From: Guyanagaster necrorhizus
Lineage: Eukaryota; Basidiomycota; Agaricomycetes; Agaricales; Physalacriaceae
Direction of reading: 5' to 3'
DNA length: 64,000 bases
Assembly (NCBI RefSeq): GCF_019112545.1
Contig: NW_025064891.1
Span: 585,311-649,310, forward strand
The notes beneath the pieces were generated by a model that worked only from the letters and a program-made list of their open reading frames with translations, searched no databases and was not told the DNA's origin. Positions 1-64,000 of the stretch are shown here, piece by piece. Numbering within the stretch: position 1 is the stretch's first letter; each line of letters opens with the position of its first letter. The position numbers and the translations under genes are program-made.

Positions 1-922
1 TTTCCACCAGTTGAAGGTAGATGTGAAGAGTTTGAGTATCCAGCTAGAGAAAGCTGACCGGATTCGCTCAAAAATAGAACATCTTGGCTGTCCAAGTTGG
101 CCCATCTTCAAAAAAGGTGCTGCCGCCGGATATTCTGACGTAGGTGGTACGGTCCTAGTGACGACGTATCCCAGTCGCCTGAGGTAGGAGTAAACCTACA
201 ATAGGTCAGATCAGACAATAGGGCAGAATCAGTTTATGGACCTGATATTTCTCCAGGGTAACATCCTCTGTCCCAATCATTTCAGCGTATGCCTGTTGCA
301 CACTCATTGGGGCTCCAGAAACGTCTTCCATTCCAGACAGGTCAATGTCAATCTCCTTCCAGCAGAAAAGGGATCCCCGCTCAATCAGATAAATAGCCTC
401 TTCTGGGAGTAACTCTGTACGTTTTGTAGGCCTTTCTTTGCCCTTCACCGGACGTGACGCAGAATGACCCATACTTGAAAAGTGGGTTCCTCGGGCAACA
501 TGTACAGAGACACGCACCAGGGATGGATGCCAAATCCCATAGCTTACTGTCTTGCTTTGAGAATGGTCAGCAAAGGAGATGGAAAGAAAGATGTGTGACA
601 CACCTGGAGATCGTCCGGGTCGCTCTCAACGCATCAAACATCGCATTTCGTGACCGTTGCAGAATATGTTGCTGTAATCCACTCTCACCACCGGCAGCAG
701 GTTCATGTTCTTTTTCACCGCGCTTGGGGATGACGGGGCGAGAAATTCCTGTCCTTGGACGCCGTTCAGCACAAACGCTGCGTTACTGAGAGCGAAGATG
801 ACGGACTTCAACTTGGTCCAGTCGAGGCCTTCATCCTCGTCTTCAGATGACTGTTCATCGGGATTGTCGTCGAATTTTGGTGGAGGAGCTTCAGAACTAG
901 GTTGCTCGAGTATGTCGTCCAT
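1..922 (-). CDS. SEN54: tRNA-splicing endonuclease subunit Sen54 (3' end outside the window)
   Basis: Non-catalytic subunit of the heterotetrameric endonuclease that cuts introns from precursor tRNAs. Exons, in minus-strand order: 922-807, 753-604, 554-242, 195-<1. Introns are 53, 49 and 46 bp, all GT-AG. The first three exons total 579 nt (193 codons) and stay in frame. The translation reads in order: an acidic N-terminus with DEGLDWTKL, then RPVIPKRGEK, RSRNAMFDALRATRT, YGIWHPSLVRVSVHVARGTH, LLPEEAIYLIERGSLFCWKE, GAPMSVQQAYAEMIGTED and YLRRLGYVVTRTVPP. The ELLPEEAIYLIERG and SVQQAYAEMIG blocks are diagnostic of the Sen54 N-terminal domain in filamentous fungi. The ATG at 922 is followed by a typical Asp/Glu-rich start. 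The gene lies 184 bp downstream of the nucleoside transporter in the same direction, with no sign of shared function. The C-terminal part is not visible. Confidence 0.93.
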
Positions 923-1106
923 TACACAAAGCAGTTGACATTACGTAATAGAGTTAACTCTAACGACTTCTCTTCATACGGATCATTGGGTCTGGTTTAC
1001 AAAGACTAGTTATTCATTAACATCATCTACTTATCATGTCGACGTAAACTACAAGTCAAATACATACCCTCTGTTTTTTAAAAAAAAATTGGGACAGAAA
1101 CCCTTC

Positions 1107-3426
1107 TCATACAAGCATTCCGCTAGAGTGATCATCAGTACTCGAACCATATGGACAGTGGACAGCACATACGCAATACTAGCAGTCTGGAGCGTAGACA
1201 AAAATCCGCAAATCATCGCTGAGACTGCAATGCGAGCAATAACCTTGTTCTTAGAAGGTGCCAGTGCGCCGAGCACGCCAATCTGGATACCGAGAGAACC
1301 AAGATTGGCAAACCCACAAAGCGCATACGAAGCAATTGTATATCCTCGCTGCGAAAGTGCATTATCACTAGCCATCAATGTTTGGAGCTTCTCGTATGCA
1401 GAGAACTCATTTGCGACCAATTTTGTCGCAAGCAACTGGGAAACTTGAAGGATCTCGTTGCGGGGAACACCCAAGAAGAATGTGACAGGGTAGAATATGT
1501 AACCAATAATGAGTTGGAGAGTCAACTGGTGGATTCCAAATCCGTGGCCGATCCACGTAAGAAGGCCGTTGATACTACAAGAGTGGACATGTTTAGGACA
1601 CCATATATATAATGTAGATTGTAGACGTACGCAGATACCAGAGAAAGGACGGTAAGAACGTTAGTCCTTGGAGAGAGCCGTCAGGATATGTCTGTCTCGA
1701 TAAGAAGACCTAGATGAAGAAGCTCACAGAATCTGGCCGGCAACTATGAGGCCGAAAACAGCGCCCTGACTAAATGCGTGAAGGGCGTTGCTCTGTGACA
1801 CGATGAGCACAAACCGAACAGATGTCGTAATACGTACCGGCGCTTTCTCCTGGCCTTCGCCGCGATCAATGACAATGTTACCGCGAGTAACGGGCTCCTC
1901 GCACTCCGGCATTCGAATCTTACTTATGGCAATGGATGCCGGGATACTCATCACAGAAGACGTCACTAAATTCTCCGGTGGGACCCCCAAGGAGATGTAA
2001 GCGGACATAACAGACCCAGCAATCGTTGAGAATCCAGAAGTCATTGTCAAGTCTGTTTCAGCATAGGATCAGCGCGGGGAAAAAAGAGAAAGTAAAGGAC
2101 TCACGCAACTCCGAATCCGTCATGACTAGATAGATATACGAAGATACGTTAGTCAGACCAGACGATCTGCAATTAATCACGTACGGTCAACGTATGGTCT
2201 AACCAAACAAGCAGACTCCCCCTGACCAATCCATGGAGATGAAGCAGCCACAACTGCCTCAGCACCGGACACGTCCAATAATTTGAAGAAGAACCAGGCG
2301 CTGAGTAGAGAAGTGGAGTAGTCAGATTGACTGAAAGTAAAGACAAAGACACGATACATACAAGTTTTTGAGTATCCATTGCATCACCCCAAGGTAGTAC
2401 ATCATTTGCACAAATGCAACGAAAAAGATAATCGCGGCGAGCTGAACGTTAGATGAGTCAAAAACAACGTGAACTTCGACAACTTGGTCGTACAGTGTTC
2501 ACGAAGAACCAGCTTTTCGCTACAGTGTCAGCATCAAAGAAGAAGGTTGCACCAGCTTTGGATTGGCTGAGAAAATCAGCAGCCAGAGTCGCGATCCAGT
2601 TGAAGATTGAGAATCCGGCTCCACTCTTGAGCACAAAGAGAGCGATAGCCTGTTGTATGAATAAACCAACGATAACGGTAGGCCTGCGCAGTAATATAGG
2701 TAAAAGATATATATAATGACCCAGCACCTACCAGGGAATTGTGGAACGCGACTTTGACGAAACCACAAAGCCGCATTGGAAGATGAACAATCCGAGGACA
2801 GAAATTGCACGATCACCATAGTTGGAACCCTGGATTTTTCGTCAAGGACCGATATAATGAAGGCCGGCTTAATCTCACATTCTCGAGTTTGAAACCAAAA
2901 GCAGAACCGAAGACAATGCCGAGGAGACACAACCAACCGATTGTCAGTCGTAAACTGCGGTTCAACCTGTACCATGGCTCCTGGACGAATGGCATCCATA
3001 TTGCGCTGACAGGCTCCGATACAACACGGTTGGGAATAAACCGGAAAGCGATGACAAAGAGAAAGAACCAAGCAAAGAGTGTTTGGACAATCCTAAGCCC
3101 AGTCTCTAAAGAAACTGGATATTAAAGAGGGGAAGCACTTACCAGCGATGGCGTGTGGCTTTCAACACCGTAGCACTTATCCACCACCCCAAGATGACAA
3201 TTGCAACCGCTCCTAGGATGAACGGGCGGAACCTCTGATAAAAAGTGGTAGTCTCATCTTCCTCCTTCTCCTTGGGCGTGACAACCTCAGGATCTTTAGC
3301 AGCATGATGCTTTTTCTCGTCGAAGGACATAGACGAGCTCGTTGTCTTGCGTCGTATGGCGGTCTGATCTGAAGTGATCAAGGGGGATGCATAGGGATGG
3401 ACCTCGGTCGCCTGAGTGTCGGCCAT
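1107..3426 (-). CDS. Concentrative nucleoside transporter (CNT/SLC28/NupC family)
   Basis: Plasma-membrane symporter importing nucleosides with Na+ or H+. Twelve exons (minus order): 3426-3143, 3092-2879, 2829-2732, 2683-2494, 2441-2362, 2300-2185, 2125-2105, 2052-1838, 1792-1728, 1666-1631, 1574-1173, 1122-1107. Introns are 45-61 bp. The exons sum to 1737 nt, giving 578 aa with every join in frame. A hydrophilic ~75-residue N-terminus precedes the first membrane helix ([15 protein letters not shown]). Family landmarks follow in order: [51 protein letters not shown], the [12 protein letters not shown] signature (NupC MTGGFATIAGS type), [48 protein letters not shown], ending IAGMLV. Exons of 21 and 16 nt are unusually short. 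Whether Na+ or H+ is used cannot be told by eye. I chose the ATG at 3426 because the in-frame sequence upstream of it has no ATG. Confidence 0.93.
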
Positions 3427-3976
3427 TACAGAAACCGGAGAAGGGCGTCGCAGGGACAAGAAGCAAGCCTTATCCTCTTGCAGCTTTCTAATCTATTTAA
3501 AGGAAGAAGTGAAGTGTGGGCTAAATCGGGTGTTATCCGAAGATGTATTCCATCCATATGGTTCATCAATGCCGTCACGACACCAGGACTAGACTGAGAT
3601 ACAGGACAAAGAATTACGAGATTCAGGATTATTCAGGTGATACAGATTAGTCCAGAGTGCCTGAGCGATAGCCCCGGTGGCCAACATAAATTGGAGCTAC
3701 AAAGGATAAGATGCATGGTGTGCACGGCGGGATACTTAACATGACACGATAGGATTTTGGTCCACATGCTACGACAACGCCGCGCAGATTGCATAAACGT
3801 TTATCTCAGTGTAATCAAGATGGCCAAGAATTATATTAGCCTGTCCCCAGATACATTGAAGGGTGAGTCCTGGTGTCGCGCAGCGCGATAAGCATATGGC
3901 AATAGTTCAACCAGTAATTAAAGCCCATGGGGTCGTAGATAGGACGGATTTGTCGATACGCCTATCAAGGCTCTTA
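3427..3976. other. Intergenic region between the WD40 gene and the transporter gene
   Basis: 550 bp between the stop of the WD40 gene (3977) and the transporter ATG (3426). It should hold the WD40 3' UTR and terminator and the transporter promoter. Both strands carry only short, unconserved open frames. CpG is common here, as in the rest of the host segment. I see no RNA gene and no repeat. Confidence 0.7.
3493..3502 (-). promoter_or_regulatory. TATA-like element of the nucleoside transporter gene
   Basis: Minus-strand CTTTAAATAG lies 67-76 bp upstream of the transporter ATG. This is a plausible TATA variant by position and sequence only; no initiator or activator site is evident. Confidence 0.35.
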
Positions 3977-5405
3977 TCATACTTTCAACGCGCGGATGGA
4001 CTTACCGCTGGCAATGGCCACCCATTCACCAGTCCCAGTAGTGTGACCCGTGTTCATCGTCATCCCTTTAATCAAAGGAGACCAGGCCAAGTTTGTTATC
4101 TGACTTGGCGCAGTGTACGCCATCACGGGCTCAGTAACTATCCGTTTCTTTATATCGGGTCTCGGGGAATTCAACCGCGATCCGGCGCTTCTGGGTGAGG
4201 CACCTGTCTGCGTGTAACTTGCCAGATCCCACAACAGAAGCTGGCAATCGTCGGCTGTTACAGAGTCAAATGTTTGCCACTACGGAAGGAGCTAGTCACT
4301 AACCGGCAGTTGCTAGCAGAGGGTGTTCGGCGGACCCCCATCCTAACGCGTTGACCGGCGCATGGTGGGCCTTCAGCTCTATGACCGGCTGGCCAGGACT
4401 CCGCATGTCTAATATCTGTACCTCAGAGCCGTCCATATGGAATGTAGACATATAGTTCGAATCCGAAGGATTGAATGCGATTCTCAGCAGAGGGGAAGTC
4501 GGTGGTCGTGCAGAAGAAGAAGGCGACACAGAGGGGACTGGAATGTTCTTTGGAGCTGGTGTTTCGTACAGAATCGTGGAGTGCTCCAAGCTCCTCAAGT
4601 CAAAGGCGCGAAGACTGCCATCTGCTCCAACAGATACGAAGATATCAGTTGAGCCTGGCAACCATGCAACATCGTAAACCTCGCGGTCATGGGCAATGAG
4701 TTGTGTTATGGCCGCTGCAGTATCTATGTTCCACACCGTGCACGTTGTATCGATGGAAGAGGTCACAATAAGACTGGGAACTTTCTCGTTCCATGAGAAG
4801 TTGGTCAAAGGAGCACCGGTTGACTGATTCTGCACTTTGGATTGCTGGAAAGGCATGGTCAATTCTGGAACAAGAATAGTGGACAGCGACGCACCCCCGA
4901 CAACGCAGTCTTCAACGTAAGGCTATGCGACATGGCAGCTGACTGCCGACCCACATAACTCGACATCTGTGAAGAAGCATCGCTCGCGTACTCCCATACC
5001 CTAAGCGCATCACCCGTAGTCGCGAGTAACTCTGTTGTTGGCGATTTCTGTGTCCATGAATGGCTCGTCGCTGAAGCTGGTTGCCACTGCAAACTGGTGG
5101 CTGGATATCCATGAGGTGCTTCACAGAGCGTGGCAAAGTCGGGGTATTGGTCTGTGAAATCGTCTTCGACAAGGACCCGCTCATCCTGTAGACCGATGAC
5201 TGCGATACGGTTGTTGTAATTTTCAGTGAATGAAGCGATGCCAATACGGTAGGCGGAACGTGGCCAGAGTTGCTGTCCTGGCGCGGCCGACTTACACCAG
5301 TCTAAGCTGTGCACGGACCCTACCAGGATGTCAATACCGAGAAATTTGGCCACGACCTGGATACGCACAAGGGGCCTCGTATTGAAGAAATGTTGTTTGG
5401 GTCAT
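3977..5405 (-). CDS. DCAF7: WD40 scaffold protein of the DCAF7/AN11/TTG1 family
   Basis: Conserved beta-propeller scaffold. In animals it binds DYRK/HIPK kinases and DDB1-CUL4 ligase; in plants the relative is TTG1. Exons (minus order) 5405-5357, 5319-4895, 4844-4304, 4254-3977; introns 37, 50 and 49 bp; total 1293 nt, 430 aa, all in frame. Start region QYEAP followed by VHSLDWC matches the family's YEAPWTVYAMNW. Later blocks are very close to human DCAF7: GIASFTENYNNRIAVIGL, ATTGDALRVWEY, APLTNFSWNE, SSIDTTCTVWNID, QLIAHDREVYDVAW, SVGADGSLRAFDLRSLEHST, DGSEVQILDMR, HHAPVNALGW, DDCQLLLWDL and the C-terminal GKSIRALKV (human ends CLEILRV). Fungal-specific inserts lie near residue 265 (Pro/Ser-rich) and before the last repeat. 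The first intron (37 bp, donor GTCGTG) is the weakest join. The role of the protein in this fungus is inferred only from family membership. Confidence 0.9.
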
Positions 5406-5618
5406 GGAAGTATCAGCCAGGGGTGTACGATGTCATAGGGAGATGGTGGTATAATACAAGTTGCTCGTGTGGCTATGATCTTAAGAGTTCGGAGAAATTC
5501 TATATACAAACATTATACATTTGAAGTACGAAACACCTTTACTTTATCAAGCGTCGAGTCGTGAGATTTCTACATCCATGTTCTTCCCATCAAATTATCC
5601 ATGTGCACGTAATATTAA

Positions 5619-8241
5619 TCATGCATGGCCCGCCCCTCCAGGCGCGTACGTTTTATGAGTTCCTTGTTCATGATCATACAACGGTGGAAGGTCTGGCACG
5701 TTCATTCTAAAGATATACTTCTTGATGTTGTGTGGAAGGGCTTTAATCTGGTACGCAGCGTGTACATGCGTCGGAACGCTGAAAACTGTAGCGACGATCG
5801 TTACGAGAATGTAAAGAGAAATGAAAAGCACGAAAATACCTTGGTCCAGCTCTTCCAAGGAAAGCGCCTTCGTCTCGGGGAGGAATAATAATATAGCAAA
5901 GAACCCAAAGACGCTAGGAACAGCACATCAAAACAGCGTTGAAGAAGAACCGAAACACACTTACTTCCATGCGGCATACCAACCGAAAGCGCCTTGAGGC
6001 TTAAACGCCCCAAGAAGCCGAGGGAATGTAATGGAGACAACAAAGTTGCTGTACACCGTTAACAATGTATTCATAGCTTGATAGCAACACACTCACAAGA
6101 ACCAAAGCGTTGCCTAAAATAACAGCACCAAATCAGAAGGACGTACGGAAGTAAAAACTGTTGAATTCTCACAGTAGCATACGACATTCCCAAGTCACGG
6201 ATGTATAGAGAAAATGCCTCAGCGGAATACTGCAGAAAACAATAAGCTGATGCTTTCTGTTTCCATACCTCTTCGATCTACTTACCGTAAATGGCACCGG
6301 ACCCTCTCCAGGAGAGTACGCCATCGTAAACAGGTAGATGCCCAGAGCGATGACACCGATCCTTGCATGTTCGTTCTCTTCAGGAATCCAGCTAAAACGG
6401 ACCTCGTGAATTTTGTGATTTATATGAGACTTGATACACTTACAATGCAAAGCCGGTCAGAAGCAAGAAGACAGTCATCAACGGGAAAGTCGTAAGGAGT
6501 AAGTTGCGGCGACCGAAAGTGTCGATGGTCCATACGGCCGGGAAAGCAAACAACCAGTTGACCATGCCAAAGCCCCACGATGCCAACAGTGCTTGAATCT
6601 CGCTGAAGTTGGCCTCCGAAAAAATATTGGACTACATGCGTGAAGTTAGTTCCATGATATCTCCACACATGTCAAGGTCAGCTTACTGAATAGTATGCGA
6701 TGACATTGATACCGCAGCTAAAAGTATGTTTATATCGCAATGAACGCAGATAAAACATCGTCAACTTACAATTGTTGCCTGAAAGCTACACTGAGAACCG
6801 CGCGCCAACCGAGAAAATATGTACTCACATGAACATGACGATACCAGATGCAAGTGTAGCACGACGATTCCGTGGGACGGTAAATAGCTCCCACAGTTTG
6901 TTCCGATCTCGAGTAATCTGCTTCTCAGTTTCGAGCTGAACGTGAATATCTGAGGACTGTTAAGGTTTGACCTCGGCAAAATATACAAACATACAGTACA
7001 AATCTCTGGCGGCCTGGATAGGTTTATGACGCAATCTTGAGAGGGAGTTGTACGCGTCCCTGTAGCGACCTTTCATCATATACCATCGAGGAGATTCGGG
7101 ACACAGAAACACTTGAAGCACAATGCAGAGAGCGGGAATACCAGCCTTGGTTGAAGTTAGACGACCAGAGTCTGGACTAGTTAGTTGCTACTTACGCTAC
7201 TTAACATAAGACGCCAGTTGAGACCCGTGATATTTGGCTTGTCGGGGACTCTATAAAAAGCCAGGTCAGCAACAAAACCGAGCATGATACCGAAGGCTGT
7301 CCAAGTTTGCCTGTCCCCAAATATTAGACGAAACGGCTTTGAGGGTGGCTAGGAGGCGGAAACATACCACATCATTACGAGGGCACCACGAATGGGTGGA
7401 GGCGTGCACTCCGCTGCATATACAGGAACTGTTGCACTCTTAGGACCAATGCCGATGCCAAGGATGAATCTAGCAACGAAAAGATGTTCCCAGGAGTTGG
7501 TGACGCCTTGCCATATGCAAGTGAGGAACGAAAATAGTGCCGTTATGAAGATAGTTCCCCGACGTCCAAACCATTGGTTTAGCTACGTAAATAGGTTACT
7601 ATATGTGCCAAAGAGTAAAGCATCAAAACCTACCGGATGGGTTAACCAACAACCCAGGACGGCACAGCATAAATAAGGTGCAGAGTTGACCAGGCCAACG
7701 AGCCATTGGTTCTTACTGGCATTACCGTCCGTGGTATTGGGATCGATGCCAAATTGCTTCGGAAAGAAAAGTTGAGCGCCGTTGATGACAGTTTCATCCA
7801 TCTGGAAGCGAATGAGCAAAAGAGATAGAAAAAGGACGAATAGTAGCTTATGCATACGCCTTGTACGGCTGCGGCGACAGAGCACAGAATGACCAGATAA
7901 TACAACATCTTTGGCTGGTCCCACCGATGAGTGAGTTCCCGCCTAAGAGCGATCTTATCGTCCTCATCTAGCAGGGGCAGAGTCTCGAAGAGAGTAGTGT
8001 CCTGCGCGATGAGAGCACCCTTCTGTAACTCGAGCGATAGATCATCCAAACCATAACGTGCCGCGAAGTCCTTTGCATCCTGGATTAACTGTTCATGGGA
8101 TAGTCCAGCAAGAGGATTAGCGAGCTTGGCATTGATGTTCCGGGTAGAGTCAACTTTACGGTCGGCGGTGTTGCTGTACTCGTGAAATAAGTCCGAGTCA
8201 CGTTTTTCCACGGAAGGCTTCTCGGTAGTACTAATAGTCAT
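5619..8241 (-). CDS. MFS sugar transporter (sugar porter family)
   Basis: Twelve-helix proton-linked or facilitative sugar carrier of the plasma membrane. Fifteen exons (minus order): 8241-7858, 7801-7634, 7582-7368, 7310-7196, 7145-6995, 6949-6829, 6778-6770, 6717-6687, 6631-6444, 6391-6286, 6229-6173, 6113-6097, 6048-5965, 5913-5840, 5785-5619. Introns are 45-59 bp; the exons total 1887 nt, 628 aa, all in frame. A ~110-residue cytosolic N-terminus ([20 protein letters not shown]) precedes helix 1, [16 protein letters not shown]. Sugar-porter signatures: [95 protein letters not shown] and [17 protein letters not shown]. The 9-nt exon 7 encodes the centre of the FMQQF motif, and the 17-nt exon 12 is also tiny. 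The substrate is not predictable; the N-terminal type is common among basidiomycete monosaccharide or polyol transporters. The ATG at 8241 is the first in frame after the TATA-like site. Confidence 0.93.
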
Positions 8242-9170
8242 GGTGCAGGGGGAATACTGGAGAAGTTCGGGGAGGAGTAACGCGGGGGTGTGGAGAGCTT
8301 TATATGATTAGATTTTCCGTTTAGAATGGAAAGAGGTGTCATCGCAGTGGAGTTTCTGCCGCTGGGCCAAAGTAGAAGCATGCCTAATCAAATTATGAGT
8401 CTCTGATGGAATCATGCCTCATGCTTCATACACCACAACCTATGACGCACCGGGAAGATCGGACGATGGATTTCGCGCCGCTGTACCTTGTCAGAAATTG
8501 TCTGGTAAAGTGCGTCCATGTTGCAACAAGAATCAAAGTCACGACTTGGACAAGATGGAAGCTGCACCGAAACTATCCGTAACCGCGTTGCGAAATGATA
8601 GACCGCTAAATATGTTCAGCCTAGCTGAGCCGCTACAAATCACGGAGCGAGACCCCTTATTTCGCATCGGAACAGTTTTGTCAATGATTGCAATGGAGCC
8701 AAACGTATTGCCACATGCTCAGTCGAATTCGGGCTCAGCTGAAGCCTGAAGCCTTCTCGGCGCTAACAATAACGTTTATCGTATACCAGGCGAGACCTGG
8801 TACCAGAAAATTCTGAATCACCATCATGAGTCGTATGCAAACGAGTTACAAAATATCTCACAGGCCACGCGCTGGCAAGCACCAGCGCTGTCAAGTGACG
8901 CTAAATATTTGTCGCACAGGCATGATTGTCATCATAAGTAGACGGTACTGCAGCTTTGCCGAAGGCAAATGCAGAGTCTAGGACGACGAGTGATTAGTCC
9001 CGCAGCTTACCGTGAGGCCGCGGCACATTTTGGGTCGTTACTCATGCTGGTGCCTGCTAATCGGAGTTTTAATACTATTTGTTATTCCCACTGTAGTTAT
9101 TACTTTCCACGCCATACACAACAGGCAGGTGCACCCTCACAAACCTTTTGCGTGATGTTACGTGTAAATT
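8242..9170. other. Gene-free host DNA flanking the transposon block
   Basis: The upstream region of the sugar transporter followed by unique-looking sequence with normal CpG content (for example many CG steps between 8950 and 9165). It has short open frames on both strands but none with family motifs, and no repeat shared with the rest of the window. After ~9170 CpG nearly disappears, so this marks the edge of the decayed transposon cluster. Confidence 0.6.
8299..8306 (-). promoter_or_regulatory. TATA box of the sugar transporter gene
   Basis: Minus-strand CATATAAA lies ~60 bp upstream of the transporter ATG at 8241, the expected spacing for a fungal core promoter. Assigned by position and motif only. 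Confidence 0.5.
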
Positions 9171-10604
9171 TTGAGCCCTACTCCTTTATCTTGTACATTG
9201 TCATTGCCCTAGTATAATAAATAACCATTCTAGTACATCTTTGGTAGTCACTTCAAGTTGAAGTGCCACTGTGAGGATGGTTATCATTACTCTGCTTGCT
9301 GTGCCCATTTCATCTTATATTAGAAGTGACTCTCACTTATAATCAATTATATCAACCTCAAATACTTGCTAAAATATGCCCAAGTGAGTAGTGGAAAGCC
9401 CTTCAGTCTAACTTCATAACTAATGTCTTAGACTGGTAAATTATTAAAAACAACATGCCTTTGACCACAGTGCTGAATTGTTTATGAAGACAAGATATTA
9501 CAATATCATATACAGCCAGAACAACTGAAATGTGAACCATGGATGAGGAACTTGAAGGTCTTTCTGATGCAGCCTCTAAAATAGCAGCTTTCATCTCTGC
9601 TTCCAGCAAGCCATTGATATGCCAGGCAGCTGTACCAGGTAGAAAAGTGAATATATTTATCATTTTTCTACCAAGTTAGCCACATTGTACCTACCACAGT
9701 AAGACATGATAAGTAAGAAATTGCTTAGTGATAGCACAATCCCATTGAGCATGATGTATTAGTATCTAGCAGAGACTGAAGTGCTAGCAGATCTCTTTGT
9801 TTAGTATGTGAGATTCTCAGGTCTGGAAATAGAAACACAAATGATCAGCATATTAGCAAGAACCATGGTCCAGCCAGATTGATCAACCAGATAGCCACAT
9901 ATGAGCTCACATCTGCCAGGAAATGAGTTTAGCTTACCTGGTTGGATCAGCAAGTATATTAGTCAGTAGGTTATTATATTGGTCAGAAATAAGCAGCCAG
10001 AAAGTATAAATACCAATCATGTATAAAGGGTGATCAGGTTTCTGACCCTCTGGAATGCTACCAAGCAAATAGTATGAGTTGTATTTGGCTAAGAGCTTTG
10101 AGTCATAGACTCAATCTGAATAGTATTGTGGTGACCAGATCACTTTGTTTTGTGCAAGAATCTATAGAAAGCAACTGAAAGTTTATATCAGACAGTCAGA
10201 CAGATCTGAGACAGTTTAGAACAGTCAGTATTGTGTATAAGTCACAATCAGATACATCATATCAGTCCAGAAACTGCATCAGGCAGACTATTTGAGATGG
10301 GTTTTGTTGTGTTCAATGACACAGACAGCTTTGTTCAAACAAACTGCAATATATGTCTTTGAATTACACTCTGTTGCACTCTATCTATATGTTGAAAGCA
10401 GGTTGTATAGTGTAGCAGAAGAAGCTAGATCTGGAGTCAAAGGTCAAAAGCTGGTAAGCATTGACCTTTGATCTCCAGTATTAGTAGCTACAATTATATA
10501 AGATAAGAGCAACATGGAGAGTGTTCCACTTCAATACTTCTCCTTGACCAAACATGTCTATAGAGGTATTGAGACAAGTCCAAGTAAGGTAATCATGTAT
10601 CTGA
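9171..10604 (-). mobile_element. Unresolved CpG-poor sequence, probably the 3' tail and LTR of the split copia element
   Basis: This stretch lies directly beyond the C-terminal end of the copia RNase H frame, so the copia 3' LTR should be here. No second LTR is in the window to compare with, so its ends cannot be fixed. The sequence is almost free of CpG, unlike the host DNA to the left. A weak minus-strand open frame at 9403-9663 has no recognisable motif. Parts may belong to another, older insertion. Confidence 0.45.
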
Positions 10605-10858
10605 GCTTCTCTCTTCCCAATTCCTTTGTCAAGACATTGGCTGGCATATTATCAGTTTGTAAGTGAACCATATGGATGTGCTCCTTCTCAACTTCATTGT
10701 GCAGCCAATAGAATCAAAGGTCAAGATATTTAATTTGGCTATGATGCTCAGAATTCTGAGCAACTGATAGAGCAGACTCATTGTCAATATAGAGGACTGA
10801 AGCATTGGTGAATGAACAGCCAAACTCTGTGAACAAGTTGCAAAGCCAAAGGATTTCC
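10605..10858 (-). pseudogene. Ty1/copia RNase H, C-terminal fragment (piece 1 of the split copia element)
   Basis: The minus-strand frame starting at 10858 reads QEILWLCNLFTEFG, then VLYIDNESALSVAQNSEHHS, IKYLDL, HIHMVHLQTDNMPANVLTKE. This is the copia RNase H tail (DNxSA, H-x-K-H-x-D, LTK motifs). One in-frame TGA replaces an expected Arg codon. The frame is cut at 10858 by the Gy-A1 LTR and continues at 37784 on the other side of that element. The five bases TTTCC at 10854-10858 recur at 37779-37783 as the target-site duplication, and removing the insert restores the reading ...SAGQEILWL.... Confidence 0.88.
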
Positions 10859-11393
10859 TGTTATGATTTTTCCTATTTTCTTTTCTTTTTACTTGATTTA
10901 TTTGGGAATTGACCTCTATTTCTGCTTAGTCAGAGCACCTAGACTGGCACTTAGGACTGTGGGAAGGCTTAGTCAGCAGCACTGCTCAGGTTCTACTGCA
11001 CTGCTGTGAAGCCTCACAGCAGCATAATGACAAAAGTGCCTCTTTTGTTATTGTGCAGCAGTAACAGCAGTAACAGCTCAACAGCAGACAATACTCTTTT
11101 GTAGGTAGCTTGGCAACTCTGGACAAAACACTCTACAGCACCAGGAAGAACAATTAGATAGTTATATATTTAGGATGGATGACAATTAGTATATAAGTAG
11201 CATAGCTCTCACTATAGTAATTCCAGCTTTGAGTTAAAGTTTATTCTTTCACTATCTTATCTTGAGTGACTTGCAATGCCTTAACAACACAGTGCTATCA
11301 AACACATCAAGTGGACTCTAACATTCTAACCTGAAGTGTGAGATTGTATCAGTTTATCACATGTTATTAGTCATATGGAATTTAGGCTTAACA
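10859..11393 (+). repeat. Gy-A1 5' LTR
   Basis: Begins TGTTATGATTTTTCC and ends GGCTTAACA; 535 bp, the same length as its partner at 37244-37778. A TATATAAG box at 11190-11197 is a likely promoter. A GTAACAGCAGTAACAGC direct repeat lies near 11060. Related LTRs bound Gy-A2 and Gy-A3. Confidence 0.88.
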
Positions 11394-14094
11394 ATTAGCT
11401 CAAAGCTTCTAGCTTCTCTTTCTCAAGCCTAATTGTGCTGAGAAACTGAATGCCCTCTATGCTTAACCCTTCAGACCTAAACTTTACCCATGAGTTCTTC
11501 AAACTCTTTGCTTCTATCATTGGAATATTGATAGGCTTATTAGTGATTATACAGCTGTGCCATAGATGCTAATCAGTTACTGCCTGAATTATCTGTCATT
11601 ATCAAGAGTTTCAATGTATTTGCATCATCCTCTACAATATCACACCAGACCTCCCCCTTCACAACCTCCCTGCCTCTGCCCAACAGTCCTTCTGATCTGT
11701 GAAAGAATCCATATCTGAAATTGTCTCTGAGAGCCTGACTAAAGGGCATTCTAAGAAAGAAGAGGAGCAGCAGCAGCAGCAGCAGCAGCAGCACCAATAC
11801 CCTCTACAACCTCCAACAGCAGTTATCTGAGACCCTGGAAACTCTTAGGCTACAGGGTTTTGATGACCCAAACCTGACACTCCCATCTTGTCCTCCAAGC
11901 ACAACATCCCTGCAACAAAGACTGCAACCCTCATCTCTGGCTCTGGTGTTGGATGCCATGCCAGAGATTCTCTTGATGCCATTTGAGTGGCTTAAGAGAC
12001 CAGAAGTATCAGCATGCATAGATCCTGATGTGCCATGATGGCATGAAGTGGGAACACTAACAACAGGACAGAGATTGATGATGACCTCTACTTTGATAAC
12101 AACAGTGATGAGCATCAGTATTGGCATACCACTGCCCAAGAAGCAAACAGACTGGAGCAGTGCATGGCTAGTCACACTGCAAGCAGAACAGGCTGCATAC
12201 AAATGCTATTATGTGCAGCACAATAAGCCAATATCATTGACCTGATTCTCTTCTGAAAGGACAAAGTTTGATGTGCCAACACTATTGCTGAGTATGTCCA
12301 GAAGCAGATATGTGTCAAGTATGAGGTGGCAAAGAAAAACACCCTCTTTGAGCAGTATCTCCAAGCCTGAGACACAGCAGGCTGAAGAAGGGGCTTGGAG
12401 AGCTCCAGAATCAGTATTCTTGTTGGAACTACTATCAACAGTGCATCCAACACTCCATTTCAGAAACCTAGCACTCCCACCACTGAGTCTGATTTCTAGA
12501 CAGAGCCAGCCAAGAGAGTCACCCATATGGGTGACATTCACTGATGAGCATTGCTCAACCTTGATGATGACTGCCTATTATCCTATGGGACCAATATCAT
12601 TGCTAAGACTGACAATATCTTTATCTGGGGAAATGGCATATTGGCAGACTAAGAAACCATTAGAGGAGATGACAAAAACATTGATTCTACTGGTGATATC
12701 AGATAGTTTCTCAACAGGAACTTTGCTGCCCTTTTCCTCCAACTTAGATTCTATCAGAACTTCTGCCAATATCACAGAGCAATAGTGGTGAGAGCAGAAA
12801 GAGAGGCAGTCTCAGTGGGAGCCTACTCTTTGATCTGGACCCAATGACATTGGATCCAGCAGCCAGCTCTAATATGGTTATTTTGGAGGTTTACAACCTG
12901 CATGACAGTTTTCTCCTAGAGAGAGACACAAGCAAAACCATCAACAAAGATGATGAGAAAGAGGATTTCAACAAGGAAGTTAAGGATCCTCTTTTTGAGT
13001 GGAGAAGCATGTTCAATATATGCACATATAAAGAAGAGTTGGCAAGAAAGGCATGAGAGATGTGCCAGAAGGACTTTTTGGAGCTGTATCAGGATGGTAC
13101 AGCTATACTATGGATAGACAACATCTGGTTGATGTCACCCATGAGATAAAGGTATACTGCCACTGACAGGATTGAGTGCATGAAAATTTTACAATATGCA
13201 GCCACTGAGTGGGCCATTTTTATTTACAATAAAAGATATTTAGGACATCAGATGGTGCTGTTACTGGCTTACCAGCCTAAGTACAGCATGACACTAAGGC
13301 TGAGGATGCCAAGCATAGTGCTGAGCAAGCTGTCAAATATGGCCTCCTCAGCTCAAACAGTATCCTCCTGATACTTGTTCACCACCTCAGCTGTCCACAG
13401 CATGGCATCTCAGCTTTTTAGAAGCTGACTCCAAGTGAGCAGCTATTACTCAAACTCATAGAGACTGCCAATTCAGCAACCATTTGTCAGACAACTACCA
13501 CCAGATAAAGCTGAGAGCAGCAGAGCAGCTCCAAAGGCTCTCAAGGCAGATGATCCTGAGGCCACTGTCAAAGGCTGAACCATCAAGGATGGGCAGATCA
13601 TGTGAAAAGAAGTACTCCTGCTGAAAAGTTCTATTGCTGATGATGGCTTCCTTTATTCATTCTCAGAGCCCTTGACAGGATGGGTGGTTCTGCCCTTTGG
13701 CAGGATCCTGAACCTGATGACTGCTCTCACAGTGGACACTCAGATTCTCAATGTGAAATTGAATCTTATATGAGAACCCCACTTCTTTAGAGAAGCATCC
13801 AATGATATTGATTGCTTTCTGATTGACTGTGATCAGTATTTCCAAGTATTTGCCTCATACTTCCAGCTTGACATGTACAAGGTGATATTTGTCTCAACTC
13901 ATATGGAGGACAAGGTGAAAACATGGTGGGTCCTTCTAGTCCTCACATTCTGATCCACCACATGATAACATCATTGATATCTCTTGTGGCCAATCTTCAA
14001 ACAACAGGTTATTGACGAATTCATGGATCTGAATGTTCAGGAAGTCCACAAACAAAAAATGAAGAACTTCAAGATGGCCAATAAGCCAGTGACA
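11394..14094 (+). pseudogene. Gy-A1 leader and gag, N-terminal part (decayed)
   Basis: Begins after the 5' LTR with a TTAGCTC-AAGCTTCT leader also seen in Gy-A2. Frames are broken by numerous TGA, TAG and TAA codons. A glutamine-rich stretch (eight CAG at 11768-11791) and an acidic segment (IDDDLYFDNNSDEH) are visible. At 13985-14094 the capsid-like motif WPIFKQQVIDEF, VQEVHKQKMKNFKMANKPVT appears; Gy-A2 (41060-41170) and Gy-A3 (63150-63310) have close counterparts. The frame is interrupted after codon ACA (14092-14094) by insertion X and resumes with DYFNELEWLSKLARVHDDI at 24623. Confidence 0.75.
11768..11791 (+). repeat. (CAG)8 microsatellite in Gy-A1 gag
   Basis: Eight perfect CAG units encode polyglutamine in the gag frame. 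Gy-A2 has only a short interrupted CAA/CAG run at the matching place (near 38930), so the repeat expanded in this copy. Confidence 0.85.
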
Positions 14095-15468
14095 TGTCCT
14101 CTCCATGTTCAGGCATGTAAAATTGCAAAAATTGAGAATACATGGACTGCATTTCAGTCTAGTAAGCATGTAACTGAGAATAAAATAAGAGTGCACAGAA
14201 ACCTAGCCATCATAAGGCTAAACTGAAGTAATGAGGAGTAGAGTGCATAGCCTAGTAGCAGACTAATACCAGAGGGGTTAGACTGCATGTGAGGTCCTAG
14301 CACTTGGCCCTAAACACACTAATACCATTACAAGAGGGCATGCTAAAAATAAAAAGAATATGATTGAAATATGATTGGCAATCCTGATCATATTGATCAA
14401 TAATGCACTGATGGAACATGCTTTAGAACAGAGATCCAGGATCCAAAGAAAGATATCTGAATAACTGGGTGCTGAATGGAGAAATGCAATAATGGCAACA
14501 AGAGGATAGATAGAGGAATACTACTTTCAGAGATGAATAGCACATGTACTGCTCAGAGACTCACATGCATATCTATAGTGCTTTAGCATACTTAACACAG
14601 TGAGGGACTCTGTATCATACTACAGTATGATACATATTATATTGAGTAAGTTAATTAATACATGCCAGGCCAGAAGCAGTGCATTTTATGTGCTAGAGGG
14701 AATATTGAGACACTGGAGAAGAGAACATAACTATTGTGGCTGACTCCAGACATGAGAGATAACTCCAGGGGTTCAGAACAGTTTACTGCTGTCAGAGATG
14801 TGTCACTGAGGCAAGAAGAAAGTGAGCAGACCTGGCTAGGCCAGCTAGCTGAGGCCAGCTAGCAAGAAAACATTGTGCAGTCCTGGCCTGAAAGAGAATA
14901 AGCATGGCAACTGTGATATGTGCATGAATAGTACCTGTGCTTTGAAGATACCATAGTAGGATTGTATTCGTAAGTACTATAGTAGAGTATTTAAATACTG
15001 TATTGTAGGAGTAGAAGGAAGAATTTCAGACCCCCACAGTTGCAGTATATTGGTGTTAGGAACATGCCAATCGAGTGGGCTTGAGTGCACACATGGAGTC
15101 CAGCAGAGTGTGTGAGCATCAACAAAGCTATTGGCAATATCACCCTTGAGTCAGAGCCTAAGGATCTGGATGGACAGAACAGAGTTTTATCAGAGAAGTG
15201 AACTAGAATGTCCTTCAGAGCGGAATCCAACAGACAAGGTAGGAAGGAGTTGAAGTGAGTGCAAAGTGTAGATGGCTTATCCAAGTTGATATTCGAACTG
15301 AGTAGTTATGATGATATACATGGATTTATATACTAATGGTAGCTAATTCTGAGTCAGATTCTATTGGGTTCTGGTGTCAATATTCACTACTGAGTTTAGG
15401 GTCTAGATATTACAATGTGAAATACAGATGTGAAATAGTGATGGTGAAATAAAATTAGTAGGTAATAG

Positions 15469-16853
15469 TGATGTGCTTGGTAACAGCTAAGTGACTAAGA
15501 GAGGCGAATGAGGAATGAACTCTCAATCACCAACACCTAACCACTCAATATACAATCACCAAATACAGTTGAGGTCAGTTGTTTCGAGTATGATAGAAGC
15601 ACTCTTGCAGTCTTAAATAAAATCAAAAGGACAGTCAATAAAGACAGTTATTCAACTCTATCTTGCTTTCAAAGATGCAATACTCATGAGAGTAGTTTAT
15701 AGCAATGTTTAAGTATAATTAGGACTTAGNNNNNNNNNNNNNNNNNNNNNNNNNNNNNNNNNNNNNNNNNNNNNNNNNNNNNNNNNNNNNNNNNNNNNNN
15801 NNNNNNNNNNNNNNNNNNNNNNNNNNNNNNNNNNNNNNNNNNNNNNNNNNNNNNNNNNNNNNNNNNNNNNNNNNNNNNNNNNNNNNNNNNNNNNNNNNNN
15901 NNNNNNNNNNNNNNNNNNNNNNNNNNNNNNNNNNNNNNNNNNNNNNNNNNNNNNNNNNNNNNNNNNNNNNNNNNNNNNNNNNNNNNNNNNNNNNNNNNNN
16001 NNNNNNNNNNNNNNNNNNNNNNNNNNNNNNNNNNNNNNNNNNNNNNNNNNNNNNNNNNNNNNNNNNNNNNNNNNNNNNNNNNNNNNNNNNNNNNNNNNNN
16101 NNNNNNNNNNNNNNNNNNNNNNNNNNNNNNNNNNNNNNNNNNNNNNNNNNNNNNNNNNNNNNNNNNNNNNNNNNNNNNNNNNNNNNNNNNNNNNNNNNNN
16201 NNNNNNNNNNNNNNNNNNNNNNNNNNNNNNNNNNNNNNNNNNNNNNNNNNNNNNNNNNNNNNNNNNNNNNNNNNNNNNNNNNNNNNNNNNNNNNNNNNNN
16301 NNNNNNNNNNNNNNNNNNNNNNNNNNNNNNNNNNNNNNNNNNNNNNNNNNNNNNNNNNNNNNNNNNNNNNNNNNNNNNNNNNNNNNNNNNNNNNNNNNNN
16401 NNNNNNNNNNNNNNNNNNNNNNNNNNNNNNNNNNNNNNNNNNNNNNNNNNNNNNNNNNNNNNNNNNNNNNNNNNNNNNNNNNNNNNNNNNNNNNNNNNNN
16501 NNNNNNNNNNNNNNNNNNNNNNNNNNNNNNNNNNNNNNNNNNNNNNNNNNNNNNNNNNNNNNNNNNNNNNNNNNNNNNNNNNNNNNNNNNNNNNNNNNNN
16601 NNNNNNNNNNNNNNNNNNNNNNNNNNNNNNNNNNNNNNNNNNNNNNNNNNNNNNNNNNNNNNNNNNNNNNNNNNNNNNNNNNNNNNNNNNNNNNNNNNNN
16701 NNNNNNNNNNNNNNTATTGGTGACTAGCATGACTATCAGCTCAGAGCCTCAGCCATAGTCCTCTACTGGCTAATGATTCTCAGTTACTAGTATATTCTAG
16801 TGTGTTATGCAGAATTTGCAAATTATAGGGCTGGATATGTAGCCTGCATATCA
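15469..16853. mobile_element. Insertion in the B1 LTR (solo-LTR-like, contains the gap)
   Basis: Other Gy-B LTRs read continuously from ...GTAGATAATAG to GAAGTGGC (for example 23698-23713). Here that join is opened by sequence starting TGATGTGC and ending GCATATCA, so the ends show TGAT/ATCA symmetry. Flanking ATAG and ATGG could be a mutated short duplication. About 1 kb of the ~1.38 kb is undetermined. No coding motif is visible in the sequenced ends; a solo LTR of another family is the simplest reading. Confidence 0.55.
15730..16714. other. Assembly gap (985 undetermined bases)
   Basis: Run of N inside the insertion in the B1 3' LTR. Its true length may differ from 985. Repetitive content on both sides explains why assembly failed here. 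Confidence 0.99.
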
Positions 16854-17001
16854 ATGGGAAGTGGCCAGAGTCCAGTGGGTAGTGTGATTAGATTCATGGT
16901 TAGTGAAGGTGACACAGAGGCCAGCAGCATGCATGTAACAGTATCTCTCCCTTAGCATTCTTATCCTCAAGAGCACAGATCCTGATAGCTGGTGGGGCCA
17001 C

Positions 17002-18385
17002 ATGGAAGATTGTTAGTGGCTGTGGAAGTTTTGCAGCTTGATCTGAAACCACCATCATCATCTATGTCATCATTCATGCACTCCTGAGCCTCTAGTGAGG
17101 GAGTCCACCCCTGATGGCTCTGAAGAGGCCAAGGAATTGTTTCATCTGGAATGGCAAGCTGTGGAGGAAGAATATATGGAGGCCATAGAGAGCCATTTGG
17201 AATAGCAAGAGGAGCAGAAGCAGGAGGAAAAGGTCTAGGCAGACCATTTAGCCTGGGAGGCATGGAAAAAGGAGTAGAAGGAGGAATTGGAGAGGAAGAG
17301 AAAGGAGATCTGGCAGGCTGTGGAGAGATGGGTGAAGGAGATGGAGGAGGTGTTGAGAGAGGCAGCTCAGAGAGAGGCTGAGGAGAGGGAGGCTGTGGAG
17401 GCCATAGTGAGAGCTGAGGCCTTGGAGATAGAGTTGGAGGGCATGGTTATGGAGGATAGATTGCAAATGACCTCCACAGAGGCCATTGATTTTTGGCTGT
17501 GTCAAGTGTTAGTAGAATGGTTTGATCCTGGCCTCAGTCTTTACTTCAAAAAGGTGGCTCACCATATGCTTTTAGAGTCTGATGGTGAGCAGGATAAGAG
17601 AACCAAGGGGGACAATGAGTCTGAAGAATCTGAGGAGACCCTGGAGAGGAGGAAGAGGGTGTGAAAGAGAAAGAGGAGGGCAGTGGGTCTGATGGAGAAG
17701 AGCTATAAATACAAGTTCAGGTTGAGGAGCATAGTGGATGGTAGTGGGACAGAGGTGGTTGTTAGTTCCAAAAAATGAGCAAAGTTGAAAGTGGCAGGGC
17801 CAGTGGAGGGCAAAAAATTGTTAGATGGTGAAAGTAAGTGTCTTGGTTTTTCTTGTTTAGTTTGACTTAGCTTTTTGTTTTTCAGAAAGTTGTATGCACT
17901 ATTGTCAAGATGGCACATGATGTTATGTGCAACTGGTCACTGAAGGTGCTAGTTGAGAGTGGACTTGTGCTTGCTGCAAGGTTAAGAAAACCACCTGTTC
18001 ATTCAACAAGAGTGTCACTGCAAGTGAGATGATCAGTAGTGCAGAGGTCTCTGCTGGCCTCCACCAAATTTTAAGATTAGTTTGCAAGTTGATGCATCAT
18101 GTAGATGAGTTGGCAGAAGAGCTGGCAGATGTCCATGGTATGGTAGCAGGTCTCCAGGATGACTATGGTTCTGATGACATGTTGTCTCCCTTGGAGCTGT
18201 TTTCAGAATCTGAGGTGGAGGTCTAGAAGAAGGCCCAACTGATTTTCACAGATGAGAGAGATCAGGAGGTGGAAGATCTTTAGGAGGCAATGCTGAAGAG
18301 GCTGGATGAGGATATGGAGGAATTGAAGAAACAGAGAGAGAGTTCAGGTTCTGCTGTAGGTCTATCAGGTTTCACTTTCTTGTAA
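17002..18385 (+). pseudogene. B1 antisense gene: coiled-coil / Cys-cluster protein with one intron
   Basis: Runs opposite to B1 gag-pol. Start ATG 17002, intron 17834-17885 (52 bp, GTAAGT...TTTCAG), stop 18383-18385; 1332 nt of exon, 444 codons, same frame as the B2 and B3 copies. Order: short N-terminus (MEDC), Glu/Arg-rich coiled coil (EEAKELFHLEWQAVEEEY, then ERKRKEIWQAVERWVKE), acidic stretch (GDNESEESEETLERRKR), intron, CTYCRQDG-like Cys motif where decay has altered a residue, CKVKK-like segment (CWTCCKVKK region, 17960-18000), then DELAEELADVHGMVAGLQDD and a second acidic/coiled tail. Stops at TGA codons match CGA sites. The function is unknown; see the B3 copy for the best preserved version. 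Confidence 0.75.
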
Positions 18386-18561
18386 AGATTTGTATGAAAT
18401 GTATATAGAAAGGCATTGAATGTTGGTAGTGGAAAAAGAAAAATGTAATTATAAGATTTTGACTTTGAAAGTATGAATAGAGTGATCAAAATAGTAGTAA
18501 TCAGTTGTTAAAATTGATATAGTAAGGTGGGGCACCAGTGGTGTCTGGAGTAGTGTTGTAT

Positions 18562-21500
18562 TTAGGGATGGAATGTTTGAATGACTTTGAATAAGGGTCC
18601 TAGTTTGTCTGAGTATCAATAGTGGAATTCTTCAATAAATTCATCAGCAGAGAACTTGGAGGCCAGTAACTAAGCAAATTCTTTGTTGGTACCTTTATAT
18701 CCTAGCCACTGGATTTTGTATAGTAGTGTGCAGTGAAACTGATGGTCCAGTTTAGAGTCAAAGATTTGGGCTATTTCAAAATGTTCTTCTCTGTCGACTT
18801 CAACTGGAGGTGGTAGTGGTTGGATTTAGTTAAGGATGGTGTTTTCTTCTATGGGTTCCAATTGTGACACATGGAAGATGGGATGAATGGACCAGAGATC
18901 CAGCAGAAGCCTCAGAGTAAAGGAGTGGGTACTAGGTTAGGCTATGATTTCAAAAGGACCAAGGTATTTCTCTGAGAATTTTCTGATTGGACAGGTGGTT
19001 TTGATATGTTTGAAGCTGAGGTAAACCTTGTCCCCTACTGTGAACAGAGATGCTAGAATCTGATGCTTGTCTGCTTGGATCTTGTAGTGAGACTGAGCTT
19101 TGGAAATTTTATCCTTTAGTAATTGATGGAGTTTGTCAAGGTTGACTGCAAAATCTTGGGCCCAGGTGGAGGTGATATCTCTTTCAGGGTGAACAGCAAT
19201 GTTGGAGTGGTAACCCTTGTTAGTGAAAAATGGGGAAATTCTGATGGATGCATTAGAGGCATTATTGTAGGCAAATTCAGCAATGGGTAAGAGGGTGTCC
19301 CAGTTGTCCTGCTGGTAAGAGCAGTAGATGTGAATGTATTGTTCCAGAATTTGGTTTGCTTGTTCTGTTTGTCTGTTGGCCTCTGGATGATAACTAGAGG
19401 TAAAGTGGAGTTCCATATCAAGGGTCATAGCTAAGACACAAATAAATTGGGAAACAAATTCAGAGCTACAGTCAGATGTGATGTGACTGGATACCCTATG
19501 TTTGAAGAATACATAGATAAGGAAAAGTTGGATGAGCTCCATGGAGTTAATGGTATCATGAGTGGGAATGAAGATGGCTTACTTGCTAGCTTGGTCTATG
19601 ACTACTAAGATGGCAGTAAATCCATTGGAGTCTAGTAGTTGTTCAATGAAGTCTATGGAAATGAATTCCCATAGCTGTTTGAGAACTGGCAGAGGTTTGA
19701 ATAACCTATAGAGATGGTGTCTAGGTGCCTTATTGCACCCACAAACTGTGCAGGACTTAACATAGTATCAGACATATTCATGCATCTTTGGCCAGGTATA
19801 GTTCTGCCAGACTAGTTCCAATGTCTGGTTTTGACCAAAGTGGCCTGTCAAGATGTGGTCATGATTGTTCTATAGTATACAGAGATGGAGATCATCAGAG
19901 TCTGAGATGTAGATGCAGCTTTCAAACTGAAGGATGTTGGATTCATCAATAGACCACTGAGAGGGGGAGGACTCAGGAGTGGCCTTAACTTAGTGGAGGC
20001 TATTAGAGCACATGGGGTCAGACAATTATGCTTGTTTGATATTAGTGTAAAGTTTGTCAATATCCATGATGGCACTAGCCCATAGGATAGAGCCTTTGAG
20101 ATAGGTTGCATGGAGTGATGCAGAGAGTTATTCTTGAATGAACACAGGTCAAAAATTATGGAGGTTGATTTAGGCCTATTGGCTATTTCCCTCTTTAGGG
20201 TAGATGTCCCATTGTCTAGTGAGCATATCCAGTTTTTCACCAAGTTTTTCAGGGCAGAAATGAATTACTAGGTTGAACTAGAATAGGTATTCAGACCAGC
20301 AGACTTGTCAGCAGATTAGAATCTTAGTGGTGGTGAAGTATTCAAGATTCTTGTGATCTGTTATAACATCAATAGAGTCTGCAGAGCCTTCAAGGTAGTG
20401 CCACCAATGTTTAAAAGCTTCAAAAATGGCCAGGAGCTTCTTGTCATGGGTGTCATAGTTGAGTTCAGCATTGTAGAGGCTCCAGGAGCAGAATGCAATT
20501 GAGTGAATTTCATCATCTTTGAGATAGATAGAGAGGATAGCTGTAATAGTGTAATTGGAGATGTTAGTTTCCACCACTATCTTTTGATCAGGAACCCAGT
20601 GAGTAAAAATGGAAGCATGTGTAAAGGCCTGTTTCACTTTATTGAAGGCAGCCAAGCATTTGTCATCAAATTTTCATGGAGTTCCCTTATGGGTGAGTCA
20701 TGTAAGGGGAATGACCATATCACTATATCTATGTATGAAGCATGTGGAGAGTGGGACAGAGTAATGAACCTATTGCACAGATTATCATCAATAAACTCTT
20801 GTAGGATCTTGAGTTCAGATTCTGAGAGAGAATAAATAGGTCCAAGTAGTGGAGATGTTCCTTCCTCAAGATTGATTTTGAGGTTGTACAGCCTGTGTTC
20901 AGGTAGCTTTTTGAAGAGGGTATCACTGAAAACATCTGCAAAATCATGGTACTCTACTGGCACTGATGAAAGATCTGCCAGTTCCACAGATGCAGCTTTA
21001 GCTCCAATATTAGGCAAAGAAGACTGCAGTGTGAACTGCTGAGTGCCTTCTTCTGCACTGGCTTGGACAAATATAGCAGTGGATATAAGAGAGATCTTTG
21101 GATGTGCTTTCATAGTAAAAGATTCTGAGGGAGAATAGGAGTAGATGGGTTCATATAGGAATGGAGTCTGCTAGCTACCCAGAGTTAATTTGGAATAGAG
21201 TGAAGCCCCAGAAGTTAGACTGATGGAGTCTGGTGGGCATGGAAGTTCTGAATTTGAGCTGGAAGGCTCAGAGAGAGGTGGACTGTTGTACTGTGGGCAC
21301 AGAAGTCTCTGGAATGCAGTGGAGGCTACAGAATTGGTTGGAGTGAGATTCTGGTAGCTTGAGCAGAAAATAATACTGTTCTCAGCCCAGTCAATCAGTG
21401 AATTGTAGCAGAAGAGCCAGTCATATCCTAGAACAAGATTGCAAGACAAATCCAGAGGAGTGACATAGAAGTCAATGGAGAAGGTGTCTCCAGATGGGAA

Positions 21501-21818
21501 ACAGATGAGGATGGTTGTGATTTGAGATATATAGCTCCTGATAGAGCCATCAAATAATCGAAGTTGCACACTAGAGATGGTTTTAATGGGAATTTCATTG
21601 GCAGCTACATACTTAGTGTCAACAAAGCAGTAGCTAGAGCTAGAATCAATAAGGGCAAAAAAACACAGAATGATACAAGTTGGAGAACCATTGGGTTCCA
21701 TAGTGGTCAGTAATTCTGCTGAGAGGGGAATGTGGAAGGAGTGATTAGAAAGAGATGTTGTGTTGAGAGTGATGATCTCCAGTGTGCAAATAGAGTCAAT
21801 GCAACCCTGAACTCACAT
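18562..21818 (-). pseudogene. B1 pol (protease, RNase H, integrase, chromodomain; RT core deleted)
   Basis: From the ATG-like codon at 21818 to the TAA at 18564-18562 is 3257 nt, exactly 616 nt shorter than B3 pol (3873 nt). The missing block corresponds to B3 48905-49520, which holds the RT palm motifs; the sequence jumps from ...SHSPH to FIH-Y-D-VIPLT near 20740. Protease [20 protein letters not shown] (~21600-21665), RNase H (YDTHDKKLLAIFEAFKHWWH, ~20400-20460), integrase (ITSDCSSEFVSQF ... ANRQTEQANQ, ~19370-19490) and the chromodomain region (FEIAQIFDSKLDH, ~18740-18780) remain. It could not have moved itself after the deletion. Confidence 0.87.
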
Positions 21819-21838
21819 AGAGAGAACAGGGTTGCTTT

Positions 21839-23265
21839 CTAGTTTTCTGACTCTGTCAAGGCTGGTTCTACAGGAGTAGTGTCAACTTCAGCTGTATAAC
21901 TCTTGGCAGAGGCCACTGTCTTCCACTTGTTGCAATCCTTGATCTTGTGTTTGGCTCCACAGAACATGCAAAGGTTGTTCTGGCACTGGTGGTCTTTTTC
22001 TTTCTGAGTAAGACAGCCATCTTTGCCTAGCTTATCAGCATAGGGCTTAGAGGTGGTAGATTTCTGTGTGAAGCTGGAGTCTGAGGAAGAAGTGTTAGAC
22101 TTCTTGGATTTGAGGTTGAGGGATTTATTCTCCTAGTTTTCATGGGTAATTTCAGTCTTCCAGATCTAGTAGCAAGCATCAAGTTCTTGGGCAAGGAAGC
22201 ACATATCATGAAGGTTGTTTGGTTTCCCATAGTGTGCCATGTCATCCTTAATACAGGTGCAGAGGCCATAGTAAAAGACATAGTAGAGGGAGTTATCTCT
22301 GTACTCAATTTGTGAAGCATACTGGTTGAATTGGACCATATACTTTATGATCCAATCTCTATTGTGCATCCAAAGATGTTCTAATGCATCTTCAGCATCT
22401 CTAATAGCATCAAAGGGGCTGAAGTTGCTACAAAGCTCATCTAGGAAAGCTGCATAAGAGAATTGCCAGGCTGGTGGATTCTGTGGATTGGGGTTAAGAA
22501 TGTCTGGTTTGAACCAGTTAAGCATGATGCTGGCCAGGAATAAAATGGCATAGTTAACCTTATTAGCATCTGTTGCAAATGCAGTAGGTCTATTGTTGAA
22601 GTTCAACTGAAGGGAGACAATAAAAGCCTTCAGTTTGTGAGGGTCAGCACCATCAAGTGGTTCCAGTTTCTTGACTTTGGTATAGATAGTGGCTGGTTTA
22701 GGGTTGTTGAGAGAAGTGAAGACTCCTCATAACAGATTCATGAATTCTAAGAACATGTCCTGCTGGTTTGGATTGTTACTTCCTACAGGGCTATCAGAGC
22801 TACCTGGGCCATTGGGACCATCTAATCCTCCTGGCTCTCCTGGTCTATCTGAAAAAGGGTTTGATGGATTACCACCTGGTTCCTGTCAGATGGGAGTATG
22901 AGTAGGGGTGTCTTCATCTCTGCTCTCTGAGTCTGAGCTATCTGGATTCCCATGCATATTGCTCAGAGATAAGGGGTCTATTGGGGGGTTGGTTTGAGCA
23001 CCATACATCAGGCTCCATTAGTTGGAATGTTGGTGGCATTGAAAGAGTTAGAGAAATCATCATAATTAGGTTGGCAGGCAGTGAAGCTAGAGTGATTGTA
23101 GGTTTTCCTATGGGAAGGTTGTCCTCCACTGGAGGCCAATCTGAAAAGGTCTGGTTGTTTCTTTGAGGCAGAGGCCAGAATGTCTTCTATGAAAAACATG
23201 TTTGGATGGATGAGCTGAGTTTGTTCAGGATCAGTTTCTGTGGATTCGGTAAATATAGTGGATAT
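21839..23265 (-). pseudogene. B1 gag
   Basis: Same organisation as B3 gag: N-terminal Ser/Asn-rich region (EDILASASKKQ), Gly/Pro-rich linker, retrotransposon gag capsid core (LNWFKPDILNPNPQNPPAW, QFSYAAFLDELCSNF, YGLCTCIKDDMAHYGKPNN) and a zinc-knuckle-like NNLCMFCGAKHKIKDCNKW. The start codon is ATA (23265-23263) where B2 has ATG; the stop TAG is at 21841-21839. It is 13 nt shorter than the other copies and has scattered stops. Confidence 0.85.
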
Positions 23266-23304
23266 AATAAAATTTTTGACTCAAGGGTTTGAGTTTGAAT
23301 ATAC

Positions 23305-23791
23305 TGTTAGGAACATGCCAATCAAGTGGGCTTGAATGCACACACAGAGTTTGGCAGAGTGCATGGACATCAATAAAGCTATTGGCAACATCACTCTTGA
23401 GTTAGAGCCTAAGGATCTGGATGAACAGAACAGAGTTCCATCAGAGAATGTCCTTCAGAGCAGAATCTGATGGATGAGATAGGAAGGAGTTGAAGTGAGT
23501 GTGAAGTGTAAATAGCTTATCCAAGTTGATATTCAAACTGAGTAGTTACAATGATATATATGACTTTATATACTAATGGTAGCTAATTCTGAGTCGAGTT
23601 TCATTGGGTTCCAGTGTCAATATTCACTACTGAGTTCAAAGTCTAGATATTACAATGTGAAATACAGATGTGAAATGGTAATAGTGAAATGAAATTAGTA
23701 GATAATAGGAAGTGGCTGAAGTCTGATGGGTAGCATGATTGGATTCATGGTTGGTGGAGGTGACACAGAGGCCAGCAGCATGCATGTAACA
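23305..23791 (-). repeat. B1 5' LTR
   Basis: 487 bp, TGTTAGGAAC...ATGTAACA in plus-strand view, followed by the ATTGG duplication. It is shorter than the 3' LTR mainly because of a ~13-bp deletion near 23445. Confidence 0.9.
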
Positions 23792-24622
23792 ATTGGGCAC
23801 AGAAAGCTTTGCACTCTGGCTCTGGGTTTGTGTTTGTAACTTCAGGTGAGAGAATAAATGTATTATTAAACATCTTAGAGAGAGCTGTGAGAACTAAGTG
23901 AGGCATCAAAGCTCGCAAAGGACTTGAGCCTGGTTTGATAAGAGGTTTTGGATTGTGCTCTAACCTGAGAATAAGAGAGCAGTGTCTGAAGGATGCTATC
24001 TTGAGTTTTTGAGGTATTTGTGACACATGGTGCTACAGAGGACAGAGGTTCAAACCCTTTGGTCTGTCAGATAGTGTTTTATTGTGTTTTGTGTCTCTGA
24101 ATCATATAGGTTTGAATCCTATAGATCTACAATTGGTTTGGAAACTTGTGAACAGAGATCTATGCTCTTTAGCACTTGTGGACATGTTTGTGATTGGTTT
24201 TTGCTTAGAGCATAAAGCTTTGAGTCATGTATTGTGTGTGTTAGAGATTTTGAGGTGATCTGAGCTAAGCTTAAGACTTTTTGGAGAGTTTTATGAAAGT
24301 GTTTCAATGTATTGTATTGAGCTGCAGTACCCTTTGCCTTGAGATCCAGCAACACCTGTTGCCACCTCTTGTTCTGATAAAATGAAAAGCCTTGAGACCT
24401 AGAGAGACCTCAGACTGTTGTAAGCATACTATTACTGTTCATGCACTGTGATCTCATTGAAGAGGACAATTATATTTGTTGATTACTACTTTTATCACAT
24501 TATAATCCCTCTATGAACTAAGAGTTTTGTGTGTGTGTGTTGGTGTGAGTGTGGTCAGTGGATAAAGCTCCACTGTATTCGTTTTTACCTTGTGCACACT
24601 CAGATTCTCTTCATTGGCTATA

Positions 24623-27600
24623 GACTACTTCAATGAATTGGAATGGCTCAGCAAACTTGCTAGAGTCCATGATGATATTGCTAATACCAGGCAAATGGTT
24701 GAATATATGAAGATGGGAGTCCCACCTTCTTATCTGAAGATTATTTCAGACATCAGATATAGTATTCTGAAGGGCTATGATGAGTGGAAGGAGTGCATTA
24801 TCACGATATACAGAGAGAGGCAGCAACAGAAGGCAGAATTGTCCAACCTATCATAGGGAGGACACAGAAACCAGGGACAGAGCATAAAGCCCTTCACCTC
24901 CAATATGATCATGTCCACTAAGACTGATGGCTCAGCCCCAACTTTCTCATATGGTGAGAAGAAAACTGGTATGAGCATGATATATACCAGAACAGATAAG
25001 CTGATGGACATGAATTGTCTCAAGAAGGAGAGGAAGTGTTTCAATTGTGGCCAGAAGGGCTATATGGCATGAAACTGTTCCCAGAAGAAGAACAAGTGCA
25101 TCCAAGAAGACATATGGGTGCAAATCACTGAACTGATGAAGGAAGATGAAGATCTCAGGCCAGAGATGAAGGCTGAGGAGGTAAAAGATGGGGCTGAGCA
25201 GTGAGTGATTCTGCTGACTCAGCCAAAGTATCAAAGAGTGGTATGTCACAATCAGACACTGGACAAACTGATATTATTTCTGTAGTATTGTCTATATCTA
25301 AATTATGTGTGCATTCAAATATACTCAACATTACCACTCAGACACTGGAGTCACCTAAAGAACCAACTTAACTGCCTGTGGGCTGAACAGAGACAGAAGG
25401 CTCTATTGGTTGGCTAAAACCATTTGACATCGAATGAAACTGATAAGCCATCAAAGATGTGAAGGACAAAGCCATAGTGAAAGCCATGCTCAGGAATTGG
25501 GTCCACAAGACTCAGACTGAAGAGATAGTAGACAAAGTCATTGAAGAGATAAAGAAAGCTGAATGATGTCAAGCCTTGGAATGGCTCAATAAACTTCAGA
25601 GACTATGGAAGTTCATCTGATGAGCCAGGACTGAAGACTGAGATCTATTAGCCAAGGTCTGGATTGAAACACTTACTTTCCAGAGCACACATATGGTCAC
25701 TGTGCTGATCGACAGCAGCTGCACTGGTAGCTCTATTAATTGAGCTTTTATCACCAAGCATGATCTTTCTATCTGAGCTGCAGTAGCTCCTATTCCAGTC
25801 TATAATATAGATAGAACAAAGAACTAAGCTGATTCTATTACTGAGTTCATAGAGCTTAGGCTCATAATTGAAAATCATTCTAAGTAAATCGACTTAGCTG
25901 TAACCAATCTAGAGACCAAAAAAATTTTCTTTGATTATGATTAGCTTATATATCATGATCTGCTTATTAACTGAAAAACCAGATGCATCACTTTCATAAG
26001 ATGCCAATGCTGGAAGATCCTATTCAAACTACCTGATGAAGACTCTGAGGATCAATGGGACAAAGAAATAGAGGATGGCAAGACAATTCTCACTATTGAC
26101 CTACAGAAAGAGATTTGCATTCATACCATATACCATGCAAATAACCTGACAGCAAAAGCCAATGCCAACAAGGAGGAAAAAATGTTTGAAGAGATAGTAT
26201 CTGAGTGAGCATGAGACTTTTGAGACTTATTTGAAAAAGAAAGTTTCAATAAATTACTCAACCTAAAATCTTGAGACCATGCTATAGAACTGATTCTTAA
26301 CATGAACACCAACCTGGATTGCAAGACTTATCCACTTAGCAACAATGAATAACAGGAACTGGACAAGTTTCTTGATGAAAACTTATTCAGTGGAAGGATT
26401 TGGCCATCAAAGTCTCTAATGGCCTCCCCCTTCTTCTTTGTCAGGAAGAAGGATGGAAAACTCTGACCAGTACAGGACTACTGGAAGCTCAATGAGATAA
26501 CAATCAAGAATCATTATCCACTTCTGTTAATCTCAGAGTTAATGGATAAACTCCATGATGCCAAATACTACATCAAATTAAATGTCTAATGAGAGTACAA
26601 CAATGTATGCATCGAAGAGGGCAATGAATGAAAAGCCACCTTCTGAACTAACTGCAGGCTATTTGAGCTGACAGTTATATTCTTTGGACTCACCAATTTG
26701 CCTGCCATCTTTCAGTGGATGATGAATGACATCTTCAAGGATCTCATCACCACAGAGAAGGTCACAATTTACTTGGATGATATTTTAATCATGTCCAAAA
26801 CCAAGGAGGAGCATCAATGGTTAGTATGACAAGTGCTAGCCCTAATGAGAAAGCATTGACTCTTCCTCAAGGCTGAAAAGTGTGAATTTGAGATATTAGA
26901 GACTGAGTACCTTGGGGTCATTATCAGTGAAGGAAGCATCAGAATGAACCCTGTTAAGGTCACAGGAGTAATCAAATAGCTGAAACAAACTAAGAAGAAG
27001 AAGTTACAGTCATTCTTCAGCTTCACTAACTTCTACTGGTGGTTCATTCAGGACTATAGCAAAATAATCTAATCTATGATGCAATTAACCAGAAATACAC
27101 TATGAACTTGGAGACCATCACAGCAATTGGCATTTAATAACCTCAAATGCCAATTAGCTGAGGACATTGTTCTAACAATACTAATCCAGGATGGAAAATT
27201 CCAAGTAGAGGCTGACTCAAGCGAGGGCACTATTAGGGCTGTTCTTTCCCAAGAACAAGATGGCAAATAGTAACCTTCTCACTATAATGCTCACTTTAAC
27301 CAAATAGCAGCATTATCTCATTGGAGTGATACAGATCTTTGAGATCTGGACCAATCACCAGAACCTCTGATATTTCTGACTCCCACAAAAGCTTAATCAA
27401 TGATAAGCCCAGTGGGTTATGGAATTATCCAAATATGAATATATGCTATGCTATAAGACTGGTGCAGCAAACAAGAAGGCCAACTTCCTCAGCCAGAGGG
27501 CTGACTATAACCAAGAAGGAGCTGATAATGAAGGAGTTGTGCTCCTATGGCCAGAGCATTTCCAGGCAATGATCATACTCACAGAGGAGAAAATACATGA

Positions 27601-27985
27601 GTGCATAACCTGAGATTTCCATAAATGGAATCAATAAATTGCTCTGTCTCTGAACCATGAACAGGAACTAAAGAAGGAAGGAGGATTAATCTATTATGAT
27701 AGGCAGTTCTATATTACTAGAGATCAAAGACTCCATGGTGATATCATCATCACATGCTATAATCATGTGACAGCTGGTCATCCAGACATTGCCAAGATGA
27801 AAGAGCTTGTATTATAGGAATATTGGTGGCCCAAAATGGATCATAATATCACCTGATATGTCAAAGCTTATGAGGTTTGTCAATGAGGCAAATTCTCAAC
27901 ATGACCTCAGATCATACCACTGCATCCAAATGAAATACTAATAGCACCATGGATCCACATCTTAGTGGATATGATGATAGGACTT
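24623..27985 (+). pseudogene. Gy-A1 gag C-terminus and pol up to the integrase core
   Basis: Continues gag (DYFNELEWLSKLARVHDDI) after insertion X. A zinc knuckle at 25037-25078 reads CFNCGQKGYMA.NC, with Tyr where the His ligand is expected (CAT to TAT). Then protease (VLIDSSCTGSSIN, ~25700-25745; DSG has become DSS), RT ([42 protein letters not shown] ~26770-26800, EYLGVIISEG), RNase H (ADSSEGTIRAVLSQEQ), and the integrase zinc region (HVTAGHPDIAKMKELV, YWWPKM, ~27765-27840). The frame is cut after ILVDMMIGL by B2 and resumes at 35999 with PESDGYDAIIII. Many stops; about half replace Arg or Gln/Trp codons. Confidence 0.85.
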
Positions 27986-28529
27986 TGTCACATGCATGCC
28001 ACCAGCCTCTATGTCATCTCAACTAACCATAAATCTAATCACACTACCCACTAGACTCCAGCTGCTTCCTATTACCTACTAATTTCATTTCACCATTATC
28101 ATTTCACATTCGTATTTCACATTGTAATATCTAGACCCTGAACTCAGTAGTGAATACTGACACCAGAACCCAATAGAACCCGACTTGGAATTAGCTACCA
28201 TTAATATATAAAGCCATGTATATCATCATAACTACTCAGTTCAAATATCAACTTGGATAAGCTATCTACACTTTGCACTCACTTCAACTCCTCCATACAT
28301 CATCCATCAGATTCCACTCTGAAGAATATCCCAGTTTACTTCTCTAATAGAACTCCATTCTATCCCTTCTGATCCTTGGGCTCCAACTCAAAGGTGACAT
28401 TGCCAATAGCTTCATTGATGCCCATGCACTCTGCCAGACTCTGTGCATACACTCTGCCAGACTCTGTGCATGCACTCTGCCAGACTCTGTGCATGCACTC
28501 AAGCCCACTTGATTGGCATGGTCTTAACA
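27986..28529 (+). repeat. B2 5' LTR
   Basis: 544 bp, TGTCACATGCATGCC...GGTCTTAACA. About 46 bp longer than the 3' LTR because of two extra copies of a 23-bp unit at 28427-28495. Confidence 0.9.
28427..28495 (+). repeat. Three tandem 23-bp units in the B2 5' LTR
   Basis: Units at 28427-28449, 28450-28472 and 28473-28495 (CACTCTGCCAGACTCTGTGC + ATG), nearly identical. The other Gy-B LTRs, including this element's own 3' LTR, have a single unit at this place. Confidence 0.93.
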
Positions 28530-28568
28530 GTATATTCAAACTCAAACTCTTGAGTTGAAAATTTTATC

Positions 28569-30008
28569 ATGTCCACCACATTTACTGAACCCACAGAAAC
28601 CAATCCTGAACAAACCCAGCCCACTTATCCAAATATGTTTTCTATAGAAGACATTCCAGCCTCTGCCTCAAAGGAACAATCAGGCCTTTTTGGATCAGCC
28701 TCCAGTGGAGGACAACCTTCCTATAGAGAAACCTACAATGACTCTAGCTTTACTGCCCGCTAACCTAATTATGATGATTCCTCTAACTCTTTTGATGCCA
28801 CCAGTATCCCAACCAATGGGGTCTGATGGGCCAGTCTGATGTATGGTGCCTGAACTGACCCCTCAATAGACTCCTTATCTCTGAGCAATATGTATGGGAA
28901 TCCAGATAGCCCAGACTCAAAGAGCAGAGATGAAGACACCCCTACTTATACTCTCATCTAATGGGAACCAGGTGGCAATCTACCAAACCCTTTTCCAGGT
29001 AGACCAGGAGAACCAGGAGAATCAGGTGGTCCCAATGGCCCAGGCAGCTCCAATGGCCCCACAGAAAGTAATAATCTAAACCAGCAGGACATGTTCCTAG
29101 AATTCATGAACCTGTTATGAGGAGTCTCTGCTTTCCTCAACAACCCTAAACCAGCCACTATCTATACCAAGGTCAAGAAACTAGAACTATTTGATGGCTC
29201 TGACCCTCACAAACTGAAGGCTTTCATTGTCTCCCTTCAGTTGAACTTCAATGACAGACCTACCACATTTGCAATAGATGCTAACAAGATTAACTATCCC
29301 ATTTCATTCCTGGCCAGCACTGCACTTAACTGGTTCGAATCAGATATTCTTAACTTCAATCCATGGAATCCACCAGCCTGGCAATTCTCCTATGCAACTT
29401 TCCTAGATGAGCTTCATAGCAACTTCAGCCTCTTTGATGCTATCAGAGATGCTGAAAATGCATTAGAACATCTTTGGATGCACAATGGAGATTGGATCAT
29501 AAAGTATATAGTCCAATTCAACCAGTATGCTTCACAAATTGAGTACAGAGATAACTCCCTCTACTATGTCTTTTACTATGGCCTCTGCACCTGTATCAAG
29601 AATGATATGGCACACTATGGGAAGCCAAATAACCTTCATAATATGTGCTTCCTTGCCCAAGAACTTGATGCTTGCTACTAGACCTGGAAGACCAAAATTG
29701 CTCATGAAAACTGGGACAATAAATCTCCCAACCCCAAATCTAAGAAGTCTAACACATCTTCCTTGGACTTCAGCTCTACACCTAAATCTATCACCTCTAA
29801 GTCCTATGCTGATAAGCTAGGCAAAGATGGCTGTCTTACTTAGAAAGAAAAAGACTGCCAGTGCCAGAACAACCTTTGCATGTTCTGTGGAGCCAAACAC
29901 AAGACCAAGGATTGCAACAAGTGGAAGGCAGTGGTCTTTGCCAAGAGTCATACAGCTGAAGTTGACACTACTCCTGTAGAACCGGCCTTGACAGAGTCAG
30001 AAAACTAG
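28569..30008 (+). pseudogene. B2 gag
   Basis: 480 codons including the stop, the same length as B3 gag. This copy keeps the likely true start ATG (28569; MSTTFTEPTETNPEQTQP), which is ATA in B1 and B3. Order: Ser/Thr-rich N-terminus; Gly/Pro-rich collagen-like linker (PGRPGEPGESGGPNGPGSSN); gag capsid core from KVKKLELFDGSDPHKLKAF to AHYGKPNNLHNMCFLAQEL; zinc-knuckle-like LCMFCGAKHKTKDCNKW; TAG at 30006-30008. Internal stops, mostly at Arg, Trp or Gln positions, make it non-functional. Confidence 0.88.
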
Positions 30009-30028
30009 AAAGCAACCCTGTTCTCTCT

Positions 30029-33000
30029 GTGTGAGTTCAGGGTTGCATTGACTCTATTTGCATACTGGAGATCATCACTCTCAATGCAACATCCCTCTCC
30101 AATCACTCCTTCCATGTTCCCCTCTTGGCAGAATTACTGACTACTATGGAATCCAATAGTTCCCCAACTTGTATCATTCTACGTTTTCTTGCCCTTATTG
30201 ATTCTGACTCTAGCCACTGCTTTGTTGACACTAAATATGTAGCTGCCAATGAAATTCCCATTAAAACCATCCCTAGTGTGCAACTTCAATTATTTGATAG
30301 CTTCTTTGGGAGCCATATATCTTAAATCACAACCATCCCCATCTGTTTCCTGTTCAGAGATACCTTCTCCATCGACTTCTATGTCACCTCTCTGGATTCA
30401 TCTTGCAATCTTGTCCTAAGATATAACTGGCTCTCCCACTACAACCTACTGATTGACTGAGCTGAGAATAGTATTATTTTCTGCTCAAGCTACTAGGATC
30501 TCACTCTAATCAATTTCGTGGCCTTCACTACATCCCAGAGACTTCTGTGCCCACAGTACAACAGTCCACCTCTCTCTGAGCCTTTCAGCTCAAATCCAGG
30601 ACTTCCGTGCCCACCAGACTCTATCAGTCTAACTCCAGGGGCTTTACCCTATTCTAAATCAACTCTGGGTAACTGGCAGACTCTGTTCTCATATGAACTC
30701 ATCTACTCCTATCCTCTCTCAGAGTCTTTTACTATGAAAGCACATTCAAAGATCTCTATCATATCTGCTGCCATATTTGTCTGAGCCAGTGCAGAAGAAG
30801 GTGCTCAGCAGTTCATACTGTAGTCTTCTTTGCCTAATATTGGAGCTAAAGCCGCATCTGCAGAACCAGCAGATCTTTTATCAGTGCTAGTAGAGTACCA
30901 TGATTTTGCAGATGTCTTCAGTGATACCCTCTTTGAAAAACTACTCAAACATAGGCCATACAACCTCAAAATCAACCTTGAGGAAAGAACCTCTCCACCA
31001 CTTGGACCTATTTATTCTGAAGGCCCTATGAGAGTTTATTGATGATAATCTATGCAATGGGTTTATTACTTTGTTCTGCCCTTCACACAGGGCTCCAGTT
31101 CTATTTGTCAAGAAAAAGACTAGTGAACTCTGACTTTGCATCGACTACTGTAGCCTAAACAAAATCTCCAAGAAAGATCGCTATCCTCTTCCTCTCATTT
31201 CTGATCTCTTTGACTCTGCTCACTCTATGTGCATCTACACCAAGCTCAACCTTTGGCATGCATACCATTTTGTCTGCATAGCTAAGAGGGATGAATGGAA
31301 AACAGCCTTCTAGACTCATTACAGTTCCTTCGAATGGCATGTCATGCCTTTTGGCCTCACAAATGCTCCAGCAGCATTCTAATGATTTGTAAACAATATA
31401 TTCTCTGACATGCTCAACATATCAGTAGTAGTCTACCTTGATAACATCCTCATATATTCCAACAATCTGAAAGATCACCAGAAACATGTTTATGAGGTCC
31501 TATGCAGGCTTAGAGCTAACAGACTCTACTGCAAAGATTCCAAATGCAAATTCAACTGGGACTCCGTGGAGTACCTAGGCTATATCCTATCATCTGAAAG
31601 ACTTTGCATGTCTGAAGAAAAAGTCAAGGCCATTGTTGACTGGCCAGTGCTGTGAAAAGTCAAGAACATCCAATTCTTCTTTGGCTTTGCCAACTTCTAC
31701 TGTTGCTTCATACACAGATATAGCAACATCGTCATCCCTCTTACTCGACTCACCTACAAGGGAACTCCATGAAAATTTGACAACAAATGCTTGGCTACCT
31801 TCAATGAATTAAAAGAGGTCTTTACACATGCTTCTATCCTTACTCACTGGGTTCCCAATCAAAAGATAGTGGTGGAAACTGATGCCTCTAATTATGCTAT
31901 CATAGCTATTCTCTTCATCTACCTTGAAGATGGTGAAATTCACTTGATTGCATTCCACTTCCAGAGCCTCTACAATGCTGAACTCAACTACAACATCTAT
32001 GACAAGGAACTCCTAGCCATTTTTGAAGCTTTTAAACATTGGCGACACTACCTTGAAGGCTCCATGGACTCCATCGATATTATAACAGACCACAAAAACC
32101 TTGAATACTTCACCACCACTAAGATTCTAACCTGCTGACAAGTCTGCTAGTCTGAATACCTATCCTAGTTTAATCTAGTAATTTATTTCTGCCCTGAAAA
32201 ACTTGGTGAAAAACCAGATGCACTCACTAGATGATGAGACATCTACTCTAAAGAGAGAGATAGCTAATATGCTCAAGTCAACCCCCACAATTTCTGACCT
32301 GTGTTCACCCAAGAACAACTTTTCATATTACTCCATGCAATCTACCTTGAAGGCTCTACTCTCTGAGCCAGCACCATCATGGACATTGACAAGCTCCACA
32401 CCAATATCAAACAAGCACAATCTTCTGACTCTACATTCTCTGATGGCCTCTGCCAGGCTAAGGCCACTTCAGAATCCTCTTCTTCTTAGTGGTCCATTGA
32501 TGAATCAGACATCCTCTGCTTTGAAGGCCACATCTACATCCCAGAGTCTAGAGATCTCCATCTCCATATACTACAAAACAATCATGACCACATCTTAGCA
32601 GGCCACTTTGGTCAAAACTGGATATTGAAACTAGTCTGGCAGAACTATACTTGGCCAAAGATGCACAAATACATCTGATACTATGTCAAGTCCTGTGCAG
32701 TTTGTGGACACAATAAGGCACCTAGACACTGCCCCTATAAGTTACTCAAACCTCTGCCAGTTTCTGAATGGCCATGGGATTCCATTTCCATGGACTTCAT
32801 TGAACAACTATTAGACTCCAACAGATTTACCACTATCTTAGTAGTCATAGACCAAACTAGCAAGCAAGCCATCTTCATTCCCACTCATGACACCATCAAC
32901 TCTGTAGAGCTAGCCCAACTTTTTCTTATCTATGTATTCTCCAAACATGGGGTACCCAGTCACATCACATCTGACTGCAGCTCCAAATTCATCTCCCAAT

Positions 33001-33884
33001 TCACTTGCACCTTAGTTGTGGCCTTTGACATGGAACTCCACCTTATCTCTGATTATCATCTGGAGGCCAATGGACAAACAGAATGAGCAAACCAAACTCT
33101 GGAACAATACATCCACATCTACTGCTCCTACCAGCAGGACAACTGGGACACCCTTTTACCTATTGCTGAATTTGCCTACAATAATGTCTCTAATGTGTCC
33201 ACCAGAATTTCCCTATTTTTTGCTAACAAGGGTTACCACCCCAACATCACTGTTCACCCTGAAAGAGACATCACCTCTGCCCAGGCCTGAGATTTCACAG
33301 TCAATCTTGATGAACTCCATCAATTACTGAAGAATGAAATTTCCAAAGCTCAGTCTTGCTACAAGATCCAAGCAGACAAGCATTGGATTCTGGCACCCTT
33401 GTTCACAGTAGAGGACAAGGTTTACCTCAGCTCCAAACATATCAAAATCATCCATCCAACCAGAAAATTTTCAGAGAAATATCTTGGTTCCTTTGAAATC
33501 ATAGTCTAACCTGATACCCACTCCTTTACTCTGAGGCTTCCACTGGATCTCCAGTCTATTCACTCCATCTTCCATGTGTCACAATTAGAACCCATAGAAG
33601 AAAACACCATTCCTAACCAAATCCAACCACCACTGCCTCTAGTCGAAGTCAATGGAGAAGAACATTTTGAAATAGCCTAAATCCTTGACTCTAAACTGGA
33701 CCATTGGTTCTGCTGCCCACTGCTATACAAAATCCAGTGGCTAGGATATGAAGATACTAATGAAGAATCTGCTTAGTTATTGGCCTCTGAGTTCTCTGCT
33801 GATGAATTTATTAAAGAATTCCACCACTGATACTCAGGCAAATCAGGACCCTTGTCCAAAGTCATTCAAACATCCCATTCCTAA
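30029..33884 (+). pseudogene. B2 pol (PR-RT-RNase H-IN-chromodomain)
   Basis: 3856 nt, 17 nt less than B3; the difference is one deletion between 31014 and 31023 (LSESELKAL lost). The start codon is GTG here (ATG in B1 and B3). Motifs: protease LALIDSDSSHCFVDTKY (DSG to DSD); [14 protein letters not shown] and VVYLDNILIYSNNLKDH (YxDD to YLDN); RNase [28 protein letters not shown]; integrase HILAGHFGQN, CAVCGHNKAPRH, DFIEQLLDSNRFTTILVVID, ITSDCSSKFISQF, ANGQTE; C-terminal chromodomain YKIQWLGYEDTNEESA. More than 15 in-frame stops. Confidence 0.9.
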
Positions 33885-34053
33885 TATAATGCTACTCTGG
33901 ACATCTTACCATTTCAATTCTAACCACTAATTACCACCATTCAATCATTCCTTCTATACTTTCAAAGTCAAAAATTTTTTTTTTGCATTTACATTTTCTT
34001 TTTTCCACTACCAACATTCAATGCACTTCTATATACATTTCATACAAAAAATT

Positions 34054-35434
34054 TTACAAAGAAGTGGAATCCAACAGGCCCACACCAGAACCTAAACTCT
34101 CCTCCTGCTCCTTCAACTCCTCTATATCCTTGTTCAACTCCTTCAACATTGCTTTCTGAAGATCCTCCACCTCCTGATCCCTCTCATCCTTGAAAATCAG
34201 TCAGGCCTTCTTTCAGGCCTCCATCTCAGACTCTGAAAATAGCTCTAAAGAAGATAACATATTATCGGAACCATAGTTGTCTTGAAGACCTGCCACAGTA
34301 TTGTGAACATCTGCCACCTCATTTGCTAACTCATCCACATGATGCATCAACTTGCATATCAATTTTGAAAGTTGATGGAGACCAGTGGAGACCTCCATAC
34401 TGCTGATCACCTCATTCGCAGTGATGCTCTTGTTGAACGAACAGGCAGTTTTCTTGATCTTGCAGTGAGAGCAAGTCTGCCCTTGACTGGCACCTTCAGT
34501 TACCAGTTGTGTATAACACCATGCACCATCTTGATGACAGTGCATATAACTCTCTGAAAACAAAAGCTAAGTCAAACCAAACAAGAAAACTAAGACACTT
34601 ACTTTCACTATCTAACAAATCTTCACCCTCTGCTGATTCTGCCACTTCCAACTTTGCCCACTTCTTGGGGCTAACAACCACCTCTGTCCTACTGCCATCC
34701 ACTATGCTCCTTGACCTGAACTTGCATTTACAGCTCTTTTCCGCTGGACCTATTGCCCTTCTCTTCCCCTCCCACACTCTCTTTCTCCTCTCCAGAGTCC
34801 CCTCAGATTCTTCAGACTTATTGTCCCTCTCAGTTCCCTTATCCTACTCACTATTGGACTCTGAAAGCATATGGTGAGCCACCTTCTTGAAGTGAAGACT
34901 GAGGCTAGGACCAAACTGTTCCACCAACACTCAATACAGCCAAAAATCAACAGCCTCTACAGGGGTTATTTGTAATCCATCCTCCATAACTATCCCCTCT
35001 GGCTCTACCTCTGAGATCTCAGCTCTTGCTGCAGCATCCACAGCCTCTCTCTCCTCAGTCTCTCTCTGAGCTGCCTCTCTCAATGCCTTCTCTGCCTCTT
35101 TCATTCATCTCTCTACAGCATTCTGGACCTTCTCCCTCTTCCTCTCCAATTCCTCCTCCTGCTCCTTTTTCCATGCCTTCCAAGCCAAATGGTCTGCCTG
35201 GACCTTCTCCTCCTGCTCTCACTCCCCTTGCCATTCCAAATGGCTCTCCATAGCCTCTGCATATTCTTTCTCTGCAGCTTGCCATTTTAGACAAAACAAT
35301 TCCTTGGCCTCTTCAGAGCCATCAGGAGTGGATCCTCTCACCAGAGGCTCAGGAGTGCATGAGTGACAATATAGGTGATGATAGTGGTTTCAGATCAAGC
35401 TACAAAACTCCCATGACCATCAACAATCTTCTAT
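34054..35434 (-). pseudogene. B2 antisense gene: coiled-coil / Cys-cluster protein with one intron
   Basis: Opposite strand to B2 gag-pol, tail-to-tail with pol (about 170 bp apart). Intron 34602-34554 (49 bp, GTAAGT...TTTTCAG). Exons total 1332 nt (444 codons) from the ATA (formerly ATG) at 35434 to the TAA at 34056-34054. After the intron: CMHCHQDGAWCYTQLVTEG then CSHCKIKKTACSFNKS, giving C-X2-C-X6-C twice with 14 residues between. Then HQLSKLICKLMHHVDELA and VADVHNTVAGLQDNYGSDNM. Upstream: Glu/Arg coiled coil and VVSPKKWAKLEVAE (basic patch). Several stops at former CGA or TGG codons. Confidence 0.78.
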
Positions 35435-35495
35435 ATGGTCCCACCAGCCATCAGAATCTGCACTCTTGAGGGTAAGAACACTAAAGGGGGGATAC

Positions 35496-35993
35496 TGTCA
35501 CACACATGCTGCTGGCCTCCATGTCACCTCAACCAACCATGAATCCAATCATGCTACCCACTAGACTCCAGCCACTTTCCATTACCTACTAATTTTATTT
35601 CATCATTATCATTTTATATCTGTATTTCATATTGTAATATCTAGACCCTAAACTCGGTAGTGAATACTGACACCAGAACCCAATAGAACTCGACTTGGAA
35701 TTAGCTACCATTAGTATATAAAGCCATGTACATTATCATAACTACTCAGTTTGAATATCAACTTAGATAAGCCATCTACACTTCACACTCACTTCAACTC
35801 CTCCATACCTCATCTGTCGGATTCTGCTCTGAAGGATATCCTGGTTTGCTTCTCTAACAGAACTCCATTCTGTCCCTCTTGATCCTTGGGCTCTGACTCA
35901 AGAGTGATGTTGCCAATAGCTTCATCGATGCCCATGCACTCCACTGGACTCCACATATGCATTCAAGCCCACTTGATTGGCACATTCCTAACA
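35496..35993 (+). repeat. B2 3' LTR with polypurine tract
   Basis: 498 bp, TGTCACACACATGCTG...CACATTCCTAACA. The polypurine tract AAAGGGGGGATAC (35483-35495) lies directly before it. TATATAAAG-type box near 35720. Confidence 0.92.
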
Positions 35994-35998
35994 GACTT

Positions 35999-37034
35999 CC
36001 AGAAAGTGATGGCTATGATGCTATTATCATCATAGTCAATCACTTTTCCAAAGTGATCATTCTGATCACTTGTTTGACAGAATTAACATTAAAAGGATAG
36101 ATGAAGATCCTTCAGGATGAGGTCTATACTAAATATGGCATGCTACAAGTTATCATTTCAGATAGGAGACTATAATTTGTCTCCAAATTCCTAGATGACT
36201 TGACTCCTTAATATCAAGCAAAATGCATCAATAGTATACTATCCACAAACAGATGGCCAAATAGAGTGGGTGAATTAGGAAATTGAAAAGTATCTCCAAT
36301 TTTTCATCAACTATCAATAAGATGATTGGATAGAATGGCTGGCACTAGCCACTTTTCAACACAATAATAGGATTTATTTGGCAACTGACAAAACTCCCTT
36401 TTTCATTAACTATGGGTGATACTCTCATGTTGCCCAAAGTGAGCAAGCACATATAATGACACTAGCATCAGTGGATTTTGCTATGACAATAGCAAAAATT
36501 CATGATAAAATGAAGACAGCTCTTGAAAAGACTGCCTCTACTATAAAGAAGCAATATGACAAACACTACAGGCTAGCCTATGAATATTCAGTCAATGATA
36601 AAGTTTGGCTAGATACCACAAATCTCCACCTCCCTTGTCTAAAACAAAAACTAGCAGACAAGTGCACTGGACCCTTCACTATTCTTGCAAAAGTTAATGC
36701 ATCCATATATAAATTATGACTTTCTATCACATGAAAAGTCCATAATGTTTTTAACAAGATATTATTGACACCATACATCACACTGGTCTTCTAAAATCAG
36801 GAACATCTACCACTATCACCACCAGATCTGATTGATGACAAAGAATATTATGAGATTGATCAAATACTAAACTACAAATTATGAAAAATCAAGGCATATA
36901 ATGGTAGAACAATGATGACAGTGGACTATCTTGTCAGTTGGAAAGGATATAGACCAGAATCTAACCAATGGGTTAATAAGAAACAAATAGATACTAGTGA
37001 TGCTATATATGACTATAAACAGGGATTGAATTAA
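35999..37034 (+). pseudogene. Gy-A1 integrase C-terminal half and chromodomain
   Basis: Resumes the integrase interrupted by B2: PESDGYDAIIIIVNHFSKVI, then the second catalytic Asp region VIISDRRL, FVSKFLDDL, and the glutamate region near ACAGATGGCCAAATAGAG (36252-36269). A clean stretch at 36456-36719 reads MTIAKIHDKMKTALEKTAS, KKQYDKHYRLAYEYSVNDKV, DKCTGPFTILAKVN. The C-terminal chromodomain reads EYYEIDQILNYKL, then DYLVSWKGYRPESNQWVN, ending YDYKQGLN and TAA at 37032-37034. The chromodomain places the element among the chromoviruses. Confidence 0.87.
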
Positions 37035-37243
37035 ACAACAATCCTATAGAGAAAAGGGGCAGGTCACAAGAATTATTGGATAACAACAGAGGATATATTG
37101 ATGACAAGCACTCAATGTCTTCATAAATCTTATGAAACAATGGGCAGATCATTATGACTAGAACAAGATATTGTGACTGCCTATAGACTGACAGACTTAT
37201 TCTTAACAAAGCCATCAGGATGATAGTCTTAAGGAGGGGGTAA

Positions 37244-37778
37244 TATTATGATTTTTCCTATTTTCTTTTCTTTTTACTTGATTTATTCAGGAATTAACCC
37301 CTATTTCTGCTTAGTCAGAGCACCTAAACTGGTGCTTAGGACTATGGGAAGGCTTAGTCAGCAGCACTGCCCAGGTTCTACTATGCTGCTGTGAAGCCTC
37401 ACAGCAGCACAATGACAGAAGTGCCTCTTTTGTCATTGCACAGCAGTAACAGCAGTAACAGCTCAACAGCAGACAATACTCTTTTGTAAGTAGCTTGGCA
37501 ACCCTGGACAAAATGCTCTACAGCATCAGGAAGGACAATTAGGTAGTTATAGATTTAGAATGGATGTCAATTAGTATATAAGTAGCATAGCTCTCACTGT
37601 AATAATTTCAGCTTTGAGCTAAAGTTTATTCTTTCACTATCTTATCTTGAGTGACTTGCAATGCCTTGACAACACAGCACCATCAAACACATCAAGTGGA
37701 CTCTGACATTCTAACCTGAAGTGCAAGGTTGTGTCAGTTTATCACATGTTATTAGTCACATGAAATTTGGGCTTAATA
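37244..37778 (+). repeat. Gy-A1 3' LTR with polypurine tract
   Basis: 535 bp, partner of 10859-11393. First bases TATT (from TGTT), last bases TAATA (from TAACA). Polypurine tract AAGGAGGGGG at 37231-37240. Followed by TTTCC, the duplication of 10854-10858, and then by copia coding sequence. Confidence 0.9.
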
Positions 37779-37783
37779 TTTCC

Positions 37784-38099
37784 TGACCAGCAGACACAGC
37801 TGAAACATATTCTGCCTCTGTCATTGAGAGTATCACAAATGCCTGAAGATGACTCATCCAGCTAATTGCTCCAGTCTCTATTTTGACAATGAAGCCACTT
37901 GTGGAATACCCACTATCTTTATCACCTCTATGATCTGCATCATAATAAGTCTTGAAGTTGAAGACTGGTGAATTTGACTCAGAGTTGGGAGAGTAGACAA
38001 TGCAATAGTTAACTGTGCCCTTCAGATAGCATAGAAGCCATTTGAGAGCTTTCTAGTGGACTATGCCAGAGTTTTTGCTGAATCATGAGAGTACACTCA
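37784..38099 (-). pseudogene. Ty1/copia RT-RNase H fragment (piece 2 of the split copia element)
   Basis: The minus strand reads FSKNSGIVH.KALKWLLCYL, KGTVNYCIVYSPNS, then the RNase H start YYDADHRGDKDSGYSTSGFI, VKIETGAISWMSHLQ, LSMTEAEYVSAVSAGQE. TEAEY is the copia RNase H active-site motif. The sequence joins piece 1 at 10858 on one side and piece 3 at 54015 on the other (VAYSV / VLS.FSK), separated by Gy-A1 and Gy-A2 respectively. Confidence 0.9.
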
Positions 38100-38562
38100 T
38101 GTTATGATTTTCTTTTTTTTATTCTCCTTTTCCTGAATTAACCTCTATTTATGCTTAGTCAGAGTGCCTAGACTAGCACTTAGAATTGTGAGAGAAGCTT
38201 AATCATCATGAACAAGCTAATCTATCATTGTCCTCTGATATAGTGATCAGCCATCAATAATGCACAATCAACCTTTTGTGTATAATAGCAATGCTCAAGG
38301 ATAATAGGCATAAGGACTTAACAACAAATAATAGATAGTCTTATATTTATCTATGCTATGTATAGTATATAAGAAGGCTTGCTCTCACTAGAAAATCTCC
38401 AGCTTTGAGCTAAAGTTTATCTTTATACTATTATACTCTTGAGCTAATTCTAAGATCTTGAAGCATATCGATCAACAGTCACATAAAGTAAACTCTGATA
38501 TTCCACTTGAAATGCAAAGTGACATCAGTTTATCACATGTCTATGATCACATGAGTCTAACA
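38100..38562 (+). repeat. Gy-A2 5' LTR
   Basis: 463 bp, TGTTATGATTTTC...GAGTCTAACA. TATATAAG box near 38366. Shares the CTTAGTCAGAG block with the Gy-A1 LTR. Confidence 0.87.
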
Positions 38563-41500
38563 ATTAGCTTGAAGCTTCTTTTTCTCTTTCCTCATACATA
38601 ATAGTGTAAAAGAAACCAAATGTCATCTATCAATCCAGAATCTCTTGCTTCTATCATCAGAACACTGTTAGGCTTGCTGGTGATCATTCAGCTCTGCCAA
38701 GAAAGACAATCTATCACTGCTTGAGCAGTCAGGCACTACTGAGATTTCCAAAACATCCACTGAATTCTATGAAATATCATATCTGACCTCTCCCTCTATA
38801 ACATTCCAGTCACTCTCTAAACCTTCTACCAGCTTCTGACAGGAACTGTACCCCAAGCTGAGTCTAGGAGAATGAATTTATAGAGCACTTTACAAAAAGG
38901 ACATTAATATTCCCTTTAACCCTCTCAAAACAACAGCAGAAACAGCAACCCTTACCTCACAGGATTCAGAAACCCATGGATTCCACCACTGGTCTCTGAC
39001 CATGAGGATGAAGACCTCCCTGACAACTTCTTTGATGATGTGCCCTTTGACACTTCTGCTCTCACAGAGTATAGGGTTGGAAATTGTGTCTAAGACTCTC
39101 TTGATGCTATTAGGGTGGCTCTAAGATCTCAATCCATTTTGTCTGCACACACTAGACATGACTCACTCTATGTGACTCTAGAGTCTAGTCCACTATTAAC
39201 TGAGTACACAGACTCAAACCCCAAATCTGAAGATCCCAGAGAGTGGTAGAGACTAACTGTCTAAGACATCATTGACCAGTATTCTAGAGACTTCACTAAA
39301 GAAGAGCTCAGGGCAGCCAGTGAAAAGGTCATCTAAGACCTCAACTAGGTAGAAGAAGAACAAGTACAGAGGGAAACTCTCTACTATGATAAGTTATATG
39401 ATACACAGTATCATTGATGACAGTGAGAGCTTAAAGCTGCTGAGTGAAGCACTTCTAGCTCCTGCATCTCTGACTTATAAACAAATCACATATGCTCCCT
39501 ATTCAGAGAGCCTAGTACTGCTGCAGAAACTGAGACTGACCCCTGAGCAGAACTCTATAGTCCTGTCACCTTCAGCAAAGCTGTGAAGAGAGACAATGAT
39601 CCTCCTCCTTGAAGGAATAATGACTCTCCTCTCCAAACTATCAGCATCATCAGCACTGACACTATCCTCTCTCACTCTGACTCCATACTCAATGCCTACA
39701 GGCTATGAGTTTCTCTTAATGCTCACATTTCTGACTGAGGGCTCAGACAATTCCTGAGAGGAAGGGTTGCTCAACTCTTTTTTAATCTTTAGTTCTATAT
39801 CAACTTTCACATTTATAGCTGAGACTTGAAGGCAGTGAGAGCATATAAAGGCTACTGGTATGATCTCAATCTCAGTGCCACCCTCCAGCCTCCTCCTCCA
39901 GCCAATGTTGTCAGATCCAGCAACAGGAATGATGACCAGCTCACCAGCAACAGTTAGACTCCTGGTGCCATCTATCTATGACCTGTATGACAACTCTCTC
40001 ATTGAGGACAATGAGGATGAGGATAGTGAGAAAGGAGATGATGAGGACAGTGACCTCTTTGCTCTCCCAGAAGAATATTAGTATCCAGAGGACCCAACAG
40101 AGGAAACTGATGAAGAAGTGTTACTTGAAGAAATACAACAATATAGGGAAAAGGAGTATAATGAGCTATATAGAGAAGAAATAACCTTCCTGTGGAGGGA
40201 TGCCAGATAGTTAGCCTCAGAAATAGAGCAGAAGTATATTCATATAGACAGTAATAAACAGCAGAATATCCTATGATATTCCACCATTAAATATGCAATT
40301 GACTCTTATAACAGACAACATCTGGAAGATTGACTCAGCAAACTGCTGAGGTATTGATCCCAGTATGACATTGAACCTATACTATAGACTCCATCCACTG
40401 CCTCAAAATGAGCTGTCTACATGGCTCTCTTATTTTGAACAAACACAAGCTATTTTTCATACTTCACCCTTTTGATACAAATTATGATAAGCTAGCTCTC
40501 TCAGCCATGACCATGAACAACCATTCAGCCTGCCAGCTTTAACAATCCATAGACCAGCAAGAGAAGCCATCTACTCAGTGGACAACTCCCACCTGATGAG
40601 ACTGAGAGAAGCAGGAAGGATCTAGTCAAAGATGATTCTGAAGCTATTTAGTTAGGGTTTACCATCAAGAATGGAGTAATCATATGCAAGGAAGCTGCCT
40701 CACAAGAAAGCCCCATAGCCAACAACAACTCCCTTCACTCTTTTTCAGAGCCTCCAACTGAATGATGCTGCCTGCCCTTCAATAAATACCTGAACCCCAT
40801 GGGTATACTACCTCAGAATACCACTATGCTCCAGTGCAAGCCAGACCTCTTTCATACTCTCTGATTGTTCAAAGGCACATCCAATGTCATCAACTGCTTT
40901 CTCATTGACTGTGAGCAATATTTTGAGGTATACATTATATACTTCAGAACTGATATGAACAAGATAGTGTTTGCTGCCTTATACTTCAAAAGTAAGGCCA
41001 AATGCTGATAGATACTTATCTCTCTCTCATTCTACTCCTCCATGTGACAACACTACCGATTTTTGTTCTGGCCCATCTTTAAACAAATAGTAAAGGATAA
41101 ATTTGTTGACCCAGCCATTCAAGGAGTACATAAGAATAAGATAAAGAAGTTACAAATGGCCAGTGACAAAGTCACCAGTGAGTACTTTGATAAGCTGGAG
41201 CAACTCAGAACTCTAGCTGGGATATAGAAAAGCACTGATGATAATAGAAAGATGGTCAAATATCTCAAACTTAGAGCCTCTGCATTATATATAAAGATGA
41301 TCTTCAATATTGGAACTAACATCCTGAAGGAATACAACATATAGAAGAAGAGAATAACCAAAATGAACAAGGAGCACCTTCACCAGAAAGTGGTAAATAC
41401 TGGTCTTATACTAGATAAGAAGCCTAGTCCCTCCTCCAATGGCAAGATCAGCACTCTTAAGCCCAGCACCTCTATGACACCTTCCTACACTATGCAAAAA

Positions 41501-41668
41501 ACTGAAACTGACACAATCTATACTGGGGTCAGCAAGCTGATAAACATTAACTGCATGAAAAAAGAAGGAAAATGCTTCACTTGCAGGCAGAAGAGACACA
41601 TGGTGAAGGATTGCCTAAGAAAGAAGAAGACTCAGAAAGATATCCAAGCACAGATTGCTAAACTCTAG
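38563..41668 (+). pseudogene. Gy-A2 leader and gag
   Basis: The leader TTAGCTTGAAGCTTCT matches that of Gy-A1. Gag is recognisable from a Gln-rich patch (~38930), an acidic stretch (EDNEDEDSEKGDDEDSDLF, ~40005-40060), the capsid motif FWPIFKQIVKDKFVDPAIQG (~41068-41125) and DKVTSEYFDKLEQLRTLAG, and a zinc knuckle CFTCRQKRHMVKDC (~41576-41617, intact C-X2-C-X4-H-X4-C). A clean 101-codon piece ends at the TAG at 41666-41668. Upstream there are many stops. Confidence 0.78.
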
Positions 41669-44600
41669 AAAGAAGATAAAGCACTTGAAGCTGAGATAAA
41701 GATAGAGAAAGTAAAAGATGGGGCTGATCAGTGAGCAATTCTATTGAGTTGGCCAAAGGACTTTATAGTATGTAACATACAGCTGCTGGATGAACTGATA
41801 GTATCTCTGTAGCTACCTCTATGTTTAAATTATGCATGCATTTGAATATACTCACATCAGTCATTGCACACCAAGAATTGCCTAAAGAAAAAACTCAAAT
41901 GCTTTTGGGCTGAATAAAGAGAGTGATCCCTACTAAATGGCTCAAACCATTTGACACAGAATGGATCTGATGAGCCATCAAGGAAGCACCAATAGAAGAA
42001 GCAGCAAAGATGGTACTCAAAAACTGAGTACATAAGATCTGAGTTGAAAAAATAATTAATGAGATAATCAAAAGAATAAAGAAAGTGGAGCAATGGCAAG
42101 CTCTAGAGTGGGTTGATGAACTCTATGATCTCAAACAATATGTCTGACACACCAAAACCCTAGGACATGACTTGATCACTAAAGTGCAAATAGAAATGCT
42201 AACAAACTGAGTCAGTCATATAGTCACTACTCTAATCAACAGCAGATACACTGGCAGCTCAATAAATTAGGCTTTCATCAATAAGTACCATCTTTCTACC
42301 TGAGCTATGGCAGCACCCATTCCCATGTACAACACTGATAGGACCAAGAACTAAGCTGGCTTGATCACCAAGTTTGTCAAACTGCATCTCATCATTGGAG
42401 ATCACTCCAAATGAATAGATCTCACTATCACTGACCTTAGGAACAAGAAAGTCTTCCTCAGACATAACTGGTTAATCTGCCACAATCCTCTGATCAATTG
42501 GAAAACTGAACACATCACATTTGCATGATGCAAATGTTGAAAAATCTCATTCAAACTATCAGATGAAGACTCAGAGGAACAGTGGGATGAAGAGATGGAG
42601 AATGGTGAGACTATTCTCACTATTGACCTCTAATCAGCACTGCATCTTTAGACAATACATCATGCTAATAACCTAGCTGCAAAAGCAAATACAGCAAAAG
42701 AAAAAAAAATGTTTAAAGAAATGATGCTGAAATGAGCATGAGATTATTGGGACCTGTTCAAAAAAGAGGGCTTTGATGAGTTGCCAGAGCCAACACTGTG
42801 GGATCACACAATCAAGTTAATCCTTAATGCCAATGCTAACCTTGACTGCAAAACCTATCCACTGGGTCACTATGAGCAACAAGAGCTTGACAAATTCTTA
42901 GAAGAAAACTTGTCCAGCAGAAGAATTTGGCTATCAAAATCACCGATGGCTTCTCCCATTTTTTTCATCAAAAAGAAAGACAGCAAGCTCCAACTGGTAC
43001 AAGATTACTGAAAGCTTAATGAAATGATGATCAAGAACTGGTACCTATTATTCCTGATCTCAGAGCTGATGGACAAACTCCAAAATGCCAAGTATTACAC
43101 CAAACTTGATGTCTGGTGGGGGTATAATAATATGCACATCAAGGAGGGAGATGAGTGGAAGGTGGCATTCAGAACCAATTGTAAGCTTTTCAAACCTATG
43201 GTCTTGTTCTTTGAATTGACAAACTCTCTAGCAATATTGCAGTAGATGATGAACAATGTATTCAAGAATCTTATAGCCACTGGGAAGGTCACAATTTACC
43301 TCAATAACATCCTTATAATGTCCAAAGACCAGACTGAACATCAAAAACTGATCTGCTAAGTCTTAGAATTGATGAGGAAACACAAGTTATTTTTGAAAGT
43401 GAAAAAATATGAATTTAAAGTACTAGAGATAGAGTACTTGGAGGTTATAATCAGTGAGAGAAGTATCCACATGGACTCTGTAAAGGTTGCAGAGATCATT
43501 GAATAGCCAGAACCAACCAAAAGGAAGGAGCTCTAATCTTTGTTAGGGTTTATCAATTTCTATTATTGGTTCATTTAAGACTACAGCAAGATAGTCCATC
43601 TAATAATCCAACTGACTGGAAATGCTCCCTGGACCTGGAGCCTGTCACAGCAAACAGCCTTTGATGATCTGAAGTAATGACTCACCAAAGGTATTATACT
43701 AGCCATACCTACTCAAGACAGAAAGTTCAAGGTCAAGACAGACTCTAGCAAAGAAGCCATAGGAGTGGTGCTCTCACAGGAGCAGAAAGGAAGGTGGAGG
43801 CCTGTAACATTCCTTTTGAAGGCTCTCTCTATGATAGAATGAAACTACAAGATATACAACAAGGAGCTACTTACTATTATGCTCATCTTCAAGGAATGGC
43901 ATCACTATCTGATCAGTGCAGTTTAAACCTTTGAAATATAGACTGATCATCAAAACCTATGCTATTTTCATCAACTGCAAAAACTAAATCAATGGCAGGC
44001 TCAATCATGACCAAGGACAGGATAACAACATGAGGGTGATATTACTAAAACCAGAGCATTTTTGGGCAATGATCATACTAATGGAAAAAGAAATATATGA
44101 GCAAATCAAGAGCACTACAAGAGACAATAAGAAGTGGGATCAGCATGTAGCTCTATCACTTAATCATGAATGAGGAATGACAAAGGAAGGAAAGATGATC
44201 TATTATGATAGATGGATCTATATCTCATACAATGAGAGACTTTAAGGAGAAATCATCACCATATATCATGATTATACTATGGCAGAACATCCAGGAATCA
44301 CCAAGACCAAAGAGTTGGTTTTATGGGAATATTGGTGGCCAAAAATCAGCCAAGACATTGAATGATACATAAAGAGATGTGAAGTGTGTCAGAGAGGAAA
44401 GTCTTCCACTCAACCACAGACCACACTATTGCATCCAAATGAAATCCCACAAGCACCATAGACACATATATTGGTGGATATGATCACTAGGCTACCTGAA
44501 TGCAATAGATATGATGTCAGTATTGTCATCATAGACTGGTTCTCAAAAGCAATTATCTCAATTGCCTGCTTAACAGAATTCACTTCTGAAGAATGAGTGA

Positions 44601-45535
44601 AAATCCTTCATGATGAAGTGTATGCCAAACACAGTATATCTCAAGTTGTGATCTCTGATCAGAGACTGCAATTTGTCTCTAAGTTCTTGAATGACCTATA
44701 CAAACTCCTTAGCATTCAATGGAATGCTTCTACAGTCTATCATCCTCAGACAGACAGACAAACTGAGTGAGCCAATCAAGAGATCAAGAAGTATCTTTGG
44801 TTGTTTATTAACTACTGACAGAATAACTGAGTTGAATGATTGGCTCTTATATCCTTTCAACACAATAACAGAATCCACTCTGCTATAGGGAAAACACCAT
44901 TTTTTATCAACTATGGCTGACACTCAAATGTCTCCCACACTACACATGCCCACATTTTGATGTCTATCTCTTCTGACTTCACCACCATGATAACTAAAAT
45001 TCACAAAAAAACTTGCTCCACTCTTAAAAAAATAGCCACCTCCATAAAAAAATAATATAATAAACACTGCACACCCTCTTATAATTATAATATCAACAAT
45101 AAAGTATGGTTCAACACAATAAATCTACATCTTCTACACCTAAAGCAGAAGCTAGCCAACAAATGCACTGGATCTTTCACTATTACCATCAAAGTCAGTG
45201 CCTCCACACATAAGCTACATCTTCCAATCAATTGGAAGGTACATGATATCTTTAATGAAACACTTCTCATCCCCTTCATTCTGCCTGCATTCTCAAATCA
45301 AAAATGGCCTTCATTTTCTCCTCTAGACTTTATCAATGATAAAGAATATTATAAAATTGATCAGATTTTGAACCATAAACTACAGAAAATCAGGGCCAAA
45401 AAGGGTAGTATGATGATAACTATTGATTACTTAATCAGTTGAAAAGGTTATAGACCTGAATCTAATCAATAGATCAATGAGAAATGCATGAGTGCTGATG
45501 ATGCCATATATGAATATGAGTTATCCCTAAATTAA
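41669..45535 (+). pseudogene. Gy-A2 pol (PR-RT-RNase H-IN-chromodomain)
   Basis: Protease-like TLINSRYTGSSIN (~42229-42268; catalytic Asp changed to Asn). RT: SPMASPIFFIKKKDSKLQLV, YYTKLDVWWGYNNMHIKEGD (43095-43155), TIYLNNILIMSKD (YLDD to YLNN, ~43290-43330). RNase H region near 43730-43930. Integrase with YWWPKISQDIE and CEVCQRGKSST (~44330-44410), ISDQRLQFVSKFLNDL (~44652-44700), and QTDRQTE-like glutamate region (~44750). Chromodomain EYYKIDQILNHKLQKI, then DYLIS.KGYRPESNQ, stop TAA 45533-45535. Stops and altered catalytic residues show it is dead. Confidence 0.85.
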
Positions 45536-45828
45536 GCCATCAGAATGATAGTTTTAAGGAGGAGGTAATGTTATAATTTTCTTTCTTTTATTCTTCTTTT
45601 TCTGAATTAATCTCTATTTATGCTTAGTCAGAGTGCCTAAACTAACACTTAGGATCATGAGAGAAGCTTAGTCATCATAAATAAGCCAATCCATCATTGT
45701 TTTCTGACATAGTGATCAGCCCTTGACAATACACAATCAATCTTTTGTGTATAGTAGCAATGCTCAAGGATAATGGACACAAAGACTTGACAACAAATAA
45801 TAGATAGTCTTATATTTATCTATGCTAT

Positions 45829-46326
45829 TGTTATGTGCATGCCGCTGGCCTCTATGTCACCTCAACCAACCATGAATTCTATCACGCTACCCACCGGACT
45901 CTGGCTGCTTCCTATTACCTACTAATTTCATTTCACCATTATCATTTCACATCTGTATTTCACATTGTAATACCTAAACCCTGAACTCGGTAGCGAATAT
46001 TCACACTGGAACCCAATGGAACCCGACTCGGAATTAGCTACCATTAGTATATAAAGCCATGTATATCACTGTAACTACTCAGTTCGAATATCAACTTGGA
46101 TAAGCCACCCACACTTTGCACTCACTTCAACTCCTCACTATCTCGTCTGTTGGATTCTGCTCCAAAGAACATTCCAGTTCACTTCTCTGACGAATCTCCA
46201 TCCTGTCTATCCAGATCCTTAGGCCCCGACTCAAGGGTGACATTGCCAATAGCTTTGTCAACACCCACGCACTCCACCAGACTCTGTGAGTGCACTCAAG
46301 CCCACTCGATTGGCACGTTCCTAACA
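45829..46326 (+). repeat. B3 5' LTR
   Basis: 498 bp, TGTTATGTGCATGCCG...GGCACGTTCCTAACA. Same length as the 3' LTR. Confidence 0.95.
46048..46055 (+). promoter_or_regulatory. TATA box of the Gy-B LTR
   Basis: TATATAAA in the 5' LTR, conserved at the same place in the B3 3' LTR (~53521) and in the B2 LTRs. It is the likely core promoter for the genomic RNA, with transcription starting downstream inside the LTR. Confidence 0.55.
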
Positions 46327-46366
46327 GTATATTTGAACTCAAACCCTTGAGTTGAAAAATTTTATC

Positions 46367-47806
46367 ATATCCACCACATTTACCCAATCCACAGAAACTG
46401 ATCCTGAACAAACCCAGCCTACCCATCCAAACATGTTTTCCATGGAAGACATTCTGGCCTCTGCCTCAAAGAAACAACCAAGCCTTTTCGGATCAGCCTC
46501 CAGTAGAAGACAACCTTCTCGTAGAGAAACCTACCATCACTCTAGCTTCACTATCCACCAACCTAATTACAACAATTTCTCTAACTCTTTCAATGCCACC
46601 AGCATCCCAACCAATGGGGCCTGATGGGCCAGCCTGATGTATGGTGCCCAAACTGACCCCCCAATAAACCCCTTATCCCTGAGCAACATGCATGGGAACC
46701 CAGACAGCCCAGACTCAGAGGGCAGAGATGAAGACACTCCTACTCATACTCTCATTTGACAGAAACCAGGTGGCAATCCACCAAACCCTTTTCTAGATGG
46801 ACCAGGAGGACCAGGTGGACCAGGTGGTTCGAATGGCCCAGGTAGCTCTGATGGCCCCACAGGAAGTAATAATTCAAACCAGCAGGACATGTTTCTAGAA
46901 TTCATAAATCTGTTATGAGGAGTCTCTGCTTCTCTCAACAACCCTAAACCAGCCACCATCCATACCAAGGTCAAGAAACTAGAACCATTTGATGGCTCTG
47001 ACTCTCACAAACTGAAGGCATTCATTGTCTCCCTTCAGTTGAATTTCAATGACAGACCTACTGTGTTTGCAACAGATGCCAACAAGGTTAACTACACCAT
47101 TTCATTCCTGGCTGGCACTGCACTTAACTGGTTCAAACCAGACATTCTTAACCCCAATCTGCAGAATCCACCAGCCTGGCAATTCTCCTATGCAGCTTTC
47201 CTAGATGAGCTTCATAGCAACTTTGGCCCCTTTGATGCTATCAGAGATGCTGAAGATGCATTAGAACACCTTCAGATGCATGATGGAGATCAGATCATGA
47301 AGTATATGGTCCAATTCAATCAGTATGCTTCACAAATTGAGTACAGAGATAACTCCCTCTACTATGTCTTTTACTATGGCCTCTGCACCCATATCAAGGA
47401 TGACATGGCACACCATGGGAAGCCAAATAACCTTCATGATATGTGCTTCCTTGCTCAAGAACTTAATGCTCGCTACTGGACCCAAAAGACTAAAATTGCT
47501 CATGAAAACCGGGACAATAAATCCCCTAACCCTAAATCCAAGGGGTCTAACATGTCTTTCTTGGACTCCAGCTCCACACCAAAATCTACCACCCCTAAGC
47601 CCTATGCTGACAAGCTAGGCAAAGATGGCCATCTTATTCAGGAAGAAAAAGACCGCTGGCACCAGAATAACCTTTGCATGTTCTGTGGAGCTAAACACAA
47701 GACCGAGGACTGCAACAAGTGGAAGACAGCAGCCTCTGCTAAGGGTCGTGCAGCAGAAGTTGACACTGCTCTTGTGGAACCAGCCCCAACAGAGTCGGAA
47801 AACTAG
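46367..47806 (+). pseudogene. B3 gag
   Basis: 480 codons including the stop; start ATA (ATG in B2), stop TAG 47804-47806. N-terminus with EDILASASKKQPSLFGSAS; Gly/Pro-rich linker (PGGPGGPGGSNGPGSSDGPT); capsid core LNWFKPDILNPNLQNPPAWQ, FSYAAFLDELHSNFGPFDAI, NQYASQIEYRDNSLYYVFYY, LCTHIKDDMAHHGKPNNLHD; C-terminal NNLCMFCGAKHKTEDCNKWK. That is C-X2-C-X3-H-X4-C, one residue shorter than a standard retroviral zinc knuckle. The last 256 codons (from 47039) are uninterrupted; the upstream half has a few TGA/TAG codons. Confidence 0.9.
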
Positions 47807-47826
47807 AAAGCAACCCTGTTCCCTCC

Positions 47827-50800
47827 ATGTGAGTTCAGGGTTGCGTTGACTCTATTCGCACACCAGAGGTCATCACTCTCAATGCAACATCCCTTTCCAA
47901 TCACTCCTTTCACATTCCTCTCTCAGCAGAATTACCGACTGCTATGGAACCTGATGGTTCCCCAACTTGTATCATTCTACGTTTTCTTGCCCTTATTGAT
48001 TCTGGCTCTAGCTACTGCTTTGTTGACACTAAGTATGTAGCTGCTAATGAAATTCCCATTAAAACCATCTCTAGTGTGCAACTTCGATTATTTGATGGCT
48101 CCATCAGAAGCCATATATCTCAAATCGCAACCATTCCCATCTGTTTTCCATCTGGAGACACCTTCTCCATCGACTTTTATGTCACTCCTCTGGATTCATC
48201 TTGCAATCTTGTCCTAGGATACAACTGGCTCTCTCACTACAATCCACTGATTGACTGGGCTGAGAACAGTATCATTTTCCATTCAAGCTACCAGGACCCC
48301 ACTCCAACCAATTCTGCAGCCTCCATCACATTCCAGGGACTTCTGTGTCCATAGAACAATAGTCCACCCCTTTCCAAGCCTTCCAGCTCAATTTCAGGAC
48401 TTCCATGCTCATCGGACTCTATCAGTCCAACTTCCAGGGCTTCACCTCATTCCAAGTCCACATCGGGTAGCCGGCAGACTTTATTCCCATATGAACCCAT
48501 CTATTCCTATCCTCCCTCAGAATCTTTTACTATGAAAGCACACCCAAAGATCTCCATCATATCTGCTGCTGCATTCATCCAAGCCAGTGCAGAAGAAGAC
48601 ACCCAGCAGTTCACACTGCAGCCTTCTTTGTCTAATATTAGAGCCAAAGCCATATCTGTGGAACTGGCAGATCTTTCATCAGTGCCAGTAGAGTATCACG
48701 ATTTTGCAGATGTCTTCAGCGATACCCTCTCCAAAAAACTATCTGAACACAGACTATATGACCTCAAAATCAACCTTGAGGAAGGGACATCTCCACCACT
48801 TGGACTCATTTATTCTCTCTCAGAATCTGAACTCAAAGCCCTATGAGAGTTTATTGATGATAATCTGCGCAATGAGTTCATTACTCCATCCCACTCTCCA
48901 CATGGAGCTCCAGTTCTATTCGTCAAGAAAAAGACCGATGAACTCTGACTTTGCATCGACTACCATGGCCTAAACAAAATCTCCAAGAAAGATCGCTACC
49001 CTCTTCCCCTCATTTCTGATCTCCTCAACTCCGCCTGCTCTGTGCGTATCTACACTAAGCTCAACCTTTGGCATGCCTACCATCTTGTTCACATAGCTAA
49101 GGGGGATGAATGGAAAACAGCCTTCTGGACCCGTTACAGTTCCTTCAAATGGCACATCATGCCCTTTGGCCTCACAAATGCTCCAGCGGCATTCCAACGA
49201 TTTGTGAATGATATATTCTCTGACATGCTCGACATATCAGTAGTAGTCTATCTCAACAACATCCTCATATATTTCGACAATCTGAAAGATCACCAGAAAC
49301 ATGTTCGTGAGGTCCTACACAGGCTTAGAGCTAATGGACTCTACTGTAAAGATTCCAAATGCGAATTCAACCGGGACTCTGTGGAGTACCTAGGCTACAT
49401 CCTATCACCTGAAGGACTTCGCATGTCTGAAGAAAAGGTCAAGGCCATTGTTGACTGGCCAGTGCCATGAAAAGTCAAGGACATCCAATCCTTCCTCGGC
49501 TTTGCCAACTTCTACCATCGCTTCATACATGGATATAGTGACATTGTCATCCCCCTTACATGACTCACCCGCAAGGAAACTCTATGGAAATTTGATGACA
49601 AATGCTTGGCTGCCTTCAATAAATTGAAACAAGCCTTTACACATGCTCCCATTCTTACTCACTGGGTTCCCGATCAAAAGATAGTGGTGGAAACCGACGC
49701 CTCCAATTATGCCATCACAGCTATCCTCTCCATCTACCTCAAAGATGGCAAAATTCACCTGATTGCATTCTGCTCCCGGAGCCTCCACAATGCTGAACTC
49801 AACTACAACATCCATGACAAGGAGCTTCTGGCCATTTTCAAAGCTTTTAAACATTGGTGGCACTACCTTGAAGGCTCTGCAGACTCCATCAATGTCATAA
49901 CAGACCACAAAAACCTTGAATACTTTGCCACCACTAAAATTCTAACTCACCGACAAGTCCACTGGTCTGAATACCTATCCCAGTTCAACCTAATAATTCG
50001 TTTCTGCCCTGGAAAACTTGGTGGAAAACCGGATGTGCTCACTAGATGATGGGATGTCTACCCTAAAGAGAGGGATAGCCAATATGCCCAAGTCAACCCC
50101 CACAATTTCCGACCTGTGTTCACTCAAGAACAACTTTCAGTGTCACTCTATGCAACCTACCTTAAAGGCTCTACCCTCCGAGCCAGCACCATCATGGACA
50201 TTGACAAGCTCCACATCAATATCAAACAAGCACAATGTTCTGACCTTATGTCCTCTGACAGTCTCCACCAGGCTAAGGCCACTTTAGAATCCTCCCCCTC
50301 TCAGTGGACTATTGATGAATCAGACATCCTCTGCTTTGAAGGCTGCATCTATGTTCCAGAGTCTAGAGATCTCTGTCTCTGTATACTACAGAACAATCAT
50401 GACCACATCTTGGCAGGCCACTTTGGTCAAAATCAGACATTGGAACTAGTCCAGCGGAACTATACCTGGCCAAAGATGTGTGAATATGTCTGACACTATG
50501 TTAAGTCCTGCACAGTTTGTGGGTGCAATAAGGCACCTAGATACCACCCCTATGGGTTACTCAAACCTCTGCCAGTTCCCAAATGGCCATGGGATTCTAT
50601 TTCCATAGACTTCATTGAACAACTACCAGACTCTAATAGATTTACCGCTATCTTAGTAGTCATAGACCGAGCTAGCAAGCAAGCCATATTCATTCCCACT
50701 CATGACACTATCAACTCCATAGAGCTAGCCCAACTTTTTCTTATCCATGTATTCTCCAAACATGGAGTATCCAGTCATATCACATCTGACTGTGGCTCTG

Positions 50801-51699
50801 AATTTGTCTCCCAATTTACTCGCACTTTAGCCATGGCCCTTGACATGAAACTCCACCTCACCTCTGGTTATCATCCAGAGGCCGACGGACAAACAAAACA
50901 AGCAAACCAAACCCTGGAACAATATATTTGCATCTACTGCTCCTACCAGCAGGACAACTGAGACACCCTCTTACCCATTGCTGAATTTACCTACAACAAT
51001 GCCTCTAATGTGTCCACCGGAATCTCCCTATTTTTTGCTAATAAGAGTTACCACCCCAACATCACCGTTCATCCTGAAAGGGACATCGCCTCCATTCGAG
51101 CCCGAGATTTCACAGTCAATCTTGATGAACTCCATCAATTACTGAAGGATGAAATTTCTGAAGCTCAGTCTCGCTACAAGACCCAAGCAGACAAATATCG
51201 GATTCCAGCACCTCCATTCACAGTAGAGGACAAGGCCTACCTCAGCTCCAAACATATCAAAATCACCTGCCCAACCAGAAAATTTTTGAAGAAATACTTT
51301 GGTCCTTTCAAAATCATAGTCCAACCTGGTACCCACTCCTTTACTCTGAGGCTTCCACTGGATCTCCGGTCCATTCACCCTGTCTTCCATGTGTCACAAT
51401 TGGAACCCATAGAAGAAAACACCATTCCTAATCGAATCCAACTATCACTGCCTCCAGTCGAAATCGATGGAGAAGAACATTTTGAAATAGCCTAAATCCT
51501 CGACTCTAAACTGGACCACCAGTTCCGCTGCCCACTGCTGTACAAAATCCAGTGGCTAGGATACGAAGGTACCAACAAAGAGTTTGCTTGGTTATCAGCC
51601 TCCAAGTTCTCTGCCGATGAATTTATTGAAGAATTCCATCATCGATACCCAGGCAAACCAGGACTCTTGTCCAAAGTCATTCAAACATCCCATTCCTAA
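47827..51699 (+). pseudogene. B3 pol: protease, RT, RNase H, integrase, chromodomain
   Basis: 1291 codons including the stop, in the -1 frame relative to gag, beginning 20 nt after the gag stop with ATG then TGA (probably CGA). Domains: aspartic protease [20 protein letters not shown] (intact DSG, ~47990); [55 protein letters not shown] (YxDD to YLNN, ~49243-49275); RNase H VVETDASNYAI, ELLAIFKAFKHWWHYLEG, TDHKNLEYF; integrase NNHDHILAGHFGQNQ, CTVCGCNKAPRY, DFIEQLPDSNRFTAILVVID, ITSDCGSEFVSQF, YHPEADGQT; C-terminal chromodomain YKIQWLGYEGTNKEFAWLSA. About ten in-frame stops, at least six at conserved Arg positions (CGA to TGA), others from CAA, CAG or TGG. Confidence 0.92.
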
Positions 51700-51844
51700 T
51701 ACAATGCTACTCTGGACACCACTAGCCCCCACCTTACCATTTCAATCACTTTTACACTTTCAAAATCGAAATCTTGTATTTACATTTCTTTTCTCTACTA
51801 CCAACATCCGATGCCCTTTCTATATATATTTTATACAAAAGATT

Positions 51845-53240
51845 TTACAAAGAAATGAAACCTGACAGGCCCACACTGGAACCTGAACTCTCCTCCCGCT
51901 TTTTCAACTCCTCTATATCCTCGTCTAGCCCCTTCAACATCGCCTCCTGAAGATCCTCCACCTTCTGATCCCTCTCATCCTTGAAAATCAGTTGGGCCTT
52001 CTTTTAAGCCTCCACCTCAGACTCCGAAAACAGCTCCAAAGGAAACAACATATCATCAGAACCATAGTCATCTTAAAGACCTGCCACAGTACCATGAACA
52101 TCTGCCACCTCATCTGCCAACTCATCCATGTGACATATCAACTTGCATATCAATTTTGAAAGTTGGTGGAGACTGGCAGAGACCTCCACACTGCTGATCA
52201 CCTCACTCACGGTGATACCCTTGTTGAACAAACAGGCAGTTTTTTTGACCTTGCAGCGAGAGCAAGTCCACCCTCGACCGGTGCCTTCGGTCACTAGTCA
52301 TGCATAACACCGTGTGCCATCTTGACGACAATGCACACAACTCCCTGAAAACAAAAGCTAAGTTAAGCCATAGAAGAAAACCAAGATACTTACTTTCACC
52401 ATCCAACAATTCTTCACCCTCCACCAGCCCTGCCACTTCCAACTTCACCCGCTTTTTGGGGCTAACGATCGCCTCTGTCTCATTGTCATCCACTATGCCC
52501 CTCGACCTGAACTTGCATTTACATCCCTTCTCCACTGGAACTGCTGCCCTTCTCTTTCTCTCCCACACCCTCTTCCTCCTCTCCAGGGTCCCCTCAGATT
52601 TCTCGGACTCATTGTCCCCCTCAGTCTCCTTTGCCTGCTCATTATTGGACTCTGGAGGCATATGGCAAGTCACCTTCTTGAAGCGAAGACCAGAGCCAGG
52701 ACTATACTGTTCTGCCAAAACTTGATGCAGCCAAAAATCAGTGGCCTCCATGGGGGTCATCAGCAACCCATCCTCCATAACCATCCCCTCTGGCTCTACC
52801 TCCTCAGCCTCAGCCCTCACTGCCACCTCCATGACCTCCCTCTCCGCAGCCTCCCTCTCCTCAGCTGCCCTCTGAGCCACCTCTCTCAATATCTCCTCTG
52901 CCTCCTTAGCCCACCTCTCTGCAGCTTGCTGAACCTCCTCTCTCTTCCTCTTCAATTCCTCCTTCTGCTCCTTTTTCCATGCCTCCTGGGCCACATGGTT
53001 TGCCTGGACCTTTTTCTCCCACTCTTGCTCCCTTTGCCATTCCAAATGACTCTCTACAGCCTCTGCGTATTCTTCTTCCACGGCCTCCCATTCTAGATGA
53101 AACAATTCCTTGGCCTCTTCAGGGCCATCAGAGGTGGATCCCCTCACCAGAGGCTCGGGAGTGCATGAGTGACGACATAGGTGATGATGGTAGTTTCAGA
53201 TCAAGCTACAAAACTCCCATGGCCACCAACAATCCTCCAT
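51845..53240 (-). pseudogene. B3 antisense gene: coiled-coil, NLS-like, Zn(II)2Cys6-like protein with one intron
   Basis: Opposite strand to gag-pol. ATG 53240-53238, intron 52393-52345 (49 bp, GTAAGT...TTTTCAG), TAA 51847-51845; 1347 nt of exon, 448 aa. Order: short Cys/Trp-rich N-terminus (MEDCWWPWEFC); EEAKELFHLEWEAVEEEYAE and a long Glu/Arg/Ala coiled coil (residues ~45-145); a conserved MTPMEATDFWLHQVLAE motif; acidic GDNESEKSEGTLERRKR; CKCKFRSRG; basic SPKKRVKLE (nuclear-localisation-like); after the intron CVHCRQDGTRC-X14-CSRCKVKKTAC; then DELADEVADVHGTVAGL and an acidic coiled tail. The 945 nt from GTG 53147 to 52203 are open. It is broken only by codon 15 TGA, a TGA after RCYA, a TAA near the end of the ADVHGTVAGL block and one after SEVEA. 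I do not recognise a named family; the Cys spacing resembles fungal Zn(II)2Cys6 factors. Confidence 0.82.
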
Positions 53241-53301
53241 GTGGCTCCACTGGCCATCAGGATCAGCACTCTTGAGGGCAAGAATGCTAAGGGGGGGATA
53301 C

Positions 53302-53799
53302 TGTTACACACATGCTGCTGGCCTCCATGTCACCTTAACTAACCACGAATTCTATCATGCTACCCACTGGACTCCGGCCGCTTCCCATTACCTACTAATT
53401 TCATTTCACCATTATCATTTCACATCTGTATTTCATATTGTAATATCTAGACCCCAAACTCGGTAGTGAATACTGACACCAGAACCCAATAGAACCTGAC
53501 TCGGAATTAGCTACTATTAGTATATAAAGCCATGTATATCACTATAACTACTCAGTTTGAATATCAACTTGGATAAGCCACCCACACTTTGCACTCACTT
53601 CAACTCCTCACTATCTTGTCCATTGGATTCTGCTCCAAAGAACATTCCGGTTCACTTCTCTGATGAATCTCCATCCTGTCCATCCAGATCCTTGGGCCCT
53701 GACTCAAGGGTGATGTTGCCAATAGCTTTGTCGATGCCCACGCACTCCGCTGGACTCTGCGAGTGCACTCAAGCCCACTCGATTGGCATATTCCTAACA
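53302..53799 (+). repeat. B3 3' LTR with polypurine tract
   Basis: 498 bp, TGTTACACACATGCTG...GGCATATTCCTAACA. Preceded by AAGGGGGGGATAC (53289-53301). Followed by GCTAT. The antisense gene starts only 61 bp upstream of this LTR, so its promoter may lie in the LTR read on the opposite strand. Confidence 0.94.
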
Positions 53800-54014
53800 G
53801 CTATGTATAGTATATAAGAAGGCTTGCTTTTACTGGAAAATTCTCAGCTTCAAGCTAAAATTTATCTTCACACTATTACACTCTTAAGCCAATCCTAAGG
53901 CCTTGAAGCATACCAATCAACAGTCACATAAAGTAAACTCTGATGTTCCACTCAAAGTGCAAAATGATGTCAGTTTATCATGTGTCTATGATCATGTGTG
54001 ACTTGGGTCTAACA

Positions 54015-55560
54015 ATTCACAGAATAGGCAACAGCAGGTCTGGTAGCAATAGTGAAGTAGGCCACAGAGCTAAGCACATTCAGATATAGGATTGTCTGTA
54101 TTGTCTCATATTTCTCTGATGTTTTAGGAGACTGATCTGCTGTAAGTTTTACATTTAGATCCAAAGATGTCAAAACAGGGTTGCAGTCAGCCATTTCTGC
54201 ATATTGCAGAATATCTAAGATGTATTAGTGCTGAGAGAGAGAGAGAGTTCAGTTGGCTTGGTTATGCTTGATCTTGACACTAAGAAGATAAGACATTGGA
54301 CCCAAGTTTCAAAGCTTGAAGTGCTTCTTGAGATTATTGATAATCTTTGCAACACTATCTGGTGTCTTTGTGGCAATGATCATGTCATCAACAAAGACTG
54401 AAATGATAATACATTCATTGTCCCTTTTATAAATCCAGCTATGCTTACATTTCACTCATTCAAAACCCATAGTATTAGTCAATATTACATGTAGCTTTTT
54501 GTGCTATTCTCTTTCAGCTTGCTTTAGTCTATATAGAGACTTGAAGAGGTGCCAGACCCATTCCTTTTCTTTCTCTTTAAAACCTTCTGACTGCTCCATA
54601 TACACCTCTTCTGTCAGCTCACTATTGAGAAATATTGATGAGATATTGACACTCTATAGCTCTAAATCCTTAAGGGCATCAAGTGGCAGAACAGCTCATA
54701 GAGTAGTCCATTTTGGTGTTGGAGAGAAGGTTTTAGTGTAATCAAAGCCAGATCATTGTGAGTATCTTTTTGCAATAAGCCTTGCTTTATAGTACTTGAT
54801 TGATCTATCAGCATTGCATTTTGCTTTGAATACCCAGCAACTCTCAACTACCTTTTGATTTAGAGGGCATTTTGCCAATTCAAAGACACTATTTTCAACA
54901 AGTGCCTGTATCTCTTACATGATGGCTTTGTACTAACTTGCAGCTTCCTCTGGAGGATGTTTCATAGCTTTATAGAAGGATCTAAGTTCACCATCATATG
55001 TGGATGCCTTGTGAGCTGTTTCTGTTATGCTTTCAAATGCAACTTCCAGTCCTTCCTCCATTGTCAAGTGCTCTATTGTCTGGCTGGAGAAAGCTATGCC
55101 TTCAAGAATAGTTTTGTCTTCCATAAAGACTGTGTGTGCTTGATTCTCTGCATTTCTCATATGATCATCATTGTTGATATTTTAGCACATTCCATAGCTA
55201 TAACCAGAGCCAGGATCATATAAGTTATCATCACATATTCTGTATTCATGTTTGCTTAGGTCTGTTAGAGATGGTGGTGATAGTGATAGAGTTAGATCTG
55301 AGAGAGATCCATCAAATGGTGAGCTAGAAAGAGTTATAATATCATGAGGATAGGGTGATACTGAAGATAGTGGACTTAGAAGAGATAAGAGATTTAATGC
55401 TGGAGGATTTTCTGGAGGTAAAAGATTATCATTGTTGAAGTCTCTCTTTTGATCAGGCAGTATAGGAGAATCTGACAGATTTGAGAGTGAAGAAAATAGA
55501 TCACTAAAGGGGTTGATAAGAGTTTTTGTATTTTCTGGAAACACTCATTCATTAAAAATG
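54015..55560 (-). pseudogene. Ty1/copia reverse transcriptase (piece 3 of the split copia element)
   Basis: The minus strand reads FSPTPKWTTL, EVYMEQSEGFKEKEREWVW, LFKSLYRLKQAERE, the palm motif SVFVDDMIIAT (54371-54403; the copia YVDD site as FVDD), SLSQH.YILDILQ, ADCNPVLTSLDLNVKLTADQ, ATRPAVAYSVN. The upstream linker between integrase and RT is Ser/Pro-rich (LSPLSSVSPYP). Continues into piece 2 at 38099. Stops throughout. Confidence 0.88.
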
Positions 55561-56640
55561 ATATAGCTCAATATGATGAACTTCTTGGTTACAGAGTTCC
55601 AGCATTTTCATATCTTTGTACCTGATGAATATCCAACAAATATGCATTTGATGGTGCATTGCTTATTCTTTTTGACATGGATATAAGCTAAGCAGCTGAA
55701 GACATGTAAGTTAGAGTATGGTAATAGCTCCTTCAGCAATCTCATGATTTGCATGTTCTATAATTCCATTTTGATGAGACTCATCAAGCTCAGTATAGTG
55801 TCTTGATATCCTTTTATCTATGCATAACTGATCAAATTCATAATCTATATACTCTTCTCTACTATTGTCTTGCTCCTCTAAAATCTTTAAGCTATGAAAA
55901 TTCTCAGCATAGGCTTTATAGCATTTAAATTCAGCCAGAGTATCACTCTTATGCTTTAGCAAAGCAATAGCCTAAAAATGCAGAGCATCACATATAAATA
56001 TAATCTAGTAGTGGTAATCTTCTGGTGTAGCAACTGGCATGAGTCTCTTAAAATCAGAGAATACAATTGTAAGAGGGTGTGTTGGAAGGAGTGAGGGCCT
56101 TTGAAGAATATTATATTGCCTGTGCTTCTCTATAAAGAGTTTGCAAATTAGGTCAGGACTGGATTGCATATTATTTATCTTCATATTTAAGACAAGCTGA
56201 TTCTCATACATATCTCAGACAATGTTTATACTTCTATGATAAACTCATCAATGCTATAGAGTCAGATCAAGTGGACAGATGCTTGCATCATTTGAGGTTA
56301 CTGGCCTTGTAGTATGAGTGGTGCCATTAAGATATCCAACATTGTTATCATTGACAGTGGCTGAGAAATAAAGTGCTTTGTCTTGAAAGAACTAAACAGA
56401 TGATCCAGCTATGTTGATCTCATATCTCTTATAATGTGTAAGATGAAAGGATGAAAGGGTGAAAGCAAGTTGTTGCAAAGATCAGATATATGCAGTACAT
56501 TCTGAAACTCAATAGCCTCACAGATCTCTCTACTTCTCTCTTTAGACTCAAATATAACTGTCTCTATATCTGCTGAATAGATGACTGAGTTGTCTGCTAA
56601 CCAAATTAGAACCACATGTGGTGTCCAAACATGAAACCAG
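55561..56640 (-). pseudogene. Ty1/copia protease and integrase region
   Basis: Upstream end: LADNSVIYSADIETVIFES, NVLHISDLCNNLLSPF (the copia protease to pre-integrase junction, 56430-56610). Then the integrase zinc/core region: DLICKLFIEKHRQYNI, PLTIVFSDFKRLMPVATPED (first Asp, 56040-56080), LCIDKRISRHYTELDESHQN and GIIEHANHEIAEGAIT (second half of the core with the E-region, 55720-55830), and KKNKQCTIKCIFVGYSSGT (C-terminal, 55610-55670). Order gag-PR-IN-RT-RH confirms copia, not gypsy. Many stops. Confidence 0.85.
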
Positions 56641-57724
56641 TCTCAATGATGGCTTATATGAGATGAAGTGCCTATATCCATATTTTAGTTAGATGATGCT
56701 AGAGACAAGAGATCAATACTTGCTTGGCTAGCAGTCTTTTTCACAATATTTGACTTCTCTGTCTTTGTCTCCTCCACCTTCTTGCCCAATTTCATATTTT
56801 GATGTTTCTGAGTGTGCTGCATAGATTACTCCTTGGCCTTCTTTTTGTTGAAACACTTCTCCTTGGTATGTCCAGAGTTGATGCATCAGCTGCAGATGGT
56901 ATCAGATGATGCCACATGAGTGACTTGGACTCTAACAGCATTTGCTTTGAATAATGTTGCAAAGTGGTACTATAAGAGTGACACTGCATCTTTTCAGTAT
57001 AAAAGGCAGCAATGAATTTATTGAGACTGAGAGAATGGAGGAGAAGAATCAATGACATGAAATTATCATAATTGAATGAAAAAATATAGATGAGAGTTAT
57101 AGATTAGAGCTCTTCATTGAGTTGATTAATATTGAACTTTTTAGGGTAGAGTGCTTTGATATCTTATATAGCCTGTGAGACATATCCAATAAGGATAGAG
57201 AGAGACTCTTTATCATCCTTTTGAATAATGGATAAGGCATCATAGGTATTGAAATAAGTGTCTGGTTTTTGCTGTTGGTGAATGTCTTTCAGTTTCAACC
57301 ACATAGCTGTAAGCTTATCTATGAGAAGACTGATGTGAGCATGCTGTGATTCATCAATGCAAAGCTAGAGGTATCCTGCTATAGATGAATGAGCCTGAAG
57401 ATAAGCCTTTATCTCCTTCTTTTTGAGCTTTATGAGTTCACTAGAGTTGACTTGCTCTGATAGCTCCTCAGTGCTATCAAAGTGGCCAAATAGCCTCTTA
57501 ATACAAATATAGACTTCAAACAAGAGTGCAAAGTGGTTTCAATTGCTGGCATAGAGGTTGAAAAAGCTATATTTGGTGATGTCAATAATATCTGAGTCAT
57601 TTATTATAGTATGAAAAAAAAAAGAGACCATTAGGGTTAGAGAGTGTGTAAAAGCCTATGATAAATAGATGCAATCTCCAAATGAATAATGATGTCTCTT
57701 AGGAAAGTGAGTAAGACTTTAATG
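56641..57724 (-). pseudogene. Ty1/copia gag and leader, cut by Gy-A3
   Basis: Gag reads from about 57620: NDSDIIDITKYSFFNLYASN, LLFEVYICIKRLFGHFDST, SELIKLKKKEIKAYLQAHSS, YFNTYDALSIIQKDDKES, YDNFMSLILLLHSLS. A zinc knuckle lies at ~56853-56893: C-S-x-C-INSG-H-TKEK-C, with the Trp position now a stop. The copia 5' LTR is not in the window: Gy-A3 inserted at 57725, in the leader just upstream of gag. Confidence 0.8.
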
Positions 57725-58241
57725 TGTTAAGCTCAAACTCTATGTGACTGATAACATGTGATAAACTAACAGAACCTCACACTTCAGGTTATACTGTTAG
57801 AGTTCACTGATATACTATCAGTGGTGTGTGATCAAGGCATTTGCAAGTCGCTCAAGATAGGATGGTAGAGAATAAACTTTAGCTTGAAGCTGGGGTATTA
57901 CAGCAAGAGCTACACTACTTAAATACTGTTCTGTTATCTGGCTATTAATAAATGTTCACAAAAGATATTGTCTGTCATAGAGCTGTTACCTCTGCTGTTG
58001 CCAGGCTCTCCACAAAAGCTGTTGTCCTGCTGTTGTGTTGTTGTAGTTGTACTGCCCTTTAGAGATAAAAGGAGCATTATCTCTCCCTTCACAGCATACA
58101 GCAGCGCAGTAGAACAATGACCAACTGGGTTGCTGAGCTAAGTGTTCCCATAGTCCTAAGCACTAGCTTAAGCACCCTGACTAAGCAAAGATAGGGGTCA
58201 TCCAAAGAAAAGAAAAGGAAAAAATAGAAAAAATCGTAACA
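57725..58241 (-). repeat. Gy-A3 3' LTR
   Basis: 517 bp, TGTTAAGCTC...AATCGTAACA in plus-strand view, the inverted form of the Gy-A1 LTR (TGTTACGATTTTTTC... on the minus strand). Polypurine tract on the minus strand at 58244-58256 (AAAGAGAGGG). Confidence 0.87.
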
Positions 58242-58273
58242 TTACCCTCTCTTTAAGACCATCATCCTAATGG

Positions 58274-61200
58274 TTAAGTTAAAGGTAAGTCTTTTCGACC
58301 AGTAGGAGATGGCTGATCTGCTGGACCCATTGTTGAAGCATCAGCATCTCCATCCTCAGTTGCAGATTGCTCTTTGCTGTATGTCCTATGGCTGTAGTGA
58401 TGCAGATGGTGGATGCCTTGGTCCTGTTGTTGCACCATTTCTGGCTCATCCATCAAAGTGTCAGCATCTTCATCCTCTATGTCCTGCATTGTATCAGTAG
58501 ATATTGATAGAAACACCTCCTTGCCATTGACATGTCCTCTGCTGTCAGCAGGTCAATGTATTTTCTCAGAGATAATGTTGGACATGACCCCCTCTGTGTC
58601 CACCTTGTTGATTCTGTGCTCATAGTCTTGAATCACCTCTTTTGCCTTCATGTATTTTTCATTGACCCATTGGTTTGATTCTGGTCTATATCCTTTCCAG
58701 CTGACCAGATAGTCAACAGTTGTTTTCATGTCTCTGCCTTGTGTTTAATCTTTCATATTTTGTGGTTTAGCACCTCATCAATTTCATAGTATTCTTTGTC
58801 ATTGATGAGGTCTAGTGGTAGTGGAGGTGGTCACTCCTGGTTTGGAAAGGCTGAGGCAATGTATGGTGTTAATAATGTCTCATTGAAGACATTATGAACT
58901 TTTCAAGTTGTTGGTAGCTGCAACTTGTATGTGGAGTTGCCAATTTTGGCCATGACTTTGAAGGATCCTGTTCATTTGTCTGTCAGTTTTTGTTTGGGTC
59001 TTGGCAGATGGAGGTTCATTGTATCCAACCAGACCTTGTTGTTGATTGAATATTCATGTGCAGAGTGCCAATGTTTATCATACTGCTTCTTCATTGTTGA
59101 AGCAGCCTTTTCAAGTGCTGTCTTTATTTCTTTATGGATTTTTGCCATTGTCTTTGCAAAATCCAATGATGCTGATGTTGTTGTATGTACTCATTCACTT
59201 TGCACAACTAGTGAGTTTCATTCATAGTTGATAAAGAAGGGTGTTTTGCCCATTGCTGAGTGAATCCTGTTATTATGTTAAAAGATGGCTAGGGCTAGTC
59301 ATTCCATCCAATCATCTTGTTGATAGTTAATGAAAAGTCATAGATACTTTTCAATTTCCTGGTTGGCCCATTCCATTTGACCATCTGTCTGTGGGTGATA
59401 TACTGTAGAAGCATTTTGCTTGATGTTTAGAAGTTGATATAAGTCATCCAAGAATTTGGATATGAATTGTGGGCCTCTGTCTGAAATTACTACTTGAGAT
59501 ATGCCATATTTTGCATATACCTCATCTCACAGGATTTTTGCTCACCCTTCTGATGTTAATTCTGTTGAACAGGCAATCAAAATGATTGCCTTCAAGAAGT
59601 GATCAACTATGATGATAATTGCATCATATCTGTCACTTTTGGGAAGTCCAGTTATCATATCAACTGAGATGTGGGTCCATAGTGATGAAGGAACCTCATT
59701 CAGATGAAGTGGAGCTGCTCTAGGTTGTGTTGAAGTCTTGCCTCATTGGCAAACTTCACATGCTTTGATATATCAGGTGATATTATGGTCTATCTTGGGC
59801 CACCAATACTCTCTCAGGACCAATTCCTTTGTCTTAGCAATTCCAGAGTGTCCTGCCATTGCATGATCATGACACATAGTGATAATATCACCATGAAGCC
59901 CTTGATCCCTTGGGATGTAGATCTGTCTATCATAACAGATCAATCCCTCTTCTTTTTTTAGTCCCCACTCATGATTGAGTGATGGGGCAATTCTTTGATC
60001 TCATTTATGTGGATCCTGAGTTGCACTCTTGATGCATTTGTGCACCTCTTCTTCTGTAGGCATAATCATGGCATGGAAGTGTTCTGGTTGTAAGAGTATG
60101 ACCTTCTTATTATCATTCCCTCCTTGATTGTAGTTGGCTCTCCAGCTGAGAAAGTCAGCTTTCTTATTTATTGCACCCAGCTTATGATGTAACATATATT
60201 CATATCATGATAGTTCCATGACCCATCAGGCTTGTCAGTGATTAAGCTTTTGGGGGTGTCAGAAATATCACAAATTCTAGTGATCTGTCTAAATTTTGAA
60301 AGTTTGGACTACTCCTATGAGGTAATGCCACTATTCAGCAAGTGCCAACATTATAGCAAGGAGTTCCTTGTCATAAATTTCATAGTTGTGCTCAGTCACT
60401 ATGAGTGCTTTTGACATAAAAGCAACTGGTTGCCATTTGCCATCCTATTCTTGTGAAAGCACTGCTCCAATTGCACCCTTGCTGGAGTCAGCTTCCACCC
60501 TGAACTTCCTGTCCTGGCTTGGTATAGCCAGAACGACATCTTTGGCTAAGCAGCATTTGAGGTCATTAAACACTGCTTATTGTGAGATTCCCCAGATCCA
60601 AGGGGAGTTTCCAGTCAATTGTGTCATAGGTCAGACTATCTTGCTGTAGTCCTGAATGAACCACCAGTAGAAGTTGGTGAATCCTAAAAATGATTGCAGT
60701 TCCTTCTTCTTGGTTGGTTTCAGCCATTCAGTTATCTCAGCAATCTTGATGGGATCCATTCTGATGGCCCTTTCACTGATTATAACTCCAAGGTACTCAG
60801 TTTTAAGCATCTTGAATTTGCATTTCTCCACTTTGAGGAAAAGATGGTGTTTCCTCATTAGCTCTAGTACTCATTGTACTAGTTATCTATGTTCCTCCTT
60901 GGTTTTAGACATTATTAGAATGTCATCCAAATAGATTGTGACCTTTTCTGTGATGATGAGATCCTTGAAGATGTCATTCATCATCCACTGAAATGTGGCC
61001 AGTAAGTAGGTGAGTCCAAAGAACATAACTGTCAGTTCGAACAAACCATGGTTAGTTTGAAAAGTGGCCTTCCACTCATTGCCTTCTTTAATGCACACAT
61101 TATTATACCCCCACTGGACATCCAATTTGGTGTAGTATTTGGCACCTTAGAGTTTGTCCATTAATTCTGAAATTAAAGAAAGAGAATAATGATTTTTGAT

Positions 61201-62600
61201 TGTCATTTTGTTAAGCTTCTGATAATCCTGTACCGGTCAGAGTTTTCTGTCCTTCTTTTTGACAAAGAAGAAGGGTGAGACCATTGGTGATTTTAATAGT
61301 TGAATCCTTCTACTAGACAAGTTCTCTTTGAAAAACTTATCTAGTTCTTGTTGTTTATTGTTACCAAGTAGATAGCACTTGCAATTCAAATTGGTGTTCA
61401 AATTGGAAATTAATTTGATGGCATGGTCTCAGAGCTTTGAATCGGATAGTTCATCAAAACTTTCTTTTTCGAATAGATCTTAATAATCCTGTGCCCATTC
61501 TGGTACCAGTTCCTTGAATGTTTTCTCCTTCTTGCCAACATTGGCTTTTGCCACTAGGTCATTAGCATGGTGTGTTGCTTGAATGCTAATAGCCCTTTGT
61601 AGGTTGATGGCAAGAATTGTCTCACCATCCTCCATTTCTTCATCCTACTGGTCTTCAGGGTCTGCATCTGGTAATTCAAAAGGAATTTTCTGGCATCGAC
61701 ATCATGCAAAAATAATGTGTCCAGTTTTCCAATTGATCAGCGGATTGTGCTGTATTAACCAATCATAACCAAGAAAAATTTCCTTGGTTCCTAAGTCAGT
61801 TACTGCCAGATCGATTCGTTCAGAATGATTCCCAATGGTGAGCCTGAGTTCCACATATTCAGTTATAGATCTGGCTTGATTCTTTGTTCTGTCAGCATTA
61901 TAAATGGGGATTAGAGCTGCAGTTGCTCAGATAGAGAGTTTGTTCTTATTGATGAAGGCTCAATTGATAGAACTTCCAGTATATTCACTGTCAATCAGGG
62001 CCATAACAGTATGACTGCTTCAAGAGATAAGTGTTTTGATTTGGGCCTTGGTTACTAGGTCTTGATCTAGACCTTTGGCTTGTTGGATGAACTTCCTTGG
62101 TCCATGTAGCTCATCAAGCCATTCCAGGGCTTGATGTCACTCTGTGGTTCACATCCCAGTGATTATATTGTCAACTATTTCCTCAGCTCAGATCCTATGT
62201 ATCCAATTTTTGAGTACTGTCTTCGCCACTTCTTCATTCCTTGCATCTTTGATGGTCTGCCAAGTCCATTCAGTTTCGAATGGCTTTAGCCAACTAGTGG
62301 GGCTTTCTACCCCTGTTTGGCCCATTGGCAATTGAGTTCCTTTTAAAGTATTAGCTTGGCAAACTTTTGATAAGGACTCATCTGTTTTAGGACCCTCTAT
62401 TCTTCTTCAGCCATACATCAGCAGTTGAGTGTCTTGTTTTGATTTCTTAGGTGATTCTAAAATAGAAGTGGTACTGTTGGATATATTCAAATGCATGTAT
62501 AATTTAGACATAGATGGTATAACTATAGAAATATTGTCAGTCCATTCTATAGCTGGCAGTGACAGTCCACTTGTTAATATTGGGGCCAAGTCAGTGGAAT
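58274..62600 (-). pseudogene. Gy-A3 pol with chromodomain and acidic C-terminal extension
   Basis: Protease region ~61900-62030 (ALIDSEYTGSSIN, DSG to DSE). RT: SPMVSPFFFVKKKDRKL, DVQWGYNNVCIKEGNEWKAT (61060-61125), MFFGLTYLLATFQWMMNDIF, TIYLDDILIMSKTKEEHR (intact YLDD, 60890-60945), EYLGVIISERAIRMDPIKI. RNase H ~60250-60560. Integrase ~59400-59950. TALEKAASTMKKQYDKHWHS, EYSINNKVWLDTMNLHLPRP (59000-59130). Chromodomain EYYEIDEVLNHKI with a frame disturbance, then NEKYMKAKEVIQDYEHRINK. Unlike Gy-A1 and Gy-A2 the frame continues past the usual end through a TGA (CGA-type) to an acidic tail (DIEDEDADTLMDEPEMVQQQ) ending at 58274. Confidence 0.83.
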
Positions 62601-64000
62601 TGCTCACTGCTCAGTCTCGTCTTTTATCTTCCTAGGCTTATCTTCAGGCCCAAGGTCTTGGTCCTCCTTTATCAACTCAGCAATCTGTGTCCGAATGTCC
62701 TCTCGGGTGTGTTTATTCTTCTTCTGGGGGCAGTTTCATATTATGTGGCTCTTCTGGCCACAATTGAAACATTTTCTCCCTTTCTTGAGACAGTCCATAT
62801 CTATTGGCTGACCCATTCTGATAAATATTATGCCTGTACTGGTTCACTTCTAGCTAAAAAAAGTTGGAGTTGAGCTCTCAGGCTTGATGGTCATGGCCAT
62901 AGTAGAGATGGAAGGCCTTGAGCCTTGCTCCTGGCTCCTGTGTGCTCCCCATGATAAAGTTGTTGCCTCTGCCTTTTGTTGTTGTCATTCCTTGTACATA
63001 ATAATAATTCAGGCCTTCTATTCATCATATCTGACTGAGATTCCTTGTCTGATGTCAGAGATAATGATAAGATAGGAGGCTGAGACTCTCATCTTTATAT
63101 ACTTGACCATTCGTCCTGAATCAGTAATATCATCTCAAACCCTGGCAAGTCTGCTGAGCTGTTTTAATTCATTGAAGTATTTGGTGGCAGGCTTGCTGGC
63201 CATCTTGAACTCCTTCATCTTCTGTTTGTGGACTTCTTGGATGGCTGGGTCTGTGAATTTGTCAACAATCATTTGTTTGAATACTGGCCATGAGAGGTAT
63301 CGATGATGGGTCCTCATAGTGGACTAGAACATCAGAGAAATCAAGACCTACCAGATCTTTGCTTTGTCAGCCATATGGGTTGCTGTGAATGTTACTTTGT
63401 ACATGTCAGTGAGAAAGTATGATGTGAATACTTGGAAATATTGATCACAATTGACTAGGAATCAGTCAATATTGTCAGAGGCCCCTCAGAAGAGGCAGGG
63501 TTCCAATACCAGGATGGGTCAGATGTTAAGAACTTAGGCCTCTGCATCAAGGCTCAGCATTGAGTTCAGCCATCCTCTCATGGGTGGCTTCAACCATCCA
63601 CTTGAAGGTCCTGAGAAGGAGTGGAGGGAGCTATCATTGGCAACAGAACTTTCCAGCAGAGGAACTGTCTTTCATACAATTTGATCATTCTTGATGGTCC
63701 AGCCTTAGGCAAGTGTGACAGGGTTGTCTTCTATCAGCACAGGCTCTTCAGGATTTTTGCTGCCTTCGACTTCATCTGATAGGAGTTGTCTGGCAAATGA
63801 TTGCTGAATCAGCAGTCTTCATGAGTTTGGATAGTAAGAGCTTGGCAAGAGACAGCTCCAAGCAAGCTAAGATGCTGTACTGCAAATAGCTGAGGTGGTG
63901 AATGAATATCTTGATGATATTGTTCAGATTGTTGATGTCATGTTGGCCAGCTTAGATGGCACAATGCTTGGCATCCAGGGCCTTAGTGTAGCACTGTACT
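62601..64000 (-). pseudogene. Gy-A3 gag, 5' part outside the window
   Basis: Zinc knuckle KCFNCGQKSHII.NC (~62727-62775; C-X2-C-X4-H-X4-C intact except one stop). Upstream the capsid-like region WPVFKQMIVDKFTDPAIQEV, HKQKMKEFKMASKPATKYFN, ELKQLSRLARV (63140-63300), nearly the same as Gy-A1 and Gy-A2. The last ~600 bp match Gy-A1 13380-13980 with many stops. Confidence 0.8.

What the first reader, a model, noticed from the sequence alone, without database searches (positions are those of the whole stretch)
51845..53240. A spliced gene carried antisense inside an LTR retrotransposon, conserved in three copies
All three Gy-B copies carry, between pol and the 3' LTR and on the opposite strand, a gene of 444-449 codons (B1 17002-18385, B2 35434-34054, B3 53240-51845). 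Each has one intron at the same place with a GTAAGT donor and a TTTCAG/TTTTCAG acceptor (52, 49 and 49 bp). In each case exon length is a multiple of three from the same start position to the same stop position. In the element's genomic RNA this intron is read backwards and cannot be spliced, so it survives reverse transcription, by the same logic as antisense-intron reporters. This suggests a gene expressed from its own antisense promoter, possibly captured from a host. Antisense accessory genes are known in a few plant gypsy elements; I know of no described equivalent in a basidiomycete chromovirus.
Basis: partly seen in the sequence, partly recalled or inferred. Interest (0 to 1): 0.88.

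Follow-up and report, generated by a model that had tools for sequence, protein, structure and literature searches.

The report
Spliced antisense gene in fungal retrotransposon
A family of fungal jumping elements carries, written backwards between its own genes and its right-hand end, an extra gene with an intron whose protein looks like a dimeric zinc-binding regulator; similar proteins occur in Armillaria fungi, and the three copies in this window are decayed remains of that gene.

Summary
The geometry is confirmed: B1, B2 and B3 each carry, antisense between pol and the 3' LTR, two exons around a 49-52 base GTAAGT...CAG intron. But these three copies are pseudogenes (11, 8 and 4 internal stops) and the proposed start is wrong (B3: 53178). 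Elsewhere in the genome at least 150 exon-2 copies exist (capped list); 114 of 150 lie convergent to pol at 151-217 bp. Of 42 copies read, all keep GTAAGT, intron length varies 49-53, and 7 are open from a conserved ATG to the stop after splicing. Intron-bearing junctions: 162; intronless: 0. Every named homologue (39% identity, same architecture) is from Armillaria, in a multi-copy family whose gene models disagree exactly at this junction. The protein, a coiled coil plus a C-x2-C-x6-C-x14-C-x2-C-x6-C cluster and a second coiled coil, is most likely a nuclear DNA-binding regulator (inferred). Precedents: plant aORF-3R genes, HTLV HBZ/APH, and brtn in the Botrytis element Boty; hence a new variant of a known kind. 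Expression and splicing are untested.

The parts
45828..53800 (+). Element B3 (Ty3/gypsy, Tf2-1-like integrase C terminus), carrier of the finding
   Evidence: self-comparison and copies; gag and SH3_Tf2-1 Pfam hits in window
45828..46327 (+). B3 5' LTR
   Evidence: 90.4% identical to 3' LTR, 47 of 48 differences transitions
53302..53800 (+). B3 3' LTR
53289..53299 (+). Polypurine-tract-like run just before the B3 3' LTR
   Evidence: sequence
53521..53529 (+). TATATAAAG in the 3' LTR (sense core-promoter candidate; palindromic TATATA also reads on the gene strand)
   Evidence: sequence; function not tested
51010..51699 (+). B3 pol C-terminal part (SH3_Tf2-1, chromodomain-like tail with one internal stop), pol stop at 51697-51699
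52394..53178 (-). B3 antisense gene, exon 1 from the conserved start region (coiled coil and basic stretch); N terminus out of frame, 17 bases absent
52345..52393 (-). B3 intron, 49 bases, GTAAGT...TTTTCAG
51845..52344 (-). B3 antisense gene, exon 2 (zinc-cluster-like motif and coiled coil), 3 internal stops, terminal TAA 51847-51845
52232..52339 (-). B3 region of the six-cysteine cluster (coordinates derived by hand; broken by a stop in B3)
   Evidence: pattern in other copies; six cysteines invariant in 15 of 15 rows of A3
27985..35994 (+). Element B2, nested in another LTR element
34054..35372 (-). B2 antisense gene: exon 1 35372-34603, intron 34602-34554, exon 2 34553-34054; many stops
15046..23793 (-). 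Element B1 (contains 985 N at 15730-16714)
17064..18385 (+). B1 antisense gene: exon 1 17064-17833, intron 17834-17885, exon 2 17886-18385; many stops

Best explanation
It is a resident accessory gene of a large chromovirus-type Ty3/gypsy family, placed tail-to-tail with pol on the opposite strand. A transcript started in or near the 3' LTR, reading back into the element, is spliced at one short intron and gives a protein of about 430 residues: MS..Y..S..PEP N terminus, long charged coiled coil, basic stretch, six-cysteine zinc-cluster-like motif, second coiled coil. Because the intron lies backwards in the genomic RNA it is not removed before reverse transcription and is inherited. The protein is most likely a nuclear, dimeric, nucleic-acid-binding regulator of the element's own expression or integration, working like HTLV HBZ/APH or plant gene23. 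Shown: anatomy, fixed place, conservation, intron inheritance. Inferred: splicing in vivo, promoter, nuclear place, DNA binding, target.
For: At least 150 exon-2 copies in the genome (capped list); 114 of 150 have pol's end convergent at 151-217 bp, none in the same orientation within 1.5 kb; 55 of the 58 best-scoring pol copies have it, the other 3 not in the capped gene list. Donor GTAAGT 42 of 42, intron lengths 49-53 (30, 1, 6, 4, 1 copies) while exon frames stay matched; 7 of 42 copies open ATG to stop after splicing, 6 of them with intron lengths not divisible by three. Gene frame has 0.34 and 0.69 stops per 100 codons in exons 1 and 2 against 1.2-6.4 and 2.1-5.9 in the other five frames, and the lowest dN/dS in each distance class. 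Armillaria homologues: P0001 E 1.4e-22 with the exon-2 part, 39% identity, same N terminus and all six cysteines; 26 proteins, the 23 named ones all Armillaria (four species names); their gene models diverge exactly at the intron, one with 16 extra residues. 162 intron-bearing junctions, 0 intronless. Long helix after the cluster, pLDDT 84-94 by blocks of ten.
Against: No RNA data: splicing and antisense transcription are unproven. Within-family selection is only partly shown: dN/dS in bins of dS falls with distance in the gene frame (0.63 to 0.25), but the two shifted control frames of exon 2 fall too (0.99 to 0.48, 0.89 to 0.63), so that trend is partly an artefact. A transversion-only count, free of the deamination bias, supports exon 2 (columns shared by two or more copies, by codon position 4/0/11, p 0.002 uncorrected; all such columns 10/6/17, p 0.06) but not exon 1 (7/10/7, p 0.69); the pol control had no power (4/2/5, p 0.53). 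No Pfam match above cut-off; PDB gave nothing for exon 2 and only weak coiled-coil matches for the profile; the cluster region is modelled with pLDDT under 50 and Foldseek found nothing, so DNA binding rests on motif spacing. The strand of the Armillaria genes relative to any element is unknown. 35 of 42 copies read are broken or incomplete.
Confidence: 0.72

Rival explanations
1. The antisense RNA itself, not the protein, is what matters: antisense transcription from the 3' LTR silences or tunes the element and the reading frame is a relic.
For: Most copies read are broken (35 of 42); a regulatory role of antisense RNA in retroelements has been proposed (PMC7264820, passages).
Against: Stop depletion in exactly one of six frames and lowest dN/dS there, cysteines invariant across two genera, matched frames despite varying intron length. 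Stops look post-insertion: 80 of 83 are one C>T/G>A step from a codon present in another copy, and the commonest one is scattered on the tree.
Confidence: 0.12
2. A host gene (zinc-cluster regulator) was captured and is carried as cargo, without function for the element.
For: A spliced gene inside an element; gene transduction is known for retroviruses and some class I elements (PMC7264820, passages).
Against: Fixed place at 151-217 bp from pol in 114 of 150 hits, with exon-2 copies diverged down to 64% identity, and a multi-copy family in a second genus point to long residence; no single-copy host homologue came up. Useless cargo would be expected to decay over such divergence.
Confidence: 0.1
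3. There is no intron: the stretch is translated or the frames are joined by frameshifting.
For: In one open copy the 51-base stretch reads through in frame, and in a diverged subfamily (L049, L051, L052) a stretch of 48 bases is in frame.
Against: 36 of 42 copies have lengths not divisible by three; donor invariant in 42 of 42; P0001 aligns continuously across the junction, and unspliced reading runs into another frame with no match to the homologues.
Confidence: 0.04
4. The open frame is a by-product of base composition or of a sense-strand gene.
For: Sense-strand frames opposite exon 1 are also rather open in some copies.
Against: Over 42 copies the sense frames carry 1.2-2.4 (exon 1) and 2.1-4.5 (exon 2) stops per 100 codons against 0.34 and 0.69, and the homologues are in the antisense frame.
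Confidence: 0.02

Closest known systems
brtn of Boty (Botrytis cinerea; Zhao et al. 2011, Virology 417:248; paper not seen, only citation and passages in PMC7264820, PMC8365987, PMC4227169)
   Same: Fungal Ty3/gypsy element with gag-pol including a chromodomain and an extra antisense gene; [quoted passage not shown]
   Different: Ascomycete host; whether brtn is spliced or has a zinc cluster could not be checked, and its sequence was not compared. No named hit is from Botrytis.
Plant antisense aORF-3R genes: maize Grande gene23, rice RIRE2, Retand TRP28 (PMC7264820, PMC11963269; passages)
   Same: Antisense, between pol and 3' LTR, present in most copies, protein of unknown function with nuclear localisation (gene23) or predicted DNA binding (TRP28); gene23 has its own upstream promoter.
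   Different: Host kingdom; TRP28 is a separate Pfam domain (PF04195) that did not come up here; Retand is non-chromoviral; the word intron does not occur in either main text.
HTLV-1 HBZ and HTLV-2/3/4 APH genes (PMC10186651; passages)
   Same: Antisense genes expressed from the 3' LTR with spliced transcripts; HBZ is a nuclear protein with bZIP features, APH-3/4 suppress 5' LTR-driven transcription.
   Different: Animal retroviruses, unrelated protein; HBZ splicing changes the 5' end of the coding sequence, here the intron lies deep inside it.
Fungal Zn(II)2Cys6 transcription factors (PF00172)
   Same: Six cysteines spaced C-x2-C-x6-C ... C-x2-C-x6-C followed by a coiled coil (architecture recalled); a UniRef name for homologue P0007 says Zn(2)-C6 fungal-type.
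   Different: Middle loop of 14 residues, longer than usual (recalled), no Pfam hit, cluster far from the N terminus.

Membership tests
[quoted passage not shown]
   Window copies; 114 of 150 gene hits convergent with pol end
Antisense accessory gene between pol and 3' LTR (aORF-3R) | Present in all or most copies with coding conservation | tested here: met
   55 of 58 best-scoring pol copies; frame test
Antisense accessory gene between pol and 3' LTR (aORF-3R) | Transcribed from an antisense promoter | not testable with these tools
   No RNA data; only a TATATAAAG noted in the LTR
Chromovirus (chromodomain Ty3/gypsy) | gag, PR, RT, RH, IN of a Ty3/gypsy element | tested here: met
   Pfam hits in L040 and L041
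Chromovirus (chromodomain Ty3/gypsy) | Chromodomain at the pol C terminus | tested here: inconclusive
   Chromo 19.9 bits, E 7.2e-4, below the cut-off 25.1 in L040; not listed for L041 or the B3 piece at E 0.01; chromodomain-like tail in B3 by eye
Zn(II)2Cys6 family (PF00172) | Match to the Pfam profile | tested here: not met
   No hit in exon 2 nor in the 8 Armillaria homologues scanned of 27 found
Zn(II)2Cys6 family (PF00172) | Six cysteines with two C-x2-C-x6-C halves | tested here: met
   All six invariant in 15 of 15 rows of A3; several Armillaria models in A4 lack part of it
Spliced antisense regulator of HBZ type (works like) | Antisense spliced transcript encoding a nuclear coiled-coil protein acting on LTR transcription | not testable with these tools
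   Intron and coiled coil predicted; expression and action unknown
brtn homologue | Sequence similarity to BRTN | not tested
   BRTN sequence not at hand; no named Botrytis protein among the hits

The most novel reading that the evidence does not exclude
An ancient family of mushroom-lineage chromoviruses carries a spliced antisense gene for a zinc-cluster coiled-coil transcription factor that binds the element's own LTR: a fungal counterpart, arisen independently, of the HTLV HBZ circuit, kept across at least two fungal genera and possibly the source of Zn-cluster proteins annotated as host genes.
Probability: 0.3. Interest if true: 0.8.

Novelty: new variant of a known kind. Interest (0 to 1): 0.6.

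Why it matters
It would add a basidiomycete, spliced and zinc-cluster case to the antisense genes of plant elements, Boty and HTLV, suggesting that LTR elements repeatedly evolved antisense regulators. The natural antisense intron gives a built-in marker: intron-bearing DNA copies come from genomic RNA, so strand and splicing can be read from ordinary genome and RNA data. More than two dozen proteins, the named ones listed as uncharacterised or hypothetical in Armillaria, may be retroelement genes.

Tried and rejected
'Basidiomycete' is inferred from the Armillaria matches. Homologues in IMG/VR and GTDB contigs: none. PDB by sequence: nothing for exon 2; profile A4 gave 13 weak matches, best E 0.046, coiled coils such as GCN4 fusions among them; a 48-residue cluster query gave one hit, E 1.9. 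Structure: two AlphaFold2 runs left the cluster under pLDDT 50; Foldseek found nothing. Considered and rejected: an inherited leaky UGA in exon 2. Sixteen of 42 copies have TGA at one codon, but they are scattered on the tree, so repeated deamination is the simpler reading. The tree print labels the 17-base difference wrongly for some copies; one search gives the count used. First pol control for selection included non-pol flanks and was redone with 28 of 31 sequences; it lacked power. Two junction patterns were one letter too long (both zero) and replaced. Scripts stopped with errors after partial output; only the printed part is used. A survey of fungal Tcn1-like chromoviruses (PMC2864245, passages) has no occurrence of 'antisense' or 'additional ORF'.

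Full report
What is in the window. Three copies of one Ty3/gypsy family lie at 15046-23793 (B1, minus strand), 27985-35994 (B2) and 45828-53800 (B3), with LTRs of about 500 bases. But none of the three is an intact gene. In the stated frame B1 has 11, B2 8 and B3 4 internal stops, all three with one at codon 15. The start seen in the other copies, and in Armillaria (MSx..Y..S..PEP), is 62 bases further in (B3 53178). The three window copies lack 17 bases near that start, between short direct repeats, and so begin out of frame; 12 of 42 copies are like this and 30 are not. The 12 sit on several branches of the tree, so the loss looks recurrent.

The element. Pfam finds Retrotrans_gag/Ty3_capsid, RVP_2, RVT_1, RT_RNaseH, Integrase_H2C2, rve and SH3_Tf2-1 in copy L040, most of these in L041, and gag and SH3_Tf2-1 in B3 itself. 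The chromodomain match is below the curated cut-off (19.9 against 25.1 bits, L040) and not listed for L041, though the end of B3 pol looks like one by eye. A purine run and TATATAAAG of the LTR are at 53289-53299 and 53521-53529.

The gene in the genome. A DNA search gave 40 scored copies of 256 first-look candidates; exon-2 protein gave 150 matches, the cap, from 100% down to 64% identity, 31 of 150 without internal stops by my count of the table, one of these in a frame so long that it must include unknown bases. Of the 150, 114 have the pol C terminus on the opposite strand 151-217 bp away (median 187) and none has pol in the same orientation within 1.5 kb; both lists are capped at 150, so the 36 unmatched genes are not shown to lack pol, nor the 36 unmatched pol hits to lack the gene. 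Of the 58 best-scoring pol copies, 55 have the gene in convergent position. Of four 3-kb stretches of diverged copies read (L049-L052), three show the same tail-to-tail order by my reading of the frames and one is interrupted by another copy.

The intron. Among 42 copies (40, which include B3, plus B1 and B2) GTAAGT is present in 42; lengths are 49 (30 copies), 50 (1), 51 (6), 52 (4) and 53 (1). The copies were found with a query that spans the intron but does not require it. Seven of the 42 are open from an ATG at the conserved start to the terminal stop after splicing, with introns of 49, 49, 49, 51, 52, 52 and 53 bases: the exons stay in phase although the intron length drifts. A diverged subfamily has 48 bases (L049, L051, L052). 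A search for the joined exons, one mismatch allowed, finds 0 places; the intron-bearing junction finds 162, with reversed-pattern controls 0; the joined pattern would have matched 38 of 42 spliced copies and the other matches 40 of 42. This fits an intron that cannot be spliced from genomic RNA; it would also fit an intron that is never spliced, so it is not proof of splicing.

Coding evidence. In the gene frame stops are 0.34 (exon 1) and 0.69 (exon 2) per 100 codons; in the other five frames 1.2-6.4 and 2.1-5.9. Pooled dN/dS is lowest in the gene frame in every distance class (0.44-0.50 exon 1, 0.35-0.46 exon 2; other frames 0.55-0.98 and 0.44-0.97; the frame at 0.44-0.54 has 4.5 stops per 100). 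In bins of dS the gene frame falls from 0.63 to 0.25, but shifted control frames of exon 2 also fall, from 0.99 to 0.48 and 0.89 to 0.63, so the trend counts for little. The ratios are distorted because decay is almost all transitions: of 389 differences between the two LTRs of ten elements, 384 are transitions. A transversion-only count supports exon 2 (4, 0, 11 shared columns at positions 1, 2, 3; p 0.002, uncorrected; all columns 10, 6, 17, p 0.06), not exon 1 (7, 10, 7); with 28 copies exon 2 is 4, 0, 10 and the pol control 4, 2, 5, without power. Copies are related, so none of these p values is a strict probability. The conservation between genera is the stronger evidence.

Homologues. 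Searches of 5.8 billion proteins gave 1, 4 and 26 hits, 27 different proteins; 24 carry a name, all Armillaria (A. ostoyae, A. solidipes, A. borealis, A. novae-zelandiae), and three (P0010, P0017, P0019) have none. In two of the three searches only the candidates sharing most words were scored, and the window's own or near genomes may not be shown. P0001 aligns from the first methionine through the coiled coil, basic stretch and cluster at 39% identity and has roughly 150 more residues at the C end. In alignment A4 the Armillaria models disagree exactly at our splice junction: P0017 has 16 extra residues there, several drop the first part of exon 2, P0010 and P0019 begin inside exon 2. The many diverged copies per species are as expected of a mobile element gene, but their relation to pol is unknown.

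The protein. Exon 1 is a charged coiled coil with a basic end (by composition); exon 2 has C-x2-C-x6-C-x14-C-x2-C-x6-C and long helices 51-94 and 107-151, the first with block pLDDT 84-94. No Pfam match above cut-off and no convincing PDB relative. One UniRef name reads Zn(2)-C6 fungal-type (P0007). Cluster plus coiled coil resembles, by recalled architecture, dimeric fungal zinc-cluster regulators; the profile test fails, so membership is not claimed.

Mechanism. I think the 3' LTR, or the leader of about 120 bases between it and the ATG, drives an antisense mRNA that is spliced and yields a nuclear regulator, in the manner of HBZ/APH (PMC10186651, passages) or gene23 (PMC7264820, passages). 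These steps are inferred. I give 0.9 to a real protein-coding antisense gene, about 0.85 to splicing and about 0.4 to an LTR- or chromatin-binding regulator.

Novelty. Plant aORF-3R genes and Boty's brtn are in print; PMC7264820 names Boty of Botrytis cinerea and Sclerotinia sclerotiorum among non-plant cases (passages), and PMC4227169 describes a Boty-like element with chromodomain gag-pol and brtn (passages). Ten searches of the open-access library showed no basidiomycete case in the listed titles and abstract starts; not every matching paper was listed and subscription papers are missing. New here, as far as seen: an intron inside the coding sequence of a fungal antisense retroelement gene, the six-cysteine protein, the fixed tail-to-tail place in over a hundred copies, and the Armillaria family.

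Noticed in passing
LTR pairs of B2, B3 and L031, L033, L034, L035, L037, L039, L040, L041: 384 of 389 differences between paired LTRs are transitions; the C lies in CpA (205) or CpG (127) in most: a RIP-like or methylation-deamination decay. LTR divergence is therefore a poor clock here.
   Followed up: partly
antisense gene start, B3 53178 and copies: 12 of 42 copies lack 17 bases between short direct repeats at the gene start and lie on several branches of the tree, so the loss seems to recur, perhaps during reverse transcription.
   Followed up: partly
exon 2, one codon within the cysteine cluster: 16 of 42 copies share a TGA at the same codon but not as one clade; probably a deamination hot spot.
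   Followed up: yes
window 25163-27985 and 35994-37016: B2 is inserted inside another LTR element whose pieces recur at 41693-45517 and 58648-62338.
   Followed up: no
window 15730-16714: 985 N inside the 3' LTR region of B1: an assembly gap.
   Followed up: no
P0001 and other long Armillaria homologues: Many Armillaria homologues have a conserved C-terminal extension of about 100-150 residues absent from this genome's gene.
   Followed up: no
L049, L051, L052: A diverged subfamily has a 48-base intron that reads in frame, so unspliced translation would also be possible there.
   Followed up: partly
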